Positions 1 to 64,000 of a stretch of DNA of 64,000 bases are shown in pieces (position 1 is the first letter of the stretch; every line of letters starts with the position of its first letter). Made by a program: the position numbers and the translations under genes. A model generated the notes under the pieces. That model had not been told where the DNA came from, ran no database searches, and was given only the letters and a program-made list of their open reading frames with translations. Origin of the DNA: Selaginella tamariscina (taxonomy: Eukaryota; Streptophyta; Lycopodiopsida; Selaginellales; Selaginellaceae); contig PUQB01000183.1 in assembly GCA_003024785.1 (NCBI GenBank), forward strand, positions 62,001-126,000. Direction: 5' to 3'.

Positions 1-480
1 AACCAGGATGGTGCCGTCACTCTCAGTCGGCACAAATGGGAAGACACATTAACTCTGAAAAAAAAACATTGTACGATACTTGAGCCGCAAAGAAAAAAAT
101 AAATAAATCGAATACCTTGTGTTTGCCGACTGAACCAGGATGGTGCCGTCGCTCTCAGTCGGCACAAAGAAGACCCTATATCTCTGAAAAAAGAAATACT
201 TTGAGCCGCAAATCATAAAATACAGAAATTACACATACCTTGTGGCCGCCGCTGAGCAGGATGGTGCCGACAATCTAAATCGGCACAGAAATCTCCATTG
301 ATATACTTGGGCGCTGCACGAATCGAGTCGAAATGGATGGCGCCGCAGTGGAAACCGTAACTCTGAGATCTGAGATTGAAAAACCCTCGGATCTGCCGCA
401 GTGGAAACAGATCTGAGATTGAAAAACCCTAGCCAAGTGGAAACAGTAAACCCTATCTACCAAAAAACCCTAGCCGCAAT
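1..480. repeat. Imperfect ~125-bp tandem repeat and telo-box-rich leader next to the MULE
   Basis: The phrase 'ccaggatggtgccg' followed by a 'cggcaca' block recurs at about 3, 135 and 256, each time followed by 'ctctgaaaaaa', 'gagccgca' and 'taccttgtg', so units of roughly 120-130 bp are repeated. From 350 to 480 short 'gtggaaacag' and 'aaaaaccctag' units recur; AAACCCTA is the plant telo-box core. The motif tgccgactg near 124 reappears inverted as cagtcggca near 3980, beyond the transposase ORFs, so these may be subterminal repeats of the MULE. No convincing coding potential. The left end lies outside the window. Confidence 0.5.
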
Positions 481-783
481 GAAAACAGTGAACCCTACGG
501 AATAAATGTGACATTAATATTTAGGGTTTATTTTAAAATATGTGAATAATTGGTAAATGTGAAGATATTTCAAATCATAAAAGGTAGAAATTAAATTAAA
601 TCGGTGATACTAGAGAGGACATCATTAAGAACACTGTGAGCTGGGCAGTAGCATAGAATTAATTATATACAAACGTGTATTCACGTTTATTATTAACGAT
701 TGTAATTTTTTTTTGGCGAAGGAGAGTGTGTTTAATCTTTTGCTTTGCTTTCCTAAACCACCGAGCTTTCTCCTTGCGTTGTC

Positions 784-1218
784 ATGGCCAGAGTTACCTA
801 TGAAGGCATTGACAAAGATTTCCCAGTCGATGAAGATGGAAATGCTTTTGTGTTTGAACATGATCTTCACATTGCTTTCAACATTCCTTGTTGGTTCAGT
901 ATACATGTGGTTCAATTGATGTCAGTTTCTGCGAGTTCTGGAGAAGATGTGGAGTTGTTACCAGAAGGCAATGCATCAAACCAGTTTGTCTTTTACACAT
1001 TGTGCCCGGCAAAGGGCCCGTTGTTCAGGTTGCGGACAGAGGAGCGTGAGGAATCCATGCTGGTGTGTCTTCTAAGAGCAGACAAATGTAGGATAGGGAA
1101 GGATCTCATTGGTTCGTCTGAAGTTAAACGAGTCTTGAACTACCGCAGATATACAATGGAAATGTCATTTACGAACTTCCCCCTAAGAAAGAAAGCACAG
1201 AGAAGTACTCGGGGATGA
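784..1218 (+). CDS. MULE transposase, N-terminal segment (unrecognised domain)
   Basis: The frame opens MARVTYEGIDKDFP and runs 144 codons before a stop that overlaps the next segment. The reading frame of the downstream zinc-finger segment extends back to about 1150 ('NVIYELPP' and on), so the two segments were probably one protein separated by a single-base shift near 1145-1155. I do not recognise a domain. Acidic stretches and a run resembling an N-terminal transposase region are all that can be seen. This start is the first ATG in good position after the T-rich leader at 700-780. Confidence 0.5.
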   Translation: MARVTYEGIDKDFPVDEDGNAFVFEHDLHIAFNIPCWFSIHVVQLMSVSASSGEDVELLPEGNASNQFVFYTLCPAKGPLFRLRTEEREESMLVCLLRADKCRIGKDLIGSSEVKRVLNYRRYTMEMSFTNFPLRKKAQRSTRG

Positions 1219-1649
1219 ATCGCAAGGATGGCTGCTACCATTGGACACACCCGAGCACAACACACTGGCATGTTCCGGCGCGAGTCAGTCGAAGTTCATG
1301 TGTCGGACATCTCAAATGCATCAATCCTACCTGCCCCTACTTGGCTTTTGAGAAGAAAGCAAATGAATGTCACTTCAAGGGTGCTGTGGAGAAGGCAAAG
1401 ACAACTGAGACAGGCAAAGTAATAGGCATGAAATGTAAGCATTGTGGAGAGGAGCCATTGCTGGTGCACACTTGTCCGGCTTATGTGTACTACATTCTGC
1501 CAGACGACATTTCTTTTACAAGGTTGTTCATTCACAGAGGTGTTCATCAGCATCCAGTCAGCCCCTCAGTGTCAGCTTCAAACGTTCAGCGAGCCAGATC
1601 TAGTGTCAGCAACGTGGTAAAGAGCAGTCGCGAACCAATCAACGAGTGA
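1215..1649 (+). CDS. MULE transposase, WRKY-GCM1-like zinc finger segment
   Basis: The segment shows a spaced Cys/His pattern typical of the WRKY-GCM1 superfamily DNA-binding finger often fused to MULE transposases: 'CVGHLKC' with 'NPTCPYL', then 'MKCKHCG', and finally a 'HRGVHQHP' histidine pair. In transposases this domain binds the element ends. The frame ends at a TGA at 1647, but the homologous protein continues one base over ('QRVIEFQAARE') to a donor at about 1762, where a short intron (gtattt...tttag, to about 1806) follows. The stop is therefore a frameshift lesion rather than a natural terminus. Confidence 0.6.
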   Translation: MNRKDGCYHWTHPSTTHWHVPARVSRSSCVGHLKCINPTCPYLAFEKKANECHFKGAVEKAKTTETGKVIGMKCKHCGEEPLLVHTCPAYVYYILPDDISFTRLFIHRGVHQHPVSPSVSASNVQRARSSVSNVVKSSREPINE

Positions 1650-1806
1650 TTGAGTTTCAAGCCGCGCGTGAGCTCATCTTTGAAGAACTTTTCAAGGAAG
1701 AAGGAGAAGTCTCGTACACTGGTTTACTCTCAAAACTTGAACCTCTAACAAACCATCGAAGGTATTTTTCTTTAGATCTCTACACACTGACGTGACCTTT
1801 CTTTAG

Positions 1807-2118
1807 GACTCGGGACTGGATTACACAATCAAGACAGAAGGAGACACACTTTAGAGAGGGTTACGAGGGTCTTCTGGAGCTGAAGACAAAGTTGCCAATA
1901 CCTTTCATTCACGTCATACATGTTCCAGGGATGGAACTGCATGGTGCTGAGGAGCAGCCTCTGATCTTCAAAATGACAGTTGAGGGACCGGGTTCAGGAG
2001 TTGAGTACATCAGAAGGTGTCAAAGTGGAGGAGACCTTCATGATCAATGGGTTGTTCTGGACCACACGCACCGCATACCAGACTGGGCGACAATTGGAAT
2101 ACACCTTTATGACCCATT
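1807..2118 (+). CDS. MULE transposase exon with first catalytic Asp
   Basis: Bounded by an acceptor after 'cctttctttag' and a donor 'gtaagttg' at 2119 (intron to about 2179, ending 'ctcttgcag'). The end of the exon reads 'VVLDHTHRIPDW', matching the MULE core pattern in which the first catalytic Asp sits in a 'lDaTh'-like strand, then 'GIHLYDPL', which continues across the intron into 'VRSMVTIAYAD'. The intron therefore interrupts the RNase-H-like fold between the first strand pair, consistent with an expressed, spliced ancestor. The upstream part (TRDWITQSRQ...) has no domain I can name. Confidence 0.6.
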
Positions 2119-2179
2119 GTAAGTTGTAAAACTCTTCATAACACTTTCTAATCTTCGTTATCTAACGCTCTCTTGCAGT

Positions 2180-3835
2180 GTCAGATCCATGGTGACTATA
2201 GCTTACGCAGATATGTGCCGCGAAGATAATGTTGCAGTGCTGAAGTTCTTGAACACAATGCTAGAGGTTTGTAAGAAGCAGGGTTTGGAGAATGTCAACT
2301 TTGCTGGTTTCATGTCGGATGAGGCTGGAGCGATATGGATAGCCTTGCGCCAAGTATTCAACAACGGAGCAAAGATGAAAGGGAGGGAAAGAAGCTGTCT
2401 GTTTCACTTTATGCAATCCGTGCGTCAGGTGACAAAGAAATGGATCGCAGAAGAACATCGCGAAGAACACATGAAGCTTGCTCGTGCCTGGCCTGCAGCA
2501 CTGAATGAACAATCTAAGAAAGAACAACTGGCAATTCTCGAGTCTTTTTGGGAAGGACGAGCGTCAAACATTCGAGCTTTGAAGACATGGCTGTCTTGGT
2601 GGATCAGGCATGAGGACCACATCTCCATGGCGGAACTGGGAGACATGACAGAAGAAGGACTCGCGAGCGTTCCAACTACAAACAATGCTGAAGTGATTCA
2701 CGCGAGAGCAAGAAGAGCAAGATTGGCCAAAAGAGTACCACTGCTGGAGGCGACAATGTTAGACCTCACCGATGCAGTTATGCAGAGTGCGAAGGTGAAA
2801 GCGGCAATAGAAGGGAGGTATACAGGGTCAGGGCCTTCGAAGGAAACTCTGTTGAAACGAGTGCAACGCAAACTCTCTGAGGGGAAAAGTGTATCTCCAT
2901 CAACAATTATCAATCTGGTGGAAGGCGAGGAACACTTGACCAGCCCGGAGTTCACGAGTACCACTAACGTTCGAGTGCAAACTGTTAGGAGAACAGTCAC
3001 AGGAACAGAACAGTCTGATGCTCGACGTTCACACAGACATGATGTAGAGTACACAGAGCGGGTGGTCCAAAACAACAGGAGAAAGAGGTTAAGGTTCGAA
3101 GAGGTTTCGGAGAGAGAGATTGCTCAAACAGAGTGGGCCATCAGACGAATCGGAGCATCCAGTAAGGTTAAGTGTTTGGGGATGAATCAGGAAGGAACTG
3201 CTCTGTGTGGAAAACCAATCGGTTATCCAAGCAGAGTGCCAGCACCAGGATTCTATGGAAAACGAATGTACATTGATGCCTTGGGGAATGAGGAGTATGT
3301 ACAACAGATGATGTGGTTCTGCCCAAAAGATTCAGGGTGTTTCACGCGGCCAAACGGCAAAATTCTTCGGTCACGAATTCCAACACCACCAACGGTTTGG
3401 CCTGTGCTCAAGGAAACGAAGCTGACAAGTGAGGAGGTCAGAGAACTACAGGATGCAGGCTTTGTTCTGGAAGGTTTACAGGGGATGGCAGGAAGAGTAG
3501 ATGAGGGTCAGAAGGACAAAACACCATCGCCACCACGTGGAGCTGGATCTACAACAATTCCACCTTTCGAAGGACGTATGGTCCGGACTCCAACAAAAAT
3601 GTCTAAGGAACAAGAGAAGAATTTCCGCAAGGCCAAGACGTTTTTAGGTTGTGTGCGAAATGTTGAAGTGACAGCTAGAGGACGGAAGGAGGCTTTCGTT
3701 GTGTCGGCAGGAAATGACTCTGCAAAGGTGACTATTAATACTTATCCTTCATGCAGTTGTTCTACATTTCAAAGAGCAAAAGTTGGAGCCCATGTGTACA
3801 CATGTACTTCGTCTATAGCCGTGTGCTTGGCTTGA
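2180..3835 (+). CDS. MULE transposase catalytic core and C-terminus
   Basis: Longest ORF of the element (548 codons from the ATG at 2189). The first 90 residues hold the rest of the MULE core: 'GFMSDEAGAIWIALRQVF' is the second catalytic Asp region and 'SCLFHFMQSVRQ' is the C-x-H helix that follows it in MULEs. A cysteine cluster lies near residues 320-390. At the C-terminus 'SCSCSTFQRAK' is the first half of a SWIM zinc finger, but the second half, 'SPCVHMYFVYSRVLG', lies in another frame at about 3786-3830. A 1-base shift near 3780 has thus cut the SWIM finger, and the protein ends early at 3835 instead of about 3943. Confidence 0.7.
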   Translation, partial: VRSMVTIAYADMCREDNVAVLKFLNTMLEVCKKQGLENVNFAGFMSDEAGAIWIALRQVFNNGAKMKGRERSCLFHFMQSVRQVTKKWIAEEHREEHMKLARAWPAALNEQSKKEQLAILESFWEGRASNIRALKTWLSWWIRHEDHISMAELGDMTEEGLASVPTTNNAEVIHARARRARLAKRVPLLEATMLDLTDAVMQSAKVKAAIEGRYTGSGPSKETLLKRVQRKLSEGKSVSPSTIINLVEGEEHLTSPEFTSTTNVRVQTVRRTVTGTEQSDARRSHRHDVEYTERVVQNNRRKRLRFEEVSEREIAQTEWAIRRIGASSKVKCLGMNQEGTALCGKPIGYPSRVPAPGFYGKRMYIDALGNEEYVQQMMWFCPKDSGCFTRPNGKILRSRIPTPPTVWPVLKETKLTSEEVRELQDAGFVLEGLQGMAGRVDEGQKDKTPSPPRGAGSTTIPPFEGRMVRTPTKMSKEQEKNFRKAKTFLGCVRNVEVTARGRKEAFVVSAGNDSAKVTINTYPSCSCSTFQRAKVGAHVYTCTSSIAVCLA

Positions 3836-4006
3836 ACCCGGACGTCACATATTTTCTACAAAGGCGATCGCTCAGTGAGATGGAGGTCCACCGTTTGCTG
3901 GTGAATTGCAACAGAGTTCATGACCCACCGGTGCTACAAGGATAAATGGTTTAGGGTTTAGGATAATGCTTTATTAAGCCAGTCGGCATATTAAAAAACT
4001 TATATA

Positions 4007-4036
4007 TTCTAGAATATTCTTGAGAATATTCTAGAA
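4007..4036. promoter_or_regulatory. Heat-shock-element-like cluster
   Basis: Two perfect three-unit heat shock elements lie almost back to back: TTCTAGAATATTC at 4007-4019 and GAATATTCTAGAA at 4024-4036, followed by further 'ctagaata' units to about 4078. Alternating GAA/TTC every 5 bp is the heat shock factor consensus. It lies between the MULE 3' end and the P450 fragment 3' end, so no gene is clearly driven by it. AT-rich DNA here is full of GAATATTC palindromes, so chance amplification is possible. Confidence 0.4.
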
Positions 4037-4084
4037 TATGCTAGAATAACCCTAGAATATCCGCGAATATACTAGAATAATATG

Positions 4085-5116
4085 AAGCCTCCTGAGCCGG
4101 AGCCTCCTTTTCGCCCAGACCCCTGAACATCTATGTCACCCTGCATAAACCTTTCTGGGTCAAACTTGAGAGGATCCTTCCATGTGTTCTCATCTCTCCC
4201 AATCGCATATGCATTCACTATTGCCCTTGTTCCTTTGGGATGAAATACTCGCCAAATTTACAGTCTTGGCTTCACAAGTAGAGGGCCTGGAGCATGCAAC
4301 CGCAGTGTCTCCTTCGTTACTGCTGCAAGGTACTTCAGATTCTCAAGGTGCTCCTCTCTGACCATGGCATCTCTTCCAACTATAGTATCGACCTTTTTCA
4401 TTGCTTCTGGGCTCTTCAAGAGCTTGGAGATTGCCCATTCCGTAGTTGCCGAGCTTGTATCTGTTCCTCCAGTCCTGGAAATACGTAATGTCAAAATATA
4501 CTTCTATACGTACTATTAAAAGGAAAAGATAGATACTACCAGAATGACAGATTTCATGGCAACATCTGAATTACACACTTGGTTGTTAGCAAGCATGATC
4601 GTTATGAAATCGTTAAACTTCTGGGGGCTACTACGGTGCTCATCAATCTGCTTCTGGATGTACTGATCCATATGCTTTAGGTAGTAGTTCATCGTAAACA
4701 CCTTCTTTGAGTCCAGCCATCCCAGCCAGGGAACATAATCTCCCAAATAAACATCTCCTATTGCAACCGATGCTTTGCGAATAAACACCTTGTACGTCCA
4801 TGCCCGAAGCAACTTATTATCTCAGAGACACATAAACACACAAACACGCACCTCTTCGTCTTTTCCTGCAGAATAGCTCTTGCTCATGATCATCTGGGTC
4901 ATGGTGTTAAAAGTGAGATCCGAGAGAATATCCGCGAGGTTAACGACTTGTTTAGTTCCTGAGCAATCTAACAGTCTAGACATGGTTAAGTGCATCTCAC
5001 TAGCTCTCACTGGAGTGAAAAACACCACACGCTTAGGTGAGAGCAGCTCCAAATTGCAAAGCTTGCGCAGGTTCCTCCACCTTTCTCCGTACGGTGACCA
5101 TATTACTCCATTGTGA
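4085..5116 (-). pseudogene. Cytochrome P450 fragment (helix C to PERF)
   Basis: Minus-strand exons rebuild a plant A-type P450 middle part. From high to low coordinate: 'PYGERWRNLRKLC' (helix C W-x3-R) at about 5100-5060; the segment to 4852; an intron with gtgcgt donor to about 4812; a segment to about 4540; an intron (gtagta...tttccag) to about 4480; then the I-helix 'GGTDTSSATTEW', the K-helix E-x-x-R 'KETLRLHAPGPLL', and 'FIPKGTRAIVNAYAIGRD' with 'FDPERF'. A frameshift and stop lie near 4258. The membrane anchor, everything before helix C, and the heme-binding Cys loop after PERF are absent. The enzyme would be an ER monooxygenase; family assignment is not possible, and it is non-functional here. 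Confidence 0.8.
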
Positions 5117-5119
5117 TTA

Positions 5120-6990
5120 TACGAAATTACCCTCTGTATATAGATTAAACCTTGATTATCGATTATTGAGATATAATATGTATGTAGGTATGTATGTGTA
5201 TGTACATAAATACAAGCATATTAATGCTAGCAGTTTTACATACGCACATGCAGGACATGTAACGTATAAGTGCACACCACATATGTACCACTGCAGCAAG
5301 ATTTGGCCGGGATGAGAAGACAATATCATGTGTTTTGAGAGCTTCTTTTGCCCATTCTGGCGATGAAATAATTAAAGTCTTGTACCATCCGATCTTTAAA
5401 AGTATACAGGGACCGTACTTTTGTGCGAGTTTAGCCAGAGACTGGTGCGGCGATTTGCCCAGTAAATGAAAATGCCGATTATGGGAAGTGCTAATGGCGC
5501 CTTAGGATCGTATGAGATTAGGACTCCAGACTAAGTATGCAATGAAGAGTGTAAGTATACAGCAGTATATTACCCATCCTACGCTGGGAACTAAAAAATA
5601 TAGAAATTAACTCAAGGTCTCCCTTAATTATATAAGGAGTTTAGAAGAATATTCTCGTTTTAAAAGTCCACCTCATACGTGTGGTATTTGGTATCTTGTC
5701 CAAAACTAATTACTCGTCTTATATGTGTTATCTTGTTCAAAACTAACTACTTCTCTGATTGAATGAAAATTAAATATTAAAGTGTTTGGACCCATTTAAT
5801 GACATGTGTTAATGTAATCCCAATCTATGTGGAATTGTATACTTAATAAGAAGTCAGAAAAACTCACTAGAAGTTCGTACACGTGATTTTGATTAATTTT
5901 TCCATCCTATAACTTGTTTATATTATAGTAAAGACTGCTATAAAATAAGATAACAGTCTGTTTCATGTATGTTGCAGCAGCCCCTTCGGAGCATGAAATG
6001 ATGAAATACAAAATTATAAATTACTATTAATATTATTACTAAGACTTCTTCTTCTCATCGCTTTAAATTCCATTTGGAATTTCTTATATTCTACAAAAGT
6101 AGCGTTATGATAAAATGTTTCTTCCTTTTAATAAGAAAGTAGATATTTGATAATGAAGGTGCTTATTCCTTATTATCTCTTAATTCGTGCAGTGTTTGTA
6201 TCTTGACATTTTATGTTCATATGCCAACTTGGCAAGCATTGAAATAATACATATTTGAGATCCTTTATCTCGTCTTCTCAACGCTTACATTGTCTTTCGC
6301 ATTTCCTTTCATATCTTTCAACTTTAATGTGTAACGAATGAAATTTACTTTACTTTATCATGTTAGCATTGTTCTTGTTGAGAGTATTGCATGAGTGTAA
6401 ATCTCTTGCTCTACATTTTATTTGGGGTGAGTTCATTTATGTATAGCTCTAACTTGGTTTATGCTTCTTTATCTAACCATAGCCGAAGTGTCTTACCTAA
6501 CCATTTCTCTTTAAATTCATCTGTCTGTAGTAGCTCTTCAAGTTTCATTTCTAATCTTTTAATCAATTTACAAATTTTATGTCACCATCAACTGCACTTC
6601 TTATTTGTGCATATGTATTGATTCTTTTGTTACTTTATTAGTAAGTTTCTTATTCAACTAGAGTAAGTATTGCATTGTTTTATTCCATGTCATAATTTCT
6701 ATTTGCAATAGGTTTATTTCAAACATAAGTACAGATGGTATTGCTCCGTGTATGAACTTTTTGTTGATGACCTTTATTTATACTTAAAATTGAGGTTGGC
6801 CCAGTCCCCACATCTCTACTTCATATAACAACACTATTTTCGCCATTGCAATGTAAAATCTCTTTTATTTTTCCATGTAACTATATCATTTTGGCGATAT
6901 CCACTTTGCATCTTGTGATATGATTTTCTTGTGGCTAAAAAATGTTTATGTATTCTTACTTTTCAAAGATCATGCTCATGCACTATGTAA
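5120..6990. other. AT-rich intergenic stretch, no gene seen
   Basis: Short ORFs only, none with a recognisable domain. The base composition is AT-rich with scattered homopolymers. A 'tgtatgtaggtatgtatgtgtatgtaca' microsatellite-like run lies at about 5180-5210. I see no RNA gene, repeat array or promoter worth naming. Confidence 0.5.
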
Positions 6991-6992
6991 CT

Positions 6993-7192
6993 CTTAAGAA
7001 CCACTACGTACAAACTACAAAACCACCTGACCTCCCCAAGCTGTCCCTAGTCTCCACACGCTGCTCTCTCAAATGGCCTCCAATATTAGTGTGGCCTTAA
7101 TTCTCTCTTAGATCTAGGTATAGCTCCTTAGGAATATTCTAGCTTATACATTTCTAGGGAATATTCTTTGATTCGTTATATGAGTCATAACA
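6993..7192 (-). repeat. Ty3 LTR copy 1 (~200 bp)
   Basis: Nearly the same sequence as 10126-10332 and 14660-14817. The right end 'cataaca' is followed at 7193-7202 by 'atcctccccc', the complement of a purine-rich GGGGGAGGAT polypurine tract, as expected just inside the 3' LTR of a minus-strand element. The left end is diverged (cttaagaacc in place of tgttaggcacc). It contains two GAATATTC heat-shock-like half sites ('ggaatattctag' and 'gggaatattc'). Confidence 0.75.
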
Positions 7193-7320
7193 ATCCTCCC
7201 CCATTAGCAAGTCCTTGTCCTCAAGAGCAATATAACTTACTCAACTGGTCCTATATCATTAGCCTTGTACCTCCACAAATAATCTACCTGGGACTCGTTC
7301 TTTGTGAGTACTTTCTTTAA

Positions 7321-7884
7321 CTAGCTAATATGAAACACTGGGTGCACCCTCACTCCTTCTGGCAGCCGTAGTCGATATGCCACTTTACCGACACGTTTCA
7401 GAATCTCATAAGGACCTGAGTACATGTGTGGCAAATACCACTCGGAGATATATATAATCTCCCACATGGAACTCTCGAAAGCTTTTGTGCTCATTAGCAA
7501 GCTTGATAACTCGGCTCTAAGATATGTGTAAGTTCTTCTTGCGCAAATTCTAAATGTTTCCAAACTCAACACTCAGATCTTTAGCTTCCTCATCCATGTT
7601 GCCTTAAGCTTTTTTACTTGCTAAACCCAGCTCAAAGCTGTCTTGGGATGTCGTCCAAACATAGCATAGTATGGACTCATTCCAATGCCACTGTGCTAGC
7701 TATTATTATAAGCAAATTCGAGTAATGGAATAGACTTATCCCACTGGCCTTCCTTTTGGTTAATAGTGCACCTTAGCATATCTTCCAGAACTTGGTTCAC
7801 CCTCTTTGTTTGTGCATCTGTTTTGGGATGATCTCCACTACACATCTTAAGCTTCACTTCCATGCACTTAGAAAGCCTCTCCAA
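7321..7884 (-). pseudogene. Ty3 integrase C-terminal part, copy A
   Basis: Contains '[18 protein letters not shown]' after 'GDHPKTDAQTKRVNQ', the region of the integrase catalytic Glu (usual form DGQTERVNQ; here G to A and E to K, so the Glu is lost). Further on, '[19 protein letters not shown]' and 'VHPVFHIS' form the GPY/F module that follows the core. The frame is broken twice compared with the intact-looking copy at 10377-11057. A dead integrase. Confidence 0.7.
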
Positions 7885-8375
7885 AAGCTAGAAGTGAACT
7901 TGGAGTCCCTATCACTTACAATATCATTTGGAAATCCGTGAATAAGAAATACATGTTGTAAATACATTATAGCCATCTTGGATGCATTCACATTCTTCCC
8001 CAAGAGAACTAACTTGACAAACTTTGTCAACCTGTCCATAATGACCCACACCTGTTCATTCTGCCTTTGTGTCCTTGGCAAATGAGTGACAAAGTCCATA
8101 GAGATACTACCCCATCGCTTGTCTAGAATAGGCAATGGTACTAATAGCCCACCTGGTTTCTCCATGGGCACCTTTACTTGCTGACACTTGTCACATGTCT
8201 TGCAGTACTCTATGATATCAACTTTCATATTCCTCAAGTAGAACCTCCTCTTGATCAACTCATATGTTTTTTCCCCTCCAAAATGACCAGCCTCCGGGCA
8301 ATCATAATAGAAATATAGTACTTGGTTAATCAAATGGTCCACACGAGGAAGATATACACGGCCATTGTAGTACAA
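7854..8375 (-). pseudogene. Ty3 integrase zinc finger and core, copy A
   Basis: The HHCC zinc finger reads 'DHLINQ...H' with 'YCKTCDKCQQVK'; the core has 'MDFVTHLPRTQ', 'VWVIMDRLTKFVKLV' (first Asp) and '[15 protein letters not shown]' (second Asp). The 173-codon ORF then shifts frame before the Glu region. Equivalent to 11060-11430 in copy B. It would join element cDNA to chromosomal DNA in the nucleus. Confidence 0.75.
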
Positions 8376-8730
8376 AACTCCATCCTGAAATGAGAATGGT
8401 TGCTCTAGCTATCCTTTGAGCTCCTGCACCTTGGTGTCTTGTGCTTGAGCATGTTGAACTACCTGGCTGAACTTATTGACCATCCTTGTTAATGCATTAC
8501 ATAAGCGTGTTTGGAATTCTCCAACTACTGTGGCCCTCCTAACATGTGACAAAGCATTTGCCACCACGTTAGCCTTCTCTGCGATGCTCAATAGAAAATT
8601 TGCTAAATTCCATGAACTTAACCATCTATTGAGCTTGCCAAGAGTTTAACTCTTTCTGTGTGAACAGATACACCAAAGGCTTGTGATTTGTAAATACCTT
8701 GAAAATTGCATCATAAAGACTGCTCTCCTC

Positions 8731-8985
8731 TTAAGCACTCCATGCAAAGGGAACGTCCTTCCTCAGCAACTTAGTTAACGGAGAAGCTTTCTTTGCATAA
8801 TCTTTGACATACCGCCGGTAATAACCAGCCATGCCCAAGAAATTCCGTAACTCTTGTACATTGCTAGGAAATGGCCATTGCTCCACCCAACTCATCCCAA
8901 GGATGAGGTCCACACGCACTAGCTTCGCAAGAAAGAAAGTCTCCTCTAGCTGGGTTTTGCCAACCTTTAGTTGTAACTCCTCCAC
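8731..8985 (-). pseudogene. Ty3 RT/protease fusion remnant, copy A
   Basis: An 84-codon frame joins protease-linker sequence ('LARVDLILGMSW' type; here 'LVRVDLILGMSWVEQ') straight onto the end of reverse transcriptase ('QWPFPSNVQELRNFLGMAG'). In copy B these two parts are about 1 kb apart, so a deletion between two similar 'SW-EQW/ERV' sites removed most of RT. The fused product cannot be an enzyme. Confidence 0.65.
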
Positions 8986-9771
8986 ACAAGCAATTTAGCT
9001 CCGTGTGCAAACCTACAACTATAACTCCTCCACACAAGCACTATAGTTATGTGGGATAGCTGAGCCCTCAATCTCGTATTGAGGCACAATCTTCGTGCAG
9101 CTCCACCAGCTGGGTTTTTCCAACCTCTAGTTGTAACTCCTCCACACAAGCACTGTAGCTCTGTGTGATAGCTGAGCCCTCAATCTTGTATTGAGGCATA
9201 GTCTTCGTGCAGCTCCACCAGCTGGGTTTTGCCAACCTATAACTGTAACTCCTCCACACAAGCACTATAGCTTTGTGTGATAGCTGAGTCCTCAATCTTG
9301 TATTGAGGCACAATCTTCTTGCAGCTCCACCAGCTAGGTTTTGCCAGCCTACAACTGTAACTCCTCCACACAAGCACTATAGCTTTGTGTGAAAGCTGAG
9401 CCCTCAATCTTGTATTGAGGCAAAGTCTTCGTGTAGCTCCACCAACTGAGTTTTATCAACCTACAGCTATAACTCCTCCACACAAGCATTGTATCTCTGT
9501 GTGATAGTTGTGCCCTCAATCTCATATTAAGGCATAGTCTTCGTGCAACTCCACCAGCTGGGTTTTGCCAACCTACAGTTGTAACTCCTTCACACAAGCA
9601 CTATAACTCTGTGTGAAAGCTGAGCCCTCAATCTCGTATTGAGGCATAGTCTTCGTGCAGCTCCACCAGCTGAGTTTTGCTAACCTACAGCTGTAACTCC
9701 TCCACACAAGCACTATATCTTTGTGTGATACCTGAATCCTTAATCTCGTATTGAGGCACAGTCTTCGTGGG
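8977..9771. repeat. 112-bp minisatellite inside the Ty3 protease region
   Basis: The phrase 'ctcctccacacaagca' (or 'ctccttcacacaagca') starts at 9025, 9137, 9249, 9361, 9473, 9585 and 9697, a constant 112-bp step for seven units, plus one displaced copy at 8977 (48 bp away). Each unit contains 'gctccaccagctgggttttgc', 'gctgagccctcaatctcgta' and 'ttgaggca'. Copy B has the same sequence once, at about 13320-13410. 112 is not a multiple of 3, so each unit shifts the reading frame and the short ORFs here are by-products. Confidence 0.9.
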
Positions 9772-9906
9772 CAAGCTGCACTCCTCCACTAACTTTATTA
9801 ACACGAAGTTATCACTACTCATGCTATCCACAAGGACTCGCATTGGACGCTCACCAAGTCGTCCCTCCACCACAATAGCATGTGTATGTGGCTTCTTTTG
9901 TGCCAT
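9685..9906 (-). pseudogene. Ty3 aspartic protease remnant, copy A
   Basis: Reads 'VVEGRLGERPMRVLVDSM' then 'SSDNFVLIKLVEECSLP'. The same place in copy B has 'LLDSGSSDNFVS', where DSG is the catalytic triplet of retroviral-type aspartic proteases. Here Gly is replaced by Met, which should kill activity. The downstream part runs into the minisatellite. Confidence 0.7.
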
Positions 9907-10125
9907 GCAGTTTACCTGTTGAGCAAGAACAAATCGAAATTTACCTTATGGTTTAGAGAAGTCTCCTTTGTGCTCCTCTCCATGCTCCATCGTTGCTATT
10001 GAAACTTTTGCCCTTGGGCTTGCTCCTCCTTAGACAATTTGCTCACTGTTCAACATTTGCACACAAGTGATATTATCCTCTCCTTCTCACCGGTCACTCA
10101 TCTCAAATCTTCCTCCGATACCAAT

Positions 10126-10332
10126 TGTTAGGCACCACTACGTACAAACTAGAGACCCTCATAAACCCCCGACCTCCCCGAGCTGTCTCTAGTCTCCACT
10201 CGCTGCTCTCAAAAGGCTTCCAATATTAGTGTGCCCTTAATTCTCTCTTAGATCTAGGTATAGCTCCTTAGGAATATTCTAGCTTATACCTTTCTGGGGA
10301 ATATTCTTTGATTCGTTATATGGGTCATAACA
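10126..10332 (-). repeat. Ty3 LTR copy 2, shared by the two internal regions (~207 bp)
   Basis: Begins TGTTAGGCACC and ends CATAACA, so the termini form the short inverted repeat TGTTA/TAACA with the usual TG...CA ends. The right end is followed by the polypurine complement 'atcctccccc' at 10333-10342, serving copy B. The left end is preceded by 'ccgataccaat', a decayed primer-binding site serving copy A. It therefore acts as the 3' LTR of copy B and the 5' LTR of copy A. Confidence 0.85.
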
Positions 10333-10376
10333 ATCCTCCCCCATTAGCAAGTCCTTGTCCTCAAGGGCAGTATAAC

Positions 10377-11057
10377 TTACTCAATTGGTCCTGTATCATT
10401 AGCCTCGTACATCCACAAAGAATCTACCCGGGACTCGTTCCTTGTGAGTACTCTCTTTAACTGGCTAACGTGAAACACTGGGTGCACCCTCACTCCTTCT
10501 GGCAGCCGTAGTCGATATGCCACCTTACCGATACGCTCCAGAATCTCATAAGGACCTGAGTACCTGGGAGACAACTTATCATTGCGTCCCTTCCGTAAGG
10601 CCACAACTGTGTTCCGCCTTACATGTGTGGCAAATACCACTCGGAGATATACATAATCCCCCACCTGGAACTCTCGGAAGCTTCTGTGCTCATTAGCAAA
10701 CTTGATAGCTCGGCTCTGAGCTGCTTGTAAGTTCTTCTTGCACAAACTCTGAATGTTTTCAAGTTCAACACTCAGATCTTTAGCTTCCTCATCCATGTTG
10801 CCTTGAGCCTTCTTACTTGCTAAACCGAGCTCAAAAGCTGTCTTGGGATGTCGTCCAAACATAGCATAGTATGGACTCATTCCAATGCCACTGTGCTGGC
10901 TGTTATTATAAGCAAACTCGAGTAATGGAATATACTTATCCCACTGACCTTCCTTCTGGTTAATAGTGCACCTTAGCATATCTTCCAGAACTTGGTTCAC
11001 CCTCTCTGTTTGCCCATCTGTTTCGGGATGATCTCCACTACACAGCTTAAGCTTCAC
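10377..11057 (-). CDS. Ty3 integrase C-terminal half, copy B
   Basis: A 226-codon open frame. It starts inside the core with '[20 protein letters not shown]', which includes the third catalytic residue (Glu of TERVNQ), then '[21 protein letters not shown]', a conserved alpha-helical part, then '[11 protein letters not shown]' and the GPY/F module '[20 protein letters not shown]' and '[14 protein letters not shown]'. The first two catalytic Asp residues are in the next segment upstream on the minus strand, one frame away, so the integrase is split. Confidence 0.8.
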
Positions 11058-11059
11058 TT

Positions 11060-11430
11060 CTATGCACTTAGAAAAGCCTCTCCAAAAGCTAAAGTGAACT
11101 TGGAGTCCCTATCACTTACAATATCATCTGGAAATCCGTGGATAGGAAATACATGTTGTAAATACATCGTAGCCAGCTCGGATGCATTCACATTTTTCCC
11201 CAAGGGAACTAACTTGACAAACTTTGTCAACCTGTCCACAATGACCCACACATGTTCATTTTGCCTCTGTGTCCTTGGCAAATGGGTGACAAAGTCCATA
11301 GAGATACTGCCCCATCGTGTCTGGAATAGGCAATGGTACTAATAGCCCACCTGGTTTCTCCGGGCACCTTTACTTGCTGACACTTGTCACAAGTCCTGCA
11401 GTACTCTATGATATCAGCTTTCATATTCCT
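11060..11430 (-). pseudogene. Ty3 integrase zinc finger and core, copy B
   Basis: Two overlapping frames give 'YCRTCDKCQQVKVP' (CC of the HHCC finger) and then 'MDFVTHLPRTQRQNEHVWVI', 'VDRLTKFVKLVPLGKN' (first Asp) and '[17 protein letters not shown]' (second Asp). Small deletions relative to copy A near 11310-11450 shift the frame between finger and core. Confidence 0.75.
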
Positions 11431-11436
11431 CCAACC

Positions 11437-12115
11437 TCATACGTTTTCCTCCCCCCAAAATGACCAGCCTCCGGGCAATGATAAAATATAGTACTGGTTG
11501 ATCAAATGGTCCACACGAGGAAGGTACACACGGCCATTGTAGTACAAAACCCATCCTGAAATGAGAATGGTGGCTCTAGCTGTCCTGAGCTCCTGCACCT
11601 CGGCGTCTTGTGCTTGAGCATGTTGAACTACTTGGCTAAACTCACTGACCGTCCTTGTTAATGCATTACATAAGCGTGTTTGGAATTCTCCCACTACTGT
11701 GGCTCTCCTAACGCGTGACAAAGCATCTGCCACCACGTTAGTCTTTCCTGCGATGCTCAATAGGAAATTCGCCAAACTCCATGAGCTTAACCATCCAGCG
11801 AGCTTGCCGAGAGTTTAACTCTTTCTGTGTGAACAGATACACCAAAGGCTTGTGATCTGTAAACACCTTGAAACTTGCACCATAAAGATAGTGCCTCCAA
11901 ACTCGTAATGCATTAACAATAGCCAGTAGTTCTTGCTCATACGTTGAGTACCGTTGCTCTGCAGGATTCAAAGTACGACTCTCATAAGCAATAGGCCTTC
12001 CCTCTTGCATAAGTACAGCTCCAATGGCCACTCCACTTGCATCACACGATACCTCATAAGGCTTAGAGGGATCTGCAATACATAAAACTGGTGCACGTAC
12101 CAAAGCTTGTTTCAA
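11437..12115 (-). CDS. Ty3 RNase H domain, copy B
   Basis: Reads 'PYEVSCDASGVAIGAVLMQ' (first catalytic Asp), 'ESRTLNPAEQRYSTYEQELL' (catalytic Glu in YEQELLAIV), 'FKVFTDHKPLVYLFTQ' (Asp of TDHKPL) and, after a frameshift near 11770, 'NVVADALSRVRRA' (last Asp). All four Ty3-type RNase H catalytic positions are present. The enzyme degrades the RNA strand of the element's RNA:DNA hybrid. Confidence 0.8.
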
Positions 12116-12149
12116 AGCTTGGAAACTGCTCTCCTCTGAAGCACTCCAT

Positions 12150-13094
12150 GCAAAGGGAACGTCCTTAGGTTAACGGAGAAGCTTTCTTGGCATAATCCTT
12201 GACATACCGCCGGTAATAACCAGCCATGCCCAAGAAACTCCGTAACTCTTGTGCATTGCTAGGAACTGGCCATTGCTCCACCACTGCCACCTTCTGTGGA
12301 TCAGTCTTCACTCCACTTGGCGTCACAATGTGACCCAAATACTCCACTTCGCACTGAGCAAATGCACATTTGCTCTTCTTTGCATAGAGCTTGTTCTCCC
12401 CAGCAATTGAAGAACTCTCTGCAAATGCTCCACATGCTCCTTCATATTCTTACTGTAAATAAGAATATCGTCGAGGAAGATCTCCACAAAGTCATGCAAG
12501 TAGTCACCAAACACCTCAGTCATAACCGAGTGAATGTGGCTGGGGCATTTGTTAAGCCAAATGGCATAACAGTGAACTCAAAATGCTCGAAGCTAGTGTT
12601 GAAAGCAGTTTTGTAGATATCTACCTCTTCCACAGCAATCTGATGATACCCGCTGTGCAAAACTATCTTGGTGAACACTTTGGCTCCACCGAGATGATCC
12701 ATGATAGTATCCACACATGGCAATGGGCTTCCTGTCCTTCACTATTTGTTTTGAGAGCTCTGTAGTCTATGCACATTCTCATGGTGCCATCCTTCTTTAT
12801 GACAAGCAATATTGGTGCACCAAATGAAGACTTGCTCGGTTGTATGAAGCCATATTCCAATAGCTCCATCACTTGTCTCTTAACCTCTTGCTCCTTAGCA
12901 TGGCTCAGTCGGAACGACTTATGGTAAATGGCTTTCATACCCTGTTCCAACACAATCTCATGCTCCACACCTCTTACAGGTGGTAAGCCATGAGGTAACT
13001 CGGGAGGGAAGACGTCAGCAAATTCCTCAAGAACAACTTGCACAACAACTTCGCCCAAGGTCACATTAGAAGAATCTAACTCACGTATATACAT
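12150..13094 (-). CDS. Ty3 reverse transcriptase, copy B
   Basis: The first frame (13094-12663) has '[20 protein letters not shown]', '[17 protein letters not shown]' and '[16 protein letters not shown]', the N-terminal fingers. A shift follows; '[18 protein letters not shown]' and '[17 protein letters not shown]' are palm motifs (the first Asp of L/I-D-L-x-S-G is lost, IVLHSG). Then '[15 protein letters not shown]' carries the catalytic double Asp as FLDD in place of YLDD, and '[13 protein letters not shown]' follows. Broken into at least three frames. Confidence 0.8.
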
Positions 13095-13103
13095 CAGAAA
13101 GAC

Positions 13104-13635
13104 TTAATCTTCTTTATTATGGAGATATTTCTTCAAATATATAATAGAAAGATACTTGTTTGGAGACTTAAGCCTTGTTCCAAACCAAGTGTCTTTCACT
13201 CCATTGTACTCAAGCTTCACTTGCTTGATGCTCCACTTGATCTCAAGATCCACACGCTCCAGCCAGCTCATCCCAAGGATGAGGTCTACACACGCTAGCT
13301 CCGCAAGAAAAAAAAGTCTCCACCAGCTGAGTTTTGCCAACCGTCAAGTGTAACTCCTTCACACAAGCATTCAGTAGCTGAGCCCTCAATCTCGTATTGA
13401 GGCACAGTCTTCATGGGCAAGCTGCACTCCTACACTAACTTTGCTGATACAAAGTTATCGCTACTTCCACTATCCAAGAGGATTTGCACTGGACGTTCAC
13501 CAAGTCGTCCCTCCACCACAATAACAGTGTGTGTGGCTCCTCCCATGCCATGCAGTTTACCTGTCGAGCAAGAACAAACAAAAATTTACCTCGTGGCTTA
13601 GAACTATCTCTCTTGTGTTCCTCTCCATGCTCCAT
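13104..13635 (-). pseudogene. Ty3 aspartic protease, copy B
   Basis: On the minus strand, 'LVNVQCKSSWIVEVAITLYQ' is the out-of-frame shadow of the real protease frame 'ILLDSGSSDNFVSAKLV', which contains the DSG active site and then a stop. Downstream 'LACVDLILGMSWLE' matches the second conserved protease strand (I/L-G-x-S-W). One unit of the sequence amplified in copy A lies here at about 13320-13410. Broken by stop codons. Confidence 0.65.
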
Positions 13636-13669
13636 CTCCTGAAGCTTCTTAGGTGTCTCCTTGTCCTTG

Positions 13670-14556
13670 TCACCATTGAAACCCTTGCCCTTGGGCTTGT
13701 TCCTCCTTGGACAATTGGCCTTCTAGTGTCCCCACCTCTCCACACAAGTGGCAACGTAACACCTTAACAATCTTCTTAGGCCGATTGTTGGTGCGATAAG
13801 AACTAGAGGCTACCAGCTTGGACTTCGGCCTAGCACAATGGCTATTCCCTCTATACTCCTGGTGCTCACGAGGACTTAGAGAGGTGCTCCTACCACGCTT
13901 CTTGCCATGTCGCTCATTCTCCTTAAACACCTTATCCTCCTCATTTAGCAAGTGAGCAATTCAAACAGCTCCTCCAAAGTCTTGAACTGAATCACCAAGT
14001 TAAGATGTCTACATAAGTTAGCACTTCGCAGCCCATCTACAAAATAATCCTTCTGCTGGTTGACAGACACGTCAAGTACACGACAAAGTAATTGACTCAA
14101 TTTCTCAATGTAATTGTCCAATGTCATCTTCCCTTGCTCTAAGTGTCGCAATTCACGCTTTGCATGAGACACATCGAACCGAGGAGCATACTCCTTCTTA
14201 AATAGCTCAGAGAACTCCTCCCCAAATTGCAATCATCTCCTGGTGAGCTAACTGGCGTTGATTTCGAATGCATGTTCACCACCTTGCAGCTTTATCCTTC
14301 AAGGCTATTGATACAGCTATCATAGCCTGTTTGGTAGTCACTCCCTGTGTAGTGAGCAAGTTCGCTGCTATTTCAAGCCAACTCATAGCCTCATCTGCGG
14401 ATTCTCTGTAAAAGGTGGAACGTGAAGACGATCTAGCACCCTCTTTACCACTCACGATTCCTGAGCAAGTTGATCTTCAATAGTATCCAACCGCTCATGA
14501 ATCACCTCCAAGGAACCAGTCACGTACTCTTGAAATTGCTTGGAATCCTTTGCCAT
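13670..14556 (-). pseudogene. Ty3 gag with broken CCHC zinc knuckle, copy B
   Basis: Starts with 'MAKDSKQFQEYVTGSLEVI' at 14556. The capsid part at 14232-13945 reads 'EEFSELFKKEYAPRFDVSHA' and 'LEQGKMTLDNYIEKLSQLL', the retrotransposon gag (RRM-less, helical) pattern. The nucleocapsid knuckle begins 'RCHLCGEVG' near 13755, but its second half 'GH-KANCPR' is in the next frame with a stop, so the zinc knuckle is cut by a frameshift. Gag packages element RNA into cytoplasmic particles. Confidence 0.7.
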
Positions 14557-14644
14557 AGCGTATAGTTCAAGCACAATTTTCTAGTTTGTCCACTCCTCAT
14601 TAGTGTTGTTCTCTCCTTCCCACCGATCACTCATCTCGAACCTT

Positions 14645-14656
14645 GCTCTGATACCA
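14645..14656 (-). other. Primer-binding site for initiator tRNA-Met
   Basis: The plus strand reads gctctgatacca, so the element strand reads TGGTATCAGAGC, the standard plant LTR-retrotransposon primer site complementary to the 3' end of initiator tRNA-Met. It lies 3 bp inside LTR copy 3, as expected, and fixes both the orientation and the 5' end of copy B. Confidence 0.9.
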
Positions 14657-14659
14657 AAT

Positions 14660-14817
14660 TGTTAGGCACCACTACATACAAACTAGAGACCCTCACAAAA
14701 CCACTCGACTTCCCTTGAGCTATCTCTAGTCTCCACACACTGCTCTCCAAAAAGGCTTCCGTGTGCCCTTAATTCTCTCTTGGTATAGCTCCCTACAAAT
14801 ATTCTAGCTTATACCTC
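14660..14817 (-). repeat. Ty3 LTR copy 3, 5' LTR of copy B (partial)
   Basis: Begins TGTTAGGCACCACTACATAC, matching LTR copy 2, and runs to 'attctagcttatacctcaat'. The last ~45 bp of the LTR (gggaatattc...cataaca) are missing and an internal stretch near 14760 is deleted, so the outer end is truncated. No target-site duplication can be assigned. Confidence 0.8.
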
Positions 14818-14819
14818 AA

Positions 14820-15086
14820 TATCCTAACCCATCCTTATCTTGACCTTAAAAATGGGTCAAAGGAGTTAAATGAAAGGTTACTCATTTATCTTGTTTATAA
14901 GAAGAGAAATAATCCACACATATATATGAGCATTCAAGTTATAGAAGGAAAAACTATAATTTTATTTCCTTTACAAGATAGTGATTTATAGAGGAATTAT
15001 AAAATGTCAAATTTCTCCTTTAACAATTGGTTAACATGGAGGGATGGTGCCATTGTTTAGAAAAAGATTGCTAAGAATTATGGGTT

Positions 15087-15121
<35 letters not shown>

Positions 15122-17386
15122 CACATCATGTGATTCTTATGAGATTGTACAGTTGTGTGAAATTTAATGTCTAAGGTTTTATTGGTAATTATTATGTGAA
15201 AAGACACAATTGTGGAATTTAATCACATACAAATGTAAACCACCTGAAATAGAAAATCTTTGAGCAATGTATATTACAATTTAAATTGATTAGTGTGGTG
15301 TGAAAAGAGAACACACATAAAAAAAGAGATGAACATGGTTGTGTTATTTATGTAATAATCATATGTGAGAAATATTGAAAACACCTTATTTGGAGTTATA
15401 ATGTGTTTAAAGTGTTCATGGTGTAGGAGGTGAGCTCATTATAAAGATAAAGAAAGACTGGTTATAAGAGATTGCCTAACTATTAGAGTTTTTATTTTAT
15501 GCCATGTGCACATTTTGCTAAATGCTAACCCTAAAATACCCACAAATTTGGTAAGATAATTATGTTAGGAACCCATAAGAATTCACATTTACAATTCATT
15601 AAATACATGGACAATACTTAAGATGCATGATCACCAATTGAATTATGAATTTTGTTCTTAGGTCAACGTGGATGAGATGGTTAGAGAAACCACTAGTCTT
15701 GTAAGAATGTGTAATTAAACAATACATTTGAATGTGTAATTAAACAATACATTTTAAGCTTGTGAGCAAGTTATAGAACGAACATAATTAATTAACTTCA
15801 TAGGTATCAATGCTATGTACTTGATCATAGTAGCATAGACTTGTCAATGATAAGGGTTAGACAATTTTAAATGTGTGATGTGACCTTACGCATTGAAAGT
15901 TAAAGCAATAAAAAGGGACGCACTTTTTACGACATAAGCTAAAGGATAATGGGTTTCTCTTTAGTCTTAAACTGCTCACTATCTTTGTAATCTTTGCGTT
16001 AACCTACATAACCAACTGTAAGACCTCTCTTTCAACACACACACACACACTGCATTGTATGTGTGTAGATGTGGATATATATGAATGTGTAATGAAAACC
16101 CTTACTGCTTGTCTATTACATTTGGTGTTCTCATGTGCCATGTGTGTGGATATGCTTGAACAAACTCCACTCGAACATTCAAAAGATGCTGCTAATTTAT
16201 ACACATTAGTAAATGATGGTAAAAATAATTAGCAGAGTAGTTTTAAAGTTCTACAGCTTAATCACTAAAAAGGGAATAATTACTCTCCCTCACAACACGC
16301 ATCAAAATACCAGTTCACTTATTCATACATTTGTTACTATGTATTTATGTGCTGCTTTTCAACTATACTATGCATGCATATGAAACATTTTTTCTTTCTT
16401 TTTTTTTAAAAATTTTTTTAAATTTTTTTATAAAAATAAGAATACTTTTGTGAGACTTCGTGCCTTATTACAAGACAAGACGTCCACATGTTAATTCAGT
16501 GTGTACAAGTCATGCGCTAATTCAACGTCCATGCGTGCTAACTAATTCAACGTGTACGTGTGCGTGTGCATGTTACATGAATATCTTCACGCACTTGACA
16601 GTATATAAGTATGGAATTATAAACCTAGGGTTATTAATACTTAATTCAATTTCAACACTTTATTTGGTCTCCATTGTCAAGCTCCAGTTGTTGCTTCTAC
16701 TTGTCTTTCTTTTTCTTTCTTCATCAAGGTATGTATATGTATAATAACTAAGAAAAAAATCAATGCTAGTCATTATAAGTGTGCATATACATATAGTAAG
16801 GGGAAGCTAGTGTTAGGCATTGTACAAAGGGAGAGAGCCAGGGAAAGAAAAGCCACATGGGCTACACTAAATATTCTATAGTATGTTGTTTTGTACTTAT
16901 GAAAGAGTTTCCACTCTTTCTTAACATGGTCTTAAATATCTCTTCTTCTTCTTTGTTTAATCCGCTTTTCCCTTCTTGTTAATTCTGCATTCTCCCTTTA
17001 TAGAAAATATGGTTTTCGAATTTGGCAATGCAAGATCCATGCGTCAATCGTTTTAGGTAAGCTCTTTTCCATACAACTTACATATCAAATAAGCTTGTTT
17101 CACATTAATCACATGGATCAAGAAATGCATACCAATGCTTGGAAAACGTGTGCAAACCGTGGAGAATAGAGAGCATCCTTCATCATATTAATCGTTTATA
17201 CTGGAATACTACATATAATTTTTAAGCACTGACATGGAATTAATTATATGTTAATTGTGATGTCTTTAATCTCATAGGCATTGTAAGGGTAGTAGCCAAT
17301 GTTTTCTTTAGCTCTCATCGGGTATATTTTTTATTAAACATAACAATGGACAATATCTCTCACGACTTTTATGTTATTTTTCGGCA
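14820..17386. other. AT-rich intergenic DNA with microsatellites
   Basis: No ORF with a recognisable domain. A (TA)n(TG)n run lies at 15089-15120, a (CA)n run at 16037-16050, and a poly-T/poly-A patch at 16391-16440. A short direct repeat 'tgtgtaattaaacaatacattt' appears twice at about 15708-15755. The 94-codon ORF at 16460-16744 has only a hydrophobic end and no family match, so I do not call it a gene. Confidence 0.5.
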
Positions 17387-18918
17387 GTGCACACTAGGAA
17401 TTGTGAGCCAGATCTAACTAGCCCTCACACATGGTTCCCCTTGGCAAGGGCAATGAAGCGCAAGATTGTCTACCACTGTGGACCAACAAACAGTGGTAAG
17501 ACTCACATAGCATTGAGAATCTTTCTCAAGGCGCAGAGTGGCATGTATTGTTGTCCATTGTGCCTCTTAGCAATGGAGATCCACAAACCGTTAACACTTC
17601 AGGGGTTGGTTGCAGCCTCCATACTGGCCAAGAAAGAATATAAGTTCCACATGCCAACCACATTGCTTCAACTGTGGAGATGTGTGCACTAGACAAACAC
17701 TGGTCTATAGCAATCATTGACGAAGGTTTAGCTGATTACAAACGAGTCTAGAGGATGGGCTTGGACAAGGGCTTTTCTAGGGCTGCAGCGGATGAGATTC
17801 ATTTGTGTGGAGATCCTAGCACTTTAAATCTCTATAAGAGATTATGCAACGACACAAATAATGTATTTTTATCAAGGAATTTTTATCAAGGAATTACGAT
17901 AGGTTGGCTCGTCCACTGCACATTGAAGAGGAACCTCTATACAAAGGTAGACATTTGGGTGGATGGGACTATTATTTGGAGGATTATATAAGCAAGGATC
18001 TAGTACTTGGTGGCTAGGAAAATATACGAGCTGAAGATTGCATTATTGCATTCTCGAGATGGGATATTTCAAGATAAAGGCGGAGTTGAAAGTAACACCT
18101 CACACAAGTGTTGTGCGATCTATGGAGCTCTCCCACCCCAGACTAGGACTAACTAGGTCAGGTTGTTCAATGATCCAACAAGTGGTTACAATGTATTAGT
18201 GGCTACAGATGCAATAGGAATGGGTTTAAACCTGAATATAAGGAGAGTAATTTCACAACCCTTGTTAAGGGTGGCAGATATAAGGCTTTGCTTATGCTTC
18301 TCAGGTCAAACAAATTGCTGGGAGAGAAGGTAGATACGGGAGTGTTTATGAGGAGGTTCTGTGATAACCATGCATGGATCAGATATTCCACAGTTGGTAA
18401 AGTGCATGCAACAACCTTTCACCAAGGCAATACGAGTGGGTCACTTTCCTAGCCAAAACAACTTGAGCATTTCGCTAAGCAGTTTCTGAATAGGAACATG
18501 GCAGGGTTGTTAACTAGGTTCTTTAGCACTTCTCGATTTCACAATGATAAGTACTTCATTTGCAAGAACCTGGAGAGGTGGCTCGCCTTGTGGACCTAGC
18601 AAAGGCATCACTCTAGAGGATCGGTTTAGGTTTTGTTTTGCACCCGTCAACACAAGGGACACTGATGTCATGGATGCTCTTACAACATATATACTAGGTT
18701 ACAGTCGAAAGAATGAAATCATGTTGATCTCGAAGGTAAACAGTTGGGTGGATGAAATAAACAAGCTAGAGAAGCAGTACCAGCTTGTGTCAATGTACAT
18801 GTGGCTGAGCCAGCAGTTCCAAGAGCATCTCTTTCCTGACAAGGAGAATGCACTCCGCAAGACAGCGGACATAGCTCAACTTCTAGGCCACCACTTGATT
18901 CAGGCATCCAACAGTTGA
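17387..18918 (+). pseudogene. SUV3-like: SUV3-like mitochondrial RNA helicase pseudogene
   Basis: Begins just after an acceptor-like 'tttttcggcag'. Helicase motifs appear in order but in several frames: 'HTWFPLARAMKRKIVYHCG' with Walker A 'GPTNSGKT' at about 17477; 'IASTVEMCALDKHWSIAIID' where the DEIQ-type Walker B has become DEGL; 'ADEIHLCGDPSTLNLYKRLC'; '[17 protein letters not shown]'; and motif VI '[19 protein letters not shown]'. The C-terminal domain 'LEDRFRFCFAPVNTRDTDVM' and 'QLVSMYMWLSQQF' is in an open frame of 124 codons. SUV3 unwinds RNA in the mitochondrial degradosome. No introns break the 1.5 kb, which suggests a processed or single-exon copy; stops and frameshifts make it non-functional. 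Confidence 0.85.
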
Positions 18919-19868
18919 ACTATGTATATTGATTTTTGAAATTAGAATATTGTTTTGCTTTCCATATGCAAAAATAATGTTTGAACCAAGCCCAATTGGG
19001 GGTTGAAAACATTCAAAACTAGGAAAATCAGGGTAAAGCATTCTTCTCTACAATGACCAAGTGCAACAATTGCTCACTCTCTCAAGTCATGGATTTGTTG
19101 AGGAAGCATCTAAATAGCTTTGGAAATGCCCCAGAACAATAGTTGCAAGATATGCTCAATCTGGGCGTGGCGACCCACCAAAGCTGCTCTTCAACAGCCA
19201 GGCAATAACTACTAACCATGGTCCTCTTGAGCGTCATGCTCACTATGTATGCCCATCCAAATGAATTACAAAGTATCAGAAATCTCTCCTGCATGTATGG
19301 GATAAAATTCACAAATGCATAGCGTGTTCATGCAAGACCACGTCCACTTTAATCATATGATTAACTTCAAGTGTGATAAGTTTTTTCACGTTTGTATGCT
19401 CAGGCAAATGTTGATTAGCTCGAAGGAATCAACATGGCAGACAGCCTTTGTGAGTCATGATCTTTATGTCATTTCCAACAAGCTGATTATTTAGTCCATT
19501 GTGTTTTGCTTTCTTTATCTCTCTTGGTTTTCACTGTGGCATGTATACATAGTGCATGTATTTCCAAAACATGAGACCTATATATATGAATTATATTAAG
19601 CTAAAAATAAAGTAGATACCTAGACACTAATTCTTATGTAAAATTCTTTAATACTAACTTACTAGTAGCTATGTTTAAGCAGTAAGGGACCACTTTACTT
19701 TACCATGTTTAATATAAAAACTACAGAACCTTTGGCATTCTCTATTACATACGAAAACTCCTGACAAGTTGATGGCAATGAAACTTTTCGAACATACCCA
19801 TAAGATAGAGGGAACATAAGGTAGAAACTTTTTGCTATGTTATGGCATAAGGGAATAATATACTACTC
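18919..19868. other. Intergenic stretch, no gene recognised
   Basis: The piece 19040-19320 has codon-like composition ('DLLRKHLNSFGNAPEQ' on the plus strand) but stops interrupt it and I do not recognise the protein. The rest is AT-rich. No repeat array or RNA gene seen. Confidence 0.4.
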
Positions 19869-19904
19869 TTATGCCTTGTCACGTGCCCTCTGGTCTTCTT
19901 CATC

Positions 19905-20262
19905 CTCTACCCAGTCCACAAAATAGTGAGGGATAACAACCTCGAACTCAGGTTCACCAGCAACTGTAACTGGTAACAAGATCAGGAGCATGAACAAGAT
20001 GAGCAGCAGGCTCTCAAGTGCTTCATTGGGCGGATAACCGACCCAGTCTACGAAATAGTGAGGTGGATAACAACCTCGAACTCAGGTTCACCAGCAACTG
20101 TAACTGGCAACAAGATTAGGAGCATGAACAAGATGAGCAGCAGGCTCCCAAGTGCATTTGTTGGGCGGATAACCAACACAGTCCACAAAATAATGAAGAT
20201 GAACACGAACAAGCTTGGAGTCAAGAATTGCAACAACCTCGAACTCAGGTTCACCAGTAACT
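19905..20262 (-). repeat. Chromodomain coding sequence with partial tandem duplication
   Basis: On the minus strand, 20258 to about 20105 reads 'GEPEFEVVAILDSKLVR', 'LHYFVDCVGYPPNKCTWEPA' and 'AHLVHAPNLVASY', a complete chromodomain (E-x-ILDS, Y-F-V-x-W/C-x-GY, TWEP). The plus-strand block 'caacctcgaactcaggttca' recurs at 19938, 20078 and 20233. Between the first two, a ~140-bp unit carrying the second half of the chromodomain ('FVDWVGYPPNEALESLL' in one frame) is repeated. The units are in different frames, so only the outermost one can be translated as a chromodomain. Confidence 0.75.
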
Positions 20263-20275
20263 GTAACCAGAGGAG

Positions 20276-21483
20276 GTGGTGGAAGAAGTAACTGTAACTA
20301 GAAGGAGCATGATAAGGCTCCAACAAAGAAACATGAAATACGGGATAGATCTAGATGTTTGGTGGAAGCTCGAGACAAAACGTCACATTAGAGAGTCTCT
20401 TGATGATGCAAAATGGGCCCAAGCATTGATAGTCCAGCTTGTCACAGGGACGTGTGGTTGGCCAATGACGCTGGAGAAGCCACACTTGGTCACCAACTGT
20501 GAATGCTAGAGGAGAGGAATGGGAACGATCAGCAACTTGTTGTTGCAAATCCCGAGCGCGTTGAAGATGATGTTGCACTTCTTCATGGACTTGTTGGAGA
20601 TGCTCAACACGATTATCGATAGCAATGGTAAGGCTAGGAACCACGGGCAAGCTGTAGGACCAACGAGGATGAACACTAGAGAACGCGAAAAATGGCGACA
20701 CACCTATGGATGAGTGTGCCGTGTTGTTGTACGTGAACTCGGCAGCAGGAAGGAAATCAACCCAATCATCTTGTAGATGAGAAATGAAACACCAGAAATA
20801 TTGTTCCAGAGTCTGAATCGTGCACTTTGTTTGGCCATCTGTTTCAAGATGATGTGCAGTAGACAGCTTCCCGGTAATACATAGCCAATCTAGGAATCTC
20901 TGCTAAAATGCCAAAGTGAACTGGGGACCTCGATCAGTGACAAGTTCATCAGGAAGACTGTAAAGACGGAACACCTCCCGGTACACCAGATCTGCAGCAT
21001 CAGGACCCGAACATGTTTTGTTGCAAGGAACAAAGTGCGCCATCTTAGAGAACCGATCAACAATGACTAGGACAGCATCAAACCCTCTAGAAGGCGGTAA
21101 ATCAGTGAGGAAATTCATGGTGATGGAGAACCATGGCTACTGAGCAATAGGAAGAGGACGTAGTAGTCCAATTGGTTGATGATGAGGAAGCTTTATACGC
21201 TGGCACGTGTCACAAGATTGCACAAATTTCTTAACATACATGCGAAGCCGAGGCCACAAGAACACACGTATACCAGCTCGATCGTCTTTCGAATGCCAAA
21301 ATGTCCTACAATTGTATTGTTATGACAATGACAGCTCGCAACCTTAGTTCTTCGTCCAAAACATAGATTTAGATGTGGTGTACAGCAACCCATTATGAAG
21401 ATGGAAAGCAGCATAATCTTGTAGTTGCGACCCTGAAGACAATGGCTGAACTCGTCGAACATGTGCAAGGACATCATAAGCAA
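20276..21483 (-). pseudogene. Chromovirus integrase
   Basis: The core at 21118-20903 reads 'MNFLTDLPPSRGFDAVLVIV', 'DRFSKMAHFVPCNKT' (first Asp) and 'LPDELVTDRGPQFTLAF' (second Asp), in a 71-codon frame. The following part needs another frame, where 'ETDGQTKCTI' supplies the Glu region near 20845. The C-terminal module at 20701-20351 has 'FTVGDQVWLLQRHWPTTRPC', 'LGPFCIIKRLSNVTFCLELP' and then, after a stop, 'PVFHVSLLEPYHAPS'. The HHCC finger near 21300-21200 is poorly preserved ('H-G...' with 'C...C' pieces). Confidence 0.75.
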
Positions 21484-22780
21484 ACTCGTCTTGAGGAAGA
21501 CTTTCTCGAATTAGATCCAAAAAACAAAGTGTTAATTGGAGCAGAAGAACGGAAAAGCGCATTCACCAACAACTGGTCGGAGCTCAGGATGACTTGTTCT
21601 TGTTGATCAAATAGGATTTCACCTGGTACTAGAGCTAGGTAACTGCGACAAGATAAAGCATCTGCTTTGCGATTTAAATGATCGGGACGATGAATAATCA
21701 CGTATCGAAACCGAGGCAAAGACTGTGCCATCGTGCCTAACACCGATTGAGAACTCGTGCTGTTGCCTAGTACTGGAGGTTCTTGTGATCACAATACACC
21801 TTAACCATATGCAGAGAACCTTCAAGGAATCTGTGCCACTCCTCAAAGGCATCAACGATAGCCAGCAGCTCCTTATGTAGACATTGTAGTTGATCTCAAG
21901 TGTAGTGAACTTGCGGGAATGGAAAGTAATGGGATGGAGAAGATGATTTGGACCTTTTTGGCATCAGCTTCCACGAAATATGGCTTTGCAAGGTCATGAT
22001 GGATAAGAATAGGTGCTGAGGTAATGCCTTTTTAGGAACCGAACACCTCTTTAGCCTCAGAGGACCAGATAAATGGAACATCCTTGTCAGTCAACTTCGT
22101 TAATGGCAATGCAATCTTGGAGAAATCCCAAACGAAATGTCCATAGAAGTTCGCAAACTCGAGGAAACATTGAACGTCACAAACATTTGATGGTCCTCTC
22201 CCACTCCAATAAAGTCTGAACTTTTGCAGGATCCATGTGAACACCTTCAGCTGAAATGATGTACCCCAGAAACTCGACTAACTGCTGACTAAAAGAGCAT
22301 TTCTCCAACTTGGCAAACAGGTGGTGCTTCCGAAGCTTCTCCAAGACTAACCGTACATGTTGTTCGTGTCCTTCTGGAGTCTTGGAAAATATCAGGATGT
22401 CGTCTAGGTACATGATGATAAATAAATCCAAGAAGTCCCGGAAAATATCGTTAGCCATGTGTTAGAAAACAACAGGTGCATTTGTCAAGCCAAACGGCAT
22501 TACTATGTACTTGAAATGTCCGTAGCATGTACGGAATGCTTTTTTCACTCATCCCCTTTTCGAATTCGGATGAAATTGTACGCTCCTCTTAAATCGATCT
22601 TTGTGAAAACCAGGCACCAGAAAGATGCTTGAGCATGTCGGAGACGAGCGGGAGAGGATACTTATTTGGAATGGTGACCTTATTCAGATCTTGGTAGTTC
22701 ACCACGAGCCAGAGACTTCCATCCTTCTTGGAAACAAAGAATATTGAGGCACCAGCTGGTGATCACGAATGACAGATAAA
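21474..22780 (-). pseudogene. Chromovirus reverse transcriptase and RNase H
   Basis: RT is best kept at 22458-22177: 'MANDIFRDFLDLFIIMYLDD' holds the catalytic YLDD, then 'ILIFSKTPEGHEQHVRLVLE', 'LFAKLEKCSFSQQLVEFLGY' and 'ISAEGVHMDPAKVQTLLEW'. Upstream at 22780-22460 the fingers and palm are visible in pieces ('[13 protein letters not shown]', 'FGLTNAPVVF'). RNase H follows at 22244-21474 with 'VWDFSKIALPLTKLTDKDVP' (connection) and fragments such as 'HRPDHLNRKADALSCRS', the last catalytic Asp. Frames change repeatedly. Confidence 0.75.
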
Positions 22781-23061
22781 TCCGGTGACAAGATTCTTCT
22801 TAATGTATTTCCTCAATGTCTCCAACTCTGTCGGTGAGAGACCGTAGATGGGACGGGGGATGGCTGCTTACCCTCAACGAGATCAATAGAATAGTCATAC
22901 TCACGGTGCGGTGGCAAGGCAAAAGCTTTCTTTTTGTCGAAGACGTATGTGAAATCAGCATACTGCTTTGGCAAGGCAGGAGAAATAGGAACAGAAAGGA
23001 GGAACTGGAACAGAATCAGAATCAAAAAGTGTGGCCGGAGTTGAAACAACTGGGAAACTAT

Positions 23062-23412
23062 TCATGAAACGTTCTCTCCAACCAAGATCCGCCAACTCGA
23101 TCCATGGCAAACCAAGGATATCATAGAGTCTGAAATAGAAACAACATTGAAGGAGATGTTGCACACATCACTGCAAGCAACGACCTCAAACTCTGTATCA
23201 TTTATTACCACTCCAGATTTGATATTTTGTCCATCAACGGCCCGTACAAAACCAGGAGTCTTCAAAGGATGTAAACGAATCCCGTGCTTGATAGAAAAAT
23301 TCTTGTCAATGAAATTTGTGTTCGCTCCGCTATCAACCAAAGCTTTACTAGAGAACTCTACCTCTAGCGTCTTCAGTTGCACTGGAACATGGAACGGCTT
23401 GTACACCTTCAT
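23062..23412 (-). CDS. Chromovirus aspartic protease
   Basis: A 116-codon frame with 'VEFSSKALVDSGANTNFIDK' (catalytic D-S-G, followed by the usual A/N-x-x-FI) and 'HGIRLHPLKTPGFVRAVDGQ'. The next frame downstream supplies 'YDILGLPWIELADLGW' (I-L-G-x-P-W strand). The protease would mature gag-pol. It looks complete but is disconnected from its neighbours by frameshifts. Confidence 0.75.
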   Translation of the reverse strand: MKVYKPFHVPVQLKTLEVEFSSKALVDSGANTNFIDKNFSIKHGIRLHPLKTPGFVRAVDGQNIKSGVVINDTEFEVVACSDVCNISFNVVSISDSMISLVCHGSSWRILVGENVS

Positions 23413-23576
23413 GAATGGAATGGATCCAAGATGAGGAAGGGAAGATGTTTTGAGTGAAGAGCCTTGAGAAACATGAGTTGTTCTACGGCAATCCAGTCGG
23501 ACGGCTCCTATTTGGGCTAAATCTTCTCGTTTCTCGGTAGCCTAGCAAGGGCCACTTCACGAGCTTGCTTTGGACG

Positions 23577-23765
23577 TCAATGACAATTCTCCAGCTTGTG
23601 GTACGGGTCCCCACAATATAGACAAACCTTGTACTGAATCCGCTTATGGCGTTTGGTTGGCAAAAGCTGCCTTGACGTGATTGCCCTAATTCCATCGGGG
23701 AGAAAGAAGGCAACACATATGTGTGTTAACGGAAAGGTCTCGGCTTCAAGTCCTGTAAAAGGCAT
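23577..23765 (-). pseudogene. Chromovirus gag zinc knuckle
   Basis: The short frame ends 'YKVCLYCGDPYHKLENCH', a perfect C-x2-C-x4-H-x4-C nucleocapsid knuckle. The capsid sequence that should precede it is absent; position 23770 and above belongs to another repeat (X copy 2). The stretch before the knuckle ('FFLPDGIRAITSRQLLPTKR') is basic, as is usual for nucleocapsid. Confidence 0.7.
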
Positions 23766-23799
23766 AATTTAACTTATGATCCTTACAACAACAATCAAA

Positions 23800-25440
23800 G
23801 TTGATTTAGGTTTTAGCAATTAACAATTCATCTTTGTTGTTACTTTCTAGGCCAGGCAAAAAAGGTTTTAGCTGCCTGGAAAATCATTCAACATATTCCA
23901 CTTCTTCTGTTGATGTTTCCGTGCTCAGTAGAATATTGAATGTTCTGTGCTCTTAAGATAACTTCCAATGTGATATCTAGTTCAAGATCGTCTTCAGACT
24001 TCGATATTAAACCAGATTCCTTTAAAGATGTCGCACTTCTCGGGAGGGAACTTTCTCAAATACTCATGTATGGTTATTGGGGTAGTCAGTTAAGACCTCT
24101 CTATCCACTTGTTTCATGTTCTTATCCTTTTCAACAGCAAACACACATGTATCCTGAAGTTAACACTCCTTCAAAAAGAACCCTTAGTGCAATAGTCAAA
24201 AACCTATGCATCACTGTGAGGACCCTTGATTAAGTTGACGATGATACGTGCAACCTGACTTGTAATTTGGATAATGTACATTGCCAAATACATTCCTCTT
24301 AATTATTAATGTATCGGATGGAGATTCAGGCCTGTTGAAGCAAAAATAGATGCCTGGCTAATCATTTAGAAATTTAAAAATGTTTGGCACATTCCTAACA
24401 ACCAAGTGAACAACTGTATCAATACACCTGGGATCATCATCATTCATGTAAAATTCAATTTAATAATGTCTGTTCTTTTTGGCGAAGAGGAAGGGAAAGG
24501 TATCGGTGACATGAACAAAAATCAAAAAATAAATACCTAAAGACAAAGGTATCAGGTAAGTGTGCAAGAATTAAATAATAAATACCTTCTCTGTACATGC
24601 TTGCACAACTAAGTCTCCACCAAATCTTCTAGGGCCTTAGGATTTTTTAACACATGCCGATCTATCACAAACATTTGAAATAGTTTTCTGCAGGTAGTGA
24701 TGTTACTCCATAAAGTATCTGAATCCGACAACAAACACTGTAAGGCTTGCCATAATTCGTACTGTCATTCTTTATCAAGTTCAACTCAGTTCTCCACTGT
24801 TAAAGGATTGCCATAAGAGAAGGCATTATGGCGATGTTCTTCTTTCTCGCATTGGCATGCAATAGATTCTTGCCCAGATCTTCTAATTGGTTTACCCATT
24901 AGACAAACATATCATCGTTTGTCACTTGCAATATTTGCTGACCTTCTCGTATGCTGGAGCTAAGGTCCAACCCAGTTTATAGCAGTGTATTTCCAACCAC
25001 TCTTTAAAGTGTCTGATTGTCTTTACCATTGCCTTTAGATGAAAAGGAGAGGTGGGGTTGCTGTTATGAAACTGTAGTCCATCAGCCACCAAATTAGTTA
25101 ACACGTCCCATCTCCTCCACTATGGTTTTGTTCAGAGGCTCAACCATGTGAACTTGGAGTGTTGTCTACATCCTTCGCAGGTTGGACAAACTTAGCCTTG
25201 GGCGTCTTACTAGGTTTTTTTAAGACTTTTTCGAAGGCTCCTCTTTACTTGCTTTAGTGTTCCTTTTGCGAATGATTCCATGATCCTCACCCATTTGTCG
25301 AAGACATTATCCTCGGGGCAAGAAATCAGCATCATATGAAAGATGTTTTCTTCATGCCCACTTGAGTAAAATCAACTGCTACAATTTCTTCGGCTCTTTA
25401 CATATGGAATAATTTAAAAGATTAATATACTGGCAAGATA
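23800..25440 (-). pseudogene. Gene family X, copy X2 (3' half)
   Basis: Matches the 36037-37650 part of X1 in opposite orientation. Readable pieces on the minus strand: 'VAVDFTQVGMKKTSF' (25400), 'FHLKAMVKTIRHFKEW' and 'LEIHCYKLGWTLAPAYEK' (25060-24950), 'STNHDKPYKCLLSDSDTLW' type (24760), 'LVEKLNCASMYREG' and 'IYYLILAHVTDTF' (24600-24500), 'VFDYCTKGSF' (24200), and 'VFAVEKDKN'-like (24130). The 5' half is missing; the break falls exactly at the X intron that carries a palindrome copy (25432-25449). Stops and shifts throughout. Confidence 0.65.
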
Positions 25441-25494
25441 AATGCCGCCAATAATTTTTATTACCCAGTATTTTGCACTTTGTTTTATGCAAGT

Positions 25495-26131
25495 TTGTAA
25501 TTAAAATGGGCATGGCTATAGTCCCATTTTTAATAATTAACAATTTTAGCTATTTAATTAGCATTTTCTAATATTAAAGAATATTCTTTAGAATATATGT
25601 TTGAAAATAGAATATTCTTTAGAATATTTTTTTGTATTCTACCTTTAATAAATTATAGCATTCATTGAACAAAAATTAATAACATTATAAAAGTAGAAGG
25701 TATTAAATTATATATATATTGCCTAATATAACAATTAAGGAAGAGCATAAGAGGTACATTATATAAATATTGATGTTGTTATTAAAATATTAATATTTAA
25801 ATATAACATTATTAATTAAAAATTTGTAGTAGTAATAATATATATATAAAATCCTATAATAATTAATCAATCTTCCATATCATTTTTTAAATTTATATAG
25901 TTAAGTAAACAATTTGGTACTATTATTAAAGAGTTTATAATAATTATGAATATTAAATATATGATATTTTATAATTTTGTAATTGCTTTAAGCTTCAGAA
26001 AACATACATTCCCTTGCAGTTTTGTTAATCGTGACTTTATCAACGCTTCTTGACATCCACCCATATCGAATGGATTTAACATTTAAAACATGCTGTTTTG
26101 ATTGGGAGACCATGTTTTCTCTAGGCATCCA
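25495..26131. repeat. AT-rich repeat shared with 55560-56200 (transposase tail)
   Basis: From 'aattaaaatgggcatg' onward this block matches 55568 and downstream in the same orientation, including 'agaatattctttagaatat', 'ttattaaaatattaatattt', 'tttggtactat' and 'gacatccacccatatcgaat'. It continues into the transposase 3' end. It probably contains the 3' non-coding end of the DUF7869-like element. No ORF of note inside. Confidence 0.65.
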
Positions 26132-26252
26132 TTATATCTTTCGCTCTCCTTCTCGTGTGCCTTTTTTGTGGTTTGAACCATGCAACCTTAACAATACTAT
26201 TTTTGTGATTACTTCAGGTGTGTCGATAATTTGACCCATCCAAATAGGCTGA

Positions 26253-26818
26253 TTATATGACGCATCTGGAGTAATGAGAACCATCATTAGTTTTTTGAAG
26301 ATCCTGGCAGCAATCAAAGTATGCTTTAGGTTTTTGGTTCCTTTGTCCAACAAAGTGTGGGGTTTGCACTTCCACATCACTACTGGCTTCTATGTCGTCT
26401 GTGCTCAGTGATGTCATTTCAATCTCCTCTCGCCACCTTGTTTTAGGCCAAAAGGGTGTTGCAATTCTGTACTTGTGATAGTAGGCCCTTCCAACTCTCG
26501 AACAACAGTCTCCCAATAGTCAACCACATGCTTATATAGTTCTGAGTAACCAGTTGCCTTATCAGAATTCTTTGGCATCGATTTTTGAACCCATGCCACA
26601 TATTTTTTGATGCCATCAATAATAACCTCTTGTTCCTTGAGCTGGGCACTCAATGGAATAGGGTCTGGTTGTCCTTCTGGGAGAAGTGGCTTTCCATTCT
26701 CTCCACTTTTGAAGAGCATTAACCCCTCTTTCGGTAACCACTCCTGCTCTGATGGCCGTAACTTGTACTGCATAATAGGTATACCATCTCGTATGGAGAA
26801 AAAGAATTGTAGCGGCAC
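26253..26818 (-). pseudogene. DUF7869-like transposase, C-terminal exon
   Basis: A 134-codon frame from about 26818 reads 'MQYKLRPSEQEWLPKEGLML', 'GQPDPIPLSAQLKEQ' and 'YSELYKHVVDYWETVVREL', then 'PFGLKQGGERRLK' and stop. A second frame continues with 'FWPKTRWREEIEMTSLSTDD' and 'FVGQRNQKPKAYFDCCQDL'. In relatives a region after the catalytic core has 'p.W.p......' repeats of this sort with W/P-rich segments. A partial copy sits at 56280-56500. Confidence 0.5.
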
Positions 26819-26939
26819 AAGGTGACCAACTAAAGAATCACTCCCCTCTTTTATATACCTTGAGAAATTTTTTGAAGTCTGGCACCTCAGTCACAAGCAA
26901 AGCACAACTTTTTTTTGGAGATGCAATTTTCAAAAAGAT

Positions 26940-27315
26940 TCATCATATGGTAAGGTAAGTGCACTTGTCCTTTTTGTAGAGTTGGAGACCTTTGCTGAAG
27001 AACGCATCAATATCTTCATGAGTGTGACCAACCATAAGAAAACTGAGCGTGATTGTTTCAAACACACCTTTGGCAACAAGCATTGACAAGTATGCTAGCA
27101 CATATCTAGAAAATAAAAGTAAGTATGAGTTGAGAAACCCTTAAGTAAAATGATTTACCTATTTTTGTTCTCGCTGCACAATTATCCATCTGTAAAAGCA
27201 AATGACGAGGAAGCTTATTTGATGTTGAGGACACATGTACACTATTTGAGCTAGATCCCTCCACTGAACCTGAACTCTCAACAGGGCCATCTGTTTTTGT
27301 GCAGGTTGCTGACAA
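26940..27315 (-). pseudogene. DUF7869-like transposase, second and third catalytic motifs
   Basis: The minus strand reads 'KLPRHLLLQMDNCAARTKIG' at about 27215-27150; the family form is 'L-x-x-Q-x-DNC-x-x-ENKN', so the Asp is kept. After a spacer or intron (27150-27090), 27085-26960 reads 'VFETITLSFLMVGHTHEDID' and 'AFFSKGLQLYKKDKCTYL'. The GHTH-x-DID block is the most conserved signature of this transposase group and probably carries the last catalytic acid. Frames are interrupted. Confidence 0.65.
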
Positions 27316-27394
27316 TGCCTCTCATATTCCCAAGTAGCCTCAAGTGCAGACGTGTTCATGAGAGCATTATGTAAAGGTTGAAGGTGTTGTTTCT

Positions 27395-28810
27395 TCACTT
27401 TGAGATCACCGATAGGACTTGTCTGTGAGTGGGCTTCAATTTGAAACACATGGCCAACGACCCAATAGTGAAATTGGAGTCGCTAGACCAATGTGGAAGT
27501 GAAAAGTGTCCATATGATTCACAACCGTGTCCATGTGTTAGCACACCTGTCAATGAAATCGGAAGTTTCATGACATTTCCAAGGCACTTTGGTGTTGCAA
27601 CGAGCTTTGGAATGCTGGTCTTTGAATGATCCATCTTGTCATGGATCAAGCACAGGTACTCTGATGGGTGTGACACAGAAAGCATGCGGTGTGCATAGTA
27701 CTGAGACCGGCAAGTTTGTTGCGCAATCATGTGGGCCTCCATCTTCTTTTGAATGGCAGTGATCTCCACCAAGGTTTTTGCACAAGCCTCTGCAGCCTTC
27801 AATGATGTACAAGTGTCACACTTGGAAAAGCTAGAGTGTTTTGCAATCTCCACATCCTTAAAATGAGTATTCCATATGTTGTTGAAGGTACCAGTGCAGA
27901 TTGCTTGCAGCCCCATCAAGCTGAGGCACTTGTTCACATGTTCACACAGCTTCAATTGAGTGTAGATCGAAGGCAAAACCTTGAGATTTTCCCTGACCCC
28001 TGCATTTGTGGTTCGGCATTTGTGAGGCATCCTGTCTGCATTTGCTTCCACAAAAGCCTTGAGTATCTCTATGGCTGCCATAATGTGAGAGCGGGTTTTG
28101 ACCAAGCCAGTGTTCCCATGTACTGAGGTTCGCGCTCCATCTAACCACTCATCCCTCGACGGTGAGAACGTGGTCTTTGGGATCCCATATATACTGTACC
28201 AAGCTTTGAAGCAGATGGCCACCTTATTAAATACCATGGATGTACTCTGATAACCTGTGTCCGAAGCCATTCCATCAATACACCCAGTTAGTGCAGCATA
28301 TACAAACTCATGCCTTTGCTTTTGGGTGAGCGTACGAAAGACATGTCTACATTGGGTAATTTCATTCCGGTCTGCCATCTGACAACACTTCTTCTTGCAG
28401 CAGTCAATCGTGGAAATGCTCGTAACACTTTCGGAAGATGTAGGATCCATCTTCATCCTCTTGCTGAAACATGTAGGGGAAGATCTGCAACCCATGAATC
28501 GCCTTTTTCTTAATAGGACCAATGCAAGGAACCTCTTCAAATATGAGTTTTCTTCCGGGTTGTTATTATTGAAATCCAACCCAGAATATGTTGAACCATC
28601 TTGCCGTCTTAATTCAGATGTTCGCCACCTCACGAGGGATCCAGGATGCAAAGTGCCATTAGGTGAAACCTCTGTCACAACTACACCCACGAAGTCGGAC
28701 CCTAGTTTCTCTTCTGACACTGCTTCCATTGGATTTATAGCTGTGATGATGCCTCTCCCAACCTCAATCTCATGAAGAAAGAGAATCACCTCATCCATCA
28801 CAGCAGGCAA
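27395..28810 (-). CDS. DUF7869-like transposase, main exon
   Basis: A 471-codon frame. The first 80 residues ('VGRGIITAINPMEAVSEEKL', 'GSDFVGVVVTEVSPNG') look like a small beta-rich domain repeated from the exon upstream. Middle: 'LTQKQRHEFVYAALTGCIDG'. A Cys/His cluster 'HSSFSKCDTCTSLKAAEACA' is a zinc-binding segment that precedes the core in this family. Then 'SEYLCLIHDKMDHSKTSIPK' holds the first catalytic Asp (DxMDxSK), followed by 'ISLTGVLTHGHG' and 'SLPHWSSDSNFTIGSL'. The next exon (27315-26940) carries the other acids. The frame then runs out of homology near 27430. Role: DDE-type cut-and-paste transposition in the nucleus, inferred from motifs. Confidence 0.65.
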   Translation of the reverse strand: MPAVMDEVILFLHEIEVGRGIITAINPMEAVSEEKLGSDFVGVVVTEVSPNGTLHPGSLVRWRTSELRRQDGSTYSGLDFNNNNPEENSYLKRFLALVLLRKRRFMGCRSSPTCFSKRMKMDPTSSESVTSISTIDCCKKKCCQMADRNEITQCRHVFRTLTQKQRHEFVYAALTGCIDGMASDTGYQSTSMVFNKVAICFKAWYSIYGIPKTTFSPSRDEWLDGARTSVHGNTGLVKTRSHIMAAIEILKAFVEANADRMPHKCRTTNAGVRENLKVLPSIYTQLKLCEHVNKCLSLMGLQAICTGTFNNIWNTHFKDVEIAKHSSFSKCDTCTSLKAAEACAKTLVEITAIQKKMEAHMIAQQTCRSQYYAHRMLSVSHPSEYLCLIHDKMDHSKTSIPKLVATPKCLGNVMKLPISLTGVLTHGHGCESYGHFSLPHWSSDSNFTIGSLAMCFKLKPTHRQVLSVISK

Positions 28811-29094
28811 GCCATCATCTGGAAAACTCGTGCTACTGTTTGTTTGTGACTCTGTTCTGTGTCAGCCTTGACTTCATCCAAATTCCACAATACAGGAGAA
28901 CCCTCCTCAAATTCCATTCCAGGAACCTCAACATGCTTGAAAATGGTGTTCACCCATACGTACACACAAGATCCTTGGGCAATATTGTGACATGATGCAT
29001 TATCATCTCGAACTTCCACAGTTCCAGTGCCAACTATCTCGTTGTTCCGAAGAAGACATACTTTATCTCCAGTATTATACATATTGTCCTGCAC
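28798..29094 (-). CDS. DUF7869-like transposase, N-terminal exon
   Basis: 98 codons: 'MYNTGDKVCLLRNNEIVGTG', 'TVEVRDDNASCHNIAQGSCV', 'YVWVNTIFKHVEVPG' and 'SPVLWNLDEVKA'. The pattern G-x-G-x-V ... V-x-V is similar to a domain found in plant transposase-associated proteins (I think DUF8039-like), and a second copy starts the next exon. It overlaps the next frame by 13 bases, so a shift near 28800 or a short intron joins them. The ATG at 29082 (MYNTG) is the likely start; it lies about 140 bp from palindrome array I. Confidence 0.5.
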   Translation of the reverse strand: MQDNMYNTGDKVCLLRNNEIVGTGTVEVRDDNASCHNIAQGSCVYVWVNTIFKHVEVPGMEFEEGSPVLWNLDEVKADTEQSHKQTVARVFQMMACLL

Positions 29095-29230
29095 ATAAAT
29101 AATTGTGTTATTTATGATATCTGTTTATGCAATATTTTAAGAAATCATAACTGCAGTTGCTTAATAATATGCATGTGCAATAATACATAATTAATATAAA
29201 AATAATATCTCATGCTTTATTAATATAACT

Positions 29231-30066
29231 GATGGGCGGGATTAATCCGCCGCAGACTCTACCCCTTCAGAGTGAGTCGGCGGGATTAATCCCGCCGTCG
29301 ACTCTACCCCATCGGAGAGAGTCGGCGGGATTAATCCCGCCGCCGACTCTACCCCGTCGAGAGAGGCGCGGGATTAATCCCGCCGCCGACTCTCCCTCGG
29401 AGAGAGTCGGCGGGATTAATCCCCGCCGACTCCCTGTCGGAGAGAGCGGCGGGATTAATCCCGCCGCGGGCTCCCTCCGACGAGGAAGTAGCGGGATTAA
29501 TCCCGCGGGCTCCCTCCGACTAGGAAGTACCGCGGGATTAATCCCGCCGCCGGATCTTCCTCGTCTGTGAGAGTCGGCGGGATTAATCCCGCCGCAAATT
29601 CCTCCGACGAGGAAGAGGGGGCGGGATTAATCCCGCCCACAACACTGACGACGGAGAATAGGCGGCGGGATTAATCCCGCCCACAACTCTGACGACGGGA
29701 ATAAGCGGCGGGATTAATCCCGCCCACAACTCTCTCCGAAACTATGATTTCAAAGAGATTCGGGATGAATTCTGCCCACAAATATTTAAAACAGGGAAGT
29801 AGTGGCGAGATTAATCCCGCCACCCCTTTCTGCCTCCTAAAATGGTTGGCGAGATTAATCCCGCCGACAACTTTTCTAATAAATTCAAGTAAATCATTAT
29901 CAGTTGAGAGAGTTATCCGGGATTAATCTCGCCGCTCTTTTTAAAGAGGCGGAGAAGCATTGCCCGAACTAATTCTGCCATAGCTATGAAAGAGATGGTG
30001 GCGGGATTAATCCCGCCACCTCTTCAAAGAGGCAAAAAAAATGGCCGGATTAATCCCGCCGCCCGG
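29231..30066. repeat. Palindrome array I (GGCGGGATTAATCCCGCC), ~19 units
   Basis: The 18-bp perfect palindrome GGCGGGATTAATCCCGCC or a near variant occurs about 19 times with centres near 29242, 29286, 29330, 29373, 29417, 29455, 29498, 29540, 29584, 29628, 29672, 29714, 29766 (decayed), 29811, 29856, 29922, 29972 (decayed), 30008 and 30051. Spacing is about 40-45 bp for the first twelve. In several units the arms extend (gagtcggc...gccgactc), and spacers are themselves partly palindromic (ctccctcggagagag; ctccctccgacgaggaag). Order decays toward 30066. Long translated ORFs here (GGINP or GLIPP repeats on either strand) are artefacts of the palindrome. Confidence 0.95.
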
Positions 30067-31380
30067 CTAACCGAGAATATTAAGTTAAAAGTATATTTAA
30101 ACGGGATAAATCCCTAACAAATATTGTAATCCTAATGCATTCCTAAATCCCTAAATTCTAAAATTTAAGAGAGAATGTAAGAGAGTGAATCTTTATAAAT
30201 ATATCTAAATTTGTTTATAATACTTACTTGTAAACAGCACTGAAGGCGCCGTGCTTTCCTATAAACAATAGCGCACCCAATTTAATGTCGCTCCTGAGCT
30301 GATCACTAAGAAGAAAAAAGAAAATCTGAAGAGTGAAAATGAAGAAACCCTTGCCGGAGAAAGAACCAGATCTGAATTTGAGTGGGAAATTAAATGTTTT
30401 TCAAATTTACATGTCAGACTGATAATACTTATGTCAGAAATTAAATTTTTGAAATAACAGAAAAGAAAATTTAAATGAGTTGAAACAAATAACCGACAGT
30501 CTGACATATATACTCTCCAATTCCAATGAGTGTTTTAAAATTGCATTTAATGTCATTCAAGTGCTTCAAGCTGTTTAATATTACGAAATTTTTGTAATTT
30601 CTACATTCTTAATATTCAAGTATATTATTAAGTTTATATATATATTATATACACTAATACAATAAATAAATTGATATATTATTATGTATCATTTAAAATA
30701 TATTCATAGTCTGTTTATTATTATTATTTTCTTAATTACTCGAGTAATTAATTACATTTCCTACTATTAATTGGATATTCTTTGTTATTTTCTTAATATT
30801 GAAAGAATATTCCAATATTAAACATAATTATCATAATTGAATTAGTCTTATTCTTAATTATCTCAGTAATTATTCTACATTTGTATATATTAATGGGATT
30901 TTCTCAATTAATTTGTTATTATTTCAAGAATATTCTAGTGTTAAACCTTATTATCAATATTAAATTAATATATATTATTAAAACATATATGGCTATATAT
31001 TAGATAAAATCTATATTTTATGTATATTTAAATATGTTCATAGTGTGTATATTAATATTATTTTCTTAATTATTCGATGTTTGTTTTGCACATATTATAT
31101 ATAAACACAATCATAAATTTATATATACATGTGCACACGCATTAGAAGCACTACAGAGACACATATGCACACACATGCACATTGCCCTAAACCAAACTTT
31201 AGAAATTATATGTTGCTTCTTTATTGAAAAATATCATGTTCAACGCATGTTGATCTATATGTACTTGTGTGTGTATGTAACACATTGAATTTACACATGT
31301 AATATATATGTATGTCTATGTGTATACACGTGTGTATGTATATATGTGTACTAATATAATATATGCAATGTGTACAATTT
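30067..31380. other. AT-rich spacer between the palindrome arrays
   Basis: No gene seen. Strongly AT-rich, with 'gaatattc' units near 30805 and 30945 and imperfect internal similarity between 30600-30780 and 30960-31080 ('aattattcg', 'ttattattttcttaatta'). Runs into TG/TA microsatellites after about 31240. Confidence 0.5.
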
Positions 31381-31880
31381 TCATTTGTTAACACTCTATC
31401 TCTTCTCTCATACATACACAGTGTCACCATGCATAATCCCTTCTCTCATACATACCACACCATGCATGTCATGATCCATAAATGTAGCCTGTCCTTCTCT
31501 CATACATACACACCATGCATGATCCATAATATGTACTGATGTTACAATTTATGTAATATGTATAATGTATATCTGTGTATAATACTCACTCTCATACATA
31601 ATAACACCATGCATGATCCTTCCTAACCCTAAACCTTAAATCCTACATTGAATTTACACATGTAATATGTATGTATGTCTGTGTGTATACACGTGTGTAC
31701 TAATATATCCAATGTGTATGATTTAACACTTTCACTCTTCTCCATACATACACACCATGCATGATCCATGTAAATATGTACTGTCTCTCCTCTCAAACAT
31801 ACACACCATGCATGATCCATAATATGTATTGTCACTTTTCTCTCATACATACACACCATACATGATCCTGTACTCTGTCT
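31381..31880. repeat. Tandem 'ctcatacatacacaccatgcatgatcc' satellite carrying RY motifs
   Basis: Units with 'ctcatacataca', 'caccatgcatg' and 'atccata' recur. CATGCA(TG), the RY element bound by plant ABI3/VAL-type B3 domains, occurs at 31428, 31461, 31514, 31608, 31756 and 31807; a decayed unit lies at 31853. Spacing ranges from 33 to 148 bp. Surrounded by (TG)n/(TA)n. No coding potential. Confidence 0.7.
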
Positions 31881-32059
31881 CTCTAATATTAATATGTACT
31901 AATATGTATGTATGTCTTTGTGTATATACTATGTGTGTATATATGTATCGCTGCACGTGAAACTTTAACACTCTCATGGACACACACGTGTTAAACCCTT
32001 GCATGATATTTATTCTTGGGGTGTATTTGATACACCCACGCACACACACACACGCTGAT

Positions 32060-33057
32060 AATATAATGAAAGAATATTCGTTTAGGGCGAACTATAGTTT
32101 TTCTTTTAGGGTTTAAGTATATTCTTAGAAGGAATATTCGATTAGGGTTAATTATTTCTATTCCTTTTAGGGTTTAAGTATATTCCTAGGGTTTGTAAGG
32201 CGGCGGCGGCATGGAAATTCTCCTTCTCTCTTCTCACACATGTGAGATCTCTCTCTCCACGCACACTCTGAGTTTATTTATTATTTTTATCCACATATAT
32301 ATTTATATGTGTGTATATCTTAATAATATAATTTAGATCTCTATCTCTCGCACACACACGCACACTCGTATACATATACACACACAGAATATATATATAT
32401 AATATATATATATTATTATATATTATATATATATATATATCCTTCTCTCTCTCTCTTCTCTATAGATCTCTATCTCTCGCACACACACGCACACTCGTAT
32501 ACATATACACACATAGAATATATATATATATATATATATATCTCCTTTTCTCTCTCTCTTCTCTATAGATCTCTATCTCTCGCACACATGCACACTCGTA
32601 TACATATACACACACAGATATATATATACATATACACACACACACAGATATATATATATATTCTATTTATTTATCTATTATATGTGTGTGTGTATCTGTA
32701 TAATTTTATTGATTTGTTAATTGTATCTCTCGCACACACACGCACACTCCTGTATATATATATGTGTGTGTGTGTTTGTTTATCTGTATGATTTTATTTG
32801 TTTCACACACGCATACACACGATATATACACATATATATATATATATACCTATGTATACATATATATTATGTGTACCAGTATCTGTATAATTTTATTTAT
32901 TTATCTATCTCTCGCACACACACGCGTATATACATATACATATACATATATGTGTGTGTGTGTGTATCTGTATAATTTTATCTGATTGACTATCTCTGGC
33001 ACACACACCACTCTCCTAGACACACATATACATATATATATGTGTGTGTGTGTGTGT
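32060..33057. repeat. Compound microsatellite with ~100-130-bp superunits
   Basis: 32075-32200 has two copies of 'gaatattcg-tttaggg' and 'ttttagggtttaagtatattc' (telo-box core). From 32330 units of 'gatctctatctctcgcacac', (CA)n, 'cgtatacatatacacacaca', (TA)n and 'cttctctctctcttctcta' recur near 32335, 32466 and 32568, then units of 'gtgtatctgtataattttat' with (CA)n/(TG)n to 33056. The last (TG)n abuts the first palindrome of array II. Confidence 0.85.
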
Positions 33058-34252
33058 AGCGGCGGGATTAATCCCGCCGCTCATTCGTTACCCTCATGAG
33101 CGGCGGGATTAATCCCGCCGACTAAGGCCCGAGTGAAGGGATTGGGCGCGGGATTAATCCCGCCGCGTACGCATGCCCTGCGCGGAATCGGGCAGGATTT
33201 ATCCCGCACCATTGGCCTGCCTGAAGGGCCTAGGTGGCGGGATTAATCCCGTCGGATTCCGCACATGGCATTGGCGTCCGGCGGGATTAATCCCGCCGAC
33301 TAAGGCCCGAGTGAAGGGCCTGAGCGGCGGGATTAATCCAGCCGCGTACGCATGCCCTGCGGGAATTGGGCGGATTATCCCGCCGCCATTGGCCTGCCTG
33401 AAGGGCCTAGGTGGCGGGATTAATCCCGCTGGATTCTGCACATGGCATTGGCGTCCGGCGGGATTAATCCCGCCGCCCTGTGCGGAATCCGACGGGATTA
33501 ATCCCGCTGCCCCGGCCCTTCACTCGGGCCCTAGCGGCGGGATTAATCCCGCCTGATTCGCACAGGGCATTGGCGTCCAGCAGGATTAATCCCGCCCGAT
33601 TCCGTGCAGGGCATTGGGTCCAACAGGATTAATCCGCCCGATTCCGCGCAGGGCATTGGCGTCCGGGATTAATCCCGCCGCCTAGGCCCGAGTGAAGGGC
33701 CGGGGCGGGATTAATCCCTCCCTGCGTGGAATCGGGCGGGATTAATCCCCGCCAAAGGCCTGCCTGAAGGCCTAGGCGGCGGGATTAATCCCGCCCGATT
33801 TCGAGCAGGGAATTGGCGTCCGGCGGGATTAATCCCGCCGCATAGGGACCGAGTGAAGGCCCTGGGCGGCGGGATTAATCCCGCCGAGCCTTCAATGCCT
33901 GTTGGAGGAATGAATCCCGCCACCCTTCCTTTTTTTCTCCATTGGTGAGTCGGACCAATCCCAAACGTTTCTGTCTGAGACGTAGAAGGTTTACAACATA
34001 CCAATGGAGAGAACTGGGAAGGGGGGAAATTCATTTAACCATCCCTTACATGGTGGGCGAGATTAATCCCGCCTCCTTTCTGGAGTCACTGAAGGGGTGT
34101 GAAATAAATCCTGCCCAGTTCTCTCTGAGACCGAGAAGGGTGGCAAGATTAATTCCGCACTCCCGTTCAAGGCCTCCAGAAAGGTGGCGAGATTAATCCC
34201 GCCCACTCTTTCAGGAGGCATTGAAGGGGTGGCGAGATTAATCCCGCCGCAC
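33058..34252. repeat. Palindrome array II, ~26 units with higher-order structure
   Basis: The same 18-bp palindrome recurs about 26 times to 34245, mostly 40-45 bp apart; later units are decayed (ggcgagattaatcccgcc). Four spacer types follow in fixed order: A 'aggcccgagtgaagggcc', B 'tacgcatgccctgcgcggaa', C 'ccattggcctgcctgaaggg', D 'ttccgcacatggcattggcg'. Units A-B-C-D make a 178-bp higher-order unit at 33121-33298 that repeats at 33299-33476. After that the order is scrambled and spacer A appears inverted ('ggcccttcactcgggcc', about 33517). Immediately 5' of X1. Confidence 0.95.
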
Positions 34253-34361
34253 CTTCCATGTGAATATATATGTGTATTAGTATATATAAGTTGCATATCT
34301 CATTTTATTTACTTTTATCATCTTATCATAATATTTCGAGTAAAAGCTAGGAACTATGTAA

Positions 34362-34448
34362 AACTGTCCAGAGCTCACATTTGTGGTGGTTCTAAAACGA
34401 AATGTTATCTTTCTTTTGCACTAGCACAAATGTGAGCTTTGGACAGTT
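34362..34448. repeat. 24-bp inverted repeat (stem-loop) upstream of X1
   Basis: Left arm 34362-34385 (aactgtccagagctcacatt...) and right arm 34425-34448 (...atgtgagctttggacagtt) are complementary with one mismatch, separated by 39 bp. Upstream of X copy 3 the right-arm sequence is kept ('gtgtccaaagctcattttta', about 41080), so it belongs to the X 5' region. Could be a terminal inverted repeat remnant, a small hairpin element or a transcribed stem-loop. Confidence 0.7.
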
Positions 34449-34589
34449 AATTCCGTCTACTTCTCTCTGTGTATTATTTTTGTATATTCGGGTTTATACA
34501 AGTGTGTGTGCGTTTTTATATGATTTGTATTCATAGTGTATTATTTTGCAGAAGGACGATTTAATAAACAAGGAGATCGAGTCATTAGT

Positions 34590-37500
34590 ATGGAGTCGTC
34601 GTCAAATTCTGGGTAAGAATTAAAATAAAATCTGTTATACTCGGATATGCTTGAACTAATCATTTTTGTATTCAGATGTGGAATTGAGGTGACATTAAAG
34701 ACGAGAGCAGGAGAAGAGATGGGCAGGGGGATTCTGGAATCAACTTGGCCATATTTCAAACTAAACGGGAAGCGCATTGGACAACCATGGTTGCTGTCAA
34801 ACTAACCTCTGTCACATCGCATGGACAAGCAAAACAATGGAAAGTGGGTGTGCTAGTCAAGCATCCGAAAGCATGCTGCGAACCCAGATTGAACGATGCT
34901 CGACACATATGCCTTGTTCCATCCAATGTCACGTTCTCGGATCCAGAGGTCGCCAGTTACAACATTAATTTCGGGTGGTTTTGTCGACTTGTGGATAATG
35001 ACGTTCACGTGTTCACTAATGATGTTGACCTTGGAGTTCTTCTTCAACTCAACGAAAGCCCATCTATGGAGGGGATCCATCTGGATGTCTACTTCGAAGA
35101 TCTTCAGACTCATCGAGTAGGTGTATTGTCAGGAGATATTGCTTCACAATACAGAAAATCAGCAAGTGGAGCAATCGTCCCTCTTCACATTGAAGAAGAA
35201 CACAGCGACATCATAAGGAGATTGAGGGTGGCTTGGTCTCAGGTTCTTTACAGATCACGTTCAATTTGCTTAGCAAATTTCGGGAGCTGGAAGAGTGTGC
35301 CGAGAACTAGAACAGCATCAATCGGGGATCACACATGTTGATTCGGATCGTAGAAGAAAATCATTAGTCGTTTTGTCAGCTGCACCTGTGGTCCATGCTG
35401 CAATAAGCCACAAGGAAATGATGTTGGATGATAGATTTACCGTGTAGGGTTAATATTGCAGCGTCAACCCAAACTTCAATTACAGGCCACTCAATCAGGA
35501 ACGTGTAGCTGAGCTCATGGAGAAGATGAAGGACGACAATTCTTACACCGTTCCACATAATGCTGTTTTGTGCGCATACTACGAGAGAACAAAGGCGCTG
35601 ACAAAGTGTGGATCACAACACCGGAACATGAGGAAGGTTCAGACGGAGAATAGAAAATCAGTTAAGTACTACATCATTAGTGGCCAGCACACAATAACGG
35701 CAGCCCAACGACTTCTCGACGAACACAACAAAGGAACGATGGCAACAAAACTTTCCGAGCATACCCGTGAGAAGCTGACGAAAAGATCGGCGTTTTTAGC
35801 GAAGCCGAATCTCACAATCGAGCAGTACCATAAGTTATCGGCGGAATGGGACGCTGCGACACCAACCACTACAACAGCAAAATATGGGAGAAGTTCAAAC
35901 ACACGCGAGCCGTGTGGGAATCTCTTCAGCGACCACAAAGAGCTACCGCAGGGAATACACAATCTGCGGACTACCGGGTAAGCAAATTGTTTGGGCGGGA
36001 TTTATCTCGCCGGTATATTAATCTGTTTTTCCTCAGAGAGTTGAAGAAATTGTAGCAGTTGATTTTGCCCAGGTGGGCGGGAAGGAAACATCCTTTTTGA
36101 TGATGTTGATTTCTTGTCCCGAGGATAGGATCTTTGCAAATGGTTGGGGATTATGGAATCCTTTGCAAAAGGAACACTGAAGAAGAAGCAGACAAGTGAA
36201 GTGGAGCCCTCAGAAAGTCTGCAAAGAAACCCAGTAAGACGCCGAAGGCTAAGTCTGTTCAAATCATAAGGATGTAGACAACGATTTCAAGCTCACATGG
36301 TTGAAGCCTTTAAATGGAACAACGATGGAGGAGATGGAAGTCTTGGCTGATTTGGTGATTGATGGCAAATTACAATTAACAACAGCAGCCCACCTCTCCT
36401 TTTCATCTCAAGGCAATGGAGTTGAAGACGGTCAGGCACTTCAAGGAGTGGTTGGGAATACACTGCCACAAACTGGGTTGGATTTCGGCTTCAACATACG
36501 AAGAGGTCAGCAAATATTTGCATGTGACAAACGATGATATGCTTGTCGAATGGGTGAATCAATCGGAAGATCTGGGCAAGAATCTATTGCACGCCAACGC
36601 CAAAAAGGAGAACATTGGATGACGCCTTCTCTTATGGCAGTCCTTCAGCAGCGGAGAACCGTTGAACCTTATAAAGGAGGATGCTACGAATCACGACAAG
36701 CCCTACAGATGTTTGTTGTTGGATTCGGAGACTTTATGGGGTACATCACTGCTTGTAGGAAACCGTTTCAATTGTTCGTGATGGATCGGCGGGTGTCAAA
36801 AAATCTTCGACAGACAGGACACTAGAGGATTTGGTGGAGAAACTTAGCCGTGCAAGCATGTACAAGAAGGTATTTATTATTGAATTCATACTTGCACTCT
36901 TGACTGATATCTACTTTTTCAGGTATTTATTTCTTGATTCTTGCTCATGTCACCGATACCTTTGCCTTCTTCCTTTGCCAAGAGGAATAAACATCGTTGG
37001 ACAGGATTTTATATGAATGATGCTGATCCAAGTGCATTGATTCGGTTGTTCACTTGGTTGTTAGGAATGCGCCAAACATTTCAAACTTCCAAATGACTGG
37101 CCAGGCATCTGTTTGCACTCCAACGGCCCTGAACCTCCATCCGATACACCGATAGGAGAGTGACGTATTCGGCAATGTACGTTATCCAAACATACAAGTC
37201 AAGCGGCACGGAGCATCGTCAACTTGATCAGGGGTCCTCACAGTGATGCGTGGGTTTTTGACTACTGCACTAGGGGGTCCGTCTTGAAGGAGTGTTACCT
37301 TCGGCATACATGTGTTTGCCGTTGAAAAGGATAAGACCATGGTTGAGGACCTGAACAAGTGGATAGATAGGTTCTCAACTGAGTACCCCAACGAATCCAT
37401 AAAGGAGTATTTGAGAAAGTTCCCTCCAGATAAGTGCGATAGCTCTGAAGACGAATCTGGTTCAATGTCGGAGTCTGAGGAACGAACTTCAATCAGATAT

Positions 37501-37680
37501 TAGACCGGAAGTTATCTCGAGGAGTACAGAACATTCGCACACTCCATTACCCATGGAAACATCAATAGAAGATAGAAGATCTTGAACCATCTCACAAGCG
37601 GCTTAGACCTTCTTCGCCTCACTCAGAAGGTAATAGCGAAGAAGAATTGTTAATGAATTTTAGAGTGACGAATAGTTGTA
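34590..37680 (+). pseudogene. Gene family X, copy X1: ParB-like plus methyltransferase-like protein
   Basis: The most complete of five copies. The start 'MESSSNSG' at 34590 runs into an intron 34613-34675 (gtaaga...ttcag), then 'CGIEVTLKTRAGEEMGRGIL', and after a shift the unrecognised N-terminal domain (34760-35270, 'HGQAKQWKVGVLVKHP'...). At about 35460-35740 'NPNFNYRPLNQERVAELMEK', 'DNSYTVPHNAVLCAYY' and 'VKYYIISGQHTITAAQRLL' resemble a ParB/Srx fold (N-P-x-x-x-R-P start, then the G-x-H/R-x-x-A-A box). Intron 35978-36036 contains a palindrome copy. The 3' half includes 'HFKEWLGIHCHKLGW' and 'NHDKPYRCLLLDSETLW', and near 37245-37365 'HSDAWVFDYCTRGS', then 'TCVFAVEKDKTMVEDLNKW', which resembles methyltransferase motif I at the end of beta-class DNA MTases. 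The frame is broken in several places. Domain calls are by eye. Confidence 0.55.
35978..36036 (+). other. 59-bp X intron containing a palindrome copy
   Basis: Donor gtaagc, acceptor tttttcctcag. Positions 35994-36011 read GGCGGGATTTATCTCGCC, the array palindrome with two changes. The same place in X2 (25432-25449, ggcaagataaatgccgcc), X4 (57806-57823, the same sequence as X2) and X5 (59806-59823, ggcgagataaaacccgtc) has decayed copies, so the motif was in this intron before the copies split. Confidence 0.75.
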
Positions 37681-37932
37681 AATGAGTGTAACATAAGGCA
37701 TTTTTGTATATTTCGTTTATATTTGTACAGAAAATAAATTCTCAAGGATTAATGAAGCTTTTAGTTCAAACATGGGTCACACATTAACAAGGTAAATAAT
37801 ATACCTTGATAATTTTAAGGTCAGCTAATTATCATTTTGCAGATGTAATGAAACAATTGAGAACATGGATTTTCAGCATTGGCATGAGGTAAGAGAGGGG
37901 TTTGGCGACAATTTCTTGTGCCACATGTCAGA

Positions 37933-38910
37933 ATGACAGAGTTCATGCAGGAAATGGATAATAATGCAGCTCAAAACATCGTTACCATGGGGGCCACTTC
38001 AGTTTTTTCATCATCATTTTTATTGGCTTCAGTTCCGAAATCAATTTCTTCAGCGCATGCAATATCTGAATCTTGTAAGGATGATGTACAATTAAATGAT
38101 GAAGGGATAGGCAACGAGATAGTGGCAACGGATAAATGTGAAAGGGAGCAAACAAGTGATTTGCAAAGTATTCAAGAGGCAACGCTATCTCATGTTACTC
38201 ATGGCCATATTGTGTTGTTGGATGTCAATGGTGTTCTGCTTCATCGACAAAGGCCCGAGGATAGGAAAAAAGAAATCAAACAAGGAGATTTCATTCCTTG
38301 TCATGGTAAATTTCGATATGATATTATTTTTCGTCCAGGGTTGGATCGTCTCTTTCAAAAGCTTAAGGAGATGGGTGCGCTTGTGGGGATTTGGTCATGC
38401 ATGCAGATTCATAACTTAACACCGCTGTTGAATTTGCTTAAGAAACATTGTAGTGTTGCAGAAGAGGTGATTCGTAAAGATTGGATTTTTGACCAGCGAA
38501 TGTGTTATAAACCTCTCGAATTTCACAATATAAGAAAGGAAAGCAAGCCATACTTCTTCAAGAATGAAAGAATAATTGGGACTCATGGGGAGATCAGTCG
38601 CTTAAGGATAATGAAGAATGCACATATCTTAGTAGTAGACGACTCTCCTCAGAAGGCTATGCTCAACCAAAACATTGCTTGTATTCATCCAATCACTTTC
38701 GATCCATATTCTGATACCGATATCATGGATGAGCTAGTGAACTACTTGGATACGTGCCTCAGAAAGAAGAATCTCGAAAATTTTTGTGAGCAGTATCCAC
38801 CGTATCATACATTTCCTGAAGCTTTTCTTTCTCGTGATTTTGAATTTTATAAAATGAAGGATAGCAACCGGGCGCTTTATAATATTATTCTTAAGGAACG
38901 TCATTTTTAG
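37933..38910 (+). CDS. FCP1/NIF-type HAD phosphatase-like protein
   Basis: An intact single-exon frame; the first ATG is at 37933 (about 325 codons). Residues 1-95 are low-complexity. 'HGHIVLLDVNGVLLHRQRP' is HAD motif I in the D-x-N form seen in the plant FCP1-homology group related to fungal C1271.03c (canonical D-x-D; the first Asp is the nucleophile). 'FRPGLDRLFQKLKEMGALVG' and 'IWSCMQIHNLTPLLNLL' match the R-P-x-L and W-T/S strands, and 'NAHILVVDDSPQKAMLNQN' is the DD motif that binds Mg. The C-terminus 'LENFCEQYPPYH' is typical. Likely acts on a phosphoprotein in nucleus or cytosol. It follows X1 by 250 bp, so it may be host DNA or element cargo. No frame damage. Confidence 0.8.
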   Translation: MTEFMQEMDNNAAQNIVTMGATSVFSSSFLLASVPKSISSAHAISESCKDDVQLNDEGIGNEIVATDKCEREQTSDLQSIQEATLSHVTHGHIVLLDVNGVLLHRQRPEDRKKEIKQGDFIPCHGKFRYDIIFRPGLDRLFQKLKEMGALVGIWSCMQIHNLTPLLNLLKKHCSVAEEVIRKDWIFDQRMCYKPLEFHNIRKESKPYFFKNERIIGTHGEISRLRIMKNAHILVVDDSPQKAMLNQNIACIHPITFDPYSDTDIMDELVNYLDTCLRKKNLENFCEQYPPYHTFPEAFLSRDFEFYKMKDSNRALYNIILKERHF

Positions 38911-39335
38911 ATGAGCCTTTATGCAGACCTCTCTTATTACATCTTATGTATTAACAAGGATGGCAACTCCCAATTGCATTCGTGAGAGTGTTAGTGGTGG
39001 CAACAACATCAAGATATTGACCAAAATGATTTGATTAATCCGGAGAGTGATGATTTAGACAAAATGAGGAGATTTCTTGTATGATAGGAAGAAAGTATTT
39101 ATAAAAATTAACATGTTGATAAGAAAATGATTTCATTTGTAATTATGTTTGATAGTATTTCTTCATTATTGTAAACTATTTTTAGAATAATATGAATATT
39201 CTAAGATATTTTAGGAATATTCCTTACTAAGTAAGGTTATTGAAATTAATTAATTAATTAATTAATATTTAAGGCTTAATTACATATTAATTAAATGATT
39301 AATTAATAATTAAAACTTAAGTATTAAATTAGTCT
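38911..39335. other. Short AT-rich spacer
   Basis: No gene. (ATTA)n run at about 39247-39275 and 'gaatattc' units at 39190-39225. It ends where X copy 3 begins. Confidence 0.5.
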
Positions 39336-39339
39336 TTGT

Positions 39340-40700
39340 AGCCACCCAAGAGTTATTCCACATGGATCGCTTATGTTTGAACTTCTCTCATATTTTTCTA
39401 TTGTAGTATTTGGTGTCTGCAGTGTCCCACTTTGCAGATAGCTTATGGTATTGCTCGGTTATGAGATTCAACTTAGCTAAAAAAGTCGACCTTTTGTCAG
39501 CTTCTCATAGTTATGCTTAAAAAGTTTCATTGCCATCATTCCCTTATTGTGTTCATTAAGGAGTCATTGGGCTGTCGTTATCATGTGTTGGTCGCTAATG
39601 ATGTAGTACTTTATTGGTTTACTTTGTCTGGATCTTTGCGATTTGTTATGATGTTGTCACCCACACTATCTCAGTTCCTTTCTTTTTTCATTAGTAAGGC
39701 ACAAAATGGCATTAATGTGGAATGGTGTACGAATTGTCATCCTTCATCTTTTCCATGAGCTAAACTACATGTTCATGGTTGAGTGGCCTATAGTTGAAGT
39801 TAGGGTTAATGCTGCAATACTTAATCTTACACTCATAAATCCTGTCATGCAACATCATTTACTTGTGGCTTATCACAGATTGGGATGTCATTGGTGCAGT
39901 TGACAAAATGACATAAGACTTTCTTTTATAGTCAGAATCAATATGTGTGAGCCCCGATTGCAGTTGTTCTAGTGTTCTTGACACATTCTTCCAGCCTCTG
40001 AAGATTCCAGGCAAATTGAACATGATCAATAAGGAATTTGAGACCGAGCTACCCTCTCAATCTCCTTAATAATGTCGTTGTGTTCTTCTTTCAATCAGTT
40101 AGGACAATTGCTTCGTTCATGAATCTTCTGTATTGTGAAGAAATATCTACTGTGAATACACTTATTGAATGGTATTCAGATCCTCAAAGAAGACAATCCG
40201 CTCCACAGATGGGCTTTCATTTAATTGAAGAAGAATTCCATGCTCAACATCATTAGTGAAAATGTGAACGTCGTAATAAACAAGCCAACGCAACCACCTA
40301 AGGTTCGAGTCGTACCTGGCCTCCTCCAGATCTGAATGTTACATTAGATGAAATGAGATATATATTTTGAGCATCGTTTAATTTCGGTTTGTAGCCTACC
40401 CTCGAGTGCTTAATTATTGAATCTACTTTTCATTGTTGTGTTTGTCCACGTGATGTGACAGAGATTAATTTGACAGCAACCATGGTTGATCCAATGCACT
40501 TGATGTTTATTTTAAAATATGGCCAAGTCGATTCCAGAATCCCCTTGCCCATCTCATCTCCTCCTTTTGTCTTTAATGTCACCTCAATACCACTTGTGAA
40601 TATAAAAATCATAAGTTCTCGATGTCCGAGTATATTAAATTTTATTTTAATTCTTATCTAGAATCTGAAAATGACTCCATACTAATGGCTGAATCATTGT
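39340..40700 (-). pseudogene. Gene family X, copy X3 (5' half)
   Basis: Minus-strand match to 34590-35990 of X1. Readable: 'GIEVTLKTKGGDEMGKGILE' and 'STWPYFKINIKCIGSTMVAV' at 40600-40440 in one frame, showing that X1 carries a shift here, and the ParB-like 'NPNFNYRPLNHEHVV' near 39800 ending 'LMEKMKDDNS'. The 3' half is missing; the break is close to the fixed intron position. The leader 40740-41130 also matches X1 upstream sequence, including the stem-loop arm and one palindrome (40853-40870, ggcgggattaatcttgcc). Confidence 0.65.
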
Positions 40701-40739
40701 GTTTGATCAAGCGCCTTTCTGTATAGTTTACAGTATGAA

Positions 40740-41130
40740 TACAATTTTATAAAAATGCACACACACTTATATAACCCGAATATACAAATACACTATTAAA
40801 ACTTTACAGGGTCTATAAATATTTTTCTTTAAAATGGTCAGACTAATTAGATGGCGGGATTAATCTTGCCAGGTCCGAAAAGAAGAGGAATTATAATATA
40901 CAAATAATCATGTACATATAAGTACAGGTGTGTGAGAGAGAGAAAAAACTTATTGTACTAATACACTAGTACATTCAGATACAGGTGTGTGAGAGAGAGA
41001 AAAAACTTATATGTACTAATACACTAGTACATTCAGATACACTCTTTGTCATCTCAGAGAAAAGTGGGGCAGGATTAAGTGTCCAAAGCTCATTTTTATA
41101 ATAGTGCAAAAAAACGCACATCATTCGGTT
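40740..41130 (-). promoter_or_regulatory. X3 upstream region with one palindrome and a 60-bp duplication
   Basis: Homologous to 34440-34540 ('cccgaatatacaaa' versus 'tttgtatattcggg'). Carries the palindrome variant at 40853-40870. A tandem duplication 'aggtgtgtgagagagagaaa' plus 'ttactaatacactagtacattcagataca' lies at about 40925-40980 and 40983-41041. No array here: a single palindrome where X1 has about 26. Confidence 0.55.
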
Positions 41131-41139
41131 CTACATTTA

Positions 41140-42984
41140 GGGTTGTAATACATAAGGTTGTGAGGGTCAATTGTGAATCACGATTTGTGCTAATAACAAG
41201 TAATAATTTAATTTCATTTATGAGTTAAGTAAAGTTGTGAAGTATACAATAATAATTGATCATTTGACATAGTGGCAAGAAAAAATTATCTAAAAAGTTT
41301 AATGTTTATTCATATACGTTTCATGCTTTAATTGTGAATGGAGGGACACACATGCAATATCAAGACTCACTTGTGTGGAGGAACTACAAAATTGGAAAAC
41401 AATATGCATTTGCAAAGTGGATTTCTAAGACATACATATGTAATTTTGAAGAAGAGTTTAATCTTATGTTAAAGAGTATTTGTTGGTGATGTGTAACATG
41501 AAAAGAATTGTAAGTCACTTATATGAAGCCCGAAAGATAGGTACTTTTAAAATTTTAAAAAGAATTAAAAATGTACAACTTGTTTAGTTATTTTGAATGT
41601 TATGCTCTTTCCTCATCAGCTTTTGATGAAATTATAAATGAGATTGGTGTTATGACAATACAAAAAGAGCATTGGTCAGATTGCATTTTTCAAAGGGGAA
41701 CATTTTAGGAGTATTTCAAATATAGTCAAGTCATTGAACTCGTGGTTACTTGAATTTTTTTAAGGGGAACATTTTGGACAAATTTCAAACATAGCTAGTC
41801 ATTGACCTCGTGGTTACTTAAGGTTAGAGATGTTAATAATTGGGTTGGTCGTGGTTATTTAAAGAAAGATTATGTTAATGTTCTTTGAGTGTAAATCTTA
41901 AAAATAATAAGCTTGAGAAAGTGCTAGAAAAAAAGTTTATTTATTGAGTGGACAAAGCAAATAACATAAGATCGTTCATAATCGTTACTATATTGTGTTA
42001 TCATTAGATTTTACTATATTCAAAGTCTAAATATAAAAAATGTTTGTGTTATGGATAAACCAAAAGAACATATACTTGCTTTGGATGAAAAAAAAAAAAA
42101 AATAGAATATATATGCTCATGCAACAACAAGCTATTTTGTAAAGGAATGCGTGCAAGCTTATGCTATTATTTGTTATGTGCATATTACAACACATATGAT
42201 GGTGTGATGTATCCAATTAACCTCAAATAGCTTAAGAATAATGACACTTTTCCTCTTAAGACTGGGAGACTACTAATGAAAAATAAAAGTTCCATTATTA
42301 AGAAAAGGATGTGTAAGTAAATAATCTAAAAGTGTATGAATTCCATTTTATTTTTGTATTTTCAATGTAATTCCATGTTTTGTAGCATAAGGGTATAATT
42401 ATAATTTTCAACTTCTTCATAATTATAAATTTTTAATTTCAAAACTTAAAGGGAATATATATAATTTGACAAGTTTCAAAGCTAATAATCTCAAGTATTT
42501 AACATATTATGCTCACGTAATGATCCTCTAAATCTTAATATCATTTTAATAATTAATAATTATGTTCATTTTTATTCATAACTTGTTCTATAATATGTAT
42601 AAGAACATATTAAAGTAAGAATTTTGAAAATAACATATATAAGATTATGATTAAAATTCTCAAATAATTTAATTATTAATAAGTGATATTACTTGAATAT
42701 TAATTGTATGTCATCGTTTAACACAATATTAAAGGGTACTTAACAATTTAAAATATAAACATTTAGTATAGTGCATGTGTCTTTATCATGAGTTTTTTGA
42801 CATATAGGTTCATAATCAACTTCATCTAATGTAATATTTCAAGGGTGGCATGTGAAACTTCAAATTAATTATGACATTAATGAATTAACGTCATATTTCT
42901 CTATTTTTTATTTTTTTTTATTGTAGATCTCAACTCAAGAGCTTATATATAACTATAAATTAATACGAAGCAAAATCCATGAAT
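41140..42984. other. AT-rich intergenic DNA
   Basis: No ORF with a domain. A ~50-bp imperfect direct repeat 'aggggaacattttagga...gtcattga-ctcgtggttactt' occurs at about 41696-41752 and 41762-41820. Poly-A patch at 42089-42102. Nothing else supported. Confidence 0.5.
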
Positions 42985-43944
42985 TGATGTACTCTTTTAG
43001 TGTTTTGGTATCTCATGGATTAGTGCATTTAGTGCTTGATAAATACCAATAAATGTATATAAATTAGTATGTACTAAAACAAAATCTTTAGGAAGAGAAA
43101 GTCACATTCCATTAAATGTAGCATCACTCCTGCTTCTTCTCAAACAAAACAGCTAATAAGTTGGACTTGGTAGACAAGTATGTGCATAAATCTTATTGAT
43201 ACTTTAGGGCTTATAAGTGAAAATATAAGGCTCTCACATTCTTTTATGACCCTTGAGTTTCATAGCTTTTCTATGTTATAAGTACATTAAGATATAAGTT
43301 TCTTTACATGAGTACATGTACTTACCCTCCATAAGTGTGAGACTCAAGTGGATGGTTTTCCCTTGGTTGACCCATCTCCCAAACATGAATACAAATATGA
43401 ATTCACTAAGCATTAAAAGAAGAAGTGACCTTCACCACACAAAGTTCTTTAAATCACAATCACTCATTTGATCTTATTGAGACTAAAATGTTCATATATT
43501 AAAGTTTAAAAGTTTACCACGAGTATAATTTATACAAATATCTAAAAATCAATTTTGCCTCCATCTGTGATTTGAGCCTAAGCTTTGAGTCCTAGACAAA
43601 AAAAGAAAGAGGCCCTATACTTATGTACATAACAATCCTAATGTAACTTGTATCCATTGAATTGTGTAGTATCCATCTAAATCATATTAATGAATCAAAT
43701 AAAAACAAAAAACTTTTTGATATGTTTTTAAAATTTTAAAACTTAAAAAGCATATTGAATTTCACTTCACAATATCAATGTTGTATATGGTGTCAAATAG
43801 TCATTTCCAAATGGACCTAAAGCATATTATGTATTAAAAAGAAAACTTAACATTTAGCTTGTTGAAAATGAGTTTTGACATTCAAAATGGGATCATTATG
43901 TTCAACATTGCTAATGCAAACAAAAAATCTTATGAAATCATTTC
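42985..43944 (+). repeat. Dispersed repeat R1, copy 1 (matches 54290-55560)
   Basis: Starts 'tttagtgcttgataaata' and shares with 54300-55560, in order, 'atgtatataaattagtatgta', 'agaaagaga/gaagagaaagtcac', 'gttggac-tagtagacaa', 'agggctctcacattctttt', 'cataagtgtgagactcaagtg', 'ggtgtcaaatagtcat' and 'tgttgaaaatg'. Copy 1 lacks the internal ~270-bp duplication seen in copy 2. The LINE inserted just past its end. Confidence 0.75.
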
Positions 43945-43962
43945 CATATCATTTTGGAGAAG
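43945..43962 (+). repeat. LINE target-site duplication, left
   Basis: catatcattttggagaag; the right copy at 52340-52357 is catatcattttggaaaag, one mismatch over 18 bp. Together they bracket the whole LINE. Confidence 0.8.
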
Positions 43963-44457
43963 TGGTCCACTATATATACCTGCATAACCCTAAGACGTGG
44001 TTCACTGTAGGTTGTTCACTTGAACCGCCTTGGAGTGGAGTGCATAGATTCGAGCTGTGGGAGGTCTCCATGGGGGCGCCGCCATGGCGCCACACTGGCA
44101 CCATGAGCTTTGTGAGGTCTCGTGCAAGGGTTCTAGCTGGGGCTGATGTGTCTTGGATGGAGCAGTAGCAGGTGCATTGGTAGGAGCTGGGGTGGTGATG
44201 CATACAGTAGACAGCAACATTTAGGTGTAGAAGTAGTGGGAGGTAGGATCTGGGCAGGTTGGACCTGTGCACAGGGCGTAGAGCAGGGCAAGAAGTGAAA
44301 TGGATATGGGTATGGGATTTTGAGGCTGAAAGCGGAGCGCGAGGATTGGAATTGCAAGAGGGCATGATGGATTTCAAGCGATTTGATGGGGATGGAGTAG
44401 AATCGAAGGGCTCAAGGTGTGCAGGGTAAGCCAGAAATTAGGGTTCACACGTAAGGA

Positions 44458-44585
44458 TTAGGGCAGAGGAGAGCAAAGCAGAGTAGAGCAGAGTAGGGCA
44501 AAGCATAGCAGAGTAGGGTAGAACAGAACAGGAGCAAGGTTGGAGGTAGAGCAGAGTAGATAGAACAGAGCAAGAGCAGGGTCGG
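44458..44585 (+). repeat. Purine-rich minisatellite in LINE leader
   Basis: Units of about 10-12 bp ('agagcagagtag', 'agcaaagc', 'gaacagagca') recur about a dozen times. It lies in the putative 5' untranslated region of the LINE, where tandem repeats often act as internal promoter units; that role is inference. Confidence 0.65.
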
Positions 44586-44659
44586 AGGAACTTGAGGATC
44601 ATGGTGGAGACTAGGCGTATTCGGCAGATGAGAGAGGGACTATCGAACCAGTGGAGGAG

Positions 44660-46312
44660 ATGGGCGGCGGAGATGAGGACTCGGCTGTGACGGGGCAGGG
44701 GTGTGTGAGAAATCAGGATTCGGCTCATCAGTCGGGGACGGATAGTAGTGGTCGTGCACTTTCGAGTTCAGATGGTGCATACAGTTCAAGGAAGAGTGAG
44801 GAAAGTTCGGACAGTGAGCGGGCAGCGAGCGAGGACGGGGGTGAAGGATGGATGATCCTGCATTCTGATGGTGCAGCGAAGGAGAACCCCAAGGGAGTGG
44901 CAGGTGCTGGGACAGTACTATCGATGCTGAATGGGAAGGTTGTTCGCGAAATGCTACAGCCACTTCTGCGTGCAACCAATAACGAGGCAGAGTATTGGGG
45001 ACTCACAATTGGAATGTGTGTCGCAAAGGAAGCTAGAGCTCTATCGGTGCGGGCTTTCTGCGATTCGGACCTGATGGCCAAGCAGGTTTGTGAGCAGGTG
45101 GGGGTGAAGAAGCAGTCTCTCCAAGTATTGCACAAGCGTGTAATGATTCTGGCGAAACAGTTTGAACACTTTGAGATGGTTCATGTACCCCGGAAGGAGA
45201 ATGCGAGAGCGGATGCTCTCTCTAACCAGGCCGTTGCTTTGGCAACAGCTGCCAAGAATGGAAGTGTGGAACAACCACTGGTGGATGAGGATGTGGTGGT
45301 GTGGGAAACACTTCCCAAAGTACCTGGAGAACTGGAGGAGTGGATTTGTGCGTTGCGCTTCGAGGATCCCTCTTCAACGTTTCTGAGAATGGCGCAGGAG
45401 GAGGTGCAAACCTTAACTCCAATAAAGGTGGTGCTAGTTGCAGTGGGACCCCAGTGTATCCTCATGGAACGGTTGGAAGACGGACAATGGGTTCTTTCCC
45501 GCCTTGCTTGTGGAGAGGAGGAAACTCCAGCAGTGGCGCTGCAACATATGGCCGAAGAGAGGTTTGGCTGGACCGAGGGCAGCTTCTCTATCCAAGAAAC
45601 TGAGTCGGGTGTATGTGAAGTCCGATGGATCGGTAAGAAACCCCTGCGGCTCCCAACTGCGTATGTGTGGAGCTTGTCGGATGAGGTTGATGACGCGCGG
45701 AGAGCACATAACATTGCGAACTGTCTACGAAAACAGGAAGTGGAGAACCGAGCATGGGCTGAGCAGTGCAAAGTGCCATCCCCGCAGAGGGGGAATCATA
45801 ATGCTATCATACCTTGGCAACTGCCTCCGATGCAGATGAGTTCACCACCACGGTCCCCGATCATGGCCGATCGTGCAGGGCCAAGTTTGGTAGCTCCAAC
45901 TCCGGCGGGAGCTAGTGCAAAGGAGACAATCCCTCCAAGATCGGTGAAGATGGGACCTACAAATGCCTGGGCGAATAATGGCGGTGAAAAGCTAAAGGCA
46001 GATGTGGGCATATCCTGGGAGAGGGTGATCCAAGTGCCACCGGGAGTGCGCTTTGAGTACTTGAAGGAGGTTGAAAACGTTGATGGAGAGCTGGAGCTGT
46101 GTTTTGCCCTGTCTGACGAGGAGGAAGAATTGATGAAGAATGAACTCCGGATGGAGGCTCAAGGGAACCGCTTCGTGGTGCTGTTCATGGGCCGTTACCC
46201 ACCAACAGGAGAAACTCGTGACTGGATGAATGCGGCGCTAGGAGATCCAGGGCAGCAACACTCAGGACCCGTATTCGCAACCTTGGTCGAGGATGTTTTG
46301 AAGCTATGTTGA
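44660..46312 (+). CDS. LINE ORF1: RNase H, Nudix-like segment and gag domain
   Basis: About 550 codons. Residues ~55-195 are a complete RNase H: 'LHSDGAAKENPKGVAGAGTV' (Asp), 'LLRATNNEAEYWGLTIGM' (Glu), 'FCDSDLMAKQVC' (Asp) and 'RKENARADALSNQAVALA' (Asp). Residues ~255-340 resemble a Nudix fold, 'VLVAVGPQCILMERLEDGQW' followed by a Nudix-box-like 'GEEETPAVALQHMAEERFGW', in which R-E of the usual RE-x-x-EE is replaced by Q-H, so hydrolysis is doubtful. A Pro-rich linker leads to a DUF4283-like gag part 'NRFVVLFMGRYPPTGETRDW'. The start is the first ATG with this frame open. In known plant L1 elements RNase H, when present, sits at the end of ORF2; here it starts ORF1. Confidence 0.75.
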   Translation: MGGGDEDSAVTGQGCVRNQDSAHQSGTDSSGRALSSSDGAYSSRKSEESSDSERAASEDGGEGWMILHSDGAAKENPKGVAGAGTVLSMLNGKVVREMLQPLLRATNNEAEYWGLTIGMCVAKEARALSVRAFCDSDLMAKQVCEQVGVKKQSLQVLHKRVMILAKQFEHFEMVHVPRKENARADALSNQAVALATAAKNGSVEQPLVDEDVVVWETLPKVPGELEEWICALRFEDPSSTFLRMAQEEVQTLTPIKVVLVAVGPQCILMERLEDGQWVLSRLACGEEETPAVALQHMAEERFGWTEGSFSIQETESGVCEVRWIGKKPLRLPTAYVWSLSDEVDDARRAHNIANCLRKQEVENRAWAEQCKVPSPQRGNHNAIIPWQLPPMQMSSPPRSPIMADRAGPSLVAPTPAGASAKETIPPRSVKMGPTNAWANNGGEKLKADVGISWERVIQVPPGVRFEYLKEVENVDGELELCFALSDEEEELMKNELRMEAQGNRFVVLFMGRYPPTGETRDWMNAALGDPGQQHSGPVFATLVEDVLKLC

Positions 46313-47104
46313 AGAACACAGATGGACTACAAGAATTGTTGACCGGAAAACGTTGAGGATGGGCCAATTTAGGGCGCGACTCCTAAAGTGGGCACCTCTG
46401 TTTTCGGTGGAGGATAAGGATGACTTGCTGGCAGCCAATGAGGACAGGGAGTTGGAGGTGTGGGGCCTACCATCCCTTTTCTGCGATAGCGAGGAACTAA
46501 TGATGCGTCTAGCTGTGGATCTCGGAGCGACTGAGTATGTCGTTTCTCAATCGCCGCATGGAGTGGAAGGGCCAGTGTGGATGCGTGTTCCGAGCTATAG
46601 GACATATCCTGCGGTTATGTGGTTTGAAAGGGTACGTGTAGGATTGGTCCTCAAGGGAGGAGTTGGGGCATGCAGGTTCTGCAAAATGCAGGGGCACACG
46701 CTGGACTAGTGTAAGCGATTGGCAGCAAAGAAGCTGAAGCAGAGAGAAGAGGTGAGAGTGGAGAAAGGTGATGAGCAGAGCGACGGATGGCAAACCCCGA
46801 AGAAGGCCCAAACGACTCCCCAAGCAACTCCGCGAAAGAGTGTGGCAATGAGCAACCCTTTTGCCGGACTGGAGACCGAGACAGAGTAGCAATTGAAGCA
46901 AAGGGAAGTCCCGCCATCATTACCAATTCAGGCCAATCGTAAGCAATGGACCAAGAAGAAGAAGAAGATTAGAGTGCAATTGTACGCTCGTAAGAGTGTG
47001 GCATCTACACTTAGAGCACGAACAGGTGGAACAAAGAGGGTAGTGGCAGAGAGTGGACCAGTGGAGAAGCGTGGTGAGGCGCGAGTGCAATCAGCCTCGA
47101 AATG
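46313..47104 (+). pseudogene. LINE ORF1 continuation: gag end, CCHC knuckle, basic tail
   Basis: After the ORF1 stop the gag homology continues one frame over at 46353-46709: 'LLAANEDRELEVWGLPSLFC', 'ERVRVGLVLKGGVGA', then 'CRFCKMQGHTLD', a stop, and 'CKRLAAKKLKQRE'. Read through the stop this is a full C-x2-C-x4-H-x4-C knuckle, so the TAG at 46708 replaced a codon inside it. A basic stretch ('KKKKIRVQLYARKS') at 46940-47000 suits RNA binding. ORF1 thus carries at least one frameshift and two stops. Confidence 0.65.
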
Positions 47105-47550
47105 ATGCTCGTGGAGGACCAAGGAGGATGGGATGCGTGAATTGCTCGTGACATGCAAGGAGGGGATTGGGGAGGTTCCCTTGATTACCCCGGGGTTTCA
47201 TGAGAAGAAGGAGCTGGTGAAGCTCTTGAGCATTCATAACATATTCAATTCATTGAGCATGTCCCTAGAAAGTGACAAAAGAACTATACCTCCAATCGAA
47301 TTTGCTAGAGTCAACTAGAAATCTTATAAGGACTTCATCGGAACATAAAATTAGGGGAAGAGTTTTTTAAAAAGCACAACCATGCTGGGCGGGCGGAGGA
47401 TGCTCTGCAGGTGCTAGTGAAAGACTTCTCTCCTTCGCTAGATTATGTAATGGCTGAGCTGCGGTTTGCAAGAGCTCCAAATCTACCAAAGGATTTGGTC
47501 TGGGTGGCGGACATGGGACAGATTCCGGACCCAGGTTTTACATCCGCTTA

Positions 47551-48404
47551 ATGACGAGCTTCCACATCATTACCTGGAACGTCAACGGTCTCGCGAACGT
47601 GGACGCAGCAGGGATACGACGTAGAGCACGAATAGCGCAGAACTTAGCAGAAGTGGGGGTAAGGCATTCAGTTGACCTACTGATGTTGCAGGAACATCAT
47701 GTAGCAGCAGTCAACGTTGGTGAAGGGCAGGTGTTCTTCCCTGCTGGACGAACCTTTTAGAACCCAGCCACCGGACAAACAGGTGGCACGTTAATTGGAG
47801 TGGCTAATCGGTGGGCCGGGATGGTTGCAAGGCATGAGATCATTGTATGGAGCCGTGTGCACTGCGTTGTGTTGGATGTCTGGGGACGAAGGATTGGTGT
47901 ACTCAACGTATATGCACCAGTAGGACGCTGGTCACTAGAGCGTGTGCGGTTATGGAGACAATTGGTGGACTGGGCGCCGGATGATGTAGACGAGTGGATT
48001 GTGGGAGGAGACTTCAACATGGTGGAGACCGAAGATGACTCGTCTGACTCCACAGTAGCCACACCCTGCATGCCAGAAGAGGCAGAATGAGATGCAAGCG
48101 TGGAGATTGTTGCAAGTCACTTTTGGGATCTCGGACGCTTATGGCTTGGATGGTTATGTGCCGCATGCTCCAAGGTTCACGTGGACAGGTGTGCTCCCAG
48201 GGGGTAGGCCAATCAGCAAACACTTGGATTGGCTGTATCTTTTTGGTTGGTTTTCAACGCGTAGTGGGTGCATGACTAGGTGGCAGGGATTCGGTGTGTC
48301 TGACCACGCTCCGCTCTCGGTGCGAGTAAAGATCTCAGAAAATCCAGTTGCTCAGCGTCGACCCCGAGGATCACTCGACGGTTCATTAAAGACCCAAAAA
48401 TCCT
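47551..48404 (+). CDS. LINE ORF2: AP-like endonuclease
   Basis: Opens 'MTSFHIITWNVNGLANVDAA', with the N-x-N-G metal site, and 'VDLLMLQEHH' (catalytic Glu of LQE). An in-frame TAG lies at 47758. Then 'VLNVYAPVGRW', 'WIVGGDFNMVETEDD' (G-D-F-N), and after a shift at about 48085 'HAPRFTWTGVLPGG', 'KHLDWLYLFG' and 'FGVSDHAPLSVRV' (catalytic S-D-H). All active-site motifs of the L1 endonuclease, which nicks target DNA to start reverse transcription, are present, but a stop and a shift split the frame. Confidence 0.8.
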
Positions 48405-48468
48405 GACTCACTTGGAGGAGGAGTGGACCCGATGAGAGGAAGCGGGAACAGCGGGCTTAGCTGCCTTC

Positions 48469-50266
48469 TTGGAGTATGTTTCACAGTATTGTTGTGAGGT
48501 TCAGATTTGCAGACATCGCAAGGTATTTAGTAGGACGCGAGCAGTCCGAGCCAGCCTTGCAGCGAGTGAGCGGTTGTTAGGTAGGTACCCGGGGCATCAA
48601 TGGCTAACGATGCATCGAGAAGCACTGAAACGACACTTAGAGCAGCTCAAAGCGGAGAAGGCAATGGATTGCCATAAGCTTAGGGACTTGCGATGGTATA
48701 CAAGTGAGTGCACCCTCAACGCAGAGTTCTTTAGAGCCATTTGCCCGGCGACAAGAGGGAAGCTCATCTTTGGACTTAGGAATGAGGCGGGACAGATCTA
48801 CGAAGAAGTAGACGAGATGCTGAAGATAGGCACGACATACTTCTAGCAACTCTTCACGGCTGAGCCGTGGACAACCGACCGCTTTTGGGGGTGTGAGGCC
48901 GTGCTTTCAACCGTCCCCCCAGTGATCACGGAAGAAATGGCTCATCAGTTGCTACAGCCCTTCACGGAGGCGGAGTTACTAGCAGCGGCACGTGAGCTCA
49001 ACAAGCGGGACAAGTCCCCGGGCGTGGATGGTATCCCCATGGAATTCTTTGTACAAGCCTGGCGGTGGTTAGGAGGTGCAATACTTGCTGAGTGGAATGC
49101 AGCAAAGGAAACACACCCAGTTCAGACATGGAGCGCGGCTTTCACGGACGGGCTAGTGACATTGATTCCAAAGGAGGGCAGTGATGATGCGTCGGAGATG
49201 AGATGCTGGCGGCCGATTTTGATGATGAACTCGATCTACAAGATCTTCGCAAAGACGTTAGCCAACCGCCTGCAGCTGGTCATGCGAGTGATTGTGTGCC
49301 ACGCACAAAACGGGTTTCTAAAAGGCCGACAGCTCTACAAAAACGTGATCACCATGATCTTGGCTGGAGAATTGGCTGGAGAATGGGCAGGAAGCCTTCC
49401 GAAACCCTACTGCTTGCTGCTGCTCGATGGGGAAAAGGCGTACGACAGGGTGGACTGGAGCTTTTTAGAGATGGTGATGCGACGGCTTGGTTTTCCGGCT
49501 AGGTTTGTAAGGTGGATTGCGAGGCTCTATTAGCAATCAACGAGTCGTTTGGTCATCAATGGATGGATGGGGCGGCCAATTCGTCTCTCTAGATCGGTAA
49601 GGCAAGGATGCTCACTTGCATCGTACCTCTTCTTGATGCAGGCTGAAGCGCTACATGCGTATATGCATCGAGACCGCCCGTCCAAGCCGGGGGATTCCGC
49701 TACCAGATTGCCAGGGGCCTCTGCGCGACCTTGGTCCGCTGAGGGAGAGAACCATTCTTGACAGCCTTTTTGCGGATGACACAGGATTTTTGGTGTTGGG
49801 AACAACAGAGAACTTGGATCGGGTAAAGCAGCTACTTGATCGGTTCAACTTTGTGGCTGGGGGCAAGACGAATTGGCATAAGTCCCGTGGTGTGTGGCTC
49901 AGTGCACATGCGAGGCCGGATTGGGGAGCATACTGGGGATTTATCTGGGTCGAGCAGGGGAGGACAACTAGGTATCTCGGGTTCCAGTTGGGTGATCGGT
50001 ATGATGCAAGCAGACAAGGCGAGTTTGTACTGCAGCGACTCCTAGCCCATATCTGCAGTTGGGGTAACCATTCGCTGTCTCTCCCGGCTCACCTTGTGGT
50101 GGCCAACGCAGTGCTCCTAGGCAGCCTTTGGTTCTACATGGGAGTTTGGAGCCTCAATGCAACACATGTAAAGGAGATAGAGCAGCTTCTTCGGGTGTAC
50201 ATCTGGAAAGGTTCAAGCCGCAAGCAGAGGTACCAGGCTCGTGTGAGATGGGATTCTTGTGCATGA
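48469..50266 (+). pseudogene. LINE ORF2: reverse transcriptase
   Basis: A linker frame (48469-48846) is followed after a stop by RT: 'LNKRDKSPGVDGIPMEFFVQ' (block 1), 'LVTLIPKEGSDDASEMRCWR' and 'PILMMNSIYKIFAKTLANRL', 'AQNGFLKGRQLYKNV', 'LLLLDGEKAYDRVDWSFLEM' (first Asp), then a stop at 49532, 'RPIRLSRSVRQGCSLASYLF' and 'ILDSLFADDTGFLVLGTTEN', where FADD is the catalytic pair. 'NWHKSRGVWLSA' belongs to the thumb. The frame changes near 49700. Confidence 0.85.
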
Positions 50267-50272
50267 CCACAG

Positions 50273-51068
50273 GTGAATGGAGGAATCGGGTTGCTTGCCC
50301 CAGGCCTTATAGCTCGAGCGTTGATGGTCAAGATGATGGTGCGTTGTTTTTTTCCAGGGTGTCAGCCGTGGAAGGTGATGCTCCGCGCCTTGCTCCTGCA
50401 AGTCAGACCCCTTAGATCATCTGCAACTACAACGGTCCAATGGGTCGAAGATCCCCGTTGGATATTCAGCATACCGCCCTTTAGGATTCCGGCGTCTCGT
50501 AACTCATACAGCAAGAAACTGTTACGGTACTGGATGGAGCTTCGGACAGCCCTGATTCCCGTGCGCCCTTCACGACTTGAAGAATTGAACTCCCTTCCAC
50601 TATTTCTCCACGAGCTAGTCCATCCGGTGGGCATCGGGCTATCTCTTGGAGATGAGCGTATGCCACAAGGAGTTAAGGTAGTATACAGACGGTGGCATGT
50701 AGCCGGGCTGTGTACGGTGGGCCAACTTCGAGAGCTAGACATGTAGCCAGATAGGGTGTCAGCATGGTTCGTAAGTGGGAACCAGAAAGAGTTGCACTGC
50801 GGCTAATGAATAGTGAGGTAACAGCACTCGGCATCTTGCTGTCAGTGCGTGAGCAGGTGTTATGAGACTTCGGAGGCACTTGGCCGGAGAGCGAGGTCCG
50901 AGTGGGGGACTGGTGCCACATTGGGACGAGGGTTTGGTACATAGCTGACATGGACGCTCGAAAAGGTGCAGGCTTTCGAGTAGGACAAGATGGTCTCCTC
51001 AACCCGCAAGTGGTCCAGTTTTCTCCTCTTCCGGAGTTGGTGAACGTCGGATTGGTGCGTGTGATGAT
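50273..51068 (+). pseudogene. LINE ORF2: RT C-terminal linker
   Basis: A 157-codon frame, 50273-50746, reads 'NGGIGLLAPGLIARALMVKM' and 'RCFFPGCQPWKVMLRALL', the plant LINE segment that follows RT ('GGLGL...N.ALL.KW' pattern). The stop at 50744 and others up to 51068 interrupt the run to the zinc-finger part. No separate enzyme domain. Confidence 0.65.
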
Positions 51069-52046
51069 ATGGCAAAGAAGAGGCCAACAGTGGATCCGGA
51101 AGTGAAGCATGGGCAATGGAGACATTTAATGGTCTTTCAGAACCAGCTAGTTGAAGAGCTAGAGTTTGATCCGAAGATGTGGAGGTGGTGGAGTGCGGCG
51201 GGACGTGGGTTCTTCAATTATGAACCATGGGTGGGACGAGTGGTTTTCACGGGAAGGCGACCTCCATCAAAGCTGGAGGAACACATGGGAAGGATCGGGC
51301 TTCCTAGATTGCTTGCATGGACGTTGGGAAGTGAGATCTGGGCCGGATATTGGTCGAGTGGGATCAAGACCTTTATGTGGCTCTTGCTGCAAGATAGTTT
51401 GGCTGTCCGAGCCAACGTTCGGGGGTTACCTTGCAATGCATGCATGTGTTGTGGAGAATTGGAGACTGAGCGCCATTGTTTATGGGAGTGTCGTGCCGCC
51501 AAGGCAGTTTGGAGCAGAGCGATGACCCTGGTGCAAAGGTTGGTTCGTGGAGATGATGCCACAATAGGATGGGAGACGGCTTGCCTCGGTGAACATGTAT
51601 CCCATGTGCATGCCACATCGAGGGTCTGGCGAGTCTCAGGAAGACTTGATACGAGGTCGGTATATGATCCGGGCGGACAGCAGGTGGTAATGGAAGAGCC
51701 ACCTGGGCTCTGGCTAAACCAATGGTACTTCCTACGTGGGGTGACCATGTGGACGATCTGGCGAGCCCACAACACAGAGGTCTTTCAAGGGCACAGATGG
51801 AGTCTACAACGAACGATCATGTTTATGTGGGTAACCTTAGTCTCGTTAGTAGCTGGATCGTATGAGGAAGCACATGCCACGTGTGACATCGGGGAGTACC
51901 GGGTGTATGAAGAACAGTGGTTGCTAGCACTTGGCCGCATTGTGCGAGGACGTGGGAGCTTGCGTGCATCTGTCTACTGGCGGTGGCAACCGCCTTTGTG
52001 GTTTCTAGAGGGAGATGCTTCCTTGGATGCCGCTTGGAGAGACTGA
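51069..52046 (+). CDS. LINE ORF2: zf-RVT C-terminal domain
   Basis: 325 open codons. 'WSSGIKTFMWLLLQDSLAVR' and 'CNACMCCGELETERHCLWEC' with 'RAAKAVWSR' form the zf-RVT module (C-x2-C ... H-x-x-W-x-C) found after RT in plant non-LTR elements. The rest ('MWTIWRAHNTEVFQG') matches the usual 'W.iW..RN...F' tail. No RNase H domain follows, in contrast to plant L1 elements that acquired one at this end. The stop at 52044 is likely the natural end of ORF2. Confidence 0.8.
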   Translation: MAKKRPTVDPEVKHGQWRHLMVFQNQLVEELEFDPKMWRWWSAAGRGFFNYEPWVGRVVFTGRRPPSKLEEHMGRIGLPRLLAWTLGSEIWAGYWSSGIKTFMWLLLQDSLAVRANVRGLPCNACMCCGELETERHCLWECRAAKAVWSRAMTLVQRLVRGDDATIGWETACLGEHVSHVHATSRVWRVSGRLDTRSVYDPGGQQVVMEEPPGLWLNQWYFLRGVTMWTIWRAHNTEVFQGHRWSLQRTIMFMWVTLVSLVAGSYEEAHATCDIGEYRVYEEQWLLALGRIVRGRGSLRASVYWRWQPPLWFLEGDASLDAAWRD

Positions 52047-52074
52047 GTCCCACTTGTCGCAACTTGAGGAAATG

Positions 52075-52215
52075 GCTGACATAGCATGTGGTCGACGTGA
52101 CGGGGCTGATGTGGCAGGAAGCTATGTGACAAGCTGCTAATGTGTCAGGATGTTGATGTGGCAGGTTGCTGACATGGTAGGATGCTGATGTGGCAGGTAG
52201 GTTACGTGGCAGAGG
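52075..52215 (+). repeat. LINE 3' minisatellite (GCTGATGTGGCAGG)n
   Basis: About seven imperfect units of 17-19 bp: 'gctgacatagcatg', 'gctgatgtggcagga', 'gctatgtgaca', 'gctaatgtgtcagga', 'gttgatgtggcagg', 'gctgacatggtagga' and 'gctgatgtggcagg'. It lies just after ORF2, 125 bp before the right target duplication. Confidence 0.75.
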
Positions 52216-52339
52216 TAGAAGGCTAGGCTAGCAATAGGAGGTAGCATGCAGTAGAAAATAAGGTAGTCACCCTTTATTCGCTAAAGGAATCCTCTGATGT
52301 ACACTACTACACTATTGAATAAGATACACAAAATTCCAG

Positions 52340-52357
52340 CATATCATTTTGGAAAAG
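52340..52357 (+). repeat. LINE target-site duplication, right
   Basis: catatcattttggaaaag, pairing with 43945-43962. The sequence just before it is 'aatacacaaaattccag'-like with no poly(A) run, which is unusual for an L1-type tail. Confidence 0.8.
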
Positions 52358-52859
52358 AAAAAATTGTAGCATTAAATATATTCATTTTGTTCATTTTCAT
52401 ATAATTAAATCATTTTTAAAATTGGGATAACTCCGCCTAGAAGTCCTTAAAATTTGCATGAGCGGTTGATGATTGTTAGAATTCCTTATATTGATGATTT
52501 ATTAATTAATTATAATTCTCAAAACACATTCTATTGAGTAATTATTATAATTAATGAGATATACAATCATGTCTTCAAACCTACTTTACATGATGTGAAA
52601 CTAGCATGAAACTGATATGAAAACTTGTAATGTCAAACCTTCTCCCATCTTTTTTTATCTTATAGATATCTTAGGTCACTAAAAGACACTAATGTTGAGA
52701 GTACTATTCAAAAAAAATTATATTATGTGGCAATACTATTGGGATGTGTTTGTTGTGTGTGGATTTATTTAAATAATTACAAGAGAAAACGTACAACAAT
52801 GCCTTGAAAATCTGCCCGTTCTAATAAAAAAAACTTGACCAGGTTCTACACGTCGGGAG

Positions 52860-54300
52860 ATGCAGCAGCTCCTATCATAACCATAATCTCATCAATGACT
52901 TGTTCAGTTATTAAACCCCTTCTTCCTCGTCACCACAACTATGTCTGTAACAAAAAATCCGTTAAGGATAATAAACCTTGATTATCTAGCTTCTTAACTT
53001 TAGTAATAATACATGTTATACTACTAACCTTGCTGGATCCCATTCATTGTCTGCACACGCCCAATTTGAAAGCGGCTTTGCATATGAAGGAATGCGACGA
53101 AGCTTTAAACAATCTCGACACTGCACCCACGTATTATGGGTGCTGCAAAAAGGAACACATAAAATTATTTAACCAATACTAAAAATCATAAGTCCCTTAC
53201 CCATCCGGCTCAGTTATTACGAGAGTTCTCTTCATGCGAACTGGAGGTTCCTGCATCATATTGTATGTAAGAAATTAAATTTGTATACATGTCTTTATAC
53301 TATATACGTACATGTATACATATATTAGTATGAAAAGCACAAACATGCACATAATGTATAAAGAAACCTCATATCCCTCTAACTCCTTGTCGTTGACATT
53401 TGTAACCATGGGTGTGCTACCTAGAGCATGTGCCACCACTACAGGGTTTTCTGCTAGGGCTCTGTTTAATGCGGCACGTTTCCTCTTTAATTCCTCTGAT
53501 TTGTCAGATCGAACTTCTTGTATATTAGCTCTCAATAGCTTGCCACTGCGTGCATCCCTAGCTCTCTTGTTCTAAAAGTTCACGAGCATGTAAATAAATA
53601 AGAATGCATGTGGTGAGCATATATGTATATATAGATGTAGAGAAATACTTCTACTTACTGTTGATTTCTTAACCTGGGAGCCATTTGGTTCAATGGTTCT
53701 TGAGTTTGAAAGTTTTAAAAGTTAACTTATGTACTCTAAACATGAATATACCTTGTGTATATGTATGCATATATGTACAGAGATAGTTGTACTTACTGGT
53801 GATCTCTTTATATAGTCAATAACTAGGGATCCATCCACGCTCTCTTGAAAATCACTGCAACTAGCATTTATAAGTACGACTTGCTATCTCACATATACTT
53901 TCTATAAACAAAATGTTTTTAATTAGACAAACAGTGAAATGCTACAATAAAAGGGCTAGAAATAAGACATTTACGTGTGCATATTATGGACAAGTATAAA
54001 AATTAATTACTACACATATCTCTAGTATCACATGCATGCATAGAATCAAACATTATAGTATGTACACATGTATACCTGTATCTCCAACTTGAAGATCCTT
54101 TGCTTTTCGAAATGCTTTGAAACCATTCAAAGCATACATGCGTCCTGCTTTGTGAAATTTAATATTAAAGTCCCACACACCTCCATCTATATCATTTGTT
54201 GCATTCAGGTGCAAATATGAGTTCGCTTTAAAATCAGGAAAAGAGTTCTGCACAATGCCAATTGAGTTATCTAATAGCAAGTAGAATCCATGGATTGGTA
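52860..54300 (-). CDS. VAL-like: VAL/HSI2-like B3 plus CW-finger transcription regulator, 3' part
   Basis: Minus-strand exons with GT-AG borders, approximately 54300-54076, 53854-53797, ~53699-53659, 53571-53368, 53250-53201, 53142-53029 and 52944 to the stop at about 52913. The first gives the second half of a B3 domain, 'WDFNIKFHKAGRMYALNGF' and 'DLQVGDT', and the next 'DGSLVIDYIKRSP'. The last three join in phase to 'EPPVRMKRTLVITEPDG', then a full CW finger 'NTWVQCRDCLKLRRIPSYA', 'LSNWACADNEWDPARHSC' and 'GDEEEGV' stop. B3 followed by CW is the VAL (HSI2) layout; these nuclear repressors bind RY motifs (CATGCA) and read H3 tails. The first half of B3 is missing, and the C-terminus ends right after CW, much shorter than usual. 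The phase at exon 2 is uncertain. Confidence 0.75.
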
Positions 54301-55560
54301 CACTTTAGTGCTTCACAGACATCAACAAATGTATATAAATTAGTATGTACCAGAACGTGATTTTTAGAAAGAGAAAGCCAGGTATTGTTAACATCACTCC
54401 TCGTAAGTTTCTTCTCAAACAAACAGTTAATAGTGAGTTGGACCTAGTAGACAAATAACTGTGTAAGTCTTAGTGATAATTTAGGGCTCTCACATTCTTT
54501 CCTAATCCTTGAGCTTTCTAGCTTTTCTATGATATGGGTACATTAGATTTTTTTTTTTTTACTTACTACAAGAGTGCACATACTTACCCTCCACAAGTGT
54601 GAGACTCAGGTGAAGTGTTTTCCCTTAAGGGCGCTTCTCCGGAATGTGGATTAAAATCTGAATTCAATAAGATAGAAACAAATAAAATGATTAGATCTCA
54701 TTAAAGAAGAGGAAGTCACCTTCTCCGTGCATAGTTCTCAGATCATGATCATCCATTTGGTCACGTTTAGACTCAAACATTCCTATATCAAAGTGTAAGA
54801 CTTACTTCACCAGAAGTACAATCCATACAAACAAATTCAGCATAAAAACCAATTTTACCTTCGTCCATGATTTTCCTTAACGGCGCTTTTCCGGAACGTG
54901 GATTAAAATCTGAATTCAATGAGATAGAAACAAATAAAAATGATTAGATTGTATAAAGAGGAGGAATCACCTTCGCCATGCATAGTTCTTAGATCACGAT
55001 CACCCATATGATCCTGTTCAGATTGAAACATTCATGTGTCAAAGTGTATAATTTACTTTACCCGAGTACAATCCATATAAACAATTTCAACATGAAAACC
55101 AATTTTACTTCACTTGTGATTTGCGCCCAATCTTTGCGTCCTGAGAGAAAAAAGGGAAAAGGGCAATTACAACCCTATACCTATGTAGATAACAATCCCA
55201 ACGTACGTGGTATCCCTTGAATATGTAGTTCCATCTAAGGACATCTCACACGTACAAACACGCACACATGGTAATCAAATATTATAGATATAGAGAGATA
55301 ATAAATCATTTAATTAAGATCAATCAAAAAATAAAACTTATGCCATGTTTTAGGTAATTGTTTTAAAACGTAAAAACCCTTTTCACTTCACAATATCAAC
55401 ATTCCATGTGGTGTCAAATAGTCATCTCCAAATTATAAAGCATATTATTGTGTTAAAGAAAGAGCGATTGTCTAGCTTGTTGAAAATGTGATTGACAGCT
55501 AGAATGGGGGTGTAACATCATCACACTCAATATTGCTAATGCGAAAAAATTATCATGCAT
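54290..55560 (+). repeat. Dispersed repeat R1, copy 2, with internal 270-bp duplication
   Basis: Matches 42985-43944 in the same orientation. Within it 54622-54875 and 54887-55130 are a tandem duplication: each has 'ggcgct-tccggaa-gtggattaaaatctgaattcaa', 'agatagaaacaaataaaa', 'catagttct-agatca-gatca' and 'aaaaccaattttac'. The left edge touches the VAL-like B3 exon, so the repeat may have inserted in an intron or cut the gene. No gene inside. Confidence 0.75.
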
Positions 55561-56510
55561 GTTATAATTAAAATGGGCATGTTTATGGTCCCATTTCTTA
55601 ATAATTAGTAATTTTTTATATTAAAGGTATATTATTTAAAATAATAAATGTTTAAAGAAAGAATATTCTTTAGAACATATGTTTAAAAATAGAATCTTCT
55701 TTAGAACATTCTATTTTTGTAATTGACCCTTTAATAAATATAACATTAATGGACAAAAAATTGATAGCATTATAAAAGTAGAAGATATAAGTTATATAAT
55801 TATATTTAAGATTGTATGGGCTTAATATAATGTTATAAAGATCATGAGAGGTACATTATGTAAATATTTATGTTGTTATTAAAATATTAATATTTAAATA
55901 TAACATTAATTAATATTTGTACTAGTAATAATATATATATACAAAATCCTATATGCAATCTTCCATATCTTTTTATAATATATATAATTAAGGAAACAAT
56001 TTGGTACTATCATTAAAGAGTTCATTATAATTATAAATATTAAACATACTATATTTTATAATTGCTTTAAGCTTTAAAAGACATCCATTCTCTTACAGTT
56101 TTGTTAATTGTGGCTTCTTGACATTCACCATATCGAATAGATTTAACATTTATAAAATATGTTGGGTCTTTATGATTATGAGACCATGTTTTCTCTAGGT
56201 ATCCATTATACCTTTCACTTTTTTTCTCATGTTGCTTTTTATGCTGTTTGAACCATGCAACCTTTACTATATGTTTTTATAATGATTTCAGATATGTCCA
56301 TAATTTGACTCATCCAAATAGGCTGGTTATATGACACATCTAAAGTAATGAGGACGATCATTAATTTTTAAAGATCTTTGCAACAATCAAAGTATGATTT
56401 AGGTTTTTGTTTTTTTTTCAACAAAGTGTGGGGTTTGCACTTCCACATCACTACTGGCTCTATGTCGACCACATGCTTATATAGATCTAAGTAACTAGTT
56501 GCCTTATTAC
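55560..56510 (-). pseudogene. DUF7869-like element 3' tail, copy 2
   Basis: Same orientation and order as 25495-26560: an AT-rich tail, then 'cttgacattcaccatatcgaatagat', 'ccaaataggctggttatatgacacatc', 'caacaaagtgtggggtttgc' and 'cttatatagatctaagtaactagttgcc'. The last corresponds to the transposase C-terminal exon ('YSELYKHVV'). The rest of the transposase is absent. It directly adjoins the 3' end of X copy 4. Confidence 0.65.
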
Positions 56511-56559
56511 ATTTGTAAAATGATTGTTAGCTAGCCTTATAATTACCAAGGTATATTAT

Positions 56560-58745
56560 TTACCTTGTTAATGTGTGACCCATATTTAAACTTAATGACC
56601 CTTGATTAAGTTGACGATGTTGCATGCAACCTGACTTGTAATGTTTGGATAATGTACATTGCCGAATACATTCCTCTCAACTATTAATGTATCGAATGGA
56701 GATTCAGGCATGTTGGAGCGAAAACAGATGCTTAGCCAGTCATTTAAAAGTTTAAAAATGTTTGGCACATTCCTAACAACCAAGTGAACAACCGTATCAT
56801 ACACATGGGATCGGCATCATTCATGTAAAATTCAATTTAATAATGTCTATTTTTCTTAGCAAAGAGGAAGGGAAAGGTATCGGTGACATGAGCAAAAATC
56901 AAAAAATAAATACATGAAGACAAAGGTATCAGGTAAGTGTGCAAGAATTAAATAATAAATACCTTCTCTATACATGATTGCACAGTTAAGCTTCTCCACC
57001 AAATCTTCTAGCGCCTTTTCTAAATAAGGATTTTTTAAACATGCCGATCTATCACAAATTTGAAATGGTTTTCTGCAGGTAGTGATGTTACTCCATAAAG
57101 TATCCGAATCCGACAACAAACATTTATAAGGCTTGTCATGATTCGTACTGTCTTTCTTTATCAAGTTCAACTCGGTTCTCCGCTATTAAAGGACTGCCAT
57201 AAGAGAAGGCGTTATGGCGATATTCTTCTTTCTCACGTTGGCATGCAATAGATTTTTGCCCAGATCTTCTAATTGGTTTACCCACTAGACAAACATATCA
57301 TCATTTATCACCTGCAAATATTTGCTGACCTTCTAGTATGCTGGAGCTAAGGTCCAACCTAGTTTATGGCAGTGTATTTCCAACCACTCCTTAAAGTGTC
57401 TGATTGTCTTTAGCTCCATTGCCTTTAGATGAAAAGAAGAGGTGGGACTGCTATTGTTAAACTATAGTTTGTCATCAGCCACCAAATTAGCTACTGTGGT
57501 TTTGTTCAGAGGCTTCAACCATGTGAACTTGAAGTTGTTGTCTACATCCTTCGCAAGTTGGACAGACTTAGCCTCGGGCGTCTTATTAAGTTTTTTTGCA
57601 GACTTTTTTGAAGGCTCCTCTTTACTTGCTTTAGTGTTCCTTTTGCGAATAATTTCATGATCCCCACCCATTTGTCGAAGACATTATCCTCGGGGCAAGA
57701 AATCAGCATCAATAAAAGATGTTTTCTTCATGCCCACCTGGGCAAAATCAACTGCTACAATTTCTTCGTCTCTTTACATATGGAAAATTGAAAGATTAAT
57801 ATACTGGCAAGATAAATGCCGCCAATAATTTTTATTACTCGGTATTTTGCACTTTGTTTTCTCCCTACAATAACTCTTTGTAGCCACCCAAGAGTTATCC
57901 ACATGGATCGCTTATGTTTGAACTTCTCTCATATTTTTTCTGTTGTAGTAGTTGGTGTCTGCAGCGTCCCACTTTGCAGATAGCTTATGGTATTGCTCGG
58001 TTATGAGATTCAACTTAGCTAAAAAAGCCGACCTTTTTGTCAGCTTGGTTATGCTCAAAAAGTTTCATTGCCATCATTCCCTTATTTGTTCATCAAGGAG
58101 TCATTGGGCTGCCGTTATCATGTGTTGGTCGCTAATGATGTAGTACTTTATTGGTTTTTTATACTTCGTTTGGATCTTTACGATTTGTTATGATGTTGTC
58201 ACCCACACTATCTCAGTTCCTTTCTTTTTTTCATAGTATAGGCACAAAATGGCATTATGTGGAATGGTGTACGAATTGTCATCCTTCATCTTTTCCATGA
58301 GTTAAACTACATGTTCATAGTTGAGTGGCCTATAGTTGAAGTTAGGGTTAATGCTGCAATACTTAATCCTACACTCGTAAATCCTGTCATGCAACATCAT
58401 TTACTTGTGGCTTATCGCAGCATGGGATGTCACTGGTGCAGCTGACAAAACGACATAAGACTTTCTTTTATGGTCAGAATCAATATGTGTGAGCCCTGAC
58501 TGCAGTTGTTCTAGTGTTCTTGACACATTCTTCCAGCCTCTGAAGATTCCCAAGCAAATTGAACATGATCAATAAGGAATTTGGGACCGAGCTACCCTCT
58601 CAATCTCCCTAATAATGTCGTTGTGTTCTTCTTTAATAACAGTTAGGACAATTGCTTCATTCGTGAATCTTCTGTATTGTGGAGAAATATCTACTGTGAA
58701 TACACCTATTGAATGGGTATTCAGATCCTCAAAGAAGACAATCCG
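56560..58745 (-). pseudogene. Gene family X, copy X4
   Basis: Minus strand, from the 35070-equivalent of X1 through its 3' end. Pieces: 'MERIVFFEDLNTHSIGVF' and 'ISPQYRRFTNEAIV' (58745-58600), ParB-like 'NPNFNYRPLN' (58350), 'KPLNKTTVANLVADDKL', 'STNHDKPYKCLLSDSDTLW', 'GIYYLILAHLPDTFVF', 'TVVHLVVRNVPNIFKLLND' and 'VFGNVHYPNITSQVACNIV'. The last ORFs are longer and cleaner than in X1. The first ~480 bp of the gene are missing at the 58745 junction. The 3' end 'gggtcacacattaacaagg' (56580, complement) matches 37772. Confidence 0.65.
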
Positions 58746-61150
58746 CTCCATAGAAGTTTAAAAATGTTTGGCACATTCTTAACAACCAAGTAAACAACTG
58801 TATTAATACACCTGGGATCATCATCATTCATGTAAAATTCAATTTAATAATGTCTGTTTTTCTTAGCAAAGAGGAAGGGAAAGGTATCGGTGACATGAGC
58901 AAAAATCAAAAAATAAATACCTAAAGACAAAGGTATCAGGTAAGTGTGCAAGAATTAAATAAAAATGCCTTCTCTGTACATGCTTGCACAATTAAGCTTC
59001 TCCACCAAATCTTCTAGGCCTTAGGATTTTTAACACATGCCGATCTATCACAAACATTTGAAATAGTTTCTGCAGGTAGTGATGTTACTCCATAAAGTAT
59101 CCGAATCCGACAACAAACATCTGTAAGGCTTGCCATGATTCGTACTGTCATTCTTTATCAAGTTCAACTCAGTTCTCCGCTGTTAAAGGATTGTCATAAG
59201 AGAAGGCATTATGGTGATGTTCTTCTTTCTCGCATTGGCATGCAATAGATTCTTGCCCAGATCTTCTAATTGGTTTACCCATTAGACAAACATATCATCG
59301 TTGTCACCTACAAATATTTGCTGACCTTCTCGTATGCTGGAGCTAAGGTCCAACCCAGTTTATAGCAGTGTATTTCCAACCACTCTTTAATTGTCTTTAC
59401 CATTGCCTTTAGATGAAAATGAGAGGTGGGGCTGCTGTTATGAAACTGTAGTCCATCAGCCACCAATTAGCTAACACGTCCCATCTCCTCCACTGTGGTT
59501 TTGTTCAGAGGCTTCAACCATGTGAACTTGAAGTCGTTGTCTACATCCTTCGCAGGTTGGACAAACTTAGCCTTGGGCGTCTTACTAGGTTTTTTTGCAA
59601 ACTTTTCCGAGGACTCCTTTTTACTTGCTTTAGTGTTCTTTTTGTGAATGATTCCATGATCCCCACCCATTTGTCAAAGACATTGTCCCCGGGGCAAGAA
59701 ATCAGCATCATATGAAAGATGTTTTCTCAAGCCCACATGGGCAAAATCAACTGATACAATTTCTTTGGCTCTCTACATATGGAATAATTAAAAGATTAAT
59801 ATACTGGCGAGATAAAACCCGTCAATATTTTTATTACCCAATATTTGGCACTTTGTTTTCTTCCTGCAATAACTCTTTGTAGCCACCCAAGAGTTATCCA
59901 CATGGATCGTTTATGTTTGAACTTCTCTCATATTTTGCTATTGTAGTAATTGGTGTTTGCAACGTCCCGCTTTGCAGATAGCTTATGTACTGCTTGGTTA
60001 TAAGATTCAGCTTAGCTAAAAAAAGCCAACCTTTTTATCAGCTTCTCATGGGTATGCTTGAAAAGTTTCATTGCCATCATTCCCTTATTGTGTTCATCGA
60101 GGAGTCATTGGGCTGCTGTTATCATGTGTTGGTTGTTAATGATGTAGTACTTTATTAGTTTTTACACTTCGTCTGGATCTTTACAATTGTTATGGTGTTG
60201 TCACCCACACTATCTCAGTCCCTTTCTTTTTTTCACAAAACGACATTATGTGGAATGGTGTACAAATTGTCATTCTTCATCTTTTTCATGAGCTCAATTA
60301 CATGTTGGCCTATAGTTAAAGTTAAGGTTAATACTGCAATACTTAACCCTACACTCGTAAATTCTATCATCCAATATCATTTACTTGTGACTTATCGCAG
60401 TATGGGATATCACTGGTGTAGTTGACAAAACAACATAAAACTTTCTTTTACGGTCAAAATCAAGATGTGTGAGCCTCGACTACAGTTGTTCTAGTGTTCT
60501 TTTAACACATTCTTCCAACCTCTGAAGATTCCCAAGCAAATTGAACATGATCAATAAAGAACTTGGGACCGAGTTACCCTCTCAATCTACTTAATAATGT
60601 CATTGTGTTCTTCTTCAATAACAGTTAGGATGATTGCTTTATTCATGAATCTTCTATATTATAAAGAAATATCTGCTATGAATACACCTATTGAATGGGT
60701 ATTCAGATCCTCAAATAAGACATCTAGCCGGATCCACTCCATAGATGGGCTTTTATTTAATTCCACGCTTGATAACATTAGTGAAAACGTGAACGTCGTA
60801 ATCAACAAGCCGACACAACTACTCAAGGTTCGGGTCATATCTGGCCTCCTTCAGATTTGAAAATGCTATATATTTTGAGCATCTTTTAACTCAGTTTGTA
60901 GCCTACCCACTATATTGAATCTACTTTCCTTTATTTTGTTTGTCCATATGATGTGACAAAGAATTAATTTGATAGCAACCATGGTTGATCCAATGCGCTT
61001 CCTGTTTATTTTTAAAAATGGCCAAGTCAATTCCAAAATCCGCTACCCATCTCATCTCCTCCTTTTGTCTTTAATGTCATCTCAATGTCACTTATGAATA
61101 TATAAAAATCAGAAGTTCTCCATGTCCGATTATATTATTATATTGACATC
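58746..61150 (-). pseudogene. Gene family X, copy X5
   Basis: Minus strand, equivalent to X1 from the promoter-proximal part (61130: 'aacttct' with 'gtgacat' and so on) to about 37090. Pieces: 'FLWSGSTMVAIKLI'-like at 61000-60960, a ParB-like region at 60300, 'MGGDHGIIHKKNTKASKKES' and 'PKAKFVQPAKDVDNDFKFTW' with 'LKPLNKTTVEEMGRV' at 59670-59470, and 'HFKEW' decay. Its 3' end is cut at 58746, where X4 starts, so X5 and X4 form a head-to-tail pair with a deletion at the join. Confidence 0.6.
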
Positions 61151-61644
61151 TATACCTAATAAACATACATACGTAACGTTCAAATAGAGAATATTCAAAT
61201 CGAATTTTAAATAGGGCAAAACAGGGGATTGATTAACAAACAAAGCCAGGCATTTTGTGCCCTAATTTTCGTGTGGAGCAGGCGGAGAGGGAAGACGCTC
61301 TGCAGATACAGGTACTCGCATTCTCAGGATCTCTAAGCAGGTTCATACAGCCATACAGAATCTGCACTCTTCGGTGTTCATAATCTTCTTCTTGCCGTGA
61401 GCAATGCCGGATTAGATGAAGAAAAGAAGGCGGCTAGGGTCGGTTTAGATGCGGCATTCCACAATGTACCAGGATTTCAGGTATTCAGCGGATTCTTGAG
61501 GCGCTTGTTGTGTATCTGCAAGAAAGGAGGCGCCTTGGAAAAATTTTGACACAATATTTCAAAAGGAGCTCTAGTGAGGCGCTTGTTGCATAAATGCGGC
61601 ATTTTGTAATGTCGTTATAACAAGGCGCTATTTGGGTATCTGCT
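61151..61644 (+). promoter_or_regulatory. CLASP upstream region and 5' leader
   Basis: Contains 'gtgtggagcaggcggagagg' and purine-rich stretches typical of a plant 5' leader, possible donor 'caggtactcg' at 61311 and 'caggtattcag' at 61480, and a repeated 'gaggcgcttgttg' (61498, 61577) that does not encode protein. The start codon at 61645 is preceded by no in-frame ATG in the last 40 bases. A TATA-like box was not convincingly seen. Confidence 0.4.
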
Positions 61645-63934
61645 ATGGATGAATGCATACAGCAGCTGCAATCGAAAGATACAAAGGAAAGAATGGCCGG
61701 GGTTGAGAAGCTACAGACAGTTCTTGAGCACTCTAGGAAGGGTTTGTCTGCAATGGAAGCGAGTAACCTTGTGGATGCCACATTGGGGCTTCTCAAGGAT
61801 AACAATTTCAAGGTTTGTCAAGGGGCTTTACAGGCTCTGGCTTGTGCTGCTGCTTTGGGCGGCGAGCATTTGAGGGCTCATTTCAACGCTCTTCTTCCTG
61901 CTGTTGTTGAGAGGCTTGGAGATGGTAAGCAGCCTGTTCGAGATGCCGCTAGGCGTTTGCTACTTGCACTTATGGAGGTAACATAAAATTAATTCTATAT
62001 ATTTGTATGAGATATGCACTTTACATACATACACTCAGATACATATGGTATAAAGCTAGATTGACATAGCTTTATCATTAACGCATGTAACTGTTTAATG
62101 CAATTTATTGTGTCTGTTTCCTATTCACATTACATCGCACATCCATTCAGATACATATACATACCCACCCACCCGTCCACACACACACACACACATGTGT
62201 GTGTGTGTGTGTGTATTCGTGACACGCCAATTTGGCAATTACAGATATCATCACCGTCGACAGTTGTAGAGCGATATGGGAATTGTGCATGGACACACAA
62301 GAACTGGAGAGTGCGTGAGGAGTTTGCACGCACAGCTACATCTGCAATTAATCTCTTCAACGATCTCTCATTTCAGCGAATCGTGCTTCCTCAGGTGTAT
62401 TCTTAATTATAAACTACTATATAATTTGTTTTAGGAATTTATTTTATTGTAAAGTATTAATTTGATTATAGAACAGATTCTGGGCCTGCTGGAAGACTCT
62501 AACAGCAGCGTCAGAGAGGCTTGCATGATGTCTCTAGAGGCAAGCACCTTATTTATATGAAACATTCTGAAGTTGAATATAAAGTTTTATGTAATTAATA
62601 TTTGACTTGGTGATACTTTATGGATTTGACGGTACTTTTATCATGCATCGTTTGAAACTGAGACTAAATGTGCAGGAAATGTATCGACAAGGTGGTATGC
62701 AGTTTAAGGAAGAACTGCAAAAACATTCTCTGAGACCCAGCCAGGTCAGTAGATTTTCCTGGATTCAGACACATCCGTTTATATGTATATACACATAAAC
62801 AGGTGTTGTGTATATATATATATATATATGCATATGCGTGTTATAAATGTCATACATACACATACACACATTAAAGTAGTGATTCTTATTTGCATATGTT
62901 TTAGCTCAAGGAGATCTCAGCTAGATCTGAAAAGATTATTCCAAAAGTACGGACATACGAAAATGCGACAAGTACAGACACAAAACACAATACAACAGGA
63001 GTCAGCCGTAGAAACAGTCCTAAGTCAAAGTCCAGTTTTGAGCTTCCCAGTACTGGTAAGGTATTTCTTAACTTTGTTAACCTCTTACTGAATTTATATT
63101 TGAAACCATACCTTATAACATAACAGGTATATATACTATCAATTATTCTGTCCATCGTATCCTCTATTCATTAAAGAAATCGAGCATATATTACATGTGT
63201 GTGTGTGTGTGTGCACAACACATCAGACGTGTGTTTTGTAGCTGAGATGGATGCTAGCGAGAAACCAATGGAGCCTCTCAGGGTTAGCTCAGAAAGGGAG
63301 TTAGCGAAGGAGATAGAAAAGCTGGCAACCATGCTTACACCTGAACAAGATTGGTCTGTCCGTATTTCTGCTATGCAACGCGTGGAAGCACTTGTTGCTG
63401 GAGGTATATGCATAACACCCTTATACATTTGAAATGTATGAATATATAGTATATATGACTTGCCGAACAGGTGCTGCGGAGTATTCTTGCTTTCCTTCTT
63501 TGTTGAAGCAGCTCGTCGGTCCTCTATGTCTGCAGCTATCAGACAGAAGATCGAGTATTGTGAAACAAGTCAGTATCACGTATTTATATATCTCGTTTTC
63601 TTACAATAATTCTTTGCAGGCATGCCACTTACTAAATCTTTTGTCTAAGGATTTGCTCTCAGATTTTGAGCCTATAGCAGAAGCTACTATACCTGTGAGT
63701 ATCTTACTATCGCCTTACCATCATCGTCATCATCATCAGCACGCACACGCACACACACGCACACACACACACACATACACCACGCACGCATGCACGCACC
63801 CGCACGCTTATACCTTTTGCAAGAATTCGATATTCTAGATAAGAAACACCAATGTTGTTTTACAGGTACTTTTCAAACTGGTGGTGATAACTGTGTTAGT
63901 AATAGCCGAGTCAGCTGACAATTGTATCAAAACG
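61645..63934 (+). CDS. CLASP: CLASP microtubule-associated protein, 5' exons (runs off window)
   Basis: Nine exons join in phase: 61645-61977, 62245-62394, 62477-62539, 62676-62744, 62905-63055, 63242-63403, 63471-63568, 63620-63694 and 63866-63934, with the gene continuing past 64000. The protein begins 'MDECIQQLQSKDTKERMAGV' and has the TOG1 HEAT repeats 'LKDNNFKVCQGALQALACAA', 'HFNALLPAVVERLGDGKQPV', 'WTHKNWRVREEFARTATSAI', 'LLEDSNSSVREACMMSLE' and 'EMYRQGGMQFKEELQKHSL'. An S/T/K-rich linker follows, then the next TOG 'LTPEQDWSVRISAMQRVEAL', 'LVGPLCLQLSDRRSSIVKQ' and 'LLSKDLLSDFEPIAEATIP'. CLASP binds tubulin and microtubule plus ends in the cortical array. All frames are open and all introns are GT-AG except one GC donor at 62540. 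Introns contain (CA)n/(TG)n runs. Confidence 0.95.
62172..62215. repeat. (CA)n/(TG)n microsatellite in CLASP intron 1
   Basis: Plus-strand 'cacacacacacac' followed by 'atgtgtgtgtgtgtg', which could fold back on itself. Similar runs lie in intron 4 (62808-62830, TA) and at 63197-63212 (intron 5) and 63738-63790 (intron 8). Length variation is likely; no role is seen. Confidence 0.8.
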
Positions 63935-64000
63935 GTGGGTTTCCTATACCTAAACATACTCATTTGCATGCCTGTTTATGCATAATATGTATAAACATCA

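Follow-up and report, generated by a model that had tools for sequence, protein, structure and literature searches.

The window, a 64-kb stretch of Selaginella tamariscina DNA, contains two arrays of the 18-bp perfect palindrome GGCGGGATTAATCCCGCC, both located within a copy of an inverted-repeat transposon of ~14 kb. The arrays are part of this element, one on each side of its central intergenic region, and keep fixed distances to the gene starts on either side. The 18-bp dyad is conserved far beyond the spacers between its copies, and this extends to a diverged sister-type copy. From these features, the arrays are probably promoter-proximal clusters of putative binding sites, through which a dimeric protein with sequence-specific DNA binding would control the divergent gene sets of the element. 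This reading is held with modest confidence, jointly with the assignment of the element as a putative cut-and-paste (DDE-type) transposon.

Palindrome arrays in the window

With up to three mismatches allowed, the palindrome was matched 41 times in the window against 0.01 expected from shuffled sequence, which rules out a chance origin. Array 1 (29235..30060, no strand assigned) contains 17 of these matches and lies ~150 bp upstream of gene A. Array 2 (33061..34248, no strand assigned) contains 22 and lies ~340 bp upstream of gene B, and the remaining two matches are at positions 35994 and 40853. Each array has eight exact copies for a total of 16. The first-pass annotation had counted about 19 and about 26 copies. 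The arrays themselves stand; however, a limit of four mismatches gives 17 and 23 copies, and the higher counts would include copies with indels or more mismatches.

The spacing, GC content and spacer symmetry described in the first-pass annotation were all borne out. When the window was pooled with ten stretches of contig C1, the modal distance between sites was 44–45 bp, in line with the 40–45 bp claimed. The two 1-kb bins holding most of the array sequence have a GC content of 49% and 60%, compared with 26–31% in the three bins between them, where an AT-rich, microsatellite-rich middle (30061..33060, no strand assigned) separates the arrays. On average, the 25 window spacers are more self-complementary than their shuffles, with a mean minimum free energy (MFE) of -6.1 versus -3.9 kcal/mol as calculated with RNA parameters. 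No Rfam family or tRNA gene was matched in the window.

The host transposon and its copies

From blastn comparisons with the contig C1 copies and the position of the terminal motif, the window copy of the element spans 25487..39333 (no strand assigned). The left tip begins with ATGCAAG at 25487, and the right tip is missing its last ~70 bp. This copy was inserted into an older, ~78% identical sister element, both parts of which are on the minus strand: a left part at 23819..25483 and a right part at 39333..40788 that is adjoined by the two-mismatch palindrome at 40853. The terminal motif occurs 2,926 times in the genome (1,482 + 1,444). Among the 100 places listed, 23 neighboring pairs are convergent and less than 25 kb apart, 20 of them separated by 11–16.5 kb, as befits terminal inverted repeats. 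A 4-bp target duplication was present in six of 11 end pairs (seven if one inserted tip base is allowed) and absent in the other four. A duplication of constant length is a property of cut-and-paste transposons with terminal inverted repeats, and a length of 4 bp agrees with the Sola1 superfamily, which is characterized by a Sola1-type transposase and a duplication of this length.

The arrays had been described as subterminal, which is incorrect. They begin ~3.7 kb and ~5 kb in from the tips, which places them at the center of the element, with a DUF7869 transposase-like gene on one side and, on the other, an accessory gene set that faces the opposite way. The link to a transposon is supported by ten stretches of contig C1, a single contig from which stretches were chosen for presence of the 18-mer. 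In these stretches, 16 of 17 clusters of at least three sites are inside element copies. The only neighbors of the 17th (L023:249-1485) are a tip and some middle sequence that matches weakly. For these stretches, a free satellite is ruled out. An ordinary satellite with no link to the genes had been named as the outcome that would count against the arrays; the exact 18-mer does occur 27,128 times in the genome, yet all but one of its clusters in the C1 stretches are inside element copies. Since the stretches were selected for the 18-mer and come from one contig, there may be arrays outside elements elsewhere. In IMG/VR the 18-mer was found at one site in one contig, which by our estimate is about the chance level for a collection of that size.

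Both arrays are present in all seven copies for which both halves were fetched, with 25–39 sites per copy. Of ten copies, the gene A start motif was found in eight, and in all eight array 1 has its first site 175–177 bp from this motif. Likewise, array 2 has its last site 326–333 bp from the gene B start motif in eight of eight copies (of 10). Two copies in these distance counts, f899 and g918, share their flanking sequence and could represent a single locus that was duplicated. A recent spread, as had been proposed, holds for the elements, as nine of the ten C1 copies are ~92–98% identical to the window copy outside the middle.

Candidate binding proteins

Gene A (approximately 25600..29085, minus strand, with a start codon read by eye at ~29082) encodes a DUF7869 (PF25273) transposase-like protein and is broken in the window copy. 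The PF25273 match is below the curated cut-off in the window copy (E = 8.5e-5), while copy L014 has matches at E = 1e-26 and 1.2e-13. There are 52 homologues, and the homologue P0003 was folded in silico. P0003 had no match in IMG/VR, and no paper on DUF7869 was found in a literature search.

Gene B (approximately 34589..37700, plus strand) is the accessory gene and is also broken, with several frame changes; its first exon at 34589 and a short intron were read by eye. Searches of Pfam, NCBIfam and PHROGs assigned the gene B pieces to no family with significance, and the best scores of a 632-residue piece were E = 0.14 (NCBIfam) and 0.15 (PHROGs). A search of the PDB with a 176-residue piece gave a single match at E = 0.58. 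In a length-limited and candidate-capped search of a composite 869-residue accessory protein against 5.8 billion proteins, none of the 7,997 candidates scored reached E ≤ 0.001, and phage records contained no match to the accessory protein. An NLI-interacting-factor-like (NIF) phosphatase ORF (37888..38907, plus strand; PF03031, E = 3.8e-12) is located toward the tip of the element on the gene B side.

Two stretches of gene B suggest what its product may do. The first, IISGQHTITAAQ (35673..35708, plus strand), we take to resemble a ParB box. No profile confirms it: the ParB N-terminal domain (PF02195) is missing from the profile matches of the gene B pieces and had no match in the genome, in a search whose control was positive in 10 of 14 genomes. 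The predicted fold of this region was uninformative (pLDDT = 43). The second, WVFDYCTRGSVLKECYLRHTC (37251..37316, plus strand), presumably resembles methyltransferase motif I; a DPPY-type motif was not seen in gene B by eye, and no Pfam methyltransferase was among the matches to back an N4C/N6A methyltransferase domain. A ParB/methyltransferase-like accessory protein is a motif-level lead for the binder. As a tentative extension with perhaps a slim prospect of being correct in full, such a protein, akin to those reported for giant transposons of algae, might recognize the palindromes, load densely onto the arrays at both divergent promoters, and mark these or shield them from silencing, thereby giving the element an epigenetic addressing system of its own.

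The sites might instead be those of a host regulator such as E2F, gathered by the element, which we consider improbable. E2F binds the consensus TTSSCGSS. Each arm of the palindrome contains GGCGGGA/TCCCGCC, which is near an E2F half-site, and on this resemblance such arrays would tie the element to S phase or else titrate E2F. However, ATCCCGCC is one base off the consensus at the T-tract, and a two-armed dyad of 18 bp is unlike the usual E2F site. There is precedent in the Brassicaceae, where, according to passages of one study, MITEs and Helitrons amplified E2F sites (PMC12595863).

Conservation of the palindrome and its spacers

Over 336 sites, each of the 18 positions carries 1.1–1.95 bits of information and no position outside exceeds 0.48 bits. 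Since the sites were chosen by similarity to the 18-mer, it is the low information of the spacers that is informative. The sister-type copy L022 provides a longer-term comparison. Its gene B is 76–77% identical over 1.5 kb, from which ~0.9% of sites (0.77^18) would be expected to remain exact; of its 18 sites, four are exact and five have one mismatch, with spacers that cannot be aligned to those of the window. L022 may be a mosaic: a 227-bp stretch of its gene B is 88% identical, and the gene A end is 84–89% identical.

Selection on the palindrome, as had been suggested, fits this long-term comparison, while the evidence from recent copies is mixed. Between the window copy and d314, palindromes and spacers decayed alike (0/215 versus 1/205), as they did between the window copy and a0 (9/303 versus 6/269). 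Between e794 and j2071, palindromes changed more slowly (4/495 versus 25/521). The pooled contrast, 3.2% for palindromes against 16.0% for spacers, is inflated by misregistered repeats. Decay at CpG gave no clear sign that the arrays are hypomethylated, with 4.0% CG and 3.7% non-CG changes in array alignments that are partly misregistered, and 3.05% and 1.79% in the rest of the element. The observed/expected CpG ratio is 0.50–0.85 in spacers and 0.54–0.71 in the rest of the element.

The close pairs without extra palindrome conservation bear on a second alternative, an ordinary minisatellite within the transposon whose palindrome is maintained by repeat turnover alone. Single arrays span 0.6–1.6 kb, and their length and unit number differ between copies. 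In addition, spacers in four of six copies are 7–18 points more alike than shuffles and therefore indicate some unit turnover. Turnover of whole 44-bp units would, however, homogenize the spacers, and between exact palindromes their median identity is only 49–74% in the six copies, compared with 50–56% for shuffles. Retention of the same 18-mer in L022 beside unalignable spacers also argues against a minisatellite, as do the fixed distances to both genes, and we regard this explanation as doubtful.

A structural role in DNA or RNA, where chains of hairpins or cruciforms would shape chromatin, give rise to small RNAs or serve as a signal for replication or recombination, is unlikely indeed. Perfect dyads with partly self-complementary spacers would suit it, as would the symmetric double-change variant GGCCGGATTAATCCGGCC that recurs in sister-type arrays. 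A hairpin requires complementarity and not a fixed sequence, though, and here the letters themselves are conserved: changes were symmetric in just four of 45 two-mismatch sites from nine copies.

Least probable of all are transposase-binding sites needed in cis for synapsis and excision in the manner of CACTA subterminal repeats, since the presence of arrays in every copy with both halves fetched and a dyad suited to a dimeric binder are countered by the central position and by a 245-bp derivative, seen once, which carries a perfect 4-bp TTAA duplication with no array; subterminal transposition sites were rejected on these two grounds, and the arrays are probably dispensable for transposition itself.

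What survives of the proposed array of protein-binding sites at transposon subterminal regions is the putative binding sites, for which the conserved dyad, the fixed gene distances and the exact sites in L022 argue; the subterminal placement does not.

Relation to known systems

CACTA (En/Spm) elements are comparable in that a single transposon contains many short sites for protein binding, putative in the present case, but their subterminal repeats are at the ends and serve transposition, whereas the arrays here are central. Bacterial parS sites are palindromic like the 18-mer, and gene B has a possible ParB-box-like motif; in contrast, parS occurs in small numbers and differs in sequence, and the likeness of gene B is at the motif level. 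VANDALs are MULEs, whereas the transposase-like gene here is DUF7869, and no VANC-like protein was found. In the passages available from two studies, the Arabidopsis VANDALs are multi-gene DNA transposons with a repeat number that varies between copies, and the VANC21 motif is the 9-bp YAGTATTAY (PMC5735166, PMC10398659). The present element likewise has a short motif that is repeated in tandem within its non-coding DNA; however, the motif is an 18-bp perfect palindrome with a ~44-bp period in two central arrays.

In terms of layout, the element may be likened to Sola1-1_Ec32 of Ectocarpus, a giant DNA transposon which, in the passages available, encodes a transposase and, on the opposite strand, a ParB-like/DNA-methyltransferase gene (PMC12477816). 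The gene B motifs recall the same two domains. This study was the only one returned by a literature search for ParB and algal transposons, and its main text has 0 occurrences of "palindrom" and "subterminal". No description of such palindrome arrays was present in the literature search results.

With the arrays read as promoter-proximal sites, a dimeric protein would bind the 18-bp palindromes. This protein is more likely to be encoded by the element, in accessory gene B, than by the host. The high density of sites would recruit it cooperatively, and once bound it may keep the promoters of the element active or unsilenced, as VANC does for VANDAL.

For the ParB-like/methyltransferase accessory proteins found in giant transposons, binding to and modification of the element that encodes them has been proposed, and the passages available name no target site (PMC12477816). 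The present family offers a concrete candidate target in one 18-bp palindrome, with 25–39 sites per copy in seven copies. Should the 18-mer be bound by a protein that the transposon encodes, this would be a second, independently evolved VANC-like system of self-recognition that is directly testable. Should it be bound by a host factor, the 27,128 perfect sites would burden the host with a very large load of decoys and rewiring.

Palindrome arrays and the family that carries them

The first-pass annotation described two arrays of an 18-bp palindrome, GGCGGGATTAATCCCGCC, and both are real. The window holds 41 matches with three or fewer mismatches, compared to 0.01 in shuffled sequences. Array 1 (29235-30060) has 17 sites and array 2 (33061-34248) has 22, with 8 exact copies in each, and single sites lie outside the arrays at 35994 and 40853. 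In a pooled set of 336 sites, drawn from the window together with ten stretches of another contig, C1, the period is mostly 44-45 bp. Each of the 18 positions carries 1.1-1.95 bits of information, compared to at most 0.48 outside; since the sites were selected by similarity to the 18-mer, the high values are partly built in, and the informative result is how little information the spacers carry. Among one-mismatch sites, which come from copies related by descent, a G>A change at arm position 5 predominates (34/89) and may represent an accepted alternative form. A symmetric variant, GGCCGGATTAATCCGGCC, is repeated at L022:6329-6346, L022:7119-7136, L023:249-266 and L023:913-930 in two C1 stretches; the joint change of both arms would fit a dimer site or hairpin-templated correction.

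The exact 18-mer occurs 27,128 times in the 300.7-Mb genome (reversed control, 0). Eighteen stretches taken from C1 and from C486, the contig whose positions 62001-126000 form the window, gave ten array-bearing places on C1, and an all-against-all blastn comparison demonstrated a single repeat family. The window copy (25487-39333) is ~92-98% identical to nine of the ten C1 copies outside the middle; the tenth, L022, belongs to a diverged sister type. Identity falls to ~74-87% in most pairs over the arrays and middle, and is 97% with copy d314. The element is composed of a terminal repeat, gene A (DUF7869 transposase-like, leftward in the window), array 1, an AT-rich microsatellite middle of ~3 kb, array 2, gene B (accessory, rightward), a NIF-phosphatase ORF and a terminal repeat. 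This NLI-interacting-factor-like phosphatase ORF (37888-38907) lies within a DNA transposon. An imperfect inverted repeat (34330-34450, arms of ~25 bp), seen by eye, separates array 2 from the start of gene B. In the ten C1 stretches, which come from a single contig and were selected for the 18-mer, 16 of 17 clusters of at least three sites fall within element copies; the 17th (L023:249-1485) adjoins a tip and middle-like microsatellite sequence with a weak match.

Element ends and target duplications

The tips mostly start with ATGCA(A/C/T)GTTGTAACTAAA(A/G)TGGGCATG, and their 21-base core occurs 1,482 and 1,444 times (control, 0). Among 100 tip places listed, there are 23 convergent neighbor pairs less than 25 kb apart, 20 of them spaced 11-16.5 kb and 21 combining an A-form with a G-form end. 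Assuming that most of these 2,926 tips are paired, a rough estimate is ~1,400 elements totaling ~20 Mb. Identical 4-bp flanks were found in six of 11 end pairs: L031/L032 (ATGT), L045/L046 (ATTA), L047/L048 (GTAG), L051/L052 (ATTA), L053/L054 (AAGA) and h1804 (ATAA). A seventh, a0 (ATAT), fits only if one inserted base is allowed in the tip, and the flanks are unequal in four (L038/L039, L049/L050, L055/L056 and e794). The ends and the target duplications identify the element as a TIR transposon. At one place, a 245-bp derivative retains nothing but the two tips, with perfect TTAA duplications (L036:1283-1527; C1:1443135-1443379) and 85-87% identity to the family.

The window copy is nested in an older, ~78% identical sister element whose parts, 23819-25483 and 39333-40788, are contiguous when placed on copy a0 (6550/6568). 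The window copy displays no target duplication of its own because ~70 bp are lost from its right end. A second sister element (55555-61134, ~79% identical) is rearranged and without an array, has a gene A end fused to two overlapping copies of the gene B portion, and terminates beside a host gene that we take to be CLASP-like from TOG and HEAT domains in an exon at 61621-61986. On the basis of this exon, the host is most likely a land plant. Elsewhere in the window, a GC-rich segment (44000-52000) whose + strand encodes RVT_3, RVT_1 and zf-RVT domains is probably a non-LTR retrotransposon, and a tandem array of 6.8 copies of a 112-bp unit (9006-9769) lies beside Tf2-1/integrase-type domains (10377-11057).

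Array geometry and conservation

Ten copies were examined for array position, with the start motif absent or uncovered in two for each gene, and f899 and g918, which have common flanks, may be one duplicated locus in these counts. The distance between the gene A start motif and the start of array 1 is 175-177 bp, and that between the gene B start motif and the end of array 2 is 326-333 bp, each in 8/8 copies with the motif. Both arrays are present in 7/7 copies with both halves fetched; the span of a single array varies from 0.6 to 1.6 kb. For spacers between exact palindromes, median identity ranges from 49 to 74% across six copies, compared to 50-56% in shuffles; relative to its own shuffle, one copy is lower, one is 4 points higher and four are 7-18 points higher.

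In L022, gene B is 76-77% identical to that of the window over 1.5 kb, and 18 sites were found at five or fewer mismatches (4 exact, 5 with one). Its masked array gave one match to the window spacers (E 0.56); against slices of two other copies, matches fell outside the arrays, except for a few of 13-21 bp (E at least 0.16). L022 is possibly a mosaic: its match to the window is 88% over 227 bp of gene B and 84-89% at the gene A end.

Pooled pairwise substitution amounted to 3.2% for palindromes and 16.0% for spacers, with 2.8% elsewhere (77 ordered pairs; 11 dropped for few spacer columns, f899/g918 left out), a figure not relied on because rearranged arrays align wrong units, favoring palindromes. 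Palindromes and spacers did not differ between the window and d314 (0/215 vs 1/205) or a0 (9/303 vs 6/269), and differed between e794 and j2071 (4/495 vs 25/521). Taken together, the array geometry, spacer drift, L022, the 245-bp derivative and the mixed pairwise rates suggest long-term selection on the 18-mer, not on the repeat unit, in lineages that move.

Proposed function of the arrays

The most economical reading is that a dimeric protein would have its putative binding sites densely arrayed at the two promoters of a divergent gene pair. One possible binder is a host factor such as E2F: GGCGGGA is present in the palindrome arm, and MITEs have spread E2F sites (PMC12595863). The element was not classed as ParB-type because the profile test was negative. 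As the dimeric protein at the divergent promoters, the gene B product would be the likelier candidate, given that gene B is the accessory gene and directly adjoins one of the arrays; we infer binding, binder and effect alike. By analogy, and as a proposed VANC-like action rather than a class assignment, the element would work like VANDAL elements with their VANC proteins (PMC10398659).
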